Source: Selaginella tamariscina (taxonomy: Eukaryota > Streptophyta > Lycopodiopsida > Selaginellales > Selaginellaceae). From it: a DNA stretch of 64,000 bases. Of the stretch, positions 1-64,000 are shown piece by piece. The notes beneath the pieces are model-generated. The model saw only the letters and a program-made list of their open reading frames with translations. It did not search any database and had not been told where the DNA came from. The position numbers and the translations under genes were made by a program. The stretch spans positions 1,689,817 through 1,753,816 of the forward strand of contig PUQB01000003.1 of assembly GCA_003024785.1 (NCBI GenBank), written 5' to 3'. Numbering within the stretch: position 1 is the first letter of the stretch; every line of letters starts with the position of its first letter.

Positions 1-1170
1 TCACAATGAACAACCCTTGCATATCTTCCCTTGAACTTGATAACCAAACATGTCTACTACAAGGAAAACATATGCATTATGATTCCATATTATATAAAAA
101 GCACACATATACGTACATATAATATCTACATAAAACAATTACTTTCCTAAGTAATTGACTTAAACTTCTGCTTTTGAAAATTAAACCCTTCAAAAGTTGA
201 AACGTTTGAAGTCAAAACCGATTCAATGCTTAATAATTTATACTTGTTTGGTAAGTACATTGGTTAACAAATCTCTAGTAAACTTGTATTCAAGAGAGAT
301 TTTTATAAGTTCAATATATTGTGTAAACCAGCATATATGAAGCCTTAATGCTACTTCATATGCTTTGGGTTGTATGTTATTTGAATAGCATTGGTGTTGT
401 CGTTAAAGATGGTTATGGGAGATGTTGGAGGCATTCGAATAGACTTAAAAAATTTAGAAATCCAAGTAACTTTCTTACCAACAAAGAATATAGCATAAAA
501 CTTTAATTACAAAGGATATAGCATGAAACTTTAATTGAGTTGTAAAGGTAAAAACAAAGTTCTACATTTCTATGCAATAATTGCTTCATAATATTTAAAG
601 AACCAACTTGCCTTGGATGAAACATATGAGGAATGAATAGTAAAATCAGCATCTGTAAATGCCTCAAATGAGAAACCAACTTTAAAGGAGTACACAAGTG
701 CGAGATTTCTGATACCTACACGATATTGAATGAGTCTACAAGTAGCATACCAATCTTTCCTAGTTGGTTCATAAAGCTTTTAATTAAGATTGATGATTAC
801 CAACACAATATTTGGTTGATTATTAATTATAAAATATAAGGTACCCAATCTTTGGCAAGGTATATACATAATGTCTTGTGCATTTCAGTAAATTGTTGAT
901 CCCGCATAAGATGTGTGAAATAAAAATCAATTTTTGGCAAAGGTTCTCAAAATACTAATAATATAGTAAGAGCAGTTCCTGTGTACACATAATTTTGCTA
1001 GTGAAGATAGATGTCTTCTATTGTGATATCCTGTGAACTTATAAACTAAAACAATGAATATCAGTGTGAAAAACTTGTTTAAGTTCATCTTTAACACTTT
1101 GTACTAACTTTGGTATAATCACAATAATGAGATGATTTATGTATACACTCACAAAAATAGGTTTCCTTTC

Positions 1171-1201
<31 letters not shown>

Positions 1202-2690
1202 AATCAGCTTTAAATCTATTGTAACCATGAAATGTAAAGTACTTATTTATAGTCTATATTAGATACATGGGCTTTATTTGAAATCATAAATAGAATGTGG
1301 TGTTTGAAAATAAGAAGGTTGTTATATGTAAATGTATTAATCGATGTTTCTATATAAAGACATTCTTAACATAGAATTGAATTAGAAACAACATAAAAAA
1401 TATTTTACCAAAATGTAATAAAAGAATTTATTAATTAAGAAACATTATGTGCATAACAAGAAATAAAGGAGATAATATATATTACACGGTCTAGTGCAGT
1501 TAATTGTTTATGTGTTACACCCTATGGTGGAATGGCAATGTATCATTTATGTGGAAGTTAATAATGTTTTTATTATATATATTATTCATATTACTAAATA
1601 GAATGTTAATGAACAAAAAGAGTTAAATAATGAATATAACATGTTGAGGGGCCAAAGATAATGAATGAGATAAATTCAGCAAGAACATGTGAAAGTCATT
1701 TGTTTAATGTTAATGATGATTAAATTGATAATTTTTTAAAATTATAAAAGATGACATTGTGCATGTTAAGTTAAACTCATTTCATTGCAAAAAAGAACTT
1801 TAACATTTAGGTAATTACACTATGTTAAGTGGTTTCACTAGAACTTGAAAAGGTTATATAAATTTAAGATCAGCTAATTAAATAAGAAACTATGACAACG
1901 TAAATGTGGATAATTAAATTTAGAACTACAATAAAACACATTTAGTAAAATTTCAAAATATAATAATAAAAATGAACATTAAGACTTATTGATGTGAAAA
2001 GGTTGGATGTAATTAATAAATATAAAACTTAATTAAAAAATTTTAATTATATTAAATCATTACATGTACAGAGTTACAACACTATTTAGTAGGACTGATA
2101 TATAAACACTTCTGTACCCTCGAAAAGTATGGAAAGGTACAAGGACAATGGTAATACTATATTATAATATTCACTTTAACATGTCCCCAATGTCGAGTTA
2201 TAAAATTTCTATACCTTATCAACATCAACATTGGAGACGTGTTAGAGTAAATGATATTATCTGTTATTTAATTATTATAGAAATAACAAAGAGTGCTCGT
2301 CGGCAATGTTTTATTTGATAAGTAAAATAATATATAAAATTAATTAAATATAAATGTTTCACACTTCCGGTTCTATACTGTACCTTGTCGGTGGCGCTTG
2401 TATATAATATTCTAAGATATATAACCGTTAAATACATTATTTGAATTATTAAAGAATGGATTAGTATATAGGACAAACCACTGGTGGGTTGGCCGTGCAT
2501 CTCGGATCTAAACTAACGTTCTGTAGATCTGATGACGTGGCATTCGGTGCTTGTTCACTGTCATGATTGGGTATGAATTGAGAGGTCATCTTCTGTTGGA
2601 CATTGGCAACTACACTGTCAAGGACGGAAGAAACATAAAATAGAAATCTACCAAAGGAATATTCATAGAATCATAAATTTTGTAACAGAC
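1..2690. other. AT-rich intergenic DNA, no gene recognised
   Basis: I see no coding signal beyond short chance ORFs. The stretch is very AT-rich and includes a (TA)n tract near 1171-1201. No RNA gene or known transposon domain was recognised. Confidence 0.6.
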
Positions 2691-3340
2691 AAAGGGATGG
2701 GATGGATCCACCTCAACTCATTAAACACTCCAGCTAACGGCGCGGTGCCACATGCTTTCCAGCTGTTTCCGGCGCCGTCATCGCAGCATATTCTGGTAGT
2801 TTTGCCAAGATTTGCATTTGCCGTTAGGCCTAGACTGTATATTCCGTTTAAGCCTATTCCCAGAAGCTTGAAGTTGCTTCAAGCGTTCTTCATCTGTGCC
2901 GTGTGAGTTAGGGTTGATAGAGGCACCGGCTCCTGTTATCGGAGTGCTCTGTTCTTCACCAGGTATTTGTGTAAGATCTTCCCCATTTCTTTGGCAATCC
3001 TGGCTCAACAACAAGCGGAAAACTGTGACTGATTCTGTCACTGGGATTTTGTGCGAGATCTCCGATTTCAGAATGCGGGTCCAGGAACGACCGGATTCTT
3101 CAACCTGAGTGATTCTTTGGATTTTGCTCCCCATTTCTTTTGTCGCACTGCAATGCAGGTTGATAAACGTGCGAATTCTTCAATCCGAGTGGTTTTCTGA
3201 TTCAAGACGGGATTTTGTGTTAGATCTTCCGTCGCGTTGCGATGTGGATCCGAGAACGAGCAATTCTCTGGAGGATTCGTCATTCCGACTGGTTTCTCGA
3301 AAGATGTGAATGATTTCGTTGCCTGATCAAGTTGGTCTAG
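2691..3340 (+). other. GC-richer leader or first exon(s) upstream of SEC16-like gene
   Basis: Base composition rises sharply compared with the 2.7 kb before it, as expected for exonic DNA. Degenerate internal repeats occur, for example GGATTTTG / GATTCTTC / CCCCATTTCTTT phrases near 2980-3140 and 3170-3220. No frame stays open throughout and I do not recognise the peptide in any frame. It lies directly 5' of the SEC16-like exons, so it is probably 5' UTR or a poorly conserved N-terminal exon. An overlapping antisense ORF (2778-3134) is also possible, but nothing in it is recognisable. Confidence 0.3.
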
Positions 3341-3358
3341 CTATAATCACAGAGCAGG

Positions 3359-4785
3359 ATGTACGGTCTCTCTTCCAAGTCGGGATACATAGACGGTTTT
3401 GTGAGTTCCGAGCCGTGTAACTACTACTGGCAGCAGCAGGATGCAAATCGGCAGGGTTTGGGGGTCCTTCGCAGCCGCTTGCATCTGAAAAATGCTGGTC
3501 AGGTTGCATGGATTTATCACAAGAACAGCATCGGTATTTCGAGAGTGCTGCGGCCTATCAGGCTCACCCGGCGTACATGAGGTCGAATTGTGCGGGAAGG
3601 CCGACCCATTCTGTCGTCGCTTTCGGTTTCGGGGTACCTTCGTCGTGATCAAGCCTTCGCAGGTAAGTATAGCATTAGTCCATCATTGCTTAACGATTTT
3701 ATTAACTGGGTAATTATACATATGCAAACAATCACGGTTATAATATTATTTTAATAGTGTTCAAAAAATGAATGTCTCTAACATATAGTTGCACGCAGCC
3801 ATCATACTATCAGCAGCAGCCCAGTTCAACGGTTGAAGTGCATAAGCTCGCCTCCTTCACTCAACAACCAACAGCGGGTCTTGACGCTAGTGGAGTTGAG
3901 AACAAATCAAAGAATGATATTTTGAAATGGATCGACGAGCGCATTTCCAATTGTTATCGGGAAGAAGCTGATAACAGGAACCTCCAATCACTGCCATTAA
4001 TCTGGGGAGCCCTAAAGATTGCTTTCGAGCACCATGGTAAATTGCGATCTCCTGCTGGCTTTACATCCGAGGTCGGTTATTTTGTATATAATCATTCATT
4101 TAGTATTTGAGTAGTTTCTCGTGATTTACGAATGTATTATTGCATGCTACAGGGAAGTGGACCGGACGCTGCTGTTGGCCAGTTGATATTGACAGCAAGT
4201 TCGTGGGGTCCTCAAACGGATTCTCAAAGTTGCCTGCAGCAAATGCCTCTGGAGGAAAGCTTACAGGTAAATAGTTTCTGTTTTGATGCACATGGCTATG
4301 TAGGCATATGTATTGTGTGTGTGTGTGTGTGTGGTGTGCACATGTAGATACTTGCGTTCGTGCGTGTGTGCATACACATGATGCTGAAGCTTTCCGATCA
4401 GGCTACGTCTATCAAGATTAAGGGGCTTTTACTCTCTGGTAAAACAGAACAGGCACTAAAATGTGCAGAAGAAAGCCACTCTTGGGGACTGGGTCTTGCT
4501 CTCGCTTCACAGCTGGGTGAGAAGGTGAGAATATCTTTAGCACGTACACCAACATACACACACATACGCGCACACACACACTCTGTTCTCCATACGCCGT
4601 TCTGAGTTATGATCGGGCAGTGTTATTTCCAAACTGTTTCCGAGATGGGACACCATCAATTCACTCCAGGGGCTTTGAGAACGTTCAGTTTGCTCATGGG
4701 TGGCTGCTTCTCAGACAACAATACTGACTACACGCAGGAACAGGTACATGCATGCAAATCACGTGTGCGTGCGTGCGCGCAAAGT

Positions 4786-4832
<47 letters not shown>

Positions 4833-6337
4833 CGTCCTTCCGTTCTAATGTTGATTGGACTCATTTTGGCAGAGGAATATCCTTGACAATTGGCATGAGC
4901 ACCTTGCTCTGATTGCTGCAAACCGAACATTGGGGATGGAGGAGTAATGACACGTCTTGGAGACTTATTGTGGAGTCATAAGCAAGAGGTACCTACTGGT
5001 ATTCCTAATATAATATTTAAGTGTCTGTAAACACCGTCTGTGTGTTTATTCATGTAAGTAATGCCGCGAGTTATATTTCTGAATGCTGATAGGTAGCAGC
5101 AGCACATCTATGCTATTTTGGTGGATCAGAACAGTGAAGCTTTCTTTACTGACGGGAAGAATGCAACTTATTGGGGCAGATCATTGGAAATACCCGAGAA
5201 CATTTGTGACGCCTTTAGCTATCAAGGTATATGTTTGTATGTGTATGTATACGTGGGCATGTGTACACACACAAACACAGGCATTGAATCTATATTCTTG
5301 AACTGCCAGAGGACTCAACTCTATGAGCTCATAAAGACGAGAGCAAATCCACAGTTCCTACTAGCCTGCTTTCAGGGATACAAGCTTGTGTATGCAAATA
5401 TGCTTGCAGAAGCTGGGCAAATGGAGGAGGCACTGAGGTAATACTACTGTATAAAATACTCGCTATAAAATATTACAACGATTTTGTGTACCTTACTCAG
5501 GTATTCGAGGGATGTACTCAGGACACTTAAAACAGTAAACAACATGGAAGCATGTAGGCAGGCCGCAACAGAACTAGAAACTCGTCTTCTTCAAAGTCTG
5601 GAGGTAAACATAATAGACTATCTTTTTTATTCAAGCAATAATAATGTACTTCCTAGTTATGTAGCTGGAGTACTTAATTAATTCAATTAACCTGCAGAAG
5701 AGTACATATGGCAAGTTTGCTGACGAATTTTGTCTAGCACTTTCAGTTATGTGATGAGTTCCTTACCTTCTCCAAGGATTAGAAGCTTCAATTCTTCTAC
5801 GTCGATGCCATCTCCCGACAAACACCAATCTAAAAAAACAGCTTTCCTGCTCGCAGTACTTCGGAGCCCGACTTGAGTAAACATTATGAGGTACGAGGTG
5901 TGGGTGTGTGTGTGTGTGGGCGGGTGGGTGCAATGTGATATACGTAGCACAATATCAACGTGTTGAATTCATGCCAATTCGTCATCATACAATCTTTATA
6001 AAGCACGTGAAGAGCTAAGTGTTGATTTGTAGAACACACCAAAGCCACCTAATCCTGGCTTTTTACGTCGTGTTGGATCCAACGTAGCAAGTTTGGTTAC
6101 GAGAAGCAAACAGGTACTTTCTAATGCGTAACGGGGCATTTATGAACTAACTATTACTGTCTTGAATTATTGTTAAACAGGAGAATTCACAAGGAAGCGA
6201 CATTCACTTTGATGGAGCATATGTTGAGAGCGGTGAAGTGAACCAGGGACATTATAATCAGGCAATGCAACAACTCAACGCAAAGCCTCCAATACAAAGC
6301 TCCACAGGACTGTACGTTCACTGCTCAAGGTAATCAA

Positions 6338-6403
<66 letters not shown>

Positions 6404-6564
6404 AACTTGCCCAGATATCTAGTTATATGAATATTGTTTTGAACAGGTACATAAGTTCTTTCAACAAGGACTCGCAGCTTGTGAGAACTCTGATGTCACC
6501 GCAGCTGCCTCCCATTTTGAAAATTGGCGGACGGAAACCCCAAGTACAAAGGATCGAAGTCTAA
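3359..6564 (+). CDS. SEC16: SEC16-like COPII coat assembly protein, multi-exon, with frameshifts
   Basis: SEC16 (plant MAIGO5) organises COPII coat assembly at ER exit sites, and the conserved central domain binds SEC13. Exons inferred from splice sites and protein similarity: ..-3662, ~3781-4071, 4153-4266, 4402-4524, 4621-4743, 4873-4988, 5093-5226, 5310-5437, 5501-5603, 5698-5890, 6033-6113, 6181-6329, 6447-6564. Family landmarks in order: CAGRPTHSVVAFGFG (end of the first exon), LKWIDERI, HHGKLRSPAGF, GLLLSGKTEQALKCAEE, NWHEHLALIAANRT, LIGADHWKYPRTF, KLVYANMLAEAGQ, and the C-terminal RSTSEPDL and RYISSFNK. The frame breaks at least three times: after VAFGFG near 3635, between GMEE and VMTRLGD near 4947, and in exon 7 near 5130-5160. 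The splice sites remain good, so these may be assembly indels rather than decay. The 5' end is uncertain; the first plausible Met is at 3359. Confidence 0.87.
4786..4831. repeat. (GT)n(GA)n microsatellite in SEC16 intron 5
   Basis: A run of GT dinucleotides passes directly into a run of GA dinucleotides inside the intron between exons ending at 4743 and starting at 4873. Other introns of this gene carry shorter (GT)n or (CA)n tracts near 4312-4335, 4551-4580 and 5900-5920. Confidence 0.9.
6342..6402. repeat. (CT)n microsatellite in the last SEC16 intron
   Basis: About 30 CT units lie between the donor at 6330 and the acceptor before 6447. The tract doubles as an extended polypyrimidine stretch of the intron. 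Confidence 0.9.
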
Positions 6565-6981
6565 AAGGGCCTTAAGTTTATACACGGGGCCTTGTTAATA
6601 CGAATACGTAAATTTTGATAAAGCAAATGTTTTGTTAATCGAATAATAAGTTGAACATGGTATATTATGGTAATGTGTATACGTAAGTACGTGTGGGTAA
6701 TGCTTTGTACATACACATGTGGTGAACCACTACGTACGTGCGCGTGTGTTGGTTTAATTGATAATGCTGCTGAAAACATAAATAACACACAAACATCTTA
6801 TAGGTGTAAAATTACAGTTACTTAATCCCAATATATATATATATATATATATCCTATGCTTTTCTTATCCATATTTACTATTTAATGTTTTGCCATATCC
6901 ACTTTATCACGATAGGATAATGGCCTGCTAATAATATTCCATTTTGGCCTATCTAAATACATTATCTTATCCATATCCCTC

Positions 6982-6993
6982 TATATATAAAAG
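6982..6993 (+). promoter_or_regulatory. TATA box of the GH127 gene
   Basis: TATATATAAAAG lies 41-52 bp before the ATG at 7034, a compact plant promoter arrangement. A (TA)n tract at about 6831-6852 is a separate simple repeat. The rest of 6565-7033 shows no gene. Confidence 0.5.
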
Positions 6994-7033
6994 CATCCAT
7001 TTCTTCCCACTAACTACTACTACTACTACTACC

Positions 7034-10000
7034 ATGGCTTTGTTTTGTTTAGCATTTCTTTTCGTTGCTCAGCTGGTTGGGGCATTGATCATGTCAAGCT
7101 CTGCATTAATGACATGAATAAGGATGCATCCAACTTCCTAAGGCAGTCGAGAGCGTCAATCCCGAGCTTGACACCATGGATTGGACACAGGAATACACGG
7201 CTCCCATGACAGACCCGCCAGAAGTTGTTACTGTTCCTCCAGAGTTTGCTATTGCCACTCGCAAATGTCCATCCTCCAGGGCTCCTCCCTACACAACGTG
7301 AGGATAGACCCCAAGTCTATGTACGGAGAGCTCAGCTTATCAACCTCGAGTACTTGTTAATGCTGGATCCAGATAACCTTGTGTACAGCTTTCGCAATAA
7401 CTCAGGATTGCCAACTGCAGGTGTACCTTATGGAGGCTGGGAAGCACCAAACCAGGAGTTAAGAGGGCATTTCGTTGGTAAGTATCTCGTTGTTGGTATC
7501 AGAAATGGTGTATTTACATGTTTGTTTTTTATGATAAGGTCACTATTTGAGTGCTTCCGCAAAGATGTGGGCTAGTACACATAATGGGACTCTGAAGCAA
7601 AGGATGGATTACATTGTTGATGTGCTAGGAGAATGCCAAAACAAGATTGGAACTGGTTATCTCTCTGCTTTTCCAGATAACTTTTTCACACGAGTTGAGA
7701 CTTATCGTTCGGTCTGGGCTCCATATTACACAATGCATAAGGTAACTTGGTATTCATCGTGTGTGTGTGTGTGTTTACACGTTGTATTCATAGATCATGG
7801 CGGGGTTGCTCGATCAATATGAAATTGCTGGGAACCAAAAGGCTCTAAAGATTGTGGCTTGGATGGTTCAGTATTTACGAGGAGAATCGAGAATTACGTT
7901 TCAAAGTATAGCATTGAGGCCTTTTACCAAGCTCAAAATGAGGAAACTGTGGGATGAATGACGTACTTTACCAGCTGTATACGATCACAGTAAGCAACAT
8001 CTATTAAGTAAGTTTATTAACACAAATATGATTACTAATTAGGGAAATCCTGAACACTTGAGATTGGCACACTTGTTTGACAAGCCATGTTTTCTTGGTC
8101 CTCTTGCAATACAAGTAAGTTTTTATAGCCTCAAAATGCTAGATATCATGAGTTAATTTCCTTCTTCTTTTAGACGGACACATTATCTAACTTACATGCT
8201 AATACTCATCTTCCCATCTTAATTGGAGTTCAAAGGAGATATGAGGTTACTGGAGAGCAAACATACAAGGTATATAACAATGTTTTAATATATTTTCAAT
8301 AATTTGTTTAATTACAGGATCTAGCCACTTTCTTATTGGACACTGTGAACTCTGCACATAGATATGTGACTGGTGGAACTAGTCACTGAGTTTTGGGTTG
8401 ATCCAAATCGTATGGGAACAACTTTGAATAATGTTGAAGAGTCATGTTCGTTACAATATGTTAAAGATCACTAGGAATGTCTTCCGTTGGACAAGAAACG
8501 CAAGCTATGCCGATCACTACGAGAGGTTGTTATTGAATGGTGTCATGACAATCCAAAGAGGAGAACCAGGTGTGATGATATATATGTTGGCTATGGGTCA
8601 TGGCATGGCAAAAACTTCAAGTACTTTGGGTTGGGGCTCACCGTTTGATTCATTTTGGTGTTGTTACGGAACAGGTATACATACATGTGTGTGTGTGTGT
8701 GCGCGCGCGTGTATTCATATGAATATATGCAGGTATTGAGTCGTTTTCTAAACTTGGAGACTCAATATACTTTGAAGATAATGGTCACCGAGACAACGAT
8801 CCAGGTGCTCAACTTCCCATTCCCACGTTATATGTTATTCAGTTTATTCCAAGCACCTTAAGATGGGAGATTAGCGGACTTATTTTGAAGCAATCTGTTC
8901 AACAGATGAGTGCTTCCGACCCAAGACTTATTGTTACCATTGATTTCTCAAAGGTATGTCACACTTAGAGTTTAGGCTTAAGCACTGGATTAACATTTAC
9001 CACACAGGATCCAGATGGTCATCTTAGCACTGCAAGTCCATACAGTGGACAAGTAGCAACTTTAAATGTGAGAGTTCCATCTTGGACTACAAATCAGTCA
9101 CAAGCATATTATAATGATGATCCTCAAGATATCAGCCCTGGAGAGTTCTTTAGCCTTCAAAAGATATGGAAAGAAGGAGATAGACTGCAGTTCATCTTTC
9201 CTGTTACTGTTACTTTGGAACACGTTCAAGGTATGTATATGTATGTGTGTGCGTGTGATTGAGCGCAATCCTATGTATATAGGCACACATCCACACATAT
9301 GTTTACATTTGTGATTTCCAGATGACAGGCCTGAGTTTGAAAAGCTGAATGCGCTTCTGTTTGGACCTTATGTGCTAGCTGGTATGAGCCACGGAGATTA
9401 CTCTCTTGGACCAGTAGACACTGATAATGTTGCTGAATGGGTGGTGCCTGTAAACTCAGAGGATAACAAGCAGTTATACTCTTTCACAGTTGCCAGTGGT
9501 GAACAATTAGGTCACAGGAATACTTCTTTATTACTAGATAGTTCCACTGTGAGGGTACTGATTGGGATTTCCAAGCTACTTTCAAGGTGAGCACTCCACC
9601 AGTTGTGGGTGCTACAGTCTCCTTTGAGTTAATGGATGAGCCTGAAAGATTAGTGGCACATAATGGGATTAACAGGGATTTAATCATTGTTGATAAGGGT
9701 GCATTCGAGGATGGGGAGAATGTTATATCTAAACAGAATGTGTTTTTCAATGTGGTTCCTGGTTTGTGTGGAGAGATGGATATGGTTTCGTTCGAATCAA
9801 AGGACAACCCTGGCTGCTACTTATATGCACAAGGCCAGAGGGTTCCAGCGCAGTTAAGATGTAATGGACGGTAAGAATTCTACATTTAGTATGTTTTCGA
9901 GCTTCACCGTGCAGCAAGGGCTTACTACTACCATCCTATGAGTTTCATTGCAAAGGGATCTACCAGGAACTATGTACTGTTCCCACAGTACGCATACAGA

Positions 10001-10036
10001 GATGAACATTACAATATCTACTTTGACATGAAGTAA
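7034..10036 (+). CDS. GH127 (DUF1680) secreted beta-L-arabinofuranosidase-like enzyme, multi-exon, with frameshifts
   Basis: Characterised GH127 enzymes remove beta-L-arabinofuranose. Plant members are presumed to act on wall glycans or arabinosylated proteins. The ATG opens a hydrophobic signal peptide (MALFCLAFLFVAQLVGA). Exons: 7034-7477, 7539-7741, 7794-7989, 8043-8114, 8174-8269, 8318-8674, 8733-8953, 9008-9230, 9322-~9870, then a last part to the stop at 10034. Motifs in order: RAQLINLEYLLMLDPDN, PYGGWEAPNQELRGHFVG, SASAKMWASTHNG, EESC (8436-8447), SFWCCYGTGIESF (8650 on, across the 8675-8732 intron), FGPYVLAGMSHGDYSLG and the C-terminal MSFIAKGSTRNYVLFP. EESC and WCC carry the Glu/Cys residues used for zinc binding and catalysis in GH127. 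The frame breaks near 7328, 7875, 7958, 8388, 8450, 9558 and 9880, although the motifs and splice sites persist. It may be a young pseudogene or a gene with assembly indels. Fragments of its 3' half recur four times downstream. Confidence 0.88.
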
Positions 10037-10520
10037 CTTTGTTTCGTGTTTATCTTGTGAAATCAATTAATAAAACAGTTTTTTACACGTAATCATGTTT
10101 TTATCTCTAAAGATAACTGGATAAGGTTCTGGTTTTATATGTTAGAAATATACCAAAGATTTTAAGGTCTACAATTAATTAAATGACATAATACATGAAA
10201 TACATAAAATTATATAACATATAAAATAAGAAAAATAATTGCTTTTAGGATAATATATATAGTCTAGCATAGTTATATTAAAAATTTATTTATTAAAATG
10301 AGCCTTAAAATCCTAAAAACACCATTATTTTTCTATATAATATACTTAATCAATTTATTTTTAATTTATTTATAACTATCTAAATTCATTTTGATCGAAA
10401 TTCTTTTTTGATAATTAAAACACAAACATATGAGTTGTACGTATGTGTGTACATATCCTGATGCATATGTGGAAAAAAAATTTAAGTATATATTCATATA
10501 AATGTACGGGGAAATCTATT
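10037..10520. other. AT-rich intergenic DNA
   Basis: This holds the 3' flank of the GH127 gene and then AT-rich sequence with no coding signal or recognised repeat. Confidence 0.5.
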
Positions 10521-10535
10521 AGGGTTAGGGACATG

Positions 10536-12222
10536 GAAGGGAAGAGGGGGGCTCCAAGACTTTCAAGCCAGAGTCCTCGACAGATAGCATGATGAGAAGC
10601 TGTATGGTGTGGGAGATCTACTCGATGCTAAAGGCGACTCGGTTGTAGAAGACAAACTGCGTCTACGCTGTTCAAGGTACCTCATTCTTGACGTCTCTTC
10701 CATGTTCTGCGTGTGCTTCCTTGGTTCCCCATGTCGCATTTTCTTGTTTTATGTTTGCTACATACTGTATGTGTATGTCTGACCTTGCCCATTGTGCTTG
10801 ATTGCTAACAAGACAAATTTCTATTTGGTTTTTGCAGTCCCTCCGGCGGCGATCGGTCTCTCGGAAGCACCGAGTAAGTTCGTTGATTTTAGTTTTTGTT
10901 CGCTTTTGAATGCCGATCTGTGTGTTCTCTGCGTGGTTTCTGGCTCTGACATGACTGGTTGGCTTTGACTTTGAGTCCGTTCTCTTCATGAAAATGACGC
11001 CTGCTGACTACGCCCGTGGTATAGTTGGCTTGAAGAAGAATGCCGCTGGCGTGACAATGTTCAAAGGCTTCCCCAGTATGCTATTCCATTACAAAGACGT
11101 GCACTTGACGTTGAAGTTGCCAAGGCTGCTGCCAACGATATGTATACTGGGTATCCGGTAGACAACAGTTACTTGAGCGTAAGTTGTTCACTTTGATCTT
11201 TGACCAGTGTTGCTGCTGACACAATATTATTCTTGTGTATCCAGGGCTATACTTTACCGTAACAACAGAAGGGAATGGGGCCTTAACGACCTGACCATCT
11301 TTCTTGGCTTTATGGAAAAACTCCTTGCGCCTCGAGAGTATGAACGAAACCGTTTATTTGTTCGGCTCCATGTCTTGCTCCTTCTAGCCTGTCGAATGGC
11401 CATATACAAACTATGCACAGGCTTCTCCAACAAACAGTGGTTACTTCTGCGCCGAGGATTTTGCAACAGGTGGGAAGAAGTGCCGGCGGGTGGCTGCGAT
11501 ATCTTTGCTCAACTCTATGAGTCGTTTGGGAAGAATATCTACTATGGCATGAGCGACAGTCAGATGAGGTCCAGTATTGACAGCCTTGAAGGTTTATTAG
11601 GTGACATTCCACATGTAGCTGTCGATGAAGCACTTAGACAATTTGAACAAGGCTACTTCCAATCCCGATTCGAGAAACTATAGAGTGTCCAATTTCCAAT
11701 TCATTCCTGGAGTATGTTGGTGCAGTTGCAAAAACAAATAAAAAGGCTCTGCTCATGTGGGTATACATTATATTACAATCAGGACCTCATACAGCCAACT
11801 GCGATGGTGGCAAAGAATGTGCCTTTTGTGAACAACTACTTGATATATGGTAGTTGGGATGAGCCTAAACAGATGGTTGAGTTTGCACAAACAATACTAT
11901 CACTAAGCTAGGAGGACATCGTATATATAACAAACACTGTCTTCTCTCTAATTTCTAGGGATGTTACATGCTGTTTGTGTGTGTGGTTGAGCAGATGTTG
12001 AATGACGAACATTTTTATCTGTCCAACAAGCGGCACAATACGTGGAAGAAGCAATTACTACCAGGGATGGTAAACGGTGTTTTGGGCAGCATGTACAAAG
12101 TGGTGGAGAACCTTTCAAAGTGGTCAGCCATGGAACGAGGCATCAACTTCTTCTTTTACTTCAGAGGGCAACTGCACATTACCTCTGACACAAACCAAGA
12201 TCAAGGAAGTCACACACATTGA
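10536..12222 (+). CDS. Unrecognised multi-exon plant gene, probably frameshifted
   Basis: Composition and splice signals look genic. Plausible exons: ~10550-10676 (donor GTACCT), 10838-10873, ~10990-11178 (donor GTAAGT) and 11245-11683. More open sequence follows at 11714-11911 and 11968-12222. Protein-like segments include DVEVAKAAANDMYTGYPVDN (about 11108-11167), the 158-codon open stretch ending at 11683 with YESFGKNIYYGMSDSQM and GLLGDIPHVAVDEALRQFEQ, and VPFVNNYLIYGSWDEPKQM (about 11820-11876). It appears soluble and partly helical, with no signal peptide or membrane segment. I do not recognise the family. Frame changes near 11040-11110 suggest the same kind of indels seen in the two genes upstream. 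Confidence 0.4.
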
Positions 12223-12230
12223 AGCCTTGC

Positions 12231-14003
12231 ATTGCTTGACCTAACTAGTGAGTGGCTGCGTATGCCCCACAACACTCCCCCAAACCAAAACCACTCACCA
12301 AACTAAACTTGTCACTAAGGAGGTGAAATTGGTGTGGCCTTAATGCCTTGGTGAGAAGATTGATTGGCATGTCCTTTGTCCAAGGTGTTGAATTGCTAGT
12401 GTGCTTCCATGAACCAGCTCTCCCACATAGTAAAATTGAACTTAATGTGTTTTGAACAAGCATGTTGGATGGGGACAATGCTACTCAAGTTGTCGCACCA
12501 AGGAGCAGGGCCATTTTGTGTGCATCCCAACTTAGCAAGGAGTCTTTGAGCCCATACCACTTCTCTATTGCCAGTAGTGAGTGCAATGTACTCAACTTAA
12601 CACTAGAGAATGTCATCACAATTTGCCACTTGGAGGTCCACTCAATGACTCCCTGACAAAGACAGATATTAAAAGTGGATTGATGGTCATTGTTGTTGGC
12701 TAAGCTAACATTCATGTAGCATGTCAATGATGTATCTTTGTTTGAATAGAAAAATACCATAATCTATGGTGCCCCAAAGGTATCTCACTATGTACTTGGT
12801 AGCTTGCCAATGTATAATGGTTGGCAACGTGTTGAACTAACTCAAGGCAATAGTTGCATATGCAATATTGAGGCAAATCGAGAGAGCCAAATATGTGAGG
12901 AAATCAATGAGACTACGACAAGGAGTTCCTGATGGGCAAGGGAGTGCATGACTGATCTGTCATGAGATCAATGGCACCAACAACCATTGGGTGGCAATCT
13001 TGTATGCCAAACTGGTAAAGCAAAACTTCTACCTTCCGTTACTAATTAAGTACAAAGTTGTTGTACTCGGGATTGTGTGTGACTTAAAGAGAAAAATAGA
13101 ATACTTAGCCAAGGTTCTTCATCTAAAATTGCTGGCCAAAAACAGTTTACAGAGCTATAATAGTATTTAGATCATCACTCATGATGAGCAAGTAATCAAT
13201 ATAAAGAACAACGATGATCATGGTCCCTTCATGACCTTTGACATAGATTGCGATTGGCTTGGCATTAATGAAAACCTTAAGCACATAATGCGGGAACTTT
13301 ACTTCAACCCATACAAAGCTTTTTGCAATTGCCATACAACTCCACTAGGCACAAGATCATCTTAAAAAGCCAGGAGGTATATGCATATAGATATCCTCAG
13401 CAAGTTTCTATTCATAAATGTTCGAAGGCTGCAAATTCTCTAAAAGGGGTTCTGGATGTATATCTTGAATGGGATCTAGTGGCAAAGGCAAGGGTAGATT
13501 GCATCCCAGCAATCATACCAAAGGAACAAGATGCACCTCATCAATGAAACATGGGTCTTCATGAGTGACCAAGTGCATAGGGAAGTCATCCTTGTTGAAC
13601 ATTACATCAATGCTTATGAGCGCCCTGTGAAATGTAGAATTCCATAATTTATAAACTTTTCTCTTTTAGCATCATGCATATCCCACAAGAATGAATTAGC
13701 ATTGAGCCTTTTCCAAAGCTAACGGGGGGTATATGCATATGCAACACAACCAAATACCTAAAAGTGAGACACATTAAGAGGGAACCCAATCCAAAACTCC
13801 TCCGGGGTCTTAGCATCCAAAGTAGCAGTGGCAAGCCCCATTGCCGCAACCTCTTGCCAAAAGGTCTTGTGCAAATGTGCATATGCTAGTAAAGTGCAAA
13901 CAGCGTTGACAAGAGTTCAGTTTTCCTCTTTGCAACACCATTTTGGTAAGGAGTGTATAAGTCGTATGTTGAAGCCTTATGCCTACAGCACGTGTATGCA
14001 CAA
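12231..14003 (-). mobile_element. Ty1/copia retrotransposon remnant (integrase to 3' end)
   Basis: Read on the minus strand, the pol order is copia-like. The integrase core is at about 14003-13650. Reverse transcriptase follows at 13335-13147 (LYIDYLLIMSDD, matching the family's YVDDLL box with one substitution). RNase H is at about 12760-12480 (VIEWTSKWQ...MTFSSVK, matching WSSKKQ..ALSSTEAE). TKHIKFNFTMWE follows near 12440. The G-rich tract at 12268-12286 (reverse complement GGGGGAGTGTTG) is a typical copia polypurine tract at the 3' LTR junction. Frames are broken and gag and protease are missing. Only about 50 bp of a possible LTR remain beside it. Confidence 0.75.
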
Positions 14004-14450
14004 GTGTGTGTTATTTCTTATGTCATCACATTATATATATGTAAGATATCCACACAAAAAACAATTGAAAAGAAAATAAAAAAGAAAATGTTTATTATAT
14101 TTACTCTAACTTATAAAGAACATTTAATACTATATTTCTTTTTTGAAGTTATAACAATACGATTTCAACCCTCTCCGTATTTGGATATATAAACACCCAC
14201 AAGTTCTAGCTTATGGTTATGAATAGGACATGTATGTGTTCTTGTAGATTCAATGTTTTCACTGGATCCACCCGTTTGGAATGCTGAGCCACACTCCTGG
14301 GGTGTTCACTGTTATAAACTGGGTAGGAACCAGTACATGCACACGGTAATACCGATTCCACAAGGAAATTCAAGATGGAAGGAACCAATATGATAATTAT
14401 AGATTTAAGACTGCAACGCACGGGAGCCTTCTCATCTCACACTTAATAAA
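13980..14450. repeat. Dispersed repeat R, copy 1
   Basis: Starting at the GTGTATGCACAAGTGTGTG phrase and running past the CACCCACAAGTTCTA phrase, this segment aligns by eye with 23130-23720 and 53430-54000. It abuts the copia remnant. No coding potential is seen, and its boundary on the right is uncertain. Confidence 0.55.
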
Positions 14451-16149
14451 TTTCAACGCAAGTATAAATCTATACAAAACATAACAAAAAAAGAAACAAA
14501 ATTTAACAGTCCGAGTAAGGTTTTAAATAGTGTGATGAGAGTCACATTATATGATTTGAGAATTAATATTGTAATAAATAAATTATGTGTAGGTGTCCCT
14601 AAATTTTCATAGAGTTTAGTAAGAATTTTATTCAATATTAAGTAGCTTTAACATAAATTTTTTGGAAGATTATTACAACCCTAATAAGTGCGTCTCACCT
14701 CAATGCAGTCTATTATGGGGTGACAACCTATGAACGATTTAGATCTACCACACGTAACACAATATTAATATATACTAATTTTATGTCTATTTCTATCAAA
14801 ATGTAGAAAGAGAGTGTATCTTTTTATTGTTAATCATAAGTTACATAATTTAATTTAAAATATTATATTATATATAATATATTTAATAAAATCAAATTAT
14901 TAATTTTAAAATTAAGTTTATATATTTTATAATTTTAGAATTAATAATAAAATTTTCATGTTCAAATGTAAATCCATTGCTAGTTATAAACTTTAAAATT
15001 GATAAACTTAGGTTTAAAATTGTGATGAACTTATTTTGCTATAGTATTATGTTGTGACATTATCACTAATTTGCTTTTGCCCTAATATTTTATCAATACA
15101 TTTTTCTTAATCATTTTATTAATAAATCACTAGAACATATTTAATTTGTAGAATATAAAGATTATTAAAAAAATTATAAATAATTATTTTAAACTTGTAA
15201 AAAACTTATCCTAAATTACAGAACTAAACTAAGAGGTTTTTTGTAATACTTATCTTATCTGTATATATACACACGTGAGTACCAAATCAATGGTCCATAT
15301 CTTATTACAGAGATCCTATGGTCTTAAGAGTGTCTCTGACCTCAAGATCCATTATAAAGTAAGATTATTATGGCCTTTTAATCATAAAATCTACGATTAT
15401 GTTCAAACCCCCCAAGTTCACAATAATTCATTTTATAAAAGTTAAATAAACCTCCAAAGATTTTATAATTTTACGAGGTTAAATAACCGTTTAACACATG
15501 CAACTAGGCATATTTAACAAATTGCATGTGTGAAACCATAATAATGCTTGTGAAACGCTTACATGAAATGGAGTCTACTTAAACTCTCAAACCTTTAATG
15601 ATAATGTTTCACACTTAAATCTCAAACCCTTAATAACAAGGTTTACACCAAGGAAATCAAGCGAATGCTTCCCCAATCATTATAAGGAAGGCACAAAGAA
15701 CAAATTAGAATCACATAAAAAAACAATTCAAAAGGTGACGCATTGAACCCTTTTGCCAAAGGTTCATCCTTCACTCACATCGACTTAATGTTTATATCAT
15801 TGCATTTCTTTTTTTAGTATTTGATTATCCCAATATATCAAGGTGCTCCCCAGCTATTACACTAGATGTTACACTCCAACTGCACCGTACCTAGATGTTG
15901 CCTAACTAGCTCACCCTCGAACTATAACAAGTTAAACTCCACTTCCAAAAAAGCTGATGTTGCTCTCCAAAATTAAGGCCTTCATAAAACATAATTAGGA
16001 TAAGCATAAGATTAATCATGGTCAACCTTTGATAAGACTATGGACTAATGTTTGGCTGTAACATTCCTTTCCCTTATAAGAAGTCCTTATCCTCAAAGAC
16101 AAATTATGTACACTTTGCAAAGATTTACATTGACGATTTTTTTTTAAAA
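14451..16149. other. AT-rich DNA, no feature recognised
   Basis: A very AT-rich stretch lacking recognisable ORFs, domains or repeats shared with the rest of the window. The short ORF at 14453-14635 is low-complexity and not credible. Confidence 0.5.
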
Positions 16150-17763
16150 CAAGCTATTTTAAACATCCTCCTTGTCAAACTCCTCTGACTCTTCAAGTGA
16201 GTGTACTAATACTTCTCCATGTACAAGGGCCCTCTTTAATTGACTCACATGAAACACATGATATAATTGCTCTCCCTTAGGCAATCTCAACCTATAACCC
16301 ACAACATTGATTTTCTCAACGATCTCGTATAAACTAGCATATTGAGGACTTATCTTCTCACACTTCTCAATCCACAATGTTGTAGAGATGACTTGCACAA
16401 ACACTTTGTTTTCTACATTGAACTGTTTGTAAGTGCACTTTTCATCAGCTAGCTTTTTAGCTCGGTCCCTTGCCTTAAGTAAATTCTTCCGACACATTAG
16501 AAGTATCTCATCCATCTCCATAGCCAAGCTATGAACTTCGACATTTTCTCCCACCACTTCCTAACTTATTCCAACATCTGTTGGAGACCGAGAATGTTTG
16601 CCTTTGTAAGCATAGAACAAACTACATTTCAAAGAGCTATGCTTATTATTATTGTAAGCAAACTTAAGAACTTGTCCCACTGTCCTTGCTTCTCAGCCAC
16701 ATAGGTTCTTAACATATCCTCTAAAACCTAGTTCACACACTCAATTTGATCATTTGATTGTGGATGATCTCCACTACTAAAGTTCATCTTAGTGCCGAGT
16801 CCTTTACAGAACTTCACCCAAAATGTTAAGTGAACTTACTGTCTCAGTCACAAACAATATTCTCTGGCATTCCATGCTCAGGATGCACATGTATTAGGTA
16901 CACTAATGCAAACTCCTTTGCCATTACATTCTTCTTCAAAGGTAACATACTTGCTCAAGTAATCCACAATGACCCACACATATTCATTTTCAGTGCAGTG
17001 TCCTTGGAAGATGCGTAATGAAATCCATAGAGATACTCCCATCTTCCCTGAGGCACTTCCAAAGGCATCAATAGTCCAAGCTGAGCCACTCTCTCGGCCT
17101 TAATTAATTGGCACTTAGCACAAGTATGAACATATTCCACAATGTCCTCCTTCATGTTAAGTTAGAAGAATCGATATTTCACCAAGTCATACGTCTTGTC
17201 CTCTCCTCCATGTCCAGCAAACAGATTATCATGCATCTCTTGCATGATTGTTGTAGCAAGTTTTGTCGTCTTAGGCATTACTAGGCGTTGCTTGTACAAT
17301 AGTAAACCATTCTACTAACATAAGGCTCCACCAAACTGTTAAGATGCTATTGACAAGCTAGATCCTTAGCTTGTGCTTCGTGAATTAAAGAAATTAAACC
17401 TCATTTGATCATTCCAATAACATTCAATTGTCTAATATGAGAAAGAGCATTTACAACCACATTCTCCTTTCCCTCCTTATAATGGATAGTCATAAGTCTT
17501 AAAAACTCATGTAGAAACATTGACCAACGAGCCTGCATAGCATTTAGATCCTTCTAATTTAAAAAATGCCTCAAAGGTTTATGATTAATAAACACTTTGA
17601 AAGGACGTCCATTATGTAGATAGTGCTTTTAGGTGTGCATGACATGCACAATAGCATCAATTCCTAAATATCGACACTCTATATCATTTAGCTTTTGACT
17701 TTAAAAAGCAATGACATGACCAGCTTGCATAAGAACTCTCCAATGGCATAGCCACATGCATCT
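16150..17763 (-). mobile_element. Ty3/gypsy pol remnant (RNase H, integrase)
   Basis: On the minus strand it starts at the 17763 end with RNase H phrases (about 17750-17400). The integrase zinc-binding segment YVHTCAKCQLIKAERVAQ follows at about 17130-17070. An integrase C-terminal region with chromodomain-like KPGEQLYHVFHVSQLKRAL-type sequence lies at 16557-16159. Stops and frame changes interrupt it. Its upstream (RT) side is cut exactly where a terminal inverted repeat begins at 17764, so the DNA transposon end probably inserted into this gypsy copy. Confidence 0.75.
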
Positions 17764-17790
17764 ATGCACGTTGTAACTAAAATGGGCATG
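17764..17790 (+). repeat. Left terminal inverted repeat of a DNA transposon (copy 1)
   Basis: A 27-bp end beginning ATGCACGTTGTAAC and finishing GGGCATG. It is nearly the same as the ends at 20312, 23940 and 26302 and the reverse complement of the end at 42651-42677. The adjacent 17791-18400 is AT-rich subterminal DNA shared with the other copies. Confidence 0.7.
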
Positions 17791-18399
17791 TTTATAGTCC
17801 CATTTTTTAATAATAGTTAATTAATTAGCATTTTCTAATATTAAAAGAATATTCTTTAGAATAATATATGTTTAATGAAAGAATATTTTTTAAAACATTC
17901 TATTTTTGTAATCGACCCTGTAATACATTCGTGGACCAAAAACTAATAAAATTATAAAAATAAAAGGTATTAAGTTATATAATATATTATATTTAAAATT
18001 ATAGGGCCTAATATAAAAATTATTAAAGAGCATGAGAAATACATTATATAATATTTATGTTGTTATTAAAATATTAATAATTAAATATAACATTAATTAA
18101 AATTTTATTAATAATATATATATACAAAATCCTATATAGTCAATCTTCCATATCTTTTTATAAATTTATATAGTTAAGTAAACAATTTGGTACTATTTTT
18201 AAAGAGTTTATTATAATTATGAATATTAAATATACTATATTTTATAATTTTGTAATTGCTTTAAGCTTCAGAAAACACATATTCTCTTGTAGTTTTATTA
18301 ATCATAAATTTATCAACACTTCTTGATATCCACCCATATTAAATAGATTTAATATTTATAAAACATGCTGGGTCTTTTTGATTGTGAGACTATGTTTTC

Positions 18400-19330
18400 T
18401 GTAAGCATCCATTATCTTTCACTCTTCTTCAAGTATGGCATCAAATGTATGTCTTACCATACAATCTTTACCATATTATTTTTTATGATAACTTCAGATG
18501 TGTTGATAATTTGACCTATCCAAATAGGCTGGTATAATACATCTGGAGTAATGAGGACGATCATCAGTTTTTGAAAATCCTTATAACAATCAAAATATGG
18601 TTTATGTTTTTGATTTCTTTGTCCAACAAAGTGTGGGGCTTGCACTTCCACTACTATCTTCTATATTTTTTGTGCTCATTGATGTCATTTCAATCTTCTC
18701 TCGCCACCTTGTTTTAGGCCAAAAAGAGTGATAGCAGGCCCTTCTAACTCTCAAACAACAGTCTCCCAATAGTCGATCACAACCTATATAATTTTAAATA
18801 ATAAGCTCTTGTTCACTGAGTTGGGCATTTAATGGAATAGGGTTTGGTTGTTTTTCTAGGAGAAGTGGTTTTTCACCGTCTTCACTTTTGAAGAGCATTA
18901 AGCCCTGTTTTAGTAACCACTCTGCTTTAATAGCCGTAACTTGTACTACATAATAGGTATATCATCTCTTATGGAAAAAAAATTATAGTGGCACAAGGTG
19001 ACTAGTTAAAGAATTTCTCCCCTCTTTAATATACTCCTTGAGAACTTTTTTTGAAGTCTGGCACTTCAGTCATAAAAAAAGTACAAGTTTCTTTAGAGAT
19101 ACAATTTTTAAAAAGATCCATCGTATGTGATAAGGTAAGTGCACTTGCTTTTTTGTAGAGTTGGAGAGCTTGTTAAAGACTGAATCAATATTTTCATGAG
19201 TGTGACCAACCATAAGGAAATTGAGCACGATTGTCTCAAACACACCTTTGGCAACAAGCATTAATAAGTATATTAGTACATATCTAGAAAAATAAAAAAG
19301 TAAGTATGAGTTCTTAACTAAAATGATTTA
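18400..19330 (-). pseudogene. Transposase-like (DUF7869-like) gene remnant, copy 1
   Basis: The minus-strand sequence carries FLMVGHTHENIDSVFNKLSN (about 19220-19160), characteristic of a eukaryotic family that I recall as DUF7869, and further phrases shared with copies 2, 3 and B. Stops and frameshifts are frequent. The copy lacks everything N-terminal to this motif because it is joined at about 19330 to gypsy-derived DNA. A transposase role is inferred from its position inside matching terminal repeats and is not demonstrated. Confidence 0.6.
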
Positions 19331-19724
19331 GTTACTCAAAATGATTAAAATTGATATTTGTAATACTTAGAGTTTACTCTTACTAATGTCTTTCGGTGTT
19401 GAACCATCAAGTGCCTTAGTATGCAGAAGCTCGTTATTGGGCAACTTATTTATATTGAATTCTTTCTTTACTGCATGTTACCTTAGCCAAGTTCAGCAAC
19501 AACATATATTAATTTATGTATATTCTCTTCAATAATCTAAACTTGTGTTGGTATGGGTTCAATGGTTGAGTGGTACTCATCACAGGTACGTACGGCATTT
19601 GTAAGTCTTGCCCATACAATGCTTTAAACAAACACATGCCAATGAGACTCTAAATGCTGTAAATATATTTTGAACTTAGGTCGTTCAACCCTTCGACCTA
19701 AGGAGAAGACCTCTTTAGCTTAGT
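19330..19724 (+). mobile_element. Gypsy integrase remnant, heavily decayed
   Basis: Short phrases match the intact gypsy 3' end near 63720-63830, such as the reverse complement of CCATACAATGCTTTGAA at about 19612-19630. No frame is open. It precedes the GH127 fragment in all copies of the composite block. Confidence 0.5.
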
Positions 19725-20640
19725 GTGTTATTACTTTCAAGCACATTCACTATGTGTTGGGGGTGTGTGTGTGCATGTGTGCGCGTGTGTGAATATATGT
19801 GTGATTGACTACAATGTAAGTGGATGTGTATATCACATACATACACACAACATTATTCATGTGTACATTAGATGACATACTAGAGTTTAATAAGCCCTTC
19901 TATTTGGACCTTATGGGTACGAGCCACAAAGATTACTCTCTAGAACCAATAGACTGAACGGGTGGTACTCGTGAACCCAAAGAATAACAACAATTATATT
20001 CATTTACAATTGGGTCACATGAACGGGTCTTTATTACTAAATAGTTCAAGTATGAGGAGGATTAATCGGATCTCTAGACTACATTGAAACCAATTGTGAA
20101 TTCTTCAAATTAATGGACATTAATGGCGATCAATAGAGATTTAAATAGGAAACATTTTTGGCAAAGGTGCATTGGAGGATGGGAAACATAGTGTTCTAGC
20201 ACATCTAAAATGTAAAGATTTTGAAAATTTTACATTTAACATGTTTTCAAGTTTAACCATGTACAAGGGCTTAATACTTACCATTTACGAGTTTCATTTC
20301 AAACAAATCTAATGCACATTGTAATTAAAATGGCATGTTTATGGTCCTATTTTTTAGTAATATTAGCAATTTTAAATATTTAATTAACATTTTTTAATAT
20401 TAAAGAAATATTCTTTAGAATAATATATGTTTAAACAAAGATTTAAATAAATATTTATTAAATAATTAATTAAAAATTAAAATTTAAGTATTAATTAATA
20501 TTTATTTTCTATTCCCATTTTCTTATATCATGCCCATTTTAGTTACAACATGCATTCTACTAGGAACTATTTAGGTTTTCCCACATTATGCATATAAGAG
20601 CACTATTAATATTTACTCTTTAACTAGTGAACTTAATAAA
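19725..20640 (+). pseudogene. GH127 gene fragment, copy A
   Basis: The sequence aligns by eye with the 3' part of the host gene at 7034-10036. It starts at the end of its eighth exon, crosses the (GT)n-bearing intron, and continues through GATGACA..GAGTTT and the GACCTTATG..GATTACTCTCT region to the last exon (ATGAGTTTCATT). Coding frames are destroyed. A 244-bp transposon is inserted at 20312-20555. It keeps intron sequence, so it arose by DNA-level copying. Confidence 0.8.
20312..20555. mobile_element. 244-bp MITE related to the large DNA transposon
   Basis: The ends are inverted repeats (left ATGCACATTGTAATTAAAA; right the reverse complement of an ATGCATGTTGTAACTAAAA end). The element is flanked by TCTA at 20308-20311 and 20556-20559. 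The empty site with one TCTA is present in copies B (about 50831), C and D. Its termini and subterminal AT-rich sequence match those at 26302 and 42677, so it looks like an internally deleted derivative with no coding capacity. Confidence 0.88.
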
Positions 20641-21540
20641 TAAAGCTCATATTTCACTTAGATACAACTTGTTTTAACTTTAAGTTCCACTACATATAAT
20701 ACTGTTTATCTTGAAAAATACATTTACATAATGTATGATGCATAGGTGTTGCGTCTTTGTTAGACATTACGTGTCTATGTGCTGCATGTAAAGAGGAGTG
20801 TTTGATACAAACAATCACATGTATCTTACAAAGAGCGTGAGAATTATGTGTACACGTACACCCGAGCAACCTTAAAATTATTAGAGAAAATAATTAAGAA
20901 ATGGTTAAAAATAATTAAGAGTTAATTTATATTTAAATTCAAACTACATAATCACACACACACACTATATATATATTATATATATAAATCTGAGTCCTCT
21001 TTTTCAATCTATTGGTCTTCATTTTTTAAAATTTGGATGCCCACTCAACCTTAAGAAAACAATATCCTATAAAAAAATTAAATTGAACACAAATTTAATT
21101 TATTAACCATGTTATGAAGCGCTTCTGACCCTTGAATGCTTAATAAATCGTTCAAGAGCATGCTCAATGGTAAGTATGTATAGCATGATCATATCACACA
21201 CTTTCCAAATTCTGCATAAATATCTTATGTGATATAATAGCACATGCTAGCTAGTATATACTTGTGTGTGCATGTGTATTATAAGGACATGGGTATTCGA
21301 TGGGGTGTTGGAGAAGACACGTGGGAATGAATGTAGCAAGTATGAGTTTCTCATTTCTATATTTTCTATATTAATAACATTTAGATACAATAATATACAT
21401 GATTGCCAAACACATAATAGTAAATTCATTTACGTATATATGTAAAATGTGCGTGTGAGGGATAGGGAAGTACTGTGGTCATCCTTCTTCATAATATTCT
21501 AATAACATTATGAAAATTGCAGCATGCACCGTCGGATTAG
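20641..21540. other. Conserved non-coding part of the composite block
   Basis: This stretch is shared with copy B (50900-51840) and copy C (inverted), and partly with copy D. It includes a conserved 120-bp phrase near 20745-20870 (GTTGCGTCTTTGTTAGAC to ACCCGAGCAACC) and a TA/CA simple repeat near 20950-20985. No ORF is credible. Confidence 0.5.
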
Positions 21541-21578
21541 AGCACATATCGTGGGCGGACCGTCGGAACACGAAATAG

Positions 21579-21586
21579 TATATAAA
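21579..21586 (+). promoter_or_regulatory. TATA box of Pcf11-like gene, copy A
   Basis: TATATAAA lies about 60 bp upstream of the ATG at 21646. The same box is kept in copies B (51850-51856) and C. A TATA box kept close to the ATG suggests the promoter was captured with the gene. Confidence 0.5.
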
Positions 21587-21645
21587 CGTAACTCTGCCTA
21601 AAAGGAGGCCATTTTCCCTTGTGTGTGCATAGACATTCAGCTACA

Positions 21646-22535
21646 ATGGAACCCACGCCAACTGCAAAAAACAGTCCATCTAACCATGGAAAGGTGAGTG
21701 GCAATGGAAGATGGAGTGTCCAGGCAATATGAGCAACAAAACAATAGAGGACTTCATCAAATACATTAGCAGATATATCTATGCAAAGGCATGTCCCTCG
21801 ACCTCGACAAGACACTCAACCGCATCCCATGTTTAGGCCAGTCATGCAGTCACAACAGTTGCATATTGTTCAACCAACATGCCATCAACTTATGAAATTT
21901 GTACCGCCGGTATATCCTCACCCTATGCATTTCTACCCTCAGCCTTCTCCATCTCAGTTACATGCACATCCTTTGCAACATCATGAACAACAAGTTATGA
22001 ATCATGCCGAAGTCCATTTCTTCTTCCTCCACCATTACAAGCTCTTCTTTCAACCTTAAGTGCAAACGGTTCCAATGTTGCAAATGAATTAGGTACAAAG
22101 TTCAGCAAAGAGGTTTTGAGTAGACCACACGTGTCCGTGATAAATAGCCTCTATTCAAGGTTGCCAAGACAGTGTCAGACGTGCGGCCTACGATTTGCAG
22201 ACCAAAAAAAACATAGTAAGCATATGGACTGGCATGTAGTTCACAATAGGGAACTCAAGAAAAACAAGATTAAGTGTAGAGCATGGTTTGTGGGATCAAA
22301 AGAGTGGACACAAGGGTGTGTTACTGCATCCGTAGAGACGAAAGGCATGGAAAAATGTGTTGTTGAGACCGAAGGTGTTAAAAAATGGGTCGTTCATGCA
22401 AATGAGAGGCAACCACTGTGTGGTCTATGCAAGGAGAAGTTTGAGGAGTTCTACAGTGATGAAGCAGATGATTGGATGTATAAGGAGGCTGTGTATATGG
22501 ATGGTGTGATTGTTCATGCAAAGTGTAAGCAATAG
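21646..22535 (+). pseudogene. Pcf11-similar C-terminal zinc-finger protein, copy A
   Basis: Plant Pcf11-similar proteins act in pre-mRNA cleavage/polyadenylation, and their C-terminus carries two zinc-finger regions. Here the first is CQTCGLRFADQKKHSKHMDWH (about 22175-22230). The second is CGLCKEKFEEFYSDEADDW, followed by VHAKC (about 22421-22528). SRPHVSVINSLYSRLPRQC precedes the first finger, as in the family. The N-terminal CID is absent, leaving a protein of about 295 residues with a Pro/His/Gln-rich N-terminus. This copy breaks near 21670-21740 and near 22008 (HAEVHF in place of HAPRSPF); from 22116 to the stop it is open. Confidence 0.8.
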
Positions 22536-23129
22536 CATCTAGCACTTAATAAACTTACTTTTTTGTATCTTGTGTCCATCACTGGGACCTTAATAAAATT
22601 TGCATTACACATATGCTACTAGCACATTCAACAAAACCCCCTCTATATACTAAGAAAATATATAAAATATGAAATATTATATACTTCATGTATTTAATTT
22701 ATAAAAATATATACACTTCTTATATTTTATTTTTCCTTCTTTAACTTCCTTTATTTCATTTATAAATTTATCAAAAATAAATATACTCTTCTAATATTTC
22801 TATTTTTTCTTCTTTAGAACTTATTGTTTCCAAAAAATTTAAACTACAGTTATTTATTATAGTAATAAATATTAATAAATAAAAAATTCAAATTGGACGA
22901 TCTCAAGTTATTCCAAATTTTGACGTGGAGTTGAATATTCTAAAATATGTTTTTCATTGTGTATGTTGCTTTTTGAGTTATCCAGACGATATGAAGTCCT
23001 CAAAATTTGTTAAGGAGATTCAAAATGGCATCGTGTTTAGTCTAATCTTGCAACAGCGTGTTCGACCACACCCACACATACATTAATTTGTGTGGCATGC
23101 TTGTATTCACATATGCAAAGTAACAATTG
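22536..23129. other. AT-rich DNA with a conserved short segment
   Basis: After AT-rich sequence, 22915-23090 carries a more conserved patch matching 53185-53400. In copy B this patch contains a 73-codon ORF (NFDVELNILKYVFHCVCC). I do not recognise the peptide; it may be a further captured exon. Confidence 0.3.
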
Positions 23130-23720
23130 GGTTTGTTTCACCAAGCATGTGTATGCACAAGTGTGTGTGTATGACATATATATGGTATAAGAATAAGGAT
23201 TTGTACATATCCACACAAAAAACAATTAAAAAGTAAATAAGAAAAGAAAATGTTTATTATATTAACTCTTATTTAATAATATATTTATTTTTGAAATTGA
23301 GATGTATGCCTTGAGTGTTATTCAACCCTAAACATCATGCCTCTCGTTTATCATATCTATACATGTTTATATATACAATTCCAAACACAACACTTATTCA
23401 CACACACCCACAAGTTCTAACTTATAGTTATTCAGGTACTAGGACCTGCATGTGAGTGTTCGAATAGATCTGATGTTTTCACTGGATTCAATGGTCTGGA
23501 ATGCTAAGCCGCATTGCAAGAAAGTACCTACAGTCTGGTTTGGATTGCTCAGTGAGATTACTTATGGTCTCGTTTGGATAGCTCAGTATTCTTAGGTGCT
23601 ACATAGCTGGTGGTTAAATTTGGTATTGTTCAACTACATCAAAGGCGTATGGTGGAAGGAAACTAGCATTTTTAAAGTTTAAACCTCACATTTAATATAA
23701 AGTCTTGTACTCACAAGTAC
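23130..23720. repeat. Dispersed repeat R, copy 2
   Basis: Aligns with 13980-14450 and 53430-54000, including the CACCCACAAGTTCTAACTTA and GATGTTTTCACTGGATTC phrases. It is non-coding and part of the composite block. Confidence 0.6.
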
Positions 23721-23939
23721 AAAAAACACACATTTGCAGTAGATATGTACTATATAACATAATATGATGAAGCATATATTATAGAAATAAATACATATTT
23801 TGAGATATTTATGTTGTGATTAATGTTATAATTAGGACAATCTGTTATTGGTTCATATGATAGTGTTAAGAATATACATTTACTTTACATATATTTTAAT
23901 CACAACCTTGACAAAGGGAATATGAGTTTACATATATTT

Positions 23940-26301
23940 ATGCATGCTATAATTAAAATGGGCATGTCTATAATCCCATTTCTTAATAATTAATCATTTT
24001 AATTATTTAATTAGCATTTTTAATATTAAATATATATTCTTTAAAATAATATATGTTTAAAGAAAGAATATTCTTTAAAATATATGTTTAAAGTTAGAAT
24101 ATTTTTTAGAACATTGACTCTTTATTAAATGATAGCATTGGTGAACAAAAAATTGATAATATTATAAAAGTAGAAAGTATTAAGCTATATAATAAATTAT
24201 ATTTAAGTATGAGCCTAATATAAAGTTATTAAAGAGCATGAGAGGTACATTATATAAATATTTATGTTGTTATTAAAATACTAATTTTTAAATATAACAT
24301 TAATTAAAAATTTATATATTAATATATATACAATTTTATATGGTCAATTTTCCATATCTTTTATAAATTTATATGGTTAAGAAAACAAATTGGTACTATT
24401 ATTAAAGAGTTGATTATAATTATAAATATATTTTGTAATTGTTTAAAGCTTCAGAAGACATACATTCTTTTGTAGTTTTGTTGATTGTGACTTTATTAAT
24501 GCTTTTTGATATGCACTCATATCAAATGGATTTAACATTTATAAAACATGTTGAGTTTTTTTTATTGTGAGACTATGTTTTCTCTAATTATTTATTATAC
24601 CTTTCGCTCTGCTTCTCATGTCGCCTTTTTGTGGTTTAAATCATGCAACCTTTATCATACTGTTTTTTTATGACTTTAGGTGTGTTGATAATTTGACCCA
24701 TTTAAATAGGCTAGTTATATGACACATCTAAAGTAATGAGAACGATCGTTTGTTTTTGAAGATCCTTGTAACAATTAAAGTATGGTTTAGGTTTCTGATT
24801 CTTTTATTCAACAAAGTATGGGATTTGCATTTCCACATCAATATTGGCTTTTATGTTATCTGCACTCATTGATGTTGTTTCAATCTCTTCCTACCACCTC
24901 GTTTTAGGTTAAAAAGGGTGTTGTAATTATATACTTATGACAACATGCCCTTATAACTCTTGAATAATAGTCTCCCAATAGTCGACCACATGCTTATATA
25001 GTTATGAGTAACTAATTGCCTTATCGAAATTCTTTGGCATCGATTTTGAACCCATTTCACATATTTTTTTATGTCATATAATAAGCTCTTGTTCCTTGAG
25101 TTGGGCACTCAATAAAATAGGGTTCGATTGTCCTTCTGGGAGAAGTGACTTTCATTCTCTTCACTTTTGAAGAGCATTAAGCCCTATTTGAGTAACCACT
25201 TTTATTATGATGGTCGTAACTTATACTGCATAATAAGTATACCATTTCTTATGGAGAAGAAGAATTGTAATGGCACAATGTGACCAATTAAAGAATTGCT
25301 TCCCTCTTTGATACTCTTTGAGAAACTTTTTGAAGTTTGGCACCTCGGTCACAAGCAAAGCACAACTTTTTTTGGAAATGTAATTTTCAAAAAGATCCAT
25401 CATATGTGGTAAGGTAAGTGCACTTTTTCGTTTTGTAGAGTTTGAGACGTTGCTAAGAATGCATCAATATCTTTATGAGTGTGACCAATCATAAGGAAAC
25501 TAAGCGTGATTATCTCAAATACACATTTGGCAATAAGCACTGACAAGTATGCTAGTACATATCTAAGAAATAAAAGTATGAGCTTGAAAACCCTTAACTG
25601 AAATGATTTACCTATTTTTGTTCTCGCCTGCACAATTGTCCATCTATAAAAGCAAACGGCGAGGAAACTTATTTGATGTTGATGACACTTGTACCCTGTA
25701 TGAGCTAGATCCCTCCACTGAACTGAAACTCTTAACAGGCCATTTATTTTTTGTGCAGGCTATTGACAGTGCCTCTCATATTCCCAAGTAGCCTCAAGTG
25801 CAAACATGTTCATGAGAGCATTATGTAAAGGTTGTTTCTTCACTTTGAGATCAACCATAGGACTTGTATATGAGTGGGCTTCAAGGTTTTTTAAACATAT
25901 GGCCAATGACCCAATAGTGAAATTGGAGTCGCTATACCATTACATAGGCTTGTGCAAAAACCTTGGTGGAGATCACTATCATTCAAAAGAAAATGGAGGC
26001 CCACATGATTGCACAACAAACTTGCCAGTTTCAGTATTATGCACACCGCATGCTTCTCTGTGTCATGCTCATCAGAATACATATGCTTCATATACGACAA
26101 GATGGATCGTTTAAAGACCAGCATTCCAAAGCTAGTTGTAACACCAAAGTGCCTTGGAAATGTCAAAAAACTTTCAATTTCATTGACATGTGCACACATG
26201 GACATGGTTGTGAATCATATGGACACTTTTCACTTCCACACTCTTCAATGATGTACAAGTGTCACACTTGAAAAAGCTAAAGTGTTTTGCAATCTCTATA
26301 T
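23940..26301 (-). pseudogene. Transposase-like (DUF7869-like) gene remnant, copy 2, C-terminal part
   Basis: A 27-bp terminal repeat (23940-23966) opens the copy on the left. Going right, the minus strand encodes, from C- to N-terminus: a VGHTH-type motif (FLMIGHTHKDIDAFL near 25500-25455), a central region with PRHFGVTTSFGMLVFKRS (about 26150-26090), and the CxxC-type motif KCDTC near 26260. Stops and frameshifts abound. The gene continues N-terminally at 42682 beyond the 16.4-kb insertion; copy B shows the uninterrupted arrangement. Confidence 0.7.
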
Positions 26302-26329
26302 ATGTAAGTTTGTAACTAAAATGGGCATG
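26302..26329 (+). repeat. Left terminal inverted repeat of the 16.4-kb element
   Basis: A 28-bp end beginning ATGTAAGTTTGTAACTAAAA and ending GGGCATG, preceded by the ATAT target duplication (26298-26301). Confidence 0.87.
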
Positions 26330-28929
26330 GCTATAGTCCCATTTCTTAATAATTAGTAATTTTAGCTATTTAATTAGCATTTTCTAATATTAAAGGAATA
26401 TTCTTTAGAATATATGTTTGAAAATAAAATATTCTATTTTGTATTCGACCCTTTAATAAATTATAGCATTCATTGAACAAAAATTAATAACATTATAAAA
26501 GTAGAAAGTATTAAATTATATAATATATTGCCTAATATAACAATTAAGGAAGAGCATAAGAGGTACATTATATAAATATTGATGTTGTTATTAAAAATAT
26601 TAATATTTAAATATAACATTATTAATTAAAAATTTGTAGTAGTAATAATATTATATAATATACAAAATCCTATAATAATATAGTCAATCTTCCATATCAT
26701 TTTTTAAATTTATATAGTTAAGTAAACAATTTGGTACTATTATTAAAGAGTTTATAATAATTATGAATATTAAATATATGATATTTTATAATTTGTAATT
26801 ACTTTAAGCTTTAGAAAACATACATTCCCTTGCAGTTTTGTTAATTGTGACTTTATCAACGCTTCTTGACATCCACCCATATCGAATGAATTTAACATTT
26901 ATAAACATGATGGGTCTTTTTTATTGGGAGACCATGTTTTCTCTAGACATCCATTATATCTTTCGCTCTCCTTCTTGTGTCGCCTTTTTTGTGGTTTGAA
27001 CTATGCAACCTTAAGAATACTATTTTTTGTGATTACTTCAGGTGTGTCGCTAATTTGACCCATCCAAATAGGCTGATTATATGACGCATCTGGAGTAATG
27101 AGAACCATCATTAGTTTTTGAAGATCCTGGCAGCAATCAAGTATGCTTTAGGTTTTTGGTTCCTTTGTCCAACAAAGTGTGGGGTTTACACTTCCACATC
27201 ACTACTGGCTTCTATGTCGTCTGTGCTCAGTGATGTCATTTCAATCTCCTCTCGCCACCTTGTTTTAGGCCAAAAAGGGTGTTGCAATTCTGTACTTGTG
27301 ACAGTAGGCCTTCCAACTCTCGAACAACAGTCTCCCATAGTCGACCACATGCTTATATAGTTCTGAGTAACCAGTTGCCTTATCAGAATTCTTTGGCATC
27401 GATTTTTGAACCCATGCCACATATTTTTTAATGCCATCAATAATAACCTCTTGTTCCTTGAGCTAGGCACTCAATGGAATGGGGTCTGGTTGTCCTTCTG
27501 GGAGAAGTGGCTTTCCATTCTCTCCACTTTTGAAGAGCATTAACCCCTCTTTTGGTAACACTCATGCTCTGATGGCCGTAACTTGTACTGCATAATAGGT
27601 ATACCATTTCGTATAGAGAAAAGAATTGTAGCGGCACAAGGTGACCAACTAAAGAATCACTCCCTCTTTTATATACTCCTTGAGAAATTTTTTGAAGTCT
27701 GGCACCTCAGTCACAAGCAAAGCACAACTTTTTTTGGAGATGCAGTTTTCAAAAAGATTCATCATATGTGATAAGGTAAGTGCATTGTCCTTTTTGTAGA
27801 GTTGGAGACCTTGCTGAAGAACGCATCAATATTTCATGAGTGTGACCAACCATAAGAAAACTGAGCGTGATTGTTTCAAAACACCTTTGGCAACAAGCAT
27901 TGACAAGTATGCTAGCACATATCTAGAAAAAAAGTAAGTATGAGCTTGAGAAACCCTTAAGTAAAATGATTTACCTATTTTTATCCATCTGTAAGAGCAA
28001 ATGACGAGGAAGCTTATTTGATGTTGAGGACACATGTACACTATTTGAGCTAGATCCCTCCACTGAACCTGAACTCTCAAACAGGGCCATCTGTTTTTTG
28101 TGCAGGCTACTGACAATGCCTCTCATATTCCCAAGTAGCCTCAAGTGCAGACGTGTTCATGAGAGCATTATGTAAGGTTGAAGGTGTTGTTTCTTCACTT
28201 TGAGATCACTGATAGGACGTGTCTGTGAGTGGGCTTCAAGGTTTCTGAAACACATGGCCAATGATCCAATAGTGAAATTGGAGTCACTAGACCAATGTGG
28301 AAGTGAAAAGTGTCTATATGACTCACAACCGTGTCCATATGTTAGCAACCTGTCAATGAAATCGGAAGTTTCATGACATTTCCAAGGCACTTTGGTGTTG
28401 CAACGAGCTTTGGAATGCTGGTCTTTAAATGATCCATCTTGTCATGGATCAAGCACAGGTTACTCTGATGGGCGTGACACAGAAAGCATGCGGTGTGCAT
28501 AGTATTGAGACCGGCAAGTTTGTTGTGCAATCATGTGGGCCTCCATCTTTTTGAATGGCAGTGATCTCCACTAAGGTTTTTGCACAAGCCTTACAGCCTT
28601 CAATGATGTACAAGTGTCACACTTGGAAAAGCTAGAGTGTTTTGCAATCTCCACATCCTTAAAATGAGTATTCCATATGTGTTGAAGGTACCAGTGCAGA
28701 TTGCTTGCAGCCTCATCAAGCTGAGGCATTTGTTCACATGTTCACACAGCTTCAATTGAGTGTAGATCGAAGGCAAAACCTTGAGATTTTCCCTGACCCC
28801 TGCATTTATGGTTCGGCATTTGTGAGGCATCCTGTCTGCAATTTGCTTCCACAAAAGCCTTGAGTATCTTTATGGCTGCCATAATGTGAGAGTGGGTTTT
28901 GACCAAGCGAGTGTTCCCTGTACTGAGGA

Positions 28930-31306
28930 TAGTGTGTGTGTGATTATGTAGTTTGAATTTAAATATAAATTAACTCTTAATTATTTTTTAACCATTTTCT
29001 TAATTATTTTCTTAATAATTTTAAGGTTGCTCGGGTGTACGTGTACACATAATTCTCACGCTCTTTGAAGATACATGTGATTGTTTGTATCAAACACTCC
29101 TTTTACATGCAGCACATAGACACGTAATGTCTAACAAAGACGCAACCTATGCATCATACATTATGTAAATGTATTTTTCAAGATAAACATTATTATATGT
29201 AGTGGAAACTTAAAGTTAAAACAAGTTGTATCTAAGTGAAATATGAGCTTATTTATTAAGTTCACTAGTTAAAGAGTAAATATTATTGCTTCTTATGCTG
29301 ATAATGTGGGAAAACTAAATAGTTTCCTAGTAGATTCGTTTGAAATGAAACTCGTAGATGGTAAGTATTAAGCCCTTGTACATGGTTAAATTCAAAACAT
29401 GTTAAAATGTAAAATTTTTTAAAATCTTTACATTTTAAATGTGCTAGAACACTATGTTTCCCATCCCCAATGCACCTTGGCCAAAAATTTCCTATTAAAT
29501 CTCTATTGATCGCCATTAATGTCCATTAATTTTAAGAATTCACAATTGGTTTCAATGTAGCCTAGAGATCCGATTAATCCTCCTCATACTTGAACTATTT
29601 ATAATAAAGACCGTTCATGTGACCCAATTATTCACCATCCCAATTGTAAATGAATATAACTGTTGTTATCCTTTGGTTCACGGTACCCCGTTAGTCTATT
29701 GGTTCCGAGAGTAATCTTTGTGGCTCGTACCCATAAGGTCCAAATAGAAGGGTTGTTAAACCTAATCTCATCTATAAGTCACAAATGTACACATGAATAA
29801 TGTTGTGTTGTATGTATGTGATATACACATCCACTTACATTTGCAGTCAATCACACATATTATTCACACATGCGCACAATGCACACCACACCCCAACACA
29901 TAGTGAATGTCTTGAAAGTATAAATAATTGGAAAGATGAATTGTAACATGTCTATTTTTTCCAAATCTTTTAAAGGATAAAGCACTCTCTAAGGGTTATA
30001 TCTTGAGGTTCGACACTATAATATGCTTGTGACTTGTAATCCAATATGGAACTCCGACGTTCAAAGTTGCCATTGTCCATTGCAATGCTAAGATGACCAT
30101 AACAACCTTTGAAAAATCAATAAGTCGTGGATTAGTCATCATTCACTGAATAGATTGCTTAAAATAAGTCTCCTAACCTTTCATCTTAAGGTGTTGAAGT
30201 TTAGGAGACTCAAGATTGAGAATGAGAAGTTAGGCCCCTAAATCATTGTATTATCTTCTAAATATATTGAGTATACAAGCTTAGAAAATAATTCAATACA
30301 TGCATAAACCATATGAATGCACATGCATACAAAAACACACACCAAGTATTTTATACTTGTTCACATAAGTGAATTAAATGGTGAGCCCTAAATTTTGCCA
30401 TGCCATGGCCCATAGCTAACATATATAACAGTTACCCATATTTGTATATGTAACTTCATATTATATATATAAAAAAAAATTAAAATATTTTTGAACTTAG
30501 GTCATTCAACCTTTGAATCCAATGAGAAGACCCCCTTTAGTTAGTGTTCAATGACATAGAAATAAAAGGATTTGCCTCGAAATAAGTAGAGAGTCTTAGA
30601 AACTGCAAAAACTAAACATGAAACCGATTAAATTTATGATTTATGTTTTATGTTTTAAATAAACTTAATTTAAATTTTTTTTAACATATCAAGTATTCAC
30701 ATAGATCGTGGACCTCAATCCCTTGGTTAAAATCGCTCTCCTTAGGCTTCTTCCCAATTTTACCATTTGCCTTCATATTCATATACACTTGTACACATGG
30801 AGTGTGTGGGTGTGTATGTACACCCACACCCCCACACACCTAATAATAGATTGTCCTAATTATATAATTAGCCAACCATAATACCTTTAGAACTTTTAAA
30901 ATATTTTATAATTAACTTTCGTATATACTTTAGCTACCTTACACTATCTCCCTCACGAGAAGAATTTCTTTAATCACGTAACATGGGTAACCAAAGAGGC
31001 TTCTTGAAACTCAACATTATGTACATGGTATATTTGAAGATTGATTTAATAAAGAATTTTATAAGGACCAAACAATTTTCATAAGCAACCTGGGGTGAGT
31101 CTTTTTGGTGAAGTTTCAAAAAAATATATTCATTAGTAGCAAATAAAGAAGGTGACTAATAACAAAATTATAACCATGTTGTGTGTTGAACTTGTGCCCA
31201 ACCTAAATGTTCTACTAAGGTAACATACATGCAAAAGAAAGAAACTTAATAAGTTGCCCAATAGCAAGCTTCTCCATACTTCAACTTCTAAATGCATTTG
31301 TAAGTC
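28930..31306 (-). repeat. Copy D: gypsy remnant plus GH127 fragment inserted in the transposase-like gene
   Basis: The stretch aligns, inverted, with copy B 48830-51240. The host gene reads up to GTACTGAGG at about 28929 and resumes with TAGCCACTCATCCC at about 31316; copy B (56820-56840) shows the two sides joined. It holds the 120-bp conserved phrase (29035-29160), the GH127 fragment, and decayed gypsy integrase/LTR-like DNA (about 30680-31306). It lacks the Pcf11-like gene. Confidence 0.8.
29290..30440 (-). pseudogene. GH127 gene fragment, copy D
   Basis: The minus strand aligns with host gene positions 8577 to about 9990, from the ATGTTGGCTATGGG..CATGGCATGG phrase (here about 30436-30400) through the retained (GT)n introns to the last exon. 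Frames are broken throughout. It lacks the 244-bp MITE seen in copy A. Confidence 0.78.
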
Positions 31307-32394
31307 CCTCTATCTAGCCACTCATCCCTCCGACAGTAGAACGTGGTCTTTGGGATCCCATATACTATACCAAGCTTTGAAGCAAATGGACACCTTATTA
31401 AATACCATGGTTGCACTCTGATAACCTGTGTCCGAGGCCATTCCATCAATATACCCAGTTAGTGCAGCATATACAAACTCATGCCTTTGCTTTTGGGTGA
31501 GCGTACGAAAGACATGTCTACATTGGGTAATTTCATTCCGGTCTTGCCATCTGACAACACTTCTTCTTGCAGTAGTCAATCGTGGAAATGCTCGTAACAC
31601 TTTCGGAAGATGTAGGATCATCTTGACCCTCTTGCTAAAATGCAGGGAAGATCTGCAACCCATGAATCGCCTTTTTCTTACAATAGGACCAATGCAAGGA
31701 ACCTCTTCAAATATGAGTTGTTCTTCCATGTTGTTATTATTGAAATCCAACCCAGAATATGTTGAACCATCTTGCCGTCTAATTCAGATGTTTGCCACCT
31801 CACGAGGGATCCAGGATGCAAAGTGCCATTTGTCACAACTACACCCACGAAGTCGGCCCTAGTTTCTCTTCTGACACTGCTTCCATTGGATTTTAGCTGT
31901 GATGATGCCTCTCCCAACCTCAATCTCATGAAGAAATAGAATCACCTCATCCATCACAACAGGCAAGCCATCATCTGGAAAACTCGTGCTACTGTTTGTT
32001 TGTGACTCTATATATTCTGTGTTAGCCTTGACTTCATCCAAATTCCACAATACAGGAGAACCCTCCTCAAATTCCATTCCCGGAACCTCAACATGCTTGA
32101 AAATGGTGTTCACCTATACGTACACACAAGATCCTTGGGCAATATTGTGACATGATGCATTATTCATCTCGAACTTCCCAGTTCCAGTGCCAACTATCTC
32201 GTTGTTCTGAAGAAGACATATTTTATCTCTAGTATTATACTATTGTCCTGCACATAAATAATGTTGTTTATTTATGATATTTGTTTATGTAAATTTTTAA
32301 GAAATCATAACTGCGGTTGCTTAATAATATGCATGTGCAATAATACATAATTATGTATAAAGATAATATCTCATGCTTTATTAATACAACTGAT

Positions 32395-33180
32395 GGGTGG
32401 GATTAATCCTGCCCACGACTCCATCCGATGGGGAATGATGGGCGGAATTAATCCGCCGCAGACTCTACCCCTTCGGAGTGAGTCGGCGGGATTATCCGCC
32501 GACGACTCTAGCCCATCGGAGAGTGTCGGGGGATTAATCCCACCGTCGATTCCCTCCCGCGAGGAAGAATCGGTGGGATTAATCCCGCCGTCGTACTTCC
32601 TCATCGGAGAGAGTGGCGGGATTAATCCCGCCGCGGACTCCCTCTGACCAGGAAGTATCGGAAGGATTTCCCGTTGATTCTTTCTCGTGGGAGGAATCGG
32701 CGGCGGGATTAATCCCGTCGCAAATCCCTCCGACGAGGAAGAGGGGCGGGATTAAATCCCGCCCACAACACTGAGGAAGGAGAATAGGCGGCGGGATTAA
32801 TCCCGCCTACAACTCTTGATGACGGGGAATAAGCGGCGGGATTAATCCCGCCCACAACTCTTTTGAAATTTATGATTTCAAAGAGATTCGGGATGATCCT
32901 GCTCATAAATATTTAAAATAGGAAAGTGGTGGTGAGATTAATCTCGCCACTCCTTCTCTGCCTCTTAAAATGGTTGGCGAGATTAATCCTGTATATAACT
33001 TTTTTTCAATAAATTTAAGTAACTCTTTATCAGTTGAGAGAGTTATCGGCGGGATTAATCTCGCCGCTCTTTTTAAAAGGCGGAGAAGCATTGCCCGGAC
33101 TAATTTTGTTATAGTATCAAAGAGATGGTGGCGGGATTAATCCCGCCACCTTTCAAATGGCCGGATTAATCCTGCCGCCC
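32395..33180. repeat. Palindrome array 1 (core GGCGGGATTAATCCCGCC)
   Basis: About 17 copies of an 18-20 bp perfect or near-perfect palindrome, all centred on ATTAAT. Centres of the first eleven: 32404, 32449, 32493, 32535, 32580, 32623, 32665 (weak), 32710, 32754, 32798, 32843, giving a spacing of 42-45 bp. Further copies at about 32894, 32939, 32984, 33056, 33101 (weak), 33138 and 33167 keep partly to the same step. The DNA between palindromes varies and is GC-rich at first, then AT-rich. The array contrasts strongly with its AT-rich surroundings and lies just upstream of the divergent transposase-like gene. Confidence 0.93.
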
Positions 33181-33229
33181 CGGCTAACCGAGAATATTAA
33201 GTTAGAAGTATATTTAAATAGGATAAATC

Positions 33230-34560
33230 CCTAACATAATATATTGTAATCCTAATGCATTCCTAAATCCCTAAATTCTAAAATTTAAGAGAGAATGTAA
33301 GAGAGTGAATCTTTATAAATATATTTAAATTTGTTTATAATACTTACTTGTAAACAGCACTGGAAGGTGCCGTGCTTTCCTATAAACAATAGCACACCCA
33401 ATTTAATGTCGCTTCTGAGCTGATCACTAAGAAGAAAAAAGAAAATTTGAAGAATGAAAAATAAAGAAATGAAGAAACCCTTACTGGAGAAGAACCAAAT
33501 CTGAAATTTGAGTGGGAAATTAAATACATTTTCAAATTTACATGTCAGACCGATAATATTTATGTCAGAAATTCGAAATTTTTGAAATAACAGAAAAAAA
33601 AATTTAAGATGATTGAAACAAATAATTGACAGTCTGACATATATACTTTCCAATTCCGATGAGTGTTTTAAAATTGCATTTAATGTCATTCAAGTGCTTC
33701 AAGCTATTTAATATTACGAAATTTTTGTAATTATTCTACATTCTTTAATATTCAAGTATATATTATTAAGTTATATTATATATATATATATATATTATAT
33801 TATATATATATACACTAATACATAAATAATTTGATATATTATTATGTTCATTTCAAATATATTCATAGTCTGTTTATTATTATTATTTCTTAATTACTCA
33901 AGTAATTAATTTACATTTCCTACTATTAATGGGATATCTTTATTATTTTCTTAATAGTCGAAGAATATTCCAATATTAACCTGATTATCATAATTAAATT
34001 AGTCTTATTCTTAAATATTTCAGTAATTATTCTACATTTGTAATATTAATGGGATTTATCAATTAATTTGTTATTATTTCAAGAATATTCCTATGTTAAC
34101 CTTATTATCAATATTAAATTAATATATATTATTAAAACTAAATATGACTATATATTATATAAAATGATGTATTATTATGTATAATTTAAAATATGTTCAT
34201 AGTGTGTTATTAATAATTTCTTAATTACTTGAGTAATTAATCTTCTTTATATTAATGGGATTTCTTTTATTTTTCTTATTATTCCAAGAATATTTCAATA
34301 TTAAACATGATTATCATAAATAATTTAGTTAATTATTTCAGTACTTGATCTACATTTGTATATTTAATGGGATTTTCTCAATTAAATTCTTATTATTTCA
34401 AGAATATTCCAGTGTTTAAACCTTATTATCAATTATTAAATTATATATATTATTAAACTATATATGGCTATATATTAGATAAAATCATATATTATTATGT
34501 AAATATGTTCATAGTGTGTTTATTATATTAATTTCTTAATTATTCGATGTTTGTTTTGCA
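33230..34560. repeat. AT-rich tandemly repeated DNA
   Basis: From about 33720, related blocks recur that combine ATTAATGGGATTT with CAAGAATATTCC and CTTATTATCAAT, at about 33930, 34050, 34255 and 34368, spaced roughly 115 and 205 bp alternately. A TA tract lies at 33778-33812. The 134-codon ORF on the minus strand at 33285-33689 is low-complexity and not accepted as a gene. Confidence 0.55.
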
Positions 34561-34699
34561 CACATTATATAAACACAATTATAAATTTATATATACACGT
34601 GCACACGCATTAGAAGCACTTACAGAGACACATATGCACACACATGCACATTGCCTTAAACCAAAACTTGATAAATTATATGTTGCTTCTTTATTGAAA

Positions 34700-35460
34700 A
34701 CATCATGTTCAATGCATGTATGATCTATATGTACTCAGTCTGTGTGTATGTAACACATTGAATTTATACATGTAATATATATGTATATCTGTGTGTATAC
34801 ACATGTGTATGTATATATGTGTAATATATGCAATGTGTACGATTTCATTTGTTAACACTCTATCTTTTCTCTCATACATACACAGTGTCACCATGCATAA
34901 TCCCTTCTCTCATACATACACACCATGCATGATCATAATCCATAATATGTAGCCTGTCTCTTTTCTCATACATACAACCATGCATGATCATAATCCATAA
35001 TATGTAGCCTGTCTTTTTCTCATACATACACACCATGCATGATCCATAATATGTACTGATGTTACAATATTATGTAATATATATAATGTATATCTGTGTA
35101 TAACACTCACTCCTCTCATACATAAACACCATGCATGATCCATCCTAACCCTAACCCTAAACCTAAACCCTATGTAACACATTGAATTTACACATGTAAT
35201 ATTATGTATGTCTGTGTGTATACACGTGTGTATGTATATGTGTGGTACTAATATATGCAATGTGTATAAATTTAATTTGTTAACACTTTTCTCTTCTCTC
35301 ATACATACACACCATGCATGATCCATATTAATATGTACTGTCTCTCTTCTCTCAAACATACACACTATGCATGATCCATAATATGTATTGTCACTATTCT
35401 CTCATACATACACACCATGCATGATCATGTACTCTCTCTCTCTAATTTAATATGTACTAA
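34700..35460. repeat. Tandem repeat of about 55-60 bp with telomere-like insert
   Basis: Units containing CATACATACACACCATGCATGATC and ATAATATGTA recur near 34870, 34915, 34970, 35030, 35115, 35305, 35360 and 35410. Between them, at about 35145-35172, lies a short CCCTAA-type run with degenerate members, resembling plant telomeric DNA. No gene is seen. Confidence 0.7.
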
Positions 35461-35469
35461 TATGTATGT

Positions 35470-35970
35470 ATGTTATGTGTATAATACGTGTGTATATATG
35501 TATCGCTGCACGTGAAACTTTAACACTCTCATGGACACACACATGTTAAACCCCTACCTGATTTTTATTCTTAGGGTGTATGTGATACACCCACGCACAG
35601 TATATGCTGATAATTTAATGAAAGAATATTTGTTTAGGGCAAATCTATAATTTATTCTTTTAGGGTTTAAATATATTCTTAGAAGGAATATTCGATTAGA
35701 GTTAATATATATTCTATTCCTTTTAGGTTTAAGTATATTCCTAGGGTTTCAAGAAGTAAGGCGGTGGAGGCGGCGGCTGTGAAATCTCCTTCTCTCTCTC
35801 ACACACAGGTGAGATCTCTCTCTCTTCACACGTTGTGCACTCCTGAGTTTATTTTATTTTTATTCACATATATATTTATATGTGTGTGTATCTTAATAAT
35901 ATAATTTAGATTTCTATCTCTTGCACACACATGCACACTCGTATACATATACACACCACACACATATATA

Positions 35971-36015
<45 letters not shown>

Positions 36016-36700
36016 GTGTTTGTGTATCTGTATAATTTTATTAATTTATTAATTTTATCTCTTGCACATGCACGCACACTCCTGTTTATCTGTATGATTT
36101 TATTTGTTATGCATACTCACGATATACATACACACACACACACATATATATATATACCTATATACATATAATATACATACATATATTATGTGTACCAGTA
36201 TCTGTATAATTCTATTTATTTATTTATTTCTCGCACACACACCAACACTCCTATACACACACACACACACACACACACACATATGTGTGTGTGTATCTGT
36301 ATAATTTTATGATTTGTTAATTGTATCTCTCGCACACACACGCACACTCCTGTATATATATATATGTGTGTGTGTATGTTTGTTTATCTGTATGATTTTA
36401 TTTGTTTCACACACGCATACACACGATATACATATACACATATATATATATATACCTATGTACATATATACATACATATATTATGTGTACCATATCTGTA
36501 TAATTTTATTTATTTATTTATCTCTCACACACACACGCACCTCCTGTATATACATATAATATACATAATATACATATACATATATAGTGTGTGTGTATCA
36601 GTATAATTTTATCTGATTTGTCTATCTCGGTACACACACGCACTCTCCTACACACATATACATATACACACACACACTATATATATATGTGTGTGTGTGT
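35470..36700. repeat. Microsatellite field (CA/TG and TA)
   Basis: Many (CA)n, (TG)n and (TA)n tracts occur, such as 35983-36015, 36125-36160, 36256-36296 and 36670-36705, arranged in loosely repeated blocks with TCTGTATAATTTTAT phrases. All ORFs here are shadows of these repeats. Confidence 0.8.
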
Positions 36701-36705
36701 GTGTA

Positions 36706-37540
36706 GCGGCGGATTAATCCTGCCGCTATGGTGAGACGTATAGCGGCGGGATTAATCCCGCCGCTATATGGTGAGACGTGTGTAGGCGGGATTAATCCCA
36801 CTGCCATTTCAGGCAGGTTATTCGGTTAGCCTATGAGCGGCGGGATTAATCCCGCCGCCTAAGATGCCCTGTGAGAATCCGGCGGGATTTATTCCGCCGC
36901 CATTGCCCTGTCTGAAGGGCCTAGGGGGGATTAATCCCCGGATTCACCAGGGCATTGGCGTCCGACGGGATTAATCCCGCTGCATAATGCCCTGCGCGGA
37001 ATCGGGCGGATTTATCCCGCCGCCAACCTGCTGAAGGCCTAGGCGGCGGGATTAATCCCGCCGATTCCTGCAGGGCAGGCGTCGGGATTAATCCGCCACG
37101 CAGGGCAATTGGCGTCCGCGGGATTAATCCCGCGCATAGGGACCGAGTGAAGGCCTGGGCGGCGGGATTAATCCCGCCGAGCCTTCAATGCCTGTTGGAG
37201 GAATGAATCCCGCCACCCTTCCTTTTTTCTCCATTGGTGAGTCGGACCAATCCCAAACGTTTCTGTCTGAGACGTAGAAGGTTTACAACATACCAATGGA
37301 GGACTGGGAAGGGTGGCGAGATTCATTTAACCATCCCTTACATGGTGGGCGAGATTAATCCCGCCTCCTTTCTGGAGTCACTGAAGGGGTGTGAAATAAA
37401 TCCTGCCAGTTCTCTCTGAGACCGAGAAGGGTGGCAAGATTAATTCCGCACTCCCGTTCAAGGCCTCCAGAAAGGTGGCGAGATTAATCCCGCCCACTCT
37501 TTCAGGAGGCATTGAAGGGGTGGCGAGATTAATCCCGCCG
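36706..37540. repeat. Palindrome array 2 (core GGCGGGATTAATCCCGCC)
   Basis: About 18 further copies of the same palindrome. Centres near 36715, 36753, 36793, 36847, 36889, 36932, 36972, 37012, 37053, 37089, 37125, 37169 and 37206 have a mean spacing of about 41 bp. More diverged copies follow at about 37356, 37398 (weak), 37441, 37495 and 37530. Intervening DNA includes repeated CAGGGCATTGGCG / AAGGCCT phrases. The array ends about 340 bp before the start codon of the ParB/methyltransferase-like gene. Confidence 0.93.
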
Positions 37541-37653
37541 CACCTTCCATGTGAATATATATGTGTATTAGTATATATAAGTTGCATATCTCATTTTATT
37601 TACTTTTATCATCTTATCATAATATTTCGAGTAAAAGCTAGGAATCTATGTAA

Positions 37654-37740
37654 AACTGTCCAGAGCTCACATTTGTGGTGGTTCTAAAACGAAATGTTAT
37701 CTTTCTTTTGCACTAGCACAAATGTGAGCTTTGGACAGTT
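37654..37740. repeat. Inverted repeat / potential hairpin, 24-bp arms
   Basis: The left arm 37654-37677 (from AACTGTCCAGAGCTCACATT) and the right arm 37717-37740 (to GAGCTTTGGACAGTT) pair at 23 of 24 positions, with a loop of 39 nt. It lies between array 2 and the start codon at 37881, so it would be in the leader if transcribed. It could be a small-RNA precursor-like hairpin, a regulatory stem or a tiny foldback element. Confidence 0.85.
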
Positions 37741-37880
37741 AATTCCGTCCTTCTCTCTGTGTATTATTTTTGTATATTCGGGTTTATACAAGTGTGTGTG
37801 CGTTTTTATATGATTTGTATTCATAGTGTATTATTTTGCAGAAGGACGATTTAATTAAACAAGGAGATCGAGTCATTAGT

Positions 37881-40868
37881 ATGGAGTCGTCGTCAAATTC
37901 TGGGTAAGAATTAAAATAAAATCTGTTATACTCGGATATGTGCTTGAACTAATCATTTTTGTATTCAGATGTGGAATTGAGGTGACATTAAAGACGAGCA
38001 GGAGAAGAGATGGGCAGGGGGATTCTGGAATCAACTTGGCCATATTTCAAACTAAACGGGAAGCGCATTGGAACAACCATGGTTGCTGTCAAACTAACCT
38101 CTGTCACATCGCATGGACAAGCAAAACAATGGAAAGTGGGTGTGCTAGTCAAGCATCCGAAAGCATGCTGTGAACCCAGATTGAACGATGCTCGACACAT
38201 ATGCCTTGTTCCATCCAATGTCACGTTCTCGGATCCAGAGGTCGCAGTTACAACATTAATTTCGGGTGGTTTTGTCGACTTGTGGATAATGACGTTCACG
38301 TGTTCACTAATGATGTTGACCTTGGGTTCTTCTTCAACTCAACGAAAGCCCATCTATGGAGGGGATCCATCTGGATGTCTACTTCGAAGATCTTCAGACT
38401 CATCGAGTAGGTGTATTGTCAGGAGATATTGCTTCACAATACAGAAAATCCACAAGTGGAGCAATCGTCCCTCTTCACATTGAAGAAGAACACAGCGACA
38501 TCATAAAGGAGATTGAGAGGGTGGCTTGGTCTCAGGTTCTTTACAGATCACGTTCAATTTGCTTAGAAATTTCGGGAGCTGGAAGAGTGTGCCGAGAACA
38601 TTAGAACAGCATCAATCGGGGATCACACATGTTGATTCGGATCGTAGAAGAAAATCATCATCGTTTTGTCAGCTGCACCTGTGGCATCCCATGCTGCAAT
38701 AAGCCACAAGGAAATGATGTTGGATGATAGGATTTACGAGTGTAGGGTTAAGTATTGCAGCGTCAACCCAAACTTCAATTACAGGCCACTCAACAGGAAC
38801 GTGTAGCTGAGCTCATGGAGAAGATGAAGGACGACAATTCTTACACCGTTCCACATAATGCTGTTTTGTGCGCATACTACGAGAGAAACAAAGGCGCTGA
38901 CAAAGTGTGGATCACAACACCGGAACAAATGAGGAAGGTTCAGACAGGAATAGAAAATCAGTTAAGTACTTACATCATTAGTGGCCAGCACACAATAACG
39001 GCAGCCCAACGACTTCTCGATGAACACAACAAAGGAACGATGGCAACAAAACTTTCCGAGCATACCCGTGAGAAGCTGACGAAAAATCGGCGTTTTTAGC
39101 GAAGCCGAATCTCACAATCGAGCAGTACCATAAGTTATCGGCGGAATGGGACGCTGCAGACACCAACCACTACAACAGCAAAATATGGGAGAAGTTCAAA
39201 CACACGCGAGCCGTGTGGGAATCTCTTCAGCGACCACAAAGAGCTACCGCAGGGAATACACAATCTGCGGACTACCGGGTAAGCAAATTGTTTGGGCGGG
39301 ATTTATCTCGCCGGTATATTAATCTGTCTTTTTTTAGAGAGTTGAAGAAATTGTAGCAGTTGATTTTGCCCAGGTGGGCGGGAAGGAAACATCCTTTTTG
39401 ATGATGTTGATTTCTTGTCCCGAGGATAGGATCTTTGCCAAATGGTTGGGGATTATGGAATCCTTTGCAAAAGGAACACTGAAGAAGAAGCAGACAAGTG
39501 AAGGGAGCCCTCAGAGAAGTCTGCAAAGAAACCCAGTAAGACGCCGAAGGCTAAGTCTGTTCAATCTATAAAGGATGTAGACAACGATTTCAAGCTCACA
39601 TGGTTGAAGCCTTTAAATGGAACAACGATGGAGGAGATGGAAGTCTTGGCTGATTTGGTGATTGATGGCAAATTACAATTAACAACAGCAGCCCACCTCT
39701 CCTTTTCATCTCAAGGCAATGGAGTTGAAGACGGTCAGGCACTTCAAGGAGTGGTTGGGAATACACTGCCACAAACTGGGTTGGACCTCGCTTCAACATA
39801 CGAAGAGGTCAGCAAATATTTGCATGTGACAACGATGATATGCTTGTCGAATGGGTGAATCAATCGGAAGATCTGGGCAAGAATCTATTGCACGCCAACG
39901 CCAAAAGGAGAACATTGCGATGACGCCTTCTCTTATGGCAGTCCTTCAGCAGCGGAGAACCGAGTTGAACCTTATAAAGGAGGATGCTACGAATCACGAC
40001 AAGCCCTACAGATGTTTGTTGTTGGATTCGGAGACTTTATGGGGTACCATCACTGCTTGTAGGAAACCGTTTCAATTGTTCGTGATGGATCGGCGGGTGT
40101 CAAAAAATCCTTCGACAGACAGGACTAGAGGATTTGGTGGAGAAACTTAGCCGTGCAAGCATGTACAAAGAAGGTATTTATTATTGAATTCATACTTGCA
40201 CTCTTGACTGATATCTACGTTTTCAGGTATTTATTTCTTGATTCTTGCTCATGTCACCGATACTTTGCCTTCGCCTTTGCCAAGAGGAATAAACATCGTT
40301 GGACAGGATTTTATATGAATGATGCTGATCCGAAGTGCATTGATTCGGTTGTTCACTTGGTTGTTAGGAATGCGCCAAACAATTTCAAACTTCCAAATGA
40401 CTGGCCAGGCATCTGTTTGCACTCCAACGGCCCTGAACCTCCATCCGATACACCGATAGGTGAGAGTGACGTATTCGGCAATGTACGTTATCCAAACATT
40501 ACAAGTCAAGCGGCACGGAGCATCGTCAACTTGATCAGGGGTCCTCACAGTGATGCGTGGGTTTTTGACTACTGCACTAGGGGGTCCGTCTTGAAGGAGT
40601 GTTACCTTCGGCATACATGTGTGTTTGCCGTTGAAAAGGATAAGACCATGGTTGAGGACCTGAACAAGTGGATAGAGAGGTTCTCAACTGATACCCCAAC
40701 AAACCATAAAGGAGTATTTGAGAAAGTTCCCTCCAGATAAGTGCGATAGCTCTGAAGACGAATCTGGTTCAATGTCGGAGTCTGAGGACGAACTTCAATC
40801 AGATATTAGACCGGAAGTTATCTCGAGGAGTACAGAACATTCACACAATGGAAACATCAATAGAAGAT
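37881..40868 (+). CDS. ParB-like domain plus DNA-methyltransferase-like protein, multi-exon, frameshifted
   Basis: MESSSNSG (37881-37904) ends at a GTAAG donor and the next exon begins near 37970. An unrecognised N-terminal region follows (KVGVLVKHPKACCEP near 38136). A ParB-like segment comes next: NPNFNYRPLN (38765-38794), QQERVAELMEKMKDD (from about 38793), VPHNAVLCAYYE, and YIISGQHTITAAQRL (38971-39015). The last resembles the GxxRxxAA box of ParB N-terminal domains, with His-Thr where Arg is usual. After a helical linker and a 59-bp intron (39279-39337), the C-terminal part has ITSQAARSIVNLI, then VFDYCTRGSVLKECYLRH and VFAVEKD (40561-40635). This fits the late-placed AdoMet motif I region of permuted DNA methyltransferases, whose pattern is D-x-F-x-G-S-G-T. 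I could not find a clear DPPY motif, and the glycine pattern is not canonical. An acidic Ser/Asp/Glu tail follows after a frame change near 40735. Both domain calls are by eye, and function is inferred. Confidence 0.5.
39294..39314. repeat. Single copy of the palindrome inside an intron of the ParB/methyltransferase-like gene
   Basis: GGGCGGGATTTATCTCGCC lies in the 59-bp intron 39279-39337 (donor GTAAGC, acceptor TTTTTTTAG). It is the only copy seen outside the two arrays. Confidence 0.8.
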
Positions 40869-41039
40869 AGAAGATCTTGAACCATCTCACAAGCGGCTTA
40901 GACCTTCTTCGCCTCACTCAGAAGGTAATAGAAGAAGAATTGTTAATGAGTTCTTAGAGTGACGAATAGTTGTAAATGAGTGTAACATAAGGCATTTTTG
41001 TATATTTCGTTTATATTTGTACAGAAAATAAATTCTCAA

Positions 41040-42101
41040 GGATTAATGAAGCTTTTAGTTCAAACATGGGTCACACATTAACAAGGTAAATAATATACCT
41101 TGATAATTTTAAGGTCAGCTAATTATCATTTTGCAGATGTAATGAAACAATTGAGAACATGGATTTTCAGCATTGCCATGAGGTAAGAGAGGGGTTTGGC
41201 GAAATTTCTTGTGCCACATGTCAGAATGACAGAGTTCATGCAGGAAATGGATAATAATGCAGCTCAAAACATCGTTACCATGGGGGCCACTTCAGTTTTT
41301 TCATCATTTTTTATTGGCTTCAGTTCCGAAATCAATTTCTTCAGCGCATGCAATATCTGAATCTTGTAAGGATGATGTACAATTAAATGATGAAGGGATA
41401 GGCAACGAGATAGTGGCAACGATAAATGTGAAAGGGAGCAAACAAGTGATTTGCAAAGTATTCAAGAGGCAACGCTATCCATGTTACTCATGGCCATATT
41501 GTGTTGTTGGATGTCAATGGTGTTCTGCTTCATCGACAAAGGCCCGAGGATAGGAAAAAAGAAATCAAACAAGGAGATTTCATTCCTTGTCATGGTAAAT
41601 TTCGATATGATATTATTTTTCGTCCAGGGTTGGATCGTCTCTTTCAAAAGCTTAAGGAGATGGGTGCGCTTGTGGGGATTTGGTCATGCATGCAGATTCA
41701 TAACTTAACACCGCTGTTGAATTTGCTTAAGAAACATTGTAGTGTTGCAGAAGAGGTGATTCGTAAAGATTGGATTTTTGACCAGCGAATGTTTAAACCT
41801 CTCGAATTTCACAATATAAAAAGGAAAGCAAGCCATACTTCTTCAAGAATGAAAGAATAATTGGGACTCATGGGGAGATCAGTCGCTTAAGGATAATGAA
41901 GAATGCACATATCTTAGTGTAGACGACTCTCCTCAGAAGGCTATGCTCAACCAAAACATTGCTTGTATTCATCCAATCACTTTCGATCCATATTCTGATA
42001 CCGATATCATGGATGAGCTAGTGAACTACTTGGATACGTGCCTCAGAAAGAAGAATCTCGAAAATTTTGTGAGCAGTATCCACCGTATCAACATTTCCTG
42101 A
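41040..42101 (+). CDS. FCP1/SCP-like HAD phosphatase gene carried in the element
   Basis: The core reads VLLDVNGVLLHRQRPEDRK (from about 41498), then YDIIFRPGLDRLFQKLKEMG, VGIWSCM (about 41676), VIRKDWIFDQRMFKPL, and after a frame change near 41830, VDDSPQKAMLN (41919-41951), ending INIS and a stop at 42099. This is the layout of FCP1/SCP (NLI-interacting-factor) HAD proteins, which dephosphorylate RNA polymerase II tails or other proteins. The usual DxDxT is here DVNGV, so the second Asp is replaced by Asn. Plant homologues with D-L/V-N-G exist, but catalysis is doubtful. Upstream exons near 41050-41200 (donors at about 41084 and 41186) are tentative. It could be captured host DNA or a core element gene. 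Confidence 0.6.
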
Positions 42102-42632
42102 AGCTTTTTTTCTCGTGATTTTGAATTTTATAAAATGAAGGATAGCAACCGGGCGCTTTATAATATTATTCTTAAGGAACGTCATTTTTAGATGAGCCTT
42201 TATGCAGACCTGGTCTTATTACATCTTATGTATTAACAAGGATGGCAACTCCCAATTGCATTCGTGAGAGTGTTAAGGTGGTGGCAACAACATCAAGATA
42301 TTGACCAAAATGATTTGATTAATCCGGAGAGTGATGATTTAGACAAAATGAGAAGATTTCTTGTATGGTTAGGAAGAAAGTATTTATAAAAAATTAACAT
42401 GTTGATAAGAAAATGATTTCATTTGTAATTATGTTTGATAGTATTTCTTCATTATTGTAAACTATTTTTAGAATAATATGAATATTCTAAGATATTTTAG
42501 GAATATTCCTTACTAAGTAAGGTTATTGAAGGATTAATTAATTAATTAATTAATATTTAAGGCTTAATTACATATTAATTAAATGATTAATTAATAATTA
42601 AAACTTAAGTATTAATTAGTAATTTATTTTAT
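42102..42632. other. Right subterminal region of the 16.4-kb element
   Basis: A short open stretch ending near 42388 (RVLRWWQQHQDIDQNDL, then MRRFLVWLGRKYL) may be the tail of a decayed gene that I do not recognise. From about 42540 the TTAATTAA-rich sequence matches the subterminal part of the 244-bp MITE (20450-20510). Confidence 0.45.
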
Positions 42633-42650
42633 ATTCCCATTTTCACGTAT

Positions 42651-42677
42651 CATGCCCACTTTAGTTACAACGTGCAT
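42651..42677 (-). repeat. Right terminal inverted repeat of the 16.4-kb element
   Basis: CATGCCCACTTTAGTTACAA continues to GTGCAT at 42677, the reverse complement of the left end type, followed by the ATAT duplication (42678-42681). Confidence 0.87.
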
Positions 42678-42681
42678 ATAT

Positions 42682-44160
42682 ATTGTTAAAGGTGCCGGTG
42701 TAAATTGTTTGGAGCCCCATCAAACTGAGGCACTTGTTCACATGTTCACACAACTTCAATTGAGTGTAGATTGAAGGCAAAACCTTGAGATTTTTCCTAC
42801 CCCTACATTTGTGGTACGACATTTGTAAGGCATCCTATTTGCATTTGCCTTCACAAAATCCTTGAGTATCTCTATGACTACCATAATGTGAGAGCAGGTT
42901 TTGACCAGGCAAGTGTTCCCATGTATTGAGGTGTAACCACTCATCCCTCCGGTGGTAGAACATGGTCTTTATGTCCAAGGCCATTCCATCAATACACCCA
43001 GTTAGTGCAACATATACAAACTCATGCCTTTGCTTTTGGGTGAGCTTATGAAAGGCATGTCTACATTGGGTAATTTCATTCCAGTTTGCCATTTGGCAGC
43101 GCTTCTTCTTGTAATAGTCAATCATGGAGATGCTAGCAATGCTTGGTGACATCTTGACCCTCTTTCCGGAACTTGTTAGGGTTGACTTGCAGTCCATAAA
43201 TCTCATGTTCCTTATTATAAGACTAATGCAAGGAACCTCTTCAAACATGGGTTGCCCTTTTGGGTTATTACTATTATACCTTGGATATGTTGAATCATCT
43301 GGCCGTTTTTAATTTAAATGTTCGCCACTTCACGAGGGATCCAAGATGCAATGTACCATTTGGTAAAACCTCTGTCACAATACACCCATGAAGTTCTCTT
43401 ATGATACAACTTCCATTGGATTGACAGCTAAGATGATGCCCCTCCCAACCTTGATTTCATAAAGAAAGAGAATCACCTCATCCCTCACAGTAGGTAAGTC
43501 ATCATCTTGTGAATTCGTACTAATATTTGTTTATGACCATGCATTCTTTGTGTCAACCTTGATTTCATTCACATTTCACAATACTAGAGAACCCTCTTCA
43601 AATTCCATTTTAAGAATCTCAACGTGCTTGTAAATGATGTTTACTTAAATATATACACACAGACCCTTGGGCAATATCATAACATGACGCATTATCATCT
43701 CAAATTTCCACAGTTCCAACGCCAACTATCTCATTGTTCTAGAAAAGATATACTTTATCTTCAATATTAAACATATTGACTCGCACATAAATATTTGTGT
43801 CATTTATGATATTGAGTTGCAGCTCCATGTATTCTCACATCAGATTTTTAACATTATACTTAAGTGTACTTGGTTGAATGCATGTAAGGCAAGTTGTCAA
43901 TCTGGGCCTCAACAATTAATACTTTCATGTCATTCACCTTTTCCTTTGGATAAAGTTCCTCTCAAGTGGTGTGGAGCAGTTTTGTGAAGTGTAATCATGC
44001 ATGAGCTGGATGATTTAGCAGTTGTGTTCTCAACATCAAGGAACTTTGGAGATGTGCAGGTGATAACTGAATCATCTTCTTTACAATGAGAGTTCTTGAT
44101 ACAACAATTACTAAAGAAGTATTTAGATCTTTTCTTTATACATATCACCCCTATTGATAA
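42682..44160 (-). pseudogene. Transposase-like gene remnant, copy 2, N-terminal part (continues from 26301)
   Basis: The minus strand reads on from the KCDTC side: WLHLNTWEHLPGQNLLSHYG (about 42950-42890), CRHAFHKLTQKQRHEFVYVA (about 43065-43005), and MFEEVPCISLIIRNMRFMDC upstream to 43248. An N-terminal region with PKFLDVENTTAKSSSS follows to about 44148. It is nearly identical to copy B 56582-58120. Together with 23940-26301 it forms one gene interrupted by the 16.4-kb element. Confidence 0.72.
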
Positions 44161-46175
44161 GGTTCAAACACAACACTGCATTCAATGAGGGATGCTTTAC
44201 TTTCTAAAACTGTTGTTCGATGATGGTCTCCAAAGAATTGGCCATCATGCAAAATGTGTGTCAGAGTTGCTAAAAAAAAAGTTGGCTCAATGTTATTTTA
44301 ATTCTTAGGGATCAAAATCCCATTTAGTGGATAAATAGGATGGATCTAAGCAGTTCATGGCAGATTATTGTTCCATAAATGTTATCACGGAACCTAATAG
44401 TTATCCCTTGCCGAACACACAAGATTTATTAAATCAATTGGGTATAAATCATAGGTTTACTAAATTGGATCTTGCTTTAAGTTAATAGCATATTCTTATG
44501 GCTCTAGAATATATTTCCAAACAGCATTTCAAACTTCTTTTAGTTTATATGAATTCCTTGTTATGCCTTTTAGTTTAATCTCTACTCCTTCCATGTTTTA
44601 GTACATGATGGATGAAGTTTTTAATAATGAGTTTTTGGAGACATTTACAAAGTACTTGGATGACATCCTAGTTCATACTCAAGGATCTTGAGGTGATCAT
44701 TTTAAGAAAGTAGCTTGCGTGTTCAAACGTTTACAAGAGTATGGACTCAAGTTGAAAAAGCCCAAGTTTGTTTTTGGCACAACTGAAACTATGTATTTGG
44801 GGTACATGGTTTTCCATGAGGGGTTGCATGTGAATCCATCCAAGGTGGAGGTTGTGGCAAAATTACCTTGTCCAATGAATGTACATCTTTACGATGGTTT
44901 CTTGATAAGGTCACGTATTTAGAACATTTTATACCCTATTTGGCTAATGTTAATGCTCCTTTGTGAGCCATGCTATCCAAGGGTGTTCCTTTTGTGTGGA
45001 CTGATGATTGTGAAGCTGCTTTTTATAAGTTACAAAAATATTTAACATCCTCTCTGATGCTTCATTATTCAGATTTTTTTTTCTGTTGTTTTATATTATG
45101 AACATATGCTTTTACAGTAGGTATTGGTGGAATCTTAATGTAGACTGAGGTTTGTGATGAGTTTGTTCAACATCTCATCACATATGTGATTAGAGCTTTG
45201 CAAGGTCCTTAACGTAAGTATTGTGCCTCATATCTTGAGTGTTTAGCTATAGTGTGGGCTTATGAGCATTTTCATGTAGTTTCGTACACTTTTAGAGTGT
45301 GATCATGCAATTGTTTCTGCATTGTTAAAAAACAAGAAGTTGCTAGAACTATTTGTCAAATGGGCACTTTGGCTCCAAATGTATGACTTTAAGGTCACGC
45401 ATCGTTTGAGGAATAATATGGTGGATAATAATGTTCTTTCTAAGGTTGCTTGTGCAATTATGGCCAATCAATTAAATTTCACAATTCCATCTCTTGTAGA
45501 GGCCTCAAAGACTCATGAAACAAATGTTTGGAATTAACCTATTTGCTTGGCACTAACCAATTCTTTTTAATCATTCAACTCTTGTTTCTCTTCATTCATG
45601 ACACAATTTCATATATGATGGTGTAGTTTATTTTGTTTGTATAGATATTACGGCTTTACTATGTTTAGTAGTTCCAACATATTTTGTTCCTAGGTACTAC
45701 ACCATATCATGATTCCCCACTCTCTTGTGGACATTTTGGTTATCCGAGAACTTTGTACAACTTACAACATTCATTTTATTAACCAAATATGCGACAAGAT
45801 GTGATTTAGTATGTGCAAAGTTATTCATTGTGTCAAACTTAAATTTCTTCACCATTGGAATTAATACAGGTGGAATAACCATTTGAACTTGTGAAATGGA
45901 ATTAATTAATCATTTCCCACCTTCGGTTGCATGTAATCAATATGTTATGGTTTAAAAAAATTATCTAATTGTGGGTGGAAGTTGGAGCTTTATCAAATGT
46001 CATAGTTCATAGTGTTATTGGATTTTTACTCATTCATGTAATTGCGCCATTTTTAAACGAATTTTATCAAATAATGGACATGCCTTTATTATTAAAGTTT
46101 GAAAGTTCTTACTTCACAAATGAGAATCCAATAATCTTTCACATTTTCTTTTCATCCACAAATAAATAAGTTGGT
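44161..46175 (+). mobile_element. Ty3/gypsy pol remnant (RT, RNase H, start of integrase)
   Basis: RT phrases: MDEVFNNEFLETFTKYLDDI (about 44611-44670, the YxDD box as YLDD), HFKKVACVFKRLQEYGLKLK and MYLGYMVFHEGLHVNPSKVE (44790-44850). RNase H: KWALWLQMYDFKVTHRLRNN (45358-45417) and NVLSKVACAIMANQ. The HHCC part of integrase follows: PLSCGHFGYPRTLYNLQH (about 45717-45770). Stops and frameshifts are frequent. The first 1.27 kb is duplicated at 58120-59367. Confidence 0.8.
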
Positions 46176-46189
46176 ACAATCTTTGTGTC

Positions 46190-48540
46190 AAAGTTTTAAC
46201 CCGGAGGGCTAATACGTGGCCGCCAAGTGGCCTTTCGACATTAATTTTCTGTGTGAGCAACACTAAGTCTTCCAAGATAACCCTAAGAGTCTGACTCAGA
46301 TGCCTAATTAAACAAAAGTCTTAGAGTCCTAATGACCATCTCCCAAACCCTAGAAGATATCCCAAGTACACTTTAGAATCTATCTCAGTAGACCTAAACA
46401 AGCTCATGCCCTAACCCTACAAAGAATATGTGTCTCACACATGCCCTCGTGATAGAGCTAAGGCATCGTCACTTACCCCCTAAGCAATCACCCCTCATTC
46501 GGGAGTACAACCTCTTTAGGGCAACAAGGGGTACCCTGAAACCACGACTAACCCTAAAGGGGGTTTGAGTGGCCAAGTTATACCCTAGACTTAGGGCTAT
46601 TACTTAGTGAGGACACGATTGTTTTACTAAGTAAACTCTCCAAGGCTATGTTTGGATAATCCTAATTACATGACATTGCAAGTGCCTCATTATAGGGCTT
46701 TTACTAATGAGTTTAGGTTGTTCAACCCTTAGATCCTAAGGAGAACACCCTCTAGCTAGGTGTGCTTAATTATGAGACCTAACCTCCCTTGAGCAAATGC
46801 CTAAGGTTTAACACCTTAATGCGAGCACAAACATGCATGTTTGCTAAAGTATCCAACCCTTAGCGACAAACCCATGACACAACCCCAAAGGGCATGCCTC
46901 GGGTGTTGTATCGTGTGACGTCTAGCCTAGTGTCACATTCCATGTGACACTGCCTTCCACGATGTAGGTTATTATGCCATAACCCTAGATTCAAGAGTTA
47001 CACCAAGTGCCACAAACGTGGCTCCTAAATGCCAACTCTAGAACCCTTTATTGAACCCTTTATTGAACCCTTAGGAAATGGGCAATGTGAACCTGTCAAA
47101 TAAGATCCCACTCCCACAGTTGGGCAAGGACATGGATGTGCCTTGTTTGGCCATGAGTGCTACACCGAGCTTGACGTGGAGGAGGAGGCTGAAAATAAGC
47201 CTCAACCTCTGTCTCTTGGAATATGCATTTTGACAAGACCTCCTAGGTATGGATTCACAATTAACCCCGAAGGTGGGACGTACCCCTGTCATTTGGAAGT
47301 TAGGTGGCACAACTTAACGACACAAGTTAAAGTTTGCATTGGCAAAAGAGCAATGAACTCAGTCATGAACCAGGAGCTCTCCTACATCTACTACTTAATA
47401 TATGTGATAGAGGCCCCCCCATTTTCCTGTTTACATAAGTGGGCATCTCATTCCTATAGGGAATATACTTGGTGAGTTAATTAATGACCCATTAACCCCT
47501 AAACCCTAACCTAAAGGGTTTAGGGCAACCCTAGGGTTAGGTCAACCATAAAGGTGTTTCTACCCATATGTAACATGTCAAACTCACCGGAACCTCCCAA
47601 AAACCTAACTGGGACACAAAAACCAGGGTAAGAGTTTTTTATGGAAGTGCTAACTTCGCCCAGAGTTTCTTGCAAATACCTAATGACACCTAGCCGGACC
47701 ATCATTAGATATCCAAGTACACTAATGTCAGAGTTTTACCTGGTGCCACAAAGGCGGCTTGCCAGGTGCCAACCCTGGAATCCCTCTCTGGAAACCCCAC
47801 GGGATCTGGTAAAATAACCCATATTAGGAACCCAAGCCTTAAGAACTCAAACCCCTAACTGACTAAGTCCACGAATGAGACTCACCTTGTGGATCAGGAT
47901 ACATGGACTAGCCGAGCCTTAGGTGTCGTTCCTAGCTTGGTGTGGTTGAGGCGGCCGGAGCAAGGCCTCAACCACTAGTTTGTGAAACGTGAACTCGGGC
48001 AATGCCTTTGAGCTTGCGAGCAGGTTTTCGGACCAAGGAATCTGACTAACTCCTTGGAAGTGATGTGCCTTTATCTCAAAGGCAAGATCCTGCCAACGAT
48101 AAGGATAGCCTAACCCTAGGGTGGGTTGTACCCCTGTCGTGTGGAAGTTGGGCGGCACAACGGAGGGTTGCACCTTGACAACACAAGCTTAGCTTGCACC
48201 GTAGGAGGTTAACGAGCTCTCTTTTGAACCCAGGAAGCCTCACTACATATACTCTACCTTATTTATGTGACGGACCCCCCCCCCTGTTTACCTAAGTGAG
48301 TAAGTGGGATGGCACGGAAATGCCAGCCCTTAGAGAAAATGGTTGTCCTAACCTAATCCTAAACCTAACCCCTAGGGGGGGGTTTAATTTGCGAAGAACC
48401 CTAACCTAGAACGTCAAAACGGGGGAGGGTTCTCTAAATGGAAGTGCTAGCTTCGCCTAGAGTTTCTTGCAAATACCTAACGACACCCGGCCGGACCATC
48501 ACTAGATACCCAAGTGCACTATGCGGGCCTGTTTCTTCTA
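46190..48540. repeat. Degenerate tandem repeat, unit about 750-850 bp, with telomere-like motifs
   Basis: Several phrases recur in the same order. The TGGAAGTGCTA..TTCTTGCAAATACCTAA phrase is at about 47642 and 48442. The TACCCCTGTC..TGGAAGTT phrase with the later CCCCCC..CCTGTTTAC is at about 47281 and 48128. The ACC(A/T)..GTGCCACAAA phrase is at about 47004 and 47739. CCCTAAACCCTAACC-type runs occur at about 47496-47545 and 48355-48380. GC content is higher than in neighbours. It may be satellite DNA or diverged LTRs of an unidentified element. Confidence 0.6.
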
Positions 48541-48838
48541 CATCTAGGGTTCGTCACATAATCCAGTAGGTAACAATAGTCAAACCTAAAATAAAGGGTC
48601 GAGTCATAGTAAAAACTATGATAACTAAGCAGGCCTATTTCTTCTACACCTAGGTCTTATCAACATAATTCAATAACTAACAACAGTCAACGTCCAAAGT
48701 AAAAAGGAGTCGTAATAAAAACTATAACACTTTGACTCGGAATTTTAAAGGTATAATTTTAAATATGTAAATCCTACTCAAATGATTAAAATTGATATTT
48801 GCAATACTTAGAGTTGCAGTATTCACAGTTTCATTGGC

Positions 48839-49230
48839 ATGTGTCTATTTAAAGCATTGTATGGGCAAGACTTACAAATGCCTTTAGAAGTTGAAGTATG
48901 GAGAAGCTTGCTATTGGGCAACTTATTAAGTTTCTTTCTTTACTGCATGTATGTTACCTTAGTAGAACATTTAGGTTGGGCACAAGTTCAACAACAACAT
49001 GGTTATAATTTTTGTTATTGGTCACCTCCTTTATTTACTACTAATGAATACATTTTTCAAAACTTCACCAAAAAGGACTCACCCCAGGTTGCTTATGAAA
49101 ATTGTTTGGTCCTTATAAAATTCTTTATTAAATCAATCTTCAAATATACCATGTACATAATGTTGAGTTTCAAGAAGCCTCTTTGGTTGCCCATGTTACG
49201 TGATTAAAGAAATTCTTCTCGTGAGGGAGA
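48839..49230 (+). mobile_element. Gypsy integrase C-terminal remnant, copy B
   Basis: A 122-codon open stretch includes LFKALYGQDLQMPLEVEV and ends in FKKPLWLPMLRD. It parallels the intact-looking integrase at 63943-63394 (FKALYGRDPRMPPEV). Reading into 49232, TGTAAGGTAACTAAAG resembles the start of the LTR at 63398-63196. Confidence 0.75.
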
Positions 49231-49734
49231 TAGTGTAAGGTAACTAAAGTATATATGAAGGTTAATTATAAAATATTTTAAAAGTTACTAAAGGTATTTA
49301 TGGTTTGGCTAATTATATAATTAGGACAATCTATTATTAGAGTGTGTGGGTGTGTATACACACCCACACACTCCATGTGTACAAGTGTATATGAATATGA
49401 AGGCAAATGGTAAAACTGGGAAGAAGCCTAAGGAGAGCGATTTTAACCAAGGGATTGAGGTCCACGATCTATGTGAATACTTGATATATTAAAAAATAAT
49501 TTAAATTAAGTTTATTTATTAAAACATAAAACATAAATTTAATCGATTTCATGTTAGTTTTTGCAGTTTCTAAGACTCTCTACTTACTTCGGCAAATCCT
49601 TTTATTTCTATGTCATTGACACACTAATCTAAGGGGGTCTTCTCCTTGGGATTCAAAGGTTGAATGACCTAAGTTCAAAATATATTTAATTTTTTATATA
49701 TATAAATATGAGATGTACATATACGGTAACTGTT

Positions 49735-50885
49735 ATATATGTTAGCTATGGGCCATGGCATGGCAAAATTTAGGGCTCACCATTTAATTCACTTATGTGA
49801 ACAAGTATAAATACTTGGTGTGTGTTTTTTATGCATGTGCATTCATATGGGTTTATGCATGTATTGAATTATTTTCTAAGCTTGCATACTCAATATATTT
49901 AGAAGATAATACAATGATCTAGGGGCCTAACTTCTCATTCTCAATCTTGAGTCTTTTAAACTTTCAAGCACCTTAAGATGAAAGGTTAGGAGACTTATTT
50001 TGAAGCAATCTATTTAGTGAATGAGTGACTAATCCACGACTTATTGATTTTTCAAAGGTCATTATGGTCATCTTAGCATTGCAATGGACAAATGGCAACT
50101 TTGAACGTGGGAGTTCCATATTGGATTACAAGTCACAAGCATATTATAGTGTCGAACCTCAAGATATCAACCCTTAGAGAGTGCTTTATCCTTTAAAAGA
50201 TTTGGAAAAAATGAGACATGTTACAATTCATCTTTCCAATTATTATTACTTTCAAGCACATTCACTATGTGTTGGTGTGTGTGTGTGCATGTGTGAATAT
50301 ATGTGTGATTGACTGCAAATGTAAGTGGATGTGTATATCACATACATACACACAACATTATTCATGTGTACATTTGTGACTTATAGATGACAGATTAGAG
50401 TTTAACAAGCCCTTCTATTTGGACCTTATGGGTATGAAAGATTACTCTCTGGAACCAATACTGAACGGGTGGTACTCGTGAACCCAAAGGATAACAACAG
50501 TTATATTCATTTACAATTGGGAGTGGTGAATAATTGGGTCACATGAACGGGTCTTTATTACTAAATAGTTCAAGTATGAGGAGGATTAATCGGATCTCTA
50601 GGCTACATTGAAACTAATTGTGAATTCTTCAAATTAATGGACATTAATGGCGATCAATAGAGATTTAAATAAGAAATATTTTTGGCAAAGGTGCATTGGA
50701 GGATGGGAAACATAGTGTTCTAGCACATCTAAAATGTAAAGATTTTGAAAATTTTACATTTTAACATGTTTTGAAGTTTAACCATGTACAAGGGCTTAAT
50801 ACTTACCATCTACGAGTTTCATTTCAAACGAATCTACTAGGAACTATTTAGGTTTTCCCACATTATTCATGCATACGAGCACTAT
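49735..50885 (+). pseudogene. GH127 gene fragment, copy B
   Basis: Aligns with the host gene from 8577 to about 9990. It carries TTAGCTATGGGCCATGGCAT, the (GT)-bearing intron remnant, TATTGAATTATTTTCTAAGC, CCTCAAGATATCAACCCT, GATTACTCTCTGG and the final-exon GAGTTTCATTTC phrase. Introns are retained and frames are destroyed. It holds the empty site of the copy A MITE. Confidence 0.82.
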
Positions 50886-51840
50886 AATATTTACTCTTTA
50901 ACTAGTGAACTTAATAAATAAAGCTCATATTTCACTTAGATACAACTTGTTTTAACTTTAAGTCTTCCACTACATATAATATGTTTATCTTGAAAAATAC
51001 ATTTACATAATGTATGATGCATAGGTGTTGCGTCTTTGTTAGACGTTACGTGTCTATGTGCTGCATGTAAAGAGGAGTGTTTGATACAAACAATCACATG
51101 TATTTTACAAAGAGCGTGAGAATTATGTGTACACGTACACCCGAGCAACCTTAAAATTATTAAGAAAATAATTAAGAAAATGGTTAAAAATAATTAAGAG
51201 TTAATTTATATTTAAATTCAAACTACATAATCACACACTATATATATATATATAAAATCTGAGTCCTCTTTTTCAATCTATTGGTCTTCATTTTTTAAAA
51301 TTTGGATGCCCACTCAACCTTAAGAAAACAATATCCTTAAAAAAAAATTAAATTGAACGCAAATTTAATTTATTAACCATGTTGTGAGCGGCTTCTGACC
51401 CGTTGAATGCTTAATAAATCGTCAAGAGCATGCTCAATGGTAAGTATGTATAGCAAGATCATATCACACAGTTTCCAAAATTCTGCATAAATATCTTATG
51501 TGACATAATAGCACATGCTAGCTAGTGTATATACTTGTGTGTGCATGTGTATTATAAGGACATGGTATTCGATGGGGTGTTGGAGAAGACACGTGGGAAT
51601 GAATGTAGCAAGTATGAGTTTCTCATTTCTATATTTTCTATATTACATAACATTTAGATACAATAATATACTGATTGCCAAACACATATTAATAGTAAAT
51701 TCATTTTACGTATATATGTAAAATGTGCGTGTGAGGGAGGGGAAGTACTATGGTCACCCTTCGTAATATTCTAATCATATATGAAAATTGCAGCATGCAC
51801 CGTCGGATTAGAGCACATATCATGGGCGGACCGTCGGAAC
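50886..51840. other. Non-coding part of copy B
   Basis: Matches 20570-21560 of copy A and, inverted, 60580-61540 of copy C. It includes the conserved 120-bp phrase (51025-51150) and a TA/CA tract near 51235-51255, the point where copy D's similarity ends. Confidence 0.5.
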
Positions 51841-51925
51841 ATGAAATAGTATATAACCTATTCACAAAGTAACTTGCCTAAAAGGAGGCCATTTTCCCTT
51901 GTGTGTGCATAGACATTCAGCTACG

Positions 51926-52820
51926 ATGGAACCCACGCCAATGCAAGAAAACAATCACCAACTAACCATGGAAAGGTGAGTGGCAATGGAAGATGGAGTG
52001 TCCCAGGCAATATGAGCAACAACAACAATAAGAGGACTTCATCAAATACATTAGCAGATATATCTATGCAAAGGCATGTCCCTCGACCTCGACAAGACAC
52101 TCAACCGCATCCCATGTTTGGGCCAGTCATGCAGTCACAACAGTTTCATATTGTTCAACCAACATGCCATCAACTTATGAAATTTGTACCGCCGGTATAT
52201 CCTCACCCTATGCATTTCTACCCTCAGCCTTCTCCATCTCAGTTACATGCACATCCTTTGCAACATCATGAACAACAAGTTATGAATCATGCCCCAAGAA
52301 GTCCATTTCTTCTTCCTCCACCATTACAAGCTCTTCTTTCAACCTTAAGTGCAAACGGTTCCAATGTTGCAAATGAATTAGGTACAAAGTTCAGCAAAGA
52401 GGTTTTGAGTAGACCACACGTGTCCGTGATAAATAGCCTCTATTCAAGGTTGCCAAGACAGTGTCAGACGTGCGGGCTACGATTTGCAGACCAACAAAAA
52501 CATAGTAAGCATATGGACTGGCATGTAGTTCACAATAGGGACTCAAGAAAAAGATTAAGTGTAGAGCATGGTTTGTGGGATCAAAAGAGTGGACACAAGG
52601 GTGTGTTACTGCATCCGTAGAGACGAAAGGCATGGAAAAATGTGTTGTTGAGACCGAAGGTGTTAAAAAATGGGTCGTTCGTGCAAATGAGAGGCAACCA
52701 TTGTGTGGTCTATGCAGGGAGAAGTTTGAGGAGTTCTACAGTGATGAAGCAGATGATTGGATGTATAGGGAGGCTGTGTACATGGATGGTGTGATTGTCC
52801 ATGCAAAGTGTAATCAATAG
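51926..52820 (+). pseudogene. Pcf11-similar C-terminal zinc-finger protein, copy B
   Basis: The best-preserved copy is open from 51976 to the end of the first zinc finger (CQTCGLRFADQQKHSKHMDW). It then shifts frame near 52545, where copy A keeps the frame, and is open again through WTQGCVTASVETKGMEKC and CGLCREKFEEFYSDEADDW to the stop at 52818. The first 50 bp after the ATG are also out of frame. TATA box at 51850-51856. The breaks differ from those of copies A and C. Confidence 0.82.
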
Positions 52821-53184
52821 CATCTAGCACTTAATAAACTTACTTTTTTTGTATCTTGTGTCCATCACTGGGACCTTAATAAAATTTGCATTACACATAT
52901 GCTACTAGCACATTCAACAAAAAAACCCTCTCTATATACTAAGCAAATATATAAAATATGAAAAATTATATACTCATGTATTTAATTTATAATTAAAAAT
53001 ATATACACTTCTTATATTTTTATTTTTCCTTCTTTAACTTCTTTTATTCATTTATAATATATATCAAAAAATAAATATACTCTTCTAATATTTCTATTTT
53101 TTCTTCTTTAGAACTTATTGTTTCCAAAATTTAAACTACAGTTATTTATTATAGTAATAAATATTAATAAATAAAAAATTCAAA

Positions 53185-53406
53185 TTGGACGATCTCCCAA
53201 ATTTTGACGTGGAGTTGAATATTCTAAAATATGTTTTTCATTGTGTATGTTGCTTTTCGAGTTATCCAGACGATATAAAGTCCTCAAAATTTGTTAAGGA
53301 GATTCAAAATGGCATCGTGTTTAGTCTAATCTTGCAACAGCGTGTTCGACCACACCACACATGCATTAATTTGTGTGGCATGCTTGTATTCACATATGCA
53401 AAGTAA
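53185..53406 (+). other. Short conserved ORF of unknown nature
   Basis: 73 codons (NFDVELNILKYVFHCVCC) matching a degenerate patch at 22915-23090. It is more conserved than the AT-rich DNA around it. I do not recognise the peptide. Confidence 0.25.
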
Positions 53407-53429
53407 CAATTGGGTTTGTTTCACCAAGC

Positions 53430-54000
53430 ATGTGTATGCACAAGTGTGTGTGTTAGTTAGTTCTTATGCCATGACATTATATATATGGTAGGATAAGAAT
53501 AAGGATTTGTACATATCCACACAAAAAACAATTAAAAAGTAAATAAGAAAAGAAAATGTTTATTATATTAACTCTTATTTAATAGTATATTTATTTTTGA
53601 AATTGAGATGTATGCCTTGAGTGTTATTCAACCCTAAACATCATGCCCTCTCGTTTATCATATCTATACATGTTTATATATACAATTCCGAACACAACAC
53701 TTATTCACACACACCCACAAGTTCTAACTTATAGTTATTCAGGTACTAGGACCTGCATGTGAGTGTTCAAATAGATCTGATGTTTTCACTGGATTCAAGT
53801 CTGGAATGCTAATCCGCATTGCAAGAAAGTACCTACAGTCTGGTTTGGATTGCTCAGTGAGATTACTTATGGTCTCGTTTGGATAGCTCAGTATTCTTAG
53901 GTGCTACATAGCTGGTGGTTAAATTTGGTATTGTTCAACTACATCAAAGGCGTATGGTGGAAGGAAACTAGCATTTTTAAGTTTAAACCTCACATTTAAT
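53430..54000. repeat. Dispersed repeat R, copy 3
   Basis: Aligns with 13980-14450 and 23130-23720. It is non-coding. Confidence 0.6.
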
Positions 54001-54234
54001 ATAAAGTCTTGTACTCACAAGTACAAAAACACACATTTGCAGTAGATATGTACTATATAACATAATATGATGAAGCATATATTATAGAAATAAATACATA
54101 TTTTGAGATATTTATGTTGTGATTAATGTTATAATTAGGACAATCTGTTACTGGTTCATAGATAGTGTTAAGAATATACATTTACTTACATGTATTTTAA
54201 TCACAACCTTGAATACAAAGGGAATAGGAGTTTA

Positions 54235-57200
54235 CACATGCTATAATTAAAATGGGCATGTCTATAATCCCATTTTTAATAATTAATTATTTTAATTATT
54301 TAAATTAGCATTTTTTATTAAATAATATTCTTTAAAATAATATATGTTTAAAAAAAGAATATTCTTTAAAATATATGTTTAAAGATAGAATATTTTTTAG
54401 AACATTGACCCTTTATTAAATGATAGCATCGTGTGAACAAAAATTGATAATATTATAAAAGTAGAAAGTATTAAGCTATATAATAAATTATATTTAAGTA
54501 TGAGCCTAATATAAAAGTTATTAAAGAGCATGAGAGGTACATTATATAAATATTTATGTTGTTATTAAAATACTATTTTTAAATATAACATTAATTAAAA
54601 ATTTGTAATATAATAATATATATATATAAATTTTATATGGTCAATCTTCCATATCTTTTTATAAATTTATATGGTTAAGGAAACAAATTGGTACTATTAT
54701 TAAAGAGTTGATTATAATTATAAATATATTTTGTAATTGTTTTAAGCTTCAGAAGACATACATTCTTTTGTAGTTTTGTTGATTGTACTTTATTAATGCT
54801 TTTTGATATGCACTCATATCAAATGGATTTAACATTTAAAAACATGTTGAGTTTTTTTTATTGTGAGACTATGTTTTCTCTAATTATTTATTATACCTTT
54901 CGCTCTGCTTCTCATGTCGCCTTTTTGTGGTTTAAATCATGCAACCTTTATCATACTGTTTTTTTTTTTATGACTTTAGGTGTGTTGATAATTTGACTCA
55001 TTTAAATAGGCTAGTTATATGACACATCTAAAGTAATGAGAACGATCGTCTGTTTTTGAAGATCTTGTAACAATTAAAGTATGGTTTAGGTTTCTGATTC
55101 TTTTATTTAACAAAGTATGGGATTCGCATTTCCACATCAATATTGGCTTTTATGTTGTCTGCACTCATTGATGTTGTTTCAATCTTCCTACCACCTCGTT
55201 TTAGGTTAAAAAGGGTGTTGTAATTATATACTTATGACAACATGCCCTTATAACTCTTGAATAATAGTCTCCCAATAGTCGACCACATGCTTATATAGTT
55301 ATGAGTAACTAATTGCCTTATCGAAATTCTTTGGCATCGATTTTTAAACCCATTTTTTATGTCATATAATAAGCTCTTGTTCCTTGAGTTGGCACTCAAT
55401 AAATAAGGTTTGATTGTCCTTCTGGGAGAAGTGACTTTCATTCTCTTCACTTTTGAAGAGCATTAAGCCCTATTTGAGTAACCACTTTTATTATGATGGT
55501 CGTAACTTATATTGCATAATAAATATACCATTTCTTATGGAGAAGAATTGTAATAGCACAATGTACCATTTAAAGAATCGCTTCCCTCTTTGATACTCTT
55601 TGAGAAACTTTTTGAAGTTTGGCACCTCAGTCACAAGCAAAGCATAGTTTTTTCTGAAAATGTAATTTTCAAAAAAGATCCATCATATGTGGTAAGGTAA
55701 GTGCACTTTTTCGTTTTGTAGAGTTTGAGACGTTGCTAAGAATGCATCAATATCTTTATGAGTGTGACCAACCATAAAGAAACTGAGCGTGATTATCTCA
55801 AATACACCTTTGGTAATAAGCACTACAAGTATGCTAGTACATATCTAAGAAATAAAAGTATGAGCTTGAGAACCCTTAACTGAAATGATTTACTTATTTT
55901 TGTTCTCGCCTGCACAATTGTCCATTTATAAAAGCAAACGACGAGGAAATTATTTGATGTTGATGACACTTGTACCCTGTCTGAGCTAATCCCTCCACTG
56001 AACCGAAACTCTTAACAGGGCCATTTGTTTTTTGTGCAGGCTATTGATAGTGCCTCTCATATTCCCAAGTAGCCTCAAGTGCAAACATGTTCATGAGAGC
56101 ATTATGTAAAGGTTGTTTCTTCACTTTGAGATCAACCATAGGACTTGTATATGAGTGGGCTTCAAGGTTTTTTAAACATATGGCCAATGACCCAATAGTG
56201 AAATTGGAGTCGCTATACATTACATAGGCTTGTGCAAAAACCTTGGTGGAGATCATTGTCATTCAAAAGAAAATAGAGGCCCACATGATTGCACAACAAA
56301 CTTGCCAGTCTCAGTATTATGCACACCGCATGCTTTCTCTGTCATGCTCATCAGAATACATGTGCTTCATATACGACAAGATGGATCGTTTAAAGACCAG
56401 CATTCCAAAGCTAGTTGTAACACCAAAGTGCCTTGGAAATGTCATAAAACTTTCAATTTCATTGACACGTGCACACATGGACATGGTTGTGAATCATATG
56501 GACACTTTTCACTTCCACACTCTTCAATGATGTACAAGTGTCACACTTAGAAAAGCTAAAGTGTTTTGCAATCTCCATATATTGTTAAAGGTGCCGGTGT
56601 AAATTGTTTGGAGCCCCATCAAATGAGGCACTTGTTCACATGTTCACACAACTTCAATTGAGTGTAGATTGAAGGCAAAACCTTGAGATTTTTCTTGACC
56701 CCTACATTTGTACGACATTTGTAAGGCATCCTATTTGCATTTGCCTTCACAAAATCCTTGAGTATCTCTATGACTACCATAATGTGAGAGCAGGTTTTGA
56801 CCAGGCAAGTGTTCCCATGTATTGAGGTGTAGCCACTCATCCCTCCGGTGGTAGAACATGGTCTTTGGGATCCCATATATAGTGTACCAAGCTTTGAAGC
56901 AGATGGCCACCTTATTAAATACCATGGATGTACTCTGATAACCTATGTCCAAGGCCATTCCATCAATACACCCAGTTAGTGCAACATATACAAACTCATG
57001 CCTTTGCTTTTGGGTGAACTTACGAAAGGCATGTCTACATTGGAATTTCATTCCAGTTTGCCATTTGGCAGCGCTTCTTCTTGTAGTAGTCAATCAAGGA
57101 GATGCTAGCAATGCTTGGTGACATCTTGACCCTCTTTCCGGAACTTGTTAGGGTTGACTTGCAGTCCATAAATCTCATTTTCCTTATTATAAGACTAATG

Positions 57201-58120
57201 CAAGAACCTCTTCAAACATGGGTTGCCCTTTTGGGTTATTACTATTATACCTTGGATATGTTGAATCATCTGGCCGTTTTAATTTAAATGTTCACCACTT
57301 CACGAGGGATCCAAGATGCAATGTACCATTTGGTAAAACCTCTGTCACAACTACACCCATGAAGTTCTCTTATGATACAACTTCCATTGGATTGACAGCT
57401 AAGATGATGCCCCTCCCAACCTTGATTTCATGAAGAAAGAGAATCACCTCATCCCTCACAGTAGGTAAGTCATCATCTTGTGAATTCGTACTAATATTTG
57501 TTTGTGACCATGCATTCTTTGTGTCAACCTTGATTTCATTCACATTTCACAATACTAGAGAACCCTCTTCAAATTCCATTTTAAGAATCTCAACGTGCTT
57601 GTAAATGATGTTTACTTAAATATACACACAAGACCCTTGGGCAATATCATAACATGACGCATTATCATCTCAAATTTCCACAGTTTCAACGCCAACTATC
57701 TCGTTGTTCTAGAAAAGATATACTTTATCTTCAATATTAAACATATTGACTCGCACATAAATATTTGTGTCATTTATGATATTGAGTTGCAACTCCATGT
57801 ATTCTCACATTAGATTTTTAACATTATACTTAAGTGTACTTGGTTGGATGCATGTAAGGCAAGTTGTCAATCTGGGCCTTAACAATTAATACTTTCATGT
57901 CATTCACCTTTTCTTTGGATAAAGTTCCTCTCAAGTGGTGTGGAGCAGTTTTGTGAAGTGTAATCATGCATGAGCTGGATGATTTAACAGTTGTGTTCTC
58001 AACATCAAGGAACTTTGGAGATGTGCAGGTGATAACTGAATCATCTTCTTTACAATGAGAGTTCTTGATACAACAATTACTAAAGAAGTATTTAGATCTT
58101 TTCTTTATACATATCACCCC
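54235..58120 (-). pseudogene. Transposase-like (DUF7869-like) gene remnant, copy B, contiguous
   Basis: The terminal repeat-like end is at about 54235-54260. Going right, the minus strand gives FMVGHTHKDIDAFL (about 55780-55738), PMVDLKVKKQPLHNALMN (about 56150-56100), FSKCDTCTSLKSV (about 56565-56525), WLHLNTWEHLPGQNLLSHYG (about 56845-56785), GYQSTSMVFNKVAICFKAWY (about 56945-56885), CRHAFRKFTQKQRHEFVYVA (about 57040-56980), and an N-terminal region to 58117. This is the only copy with no large insertion, but frames break often. No right terminal repeat was found. Confidence 0.72.
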
Positions 58121-59367
58121 TATTGATAAGGTTCAAACACAACACTGCATTCAATGAGGGATGCTTTACTTTCTAAAACTGTTGTTCGATGATGGTCTCC
58201 AAAAGAATTGGCCATCATGCAAAAATGTGTGTCAGAGTTGCTAAAAAAAAAAGTTGGCTCAATGTTATTTTAATTCTTAGGGATCAAAATCCCATTTAGT
58301 GGATAAATAGGATGGATCTAAGCAGTTCATAGATTATCGTTCCATAAATTTATGGAACCTAATAATCTTGCCGAACACACAAGATTTATTAAATCAATTG
58401 GGTATAAATCATAGTTTACTAAATTGGATCTTGCTTTAAGTTAATAGCATATTCTTATGGCTCTAGAATATATTTCCAAACAGCATTTCAAACTTCTTTT
58501 AGTTTATATGAATTCCTTGTTATGCCTTTTGGTTTAATCTTTACTCCTTCCATGTTTTAGTACATGATGGATGAAGTTTTTAATAATGAGTTTTTGGAGA
58601 CATTTACAAAGTACTTGGATGACATCCTAGTTCATACTCAAGGATCTTGAGGTGATCATTTTAAAAAGTAGCTTGCGTGTTCAAACATTTACAAGAGTAT
58701 GGACTCAAGTTGAAAAAGCCCAAGTTTGTTTTTGGCACAACTGAAACTATGTATTTGGGGTACATGGTTTTCCATGAGGGGTTGCATGTGAATCCATCCA
58801 AGGTGGAGGTTGTGGCAAAATTACCTTGTCCAATGAATGTACATCTTTACGATGGTTTCTTGATAAGGTCACGTATTTAGAACATTTTATACCCTATTTG
58901 GCTAATGTTAATGCTCTTTGTGAGCCATGCTATCCAAGGGTGTTCCTTTTGTGTGGACTGATGATTGTGAAGCTACTTTTTATAAGTTACAAAAATATTT
59001 AACATCCTCTCTGATGCTTCATTATTCAGATTTTTTTTCTGTTGTTTTATATTATGAACATATGCTTTTACAGTAGGTATTGGTGGAATCTTAATGTAGA
59101 CTGAGGTTTGTGATGAGTTTGTTCAACATCTCATCACATATGTGATTAGAGCTTTGCAAGGTCCTTAACGTAAGTATTGTGCCTCATATCTTGAGTGTTT
59201 AGCTATAGTGTGGGCTTATGAGCATTTTCATGTAGTTTCGTACACTTTTAGAGTGTGATCATGCAATTGTTTCTGCATTGTTAAAAAACAAGAAGTTCTA
59301 GAACTATTTGTCAAATGGGCACTTTGGCTCCAAATGTATGACTTTAAGGTCACGCATTGTTTGAGGA
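58121..59367 (+). mobile_element. Gypsy RT/RNase H remnant, copy B
   Basis: A near-identical duplicate of 44161-45425, including KYLDDI and MYLGYMVFHEGLHVNPSK. It is truncated at the junction with copy C. Confidence 0.8.
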
Positions 59368-59605
59368 ATATATATTATAAATGAAATAAAAGAAGTTAAA
59401 GAAGGAAAAATAAAAATATAAGAAGTGTATATATTTTTAATTATAAATTAAATACATGAGGTATATAATTTTTCATATTTTATATATTTGCTTAGTATAT
59501 AGAGAGGGGTTTTTTGTTGAATGTGCTAGTAGCATATGTGTAATGCAAATTTTATTAAGGTCCCAGTGATGGACACAAGATACAAAAAAGTAAGTTTATT
59601 AAGTT

Positions 59606-60507
59606 CTAGATGTATTGATTACACTTTGCATGAACAATCACACCATCCATATACACAGCCTCCCTATACATCCAATCATCTGCTTCATCACTGTAGAACT
59701 CCTCAAACTTCTCCCTGCATAGACCACACAGTGGTTGCCTCTCATTTGCACGAACGACCCATTTTTTAACACCTTCGGTCTCAACAACACATTTTTCCAT
59801 GCCTTTCGTCTCTACGGATGCAGTAACACACCCTTGTGTCCACTCTTTTGATCCCACAAACCATGCTCTACACTTAATCTTGTTTTTCTTGAGTCCCTAT
59901 TGTGAACTACATGCCAGTCCATATGCTTACTATGTTTTGTTGGTCTGCAAATCGTAGCCCGCACGTCTGACACTGTCTTGGCAACCTTGAATAGAGGCTA
60001 TTTATCACGGACACGTGTGGTCTACTCAAAACCTCTTTGCTGAACTTTGTACCTAATTCATTTGCAACATTGGAACCGTTTGCACTTAAGGTTGAAAGAA
60101 GAGCTTGTAATGGTGGAGGAAGAAGAAATGGACTTCTTGGGGCATGATTCATAACTTGTTGTTCATGATGTTGCAAAGGATGTGCATGTAACTGAGATGG
60201 AGAAGGCTGAGGGTAGAAATGCATAGGGTGAGGATATACCGGCGGTACAAATTTCATAAGTTGATGGCATGTTGGTTGAACAATATGCAACTGTTGTGAC
60301 TGCATGACTGGCCAAACATGGGATGCGGTTGAGTGTCTTGTCGAGGTCGAGGACATGCCTTTGCATAGATATATCTGCTAATGTATTTGATGAAGTCCTC
60401 TTATTGTTGTTGTTGCTCATATTGCCTGGGACACTCCATCTTCCATTGCCACTCACCTTTCCATGGTTAGATGGTGACTGTTTTCTTGCAGTTGGCGTGG
60501 GTTCCAT
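59606..60507 (-). pseudogene. Pcf11-similar C-terminal zinc-finger protein, copy C
   Basis: ATG at 60507-60505. The frame is open through GNGRWSVPGNMSNNNNKRTS, then shifts near 60350 and again near 59920, within the first zinc finger. The last part (WTQGCVTASV to VHAKCNQYI) ends at 59606, two codons later than in copies A and B because the stop codon is changed. The N-terminal breaks of A and B are absent here. Confidence 0.8.
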
Positions 60508-61539
60508 TGTAGCTGAATGTCTATGCACACACAAGGGAAAATGGCCTCCTTTTAGGCAGAGTTACGTTTATATACTATTTCGTGTTCCGACGGTCCGCCC
60601 ACGATATGTGCTCTAATCCGACGGTGCATGCTGCAATTTTCATAATGTTATTAGAATATTATGAAGAAGGATGACCATAGTACTTCCCCTATCCCTCACA
60701 CGCACATTTTACATATATACGTAAAATGAATTTACTATTATGTGTTTGGCAATCATGTATATTATTGTATCTAAATGTTATGTAATATAGAAAATATAGA
60801 AATGAGAAACTCATACTTGCTACATTCATTCCCACGTGTCTCCAACACCCCATCGAATACCCATGTCCTTATAATACACATGCACACACAAGTATATACA
60901 CTAGCTAGCATGCTATTATATCACATAAGATATTTATGCAGAATTTTGGAAAGTGTGTGATATGATCATGCTATACATACTTACCATTGAGCATGCTCTT
61001 GGACGATTTATTAAGCATTCAACGGGTCAGAAGCCGCTTCATAACATGGTTAATAAATTAAATTTGTGCTCAATTTAATTTTTTTAAGGATATTGTTTTC
61101 TTAAGGTTGAGTGGGCATCCAAATTTTAAAAAATGAAGACCAATAGATTGAAAAAGAGGACTCAGATTTTATAATATATATATAGTGTGTGATTATGTAG
61201 TTTGAATTTAAATATAAATTAACTCTTAATTATTTTTAACCATTTTCTTAATTATTTTCTTAATAATTTTAAGGTTGCTCGGGGTGTACGTGTACACATA
61301 ATTCTCACGCTCTTTGTAAGATACATGTGATTGTTTGTATCAAACACTCCTCTTTACATGCAGCACATAGACACGTAACGTCTAACAAAGACGCAACACC
61401 TATGCATCATACATTATGTAAATGTATTTTTCAAGATAAACAGTATTATATGTAGTGGAGACTTAAAGTTAAAACAAGTTGTATCTAAGTGAAATATGAG
61501 CTTTATTTATTAAGTTCACTAGTTAAAGAGTAAATATTA

Positions 61540-62690
61540 TAGTGCTCGTATGCATGAATAATGTGGGAAAACCTAAATAGTTCCTAGTAGATTCGTTTGA
61601 AATGAAAGCCCTTAGTACATGGTTAAACTTCAAAACATGTTAAAATGTAAAATTTTTAAAATCTTTACATTTTAAATGTGCTAGAACACTATGTTTCCCA
61701 TCCTCCAATGCACCTTTGCCAAAATATTTCCTATTTAAATCTCTATTGATCGCCATTAATGTCTATTAATTTGAAGAATTCACAATTGGTTTCAATGTAG
61801 CCTAGAGATCCGATTAATCCTCCTCATACTTGAACTATTTAGTAATAAAGACCCGTTATGTGACCCAATTATTCACCACTCCCAATTGTAAATGAATATA
61901 ACTGTTGTTATCCTTTGGGTTCACGAGTACCACCCGTTCAGTCTATTGGTTCCAGAGAGTAATCTTTGTGGCTCGTACCCATAAGGTCCAAATAGAAGGG
62001 CTTGTTAAACTCTAATCTGTCATCTATAAGTCACAAATGTACACATGAATAATTGTGTGTATGTATGTGATATACACATCCACTTACATTTGCAGTCAAT
62101 CACACATATATTCACACATGCGCACACATGCACACACACACCCCAACACATAGTGAATGTGCTTGAAAGTAATAATAATTGCAAAGATGAATTGTAACAT
62201 GTCTCATTTTTCCAAATCTTTTAAAGGATAAAGCACTCTCTAAGGGTTGATATCTTGAGGTTCGACACTATAATATGCTTGTGACTTGTAATCCAATATG
62301 GAACTCCACGTTCAAAGTTGCCATTTGTCCATTGCAATGCTAAGATGACCATAACGACCTTTGAAAAAATCAATAAGTCGTGGATTAGTCACTCATTCAC
62401 TAAATAGATTGCTTCAAAATAAGTCTCCTAACCTTTCATCTTAAGGTGCTTGAAAGTTTAAAAGACTCAAGATTGAGAATGAAGTTAGGCCCCTAGATCA
62501 TTGTATTATCTTCTAAATATATTGAGTATGCAAGCTTAGAAAATAATTCAATACATGCATAAACCCATATGAATGCACATGCATACAAAAACACACACCA
62601 AGTATTATACTTGTTCACATAAGTGAATTAAATGGTGAGCCCTAAATTTTGCCATGCCATGGCCCATAGCTAACATATATAACAGTTACC
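61540..62690 (-). pseudogene. GH127 gene fragment, copy C
   Basis: The minus strand aligns with host gene 8577 to about 9990, with retained introns including the CA/GT tract (62100-62150). Frames are broken. It lacks the copy A MITE. Confidence 0.8.
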
Positions 62691-63195
62691 CTATATTTGT
62701 ATATGTACATCTCATATTTATATATAAAAAAAAATTAAATATATTTTGAACTTAGGTCATTCAACCTTTGAATCCCAATGAGAAGACCCCCTTAGATTAG
62801 TGTGTCAATGACATAGAAATAAAAGGATTTGCCTCGAAATAAGTAAAGAGTCTTAGAAACTGCAAAAACTAACATGAAACCGATTAATTTATGTTTTATG
62901 TTTAATAAATAAACTTAATTTAAATTATTTTTTAATATATCAAGTATTCACATAGATCGTGGACCTCAATCCCTTGGTTAAAATCGCTCTCCTTAGGCTT
63001 CTTCCCAATTTTACCATTTGCCTTCATATTCATATACACTTGTACACATGGAGTGTGTGGGTGTGTATGTACACCCACACCCCCACACACTCTAATAATA
63101 GATTGTCCTAATTATATAATTAGCCAAACCATAAATACCTTTAGTAACTTTTAAAATATTTTATAATTAACCTTCGTATATACTTTAGTTACCTT

Positions 63196-63398
63196 TGTGG
63201 AAACCCCAGACACAACACAGTAAATATACAAAACAGAAAACTCAGATATCCTTTGTATTCAAGGTCAGGTTTATATATACAAAGGAAAAGGTATATTCTA
63301 GCTATATTTGGACTATCCTATCAAGGATTTAGCCAGACCATAAATATCTCTAGTAACTTCTAGAAACTTCTAGAATATACCATGGTAATTACCTTACA
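63196..63398 (-). repeat. Short (203-bp) 3' LTR of a Ty3/gypsy element
   Basis: On the minus strand it starts TGTAAGGTAATTACCATGG and ends GGGGTTTCCACA, giving TG..CA ends. It is preceded by a G-rich polypurine tract (63399-63410). It lies immediately after the stop region of the integrase. The junction with copy C at 63195/63196 looks like a fresh insertion boundary. Confidence 0.7.
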
Positions 63399-64000
63399 TT
63401 ATCCCCCCTCGTAAGAAAAACTTCTTCAGTCGTAAAACGTGAGCAACCAAAGGTGCTTCTCGAGACTCAACATCTTGCACATGGTAAACTTGAGGGCCAA
63501 CTTGACGAAGAATCTTATAAGGACCGAGCCATTTCCGCAAGAAACCTGGAGTGAGTCCTTTTTGATGAAGTTCCGGAAAATGTACAAGAACAAGGTCACC
63601 AATAGCAAACTGAGGAGGTGGCCGATGACGAGAATTATAATCCTGTTGTTGTTGAACTTGTGCCCGACCTAAATGTTCTGCTGAGGTAGCATGCAATAAA
63701 GGAAGAGCTCGATCTAAGTAAGTCCCAATATCGAGCTTCAGCATACTTAGGTTTGTGAGAAGCCAAACCAACTTCTGGAGGCATTCGAGGGTCTCGCCCA
63801 TACAATGCTTTGAATGGAGACATGCCAATGGAACTTTGAATGCCAGTGTTGTATGCAAATTCTAAGTATCGCAAATACCAATCCCAATCATTCTGAGTAG
63901 GATTTACATACTTAGAAATCATACCTTTAAAAGTCCGATTCAAACGCTCGACTAATCCATCTGTTTGTGGATGAAAGGGAGATGTGAAAGATTGTTGAAT
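63399..64000 (-). mobile_element. Ty3/gypsy element, integrase 3' end, relatively intact
   Basis: The minus strand encodes WYLRYLEFAYNTGIQSS, MSPFKALYGRDPRMPPEV (to about 63775) and, after one frame change near 63730, SAEHLGRAQVQQQQDYNSRH, FAIGDLVLVHFPELHQKG, LRKWLGPYKILRQVGPQVYH and a C-terminal HVLRLKKFF just before the polypurine tract. It is the least decayed retroelement here and continues beyond the window edge. It provides the reference for the decayed gypsy fragments at 19.3, 31.1 and 48.8 kb. Confidence 0.85.

Follow-up and report, generated by a model that had tools for sequence, protein, structure and literature searches.

Two arrays of an 18-bp palindrome lie inside a DNA transposon of Selaginella tamariscina, each at a fixed distance from the start codon of one of the element's genes. 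We suggest that the arrays are promoter-proximal, probably intronic, DNA platforms for a dimeric regulator, which would probably be encoded by the element and be VANC-like. Given the sequence and the comparison of copies, we think this reading has about an even chance of being right. The window that we analyzed is a stretch of 64,000 nucleotides from contig PUQB01000003.1, and it contains these palindromes and a nearby hairpin:

32396 to 33176, no strand: array 1, with 17 palindrome sites
36708 to 37539, no strand: array 2, with 19 palindrome sites
37654 to 37741, no strand: separate hairpin with 24-bp arms, between array 2 and gene 2
39295 to 39312, plus strand: lone palindrome GGCGGGATTTATCTCGCC, a match to the ungapped pattern

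A gapped palindrome scan of the window, with a low threshold (score 10 of 36), identified the 36 sites in the two arrays. Few of these are weak: 4 of the 36 score 10-14, which overlaps the range of background matches (23 scattered matches outside the arrays, with scores of 10-13 in the same scan). An ungapped pattern with up to 3 mismatches matched 25 times, versus a mean of 0.00 in 100 shuffles. A first-pass annotation of this DNA had reported about 35 copies in two regular arrays, which agrees with these counts. It also gave array 1 a step of 42-45 bp, and the steps in the window are mostly 43-45 bp; across 6 copies of the element, the median is 45 bp (n = 73 steps of under 60 bp). For array 2, it proposed a step near 41 bp. 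This describes the window, where the steps are 33-54 bp with one gap of 118 bp and a median near 41 bp, but the 41-bp step is particular to this copy, because the median across copies is 44 bp (n = 196 steps of under 60 bp, from 6 copies and 8 further copies of array 2). The lone palindrome is outside the span of that annotation. It is found at the same place in copies A, B2, C, D, B1, L024, and L029-L036, and it has decayed to 6 mismatches in a diverged copy. The hairpin is common to most of the listed copies (a self-inverted match at query positions 95-181 in 35 of 40).

The arrays belong to a transposon whose boundaries could be identified:

26302 to 42677, plus strand: complete DNA transposon copy, with terminal inverted repeats (TIRs) at both ends and 4-bp flanks that match; copies on contig C1 are co-linear with it
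26302 to 26328, plus strand: left TIR, with one inserted base in the window copy
42652 to 42677, minus strand: right TIR
26298 to 26301, no strand: left target-site duplication, ATAT
42678 to 42681, no strand: right target-site duplication, ATAT
28929 to 31307, no strand: foreign insertion interrupting gene 1 of the window copy

The window copy is 16,376 bp, including the foreign insert of 2.4 kb, and the element is about 14 kb. The insert is absent from this place in all 8 copies that we compared: the alignment jumps from about 28928 to 31308 in L009, L012, L015, L017, L020, L023, L024, and L026. All six complete copies have imperfect 26-bp TIRs, as expected for a TIR DNA transposon. Exact 4-bp duplications flank four of them (W, which is the window copy, B2, C, and E); there is one mismatch in copy A, and none is readable in copy D. 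In the genome (300.7 Mb), the exact palindrome occurs 27,128 times and the left end of the element 1,860 times. The transposon seems to exist in well over 1,000 copies.

The first-pass annotation tied the palindromes to this element and called for a search of other copies. Two outcomes would have counted against it, palindromes scattered evenly over the genome with no link to the element and arrays missing from every other copy; neither was seen in the copies and stretches that were read. In the stretches of contig C1 that were read, all 101 exact sites belong to the element: 96 lie in copies of the main family and 5 in one diverged copy. The six complete copies all have arrays (in copy E, a run of N covers array 2), and for loci that were picked by the left end alone, array 1 was at the expected place in 17 of 20.

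To place the arrays relative to genes, we used alignments to other copies and inspection of splice sites:

26812 to 32245, minus strand: gene 1, with a DUF7869 domain (PF25273) in other copies, read as the transposase; ends approximate, from alignment to other copies
32248 to 33347, minus strand: predicted leader intron of gene 1, which holds array 1; from splice-site inspection
33190 to 36700, no strand: AT-rich segment between the arrays (GC 0.27)
35809 to 37841, plus strand: predicted leader intron of gene 2, which holds array 2; from splice-site inspection
37881 to 40740, plus strand: gene 2, multi-exon, of no recognised family; end approximate, broken by indels in the window copy
39279 to 39337, plus strand: predicted 59-bp coding intron of gene 2, which holds the lone palindrome; from the sequence
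41100 to 42100, plus strand: gene 3, with a NIF-type phosphatase domain (PF03031); ends approximate

We read the DUF7869 gene as the element's probable transposase. PF25273 matches the gene-1 ORFs of copies E and D (E = 1e-26 and 2.8e-12), and 54 relatives were found among metagenome proteins. In the window copy, the start codon of gene 1 is altered and its frame is broken, and the pieces had no Pfam match. PF03031 matches gene 3 with E = 1.4e-8 (window piece 41450-41860) and 5.1e-12 (copy E). Of the best 40 candidates among 3,264, 39 are further copies of gene 2, with 94-98% identity. Gene 2 has no Pfam or NCBIfam match that reaches its cut-off and no recognisable DNA-binding domain. Searches for homologues were negative for a 203-amino-acid piece (E ≤ 0.001) and also, at E ≤ 1, for a read-through in which X marks the joints (7,999 candidates scored). 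Rfam had no match at 26000-43000. By eye, segments of gene 2 recall ParB and methyltransferase folds; HMMs and PDB gave no support for this idea, and we set it aside.

We do not claim that the broken genes are pseudogenes. Relative to the majority sequence, 11 copies have 12-34 indels and 6-30 substitutions per 3.4 kb; indels exceed substitutions in 10 of the 11, and likewise in the eleventh (B2, with 34 vs. 30), which is the pattern expected of assembly errors. That reading is also insecure, because only 1-6 indels per copy are in runs of 3 or more.

Both arrays and the lone palindrome probably lie in introns. By inspection, the borders of the gene-1 leader intron are the donor ACAA|GTAAGTATT and the acceptor TGTGCAG|GACAAT; the donor is present in all 9 main-family sequences and the acceptor is intact in 8 of the 9 (L026 differs). 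The borders of the gene-2 leader intron would be the donor CACACAG|GTGAGATC and the acceptor TTTTGCAG|AAGGACG. This donor was not found in copy D; in copy E the place is filled by N, and the stretch read for L026 stops short of it. The first exons and promoters predicted for gene 1 (minus strand) and gene 2 (plus strand) would lie within the AT-rich segment. The palindromes can also be read as a repeating peptide. For array 2 we rejected a coding repeat: its steps fall into each of the three frames (59, 70, and 67 of 196). In array 1, 45-bp steps predominate (38 of 73 steps are divisible by 3), so the frame test leaves room for a coding repeat there.

Array 1 begins 151-152 bp before the ATG of gene 1 in all 5 copies where the ATG was found, and array 2 ends 338-340 bp before the ATG of gene 2 in 5 of 5 copies. 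The number of sites varies between copies (14-18 in array 1 and 13-30 in array 2).

The constraint on the palindrome looks like DNA recognition and not an RNA hairpin, because conservation is highest in the ATTAAT centre and distinct sites show no excess of paired changes. In the six main copies, the central bases (the would-be RNA loop) are 92-100% conserved. In a diverged copy, gene 2 is 77.7% identical (about 22% diverged) and the arrays are rearranged; across 35 sites, the 18-bp majority sequence is identical to that of the main family. ATTAAT is kept in 34-35 of the 35 at each position, but the sites had been preselected to have no more than 6 mismatches and a centre rich in A/T, which favours the centre. 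Symmetry-keeping paired changes had been offered as an argument for a dimer site, which did not hold up: among 102 distinct sites with intact cores, the arm pairs show no significant excess of complementary bases (P = 0.22-0.98). If duplicate sites are counted, there is an excess at pairs 2, 3, and 4 of the main copies (P = 0.01, 0.03, and 0.001) and at pair 4 of one diverged copy (P = 0.0035). G-U pairs were not preferred over A-C mismatches among distinct sites (41 vs. 49 and 12 vs. 17). In the fixed parts of the arrays, compared across 5-6 copies, differences are about half as frequent in palindromes as in spacers (0.045 vs. 0.092 and 0.011 vs. 0.024). The observed/expected ratio of CpG is 1.18 and 0.94 in the arrays, 0.80 in gene 2, and 0.48 outside the element; this figure is weak, as the excess is mostly in the palindrome itself (the arrays without most palindromes are at 0.81).

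The spacers were supposed to be unrelated, and this was used to argue against satellite DNA. In fact they are related to one another, as direct and inverted copies that have decayed. Within array 2, a spacer is similar to the inverted complement of the one two units further on (z = 8.6) and, in direct orientation, to the spacers at distances of 2 and 4 units (z = 4.7 and 5.2). If the spacers' letters are shuffled and the palindromes are kept, folding weakens in all 7 arrays tested (z = -10 to -21); permuting the order of the spacers costs less (z = -0.7 to -5.0). So, the arrays might be a passive foldback satellite, in which palindromes and spacers multiply by replication slippage and inverted duplication and no protein uses them. 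The relatedness of the spacers and their folding fit this, and so does the weak contrast among 21 recent copies, in which palindromes are only slightly below spacers (0.026 substitutions per cell in the core, 0.031 in the arms, and 0.039 in the spacers). Three things speak against a passive satellite: the shared consensus in the diverged copy despite its rearranged arrays; the distances to both start codons, which are fixed although the number of sites varies; and the lone palindrome in the coding intron of the main-family copies that were read, a site that is decayed in the diverged copy. We consider this explanation unlikely.

In the platform reading, each 18-bp palindrome (core GGATTAATCC) would be bound with two-fold symmetry by a DNA-binding protein that acts as a dimer. 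With many of these sites lined up upstream of both gene 2 and the transposase gene, the protein could load cooperatively and might control the two genes together. The most likely protein would be VANC-like or TnpA-like and made by the element, with gene 2 as the first candidate, and it might keep the element's own copies unsilenced or autoregulated. A multi-site platform inside a mobile element is the best supported of the readings that we considered, on the strength of the other copies, the fixed distances, and the consensus in the diverged copy, and not of paired changes or unrelated spacers. A simple binding-site model does not explain the foldback of the spacers, and gene 2's lack of a recognisable DNA-binding domain and the barely slower change of palindromes than of spacers in the 21 copies also count against it. 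A more specific version seems improbable to us: that gene 2 loads on the twin intronic arrays as a self-contained anti-silencing or chromatin-loading system that keeps well over 1,000 copies of a Sola-like transposon active. If it is true, the tens of thousands of sites per genome would together be a sink for the same protein.

Alternatively, a host transcription factor might use the sites, if the element copied host operators to gain expression. Sites for plant GARP and K50 homeodomain proteins contain GATT or TAATCC, the palindrome has a short symmetric core with variable arms, and the sites are upstream of both genes. On the other hand, very long arrays that are tied to one element family would suggest co-evolution with an element protein, and we doubt that a host factor is the explanation. 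It is very unlikely that the arrays are sites where the transposase assembles or regulates a transposition complex. Multi-site arrays near the ends of CACTA transposons do bind transposon proteins, as the available text of PMC2613891 describes, but these arrays are not subterminal (their distances to the left and right ends are about 3.75 kb and 5.0-5.2 kb), and both TIRs are present in a 2.8-kb derivative (17764-20555) in which every 18-mer differs from the palindrome at 7 or more positions. Least probable is a role in splicing or as double-stranded RNA for arrays folded in the leader-intron RNA: array 2 of the window folds as RNA (z = -25.6 vs. 20 shuffles) and the predicted introns contain both arrays and the lone site, but we rejected an RNA hairpin as the main cause of the constraint because the loop is conserved, distinct sites show no excess of compensation, and G-U pairs are not preferred.

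In the literature, the core string of the palindrome occurred in one unrelated paper, DUF7869 in none, and no palindrome arrays in transposons were found, among the papers listed, by title and the start of the abstract. The many near-identical copies with varying array lengths are a natural test of how the number of sites influences expression and silencing.

Several known systems resemble this one in part. ParB-parS centromere-like sites are palindromic, about 16 bp, and several in a row. The palindromes here are also in series, and one segment of gene 2 resembles ParB by eye only; the gene-2 pieces, which are broken, have no Pfam match to ParB at E up to 1.

In CACTA (En/Spm) elements, a multi-copy subterminal motif is bound by the element's DNA-binding protein TnpA, which can act on transcription and excision (PMC2613891, available text). 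P0002, a metagenome relative of gene 1, has a sub-threshold match to TNP1/EN/SPM (E = 6.6e-4, 19.9 bits; the cut-off is 21). In contrast, the arrays here are not subterminal, the duplication is 4 bp instead of 3 bp, the gene-1 ORFs have no tnp2 domain, and the element ends in ATGCA...TGCAT and not in CACTA/CACTG. The window has 16 loose matches to CACTACAAGAAA versus 9.5 expected (1 of 100 shuffles reached 16), none of them at the element's ends.

Sola transposons have TIRs and a 4-bp target duplication, can exceed 15 kb, and are known in moss (PMC10741241, available text). The TIRs and 4-bp duplication of this element (exact in 4 of 6 copies) match, while the available part of that description does not mention palindrome arrays.

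For the platform reading, the parallel is with VANDAL. According to the available parts of the reports, VANC proteins of Arabidopsis VANDAL MULEs bind short motifs repeated in tandem within the noncoding DNA of the elements that encode them (PMC5735166) and thereby remove silencing, which is sequence-specific anti-silencing by a transposon protein (PMC5735166, PMC10398659). In both cases, a short motif is multiplied as fast-evolving tandem repeats in the noncoding parts of one transposon family; here, noncoding status comes from inspection of splice sites and, for array 2, also from steps in all frames. No VANC protein was recognised in our element, and the gene-1 ORFs matched PF25273 only and no Mutator-type transposase. 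Our element also differs in that its motif is a perfect 18-bp palindrome, its target duplication is 4 bp, its transposase-like gene has DUF7869, and its arrays are at fixed distances from two divergent gene starts. If the platform reading and its anti-silencing outcome are correct, this would be a second design of that kind, with a palindromic site, a different class of transposase, and a pair of arrays at set positions ahead of two divergent genes.

The first-pass annotation described two arrays of an 18-20 bp palindrome, and both are real: a low-threshold gapped scan found 17 and 19 sites, of which just 4 of the 36 score weakly. If up to 3 mismatches are allowed, the exact 18-mer has 25 matches in the window, compared with an average of 0.00 over 100 shuffles. 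One of the 25 is a lone site outside the span originally given for the arrays. A perfect palindrome scores 36 in the scan, the lone site scores 28, and the strongest hits elsewhere in the window reach no more than 13. The features are:

26302-42677: the element, a DNA transposon
28929-31307: 2.4-kb repeat inserted in gene 1; more copies at ~49000-51250 (inverted) and ~61170-63200 (same orientation)
32396-33176: array 1, before gene 1 (minus strand)
36708-37539: array 2, before gene 2 (plus strand)
37654-37741: a hairpin distinct from the arrays (24-bp arms), located past array 2 and ahead of gene 2, in 35 of the 40 copies listed
39295-39312: lone palindrome
41100-42100, plus strand: gene 3, NIF-type phosphatase domain
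17764-20555: 2.8-kb derivative of the element
42678-43812: fragment resembling the gene-1 side, immediately abutting the element's right end
56582-57916: another such fragment, ~14 kb beyond the previous one

The arrays belong to a high-copy transposon. Compared with 200 kb around palindromes on contig C1, copies are co-linear with the window from 26302 through 42677. Each end has a 26-bp imperfect inverted repeat. Six copies are complete (11.9-16.4 kb, including 2,500 N in copy E), and the flanking 4-bp duplication is exact in four of them (ATAT in the window, TTAT, ATAA, and ATGT); the flanks of copy A differ by one base and those of copy D do not match. The 2.4-kb insert breaks the window copy and is missing at this position in all 8 of the other copies compared. 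The 2.8-kb derivative keeps both terminal inverted repeats and matches portions of the gene-1 side at 83-86% identity, with an inexact 4-bp duplication. It lacks the palindrome arrays (its nearest 18-mer has 7 mismatches).

The first-pass annotation proposed looking for the palindrome in other copies and across the genome. The 300.7-Mb genome contains 27,128 exact copies of the palindrome and 0 of the control, which is the same pattern read backwards. Allowing up to 3 mismatches, the element's left end has 968 + 892 matches and its control has 0; some of those matches are deletion derivatives such as 17764-20555. On contig C1, where the stretches had been picked around palindromes, 96 of 101 exact sites are in main-family copies and the other 5 are in one diverged copy. 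We also chose 20 loci while ignoring palindromes: the first left ends after contig C1 that match an exact 36-bp pattern (one on contig C34 was passed over for lack of room). We read 1.4-1.5 kb per locus where array 1 was expected, and 17 of the 20 had at least 5 sites there. The other 3 stretches (L047, L049, L054) are other parts of the element, which neither show nor exclude an array. Overall, these 28,120 bases contain 151 exact sites, or 5.4 per kb, versus 0.09 per kb genome-wide. Separately, a different repeat (C1:1818287-1819850) contains several sites with a GGATAAATCC core, which resembles the variant core of the lone site.

Gene 1 matches PF25273 (DUF7869) in copies E and D (E = 1e-26 and 2.8e-12, respectively); the broken pieces in the window copy had no match in the domain search. 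It has 54 relatives among metagenome proteins (30-49% identity), one of which has a below-threshold match to TNP1/EN/SPM. By eye, D, D, and HED motifs are conserved, which suggests that gene 1 encodes a DDD/E transposase. Gene 2 is an orphan, with 39 copies besides the window at 94-98% identity (the 40 best, including the window, of 3,264 first-look candidates). The phosphatase domain of gene 3 was perhaps captured from the host. Relative to the majority, gene-2 copies (L029-L036, the window copy, B2, and C) have 12-34 indels and 6-30 substitutions per 3.4 kb, and few of the indels fall in base runs. Because indels outnumber substitutions, a frame broken in a single copy may reflect uncorrected errors in the long-read assembly, and we call the genes neither dead nor intact.

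The arrays vary in size more than in position. In 5/5 copies with the gene-1 ATG found, 151-152 bp separate it from the start of array 1 (14-18 sites); the search missed the altered ATG of the window copy. Array 2 (13-30 sites) ends 338-340 bp ahead of the gene-2 ATG in 5/5 copies; in copy E it falls in a run of N. By inspection, there are good splice donors past each array and acceptors directly ahead of each ATG, which probably places both arrays within leader introns. All 9 main-family sequences searched have the gene-1 donor, and 8 of the 9 have an intact acceptor. The gene-2 donor is clear in four copies (the window copy, B2, B1, and L024), recognizable in A and C, and not found by the same search in copy D (copy E is N there and the L026 stretch ends earlier). 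This search found none of these donors or acceptors in the diverged copy. The lone site lies within a predicted 59-bp coding intron of gene 2, and is at the same position in A, B2, C, D, B1, L024, and 8/8 further copies.

What kind of molecule might read the palindrome? Six copies together supply 202 sites with up to 5 mismatches; conservation among these is 92-100% in the central ATTAAT and 83-97% in the arms. The claim that paired changes sometimes maintain the symmetry was not supported: among 102 distinct sites with an intact core, no arm pair covaries. If duplicates are counted, three arm pairs covary in the main copies (p = 0.001-0.03), and five GGCCGGATTAATCCGGCC sites in one diverged copy give p = 0.0035 (0.12 for distinct sites alone). 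These five sites were probably amplified from a few events. There is also no preference for G-U over A-C pairs. Given the conserved center, the lack of covariation, and the lack of G-U preference, the pattern of constraint, as seen in these alignments, is that of a DNA site read by a protein, not an RNA stem.

A comparison of 5-6 copies over the fixed array portions shows differences to be about half as frequent in palindromes as in spacers. For the fixed part of array 1 across 21 copies, the difference is small (0.026 changes per cell in the core, 0.031 in the arms, and 0.039 in spacers). The diverged copy, which is 77.7% identical in gene 2, has rearranged arrays and the identical 18-bp consensus over 35 sites (mixed at positions 4 and 15). 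(We pieced this copy together from L027 and L022, which we treated as a single copy split by copy D.) The lone intron site of the diverged copy is degraded, with 6 mismatches.

The spacers, originally described as not conserved, are related to one another. A spacer in array 2 is similar to the inverted complement of the one two units off (z = 8.6) and, in direct orientation, to those 2 and 4 units off (z = 4.7 and 5.2); array-1 spacers resemble adjacent spacers in both orientations. Tandem and inverted duplications probably extend the arrays. Folded as RNA, array 2 has z = -25.6 (20 shuffles). With palindromes fixed, shuffling the spacer letters weakens folding in 7/7 arrays tested (z = -10 to -21; the longest array was trimmed to 1,000 bases), while permuting spacer order gives z = -0.7 to -5.0.

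The two arrays have CpG observed/expected ratios of 1.18 and 0.94 (0.81 once most palindromes are removed). The ratio is 0.48 for sequence outside the element; within it, gene 1 has 0.38, gene 2 has 0.80, and the gene-3 part has 0.71. Since the excess in the arrays sits largely in the palindrome itself, it hints only faintly that the arrays are undermethylated. Among 11 gene-2 copies, transitions affect 22/2,871 CpG cells versus 52/13,673 other G/C cells, which fits a genome with CpG methylation.

We favor a binding platform for a protein encoded by the element, with about an even chance of being correct. We infer the binding protein, the introns, and an anti-silencing outcome. In the CACTA elements described in PMC2613891, the repeats bound by TnpA are subterminal, whereas these arrays are set in from the ends by ~3.75 and 5 kb, and the 2.8-kb derivative with intact inverted repeats has none. 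The element resembles Sola transposons, as described in PMC10741241, in two features, the 4-bp duplication and a size above 10 kb. According to PMC5735166 and PMC10398659, Arabidopsis VANC proteins bind short motifs and remove silencing; the motifs occur in noncoding DNA of the VANDAL elements that encode these proteins, as tandem repeats that evolve fast. The 4-bp duplication, the DUF7869 gene, and the palindromic site differ from VANDAL elements, so we rejected membership in that group. By analogy, the element's putative mode of action is most like the VANC/VANDAL system.
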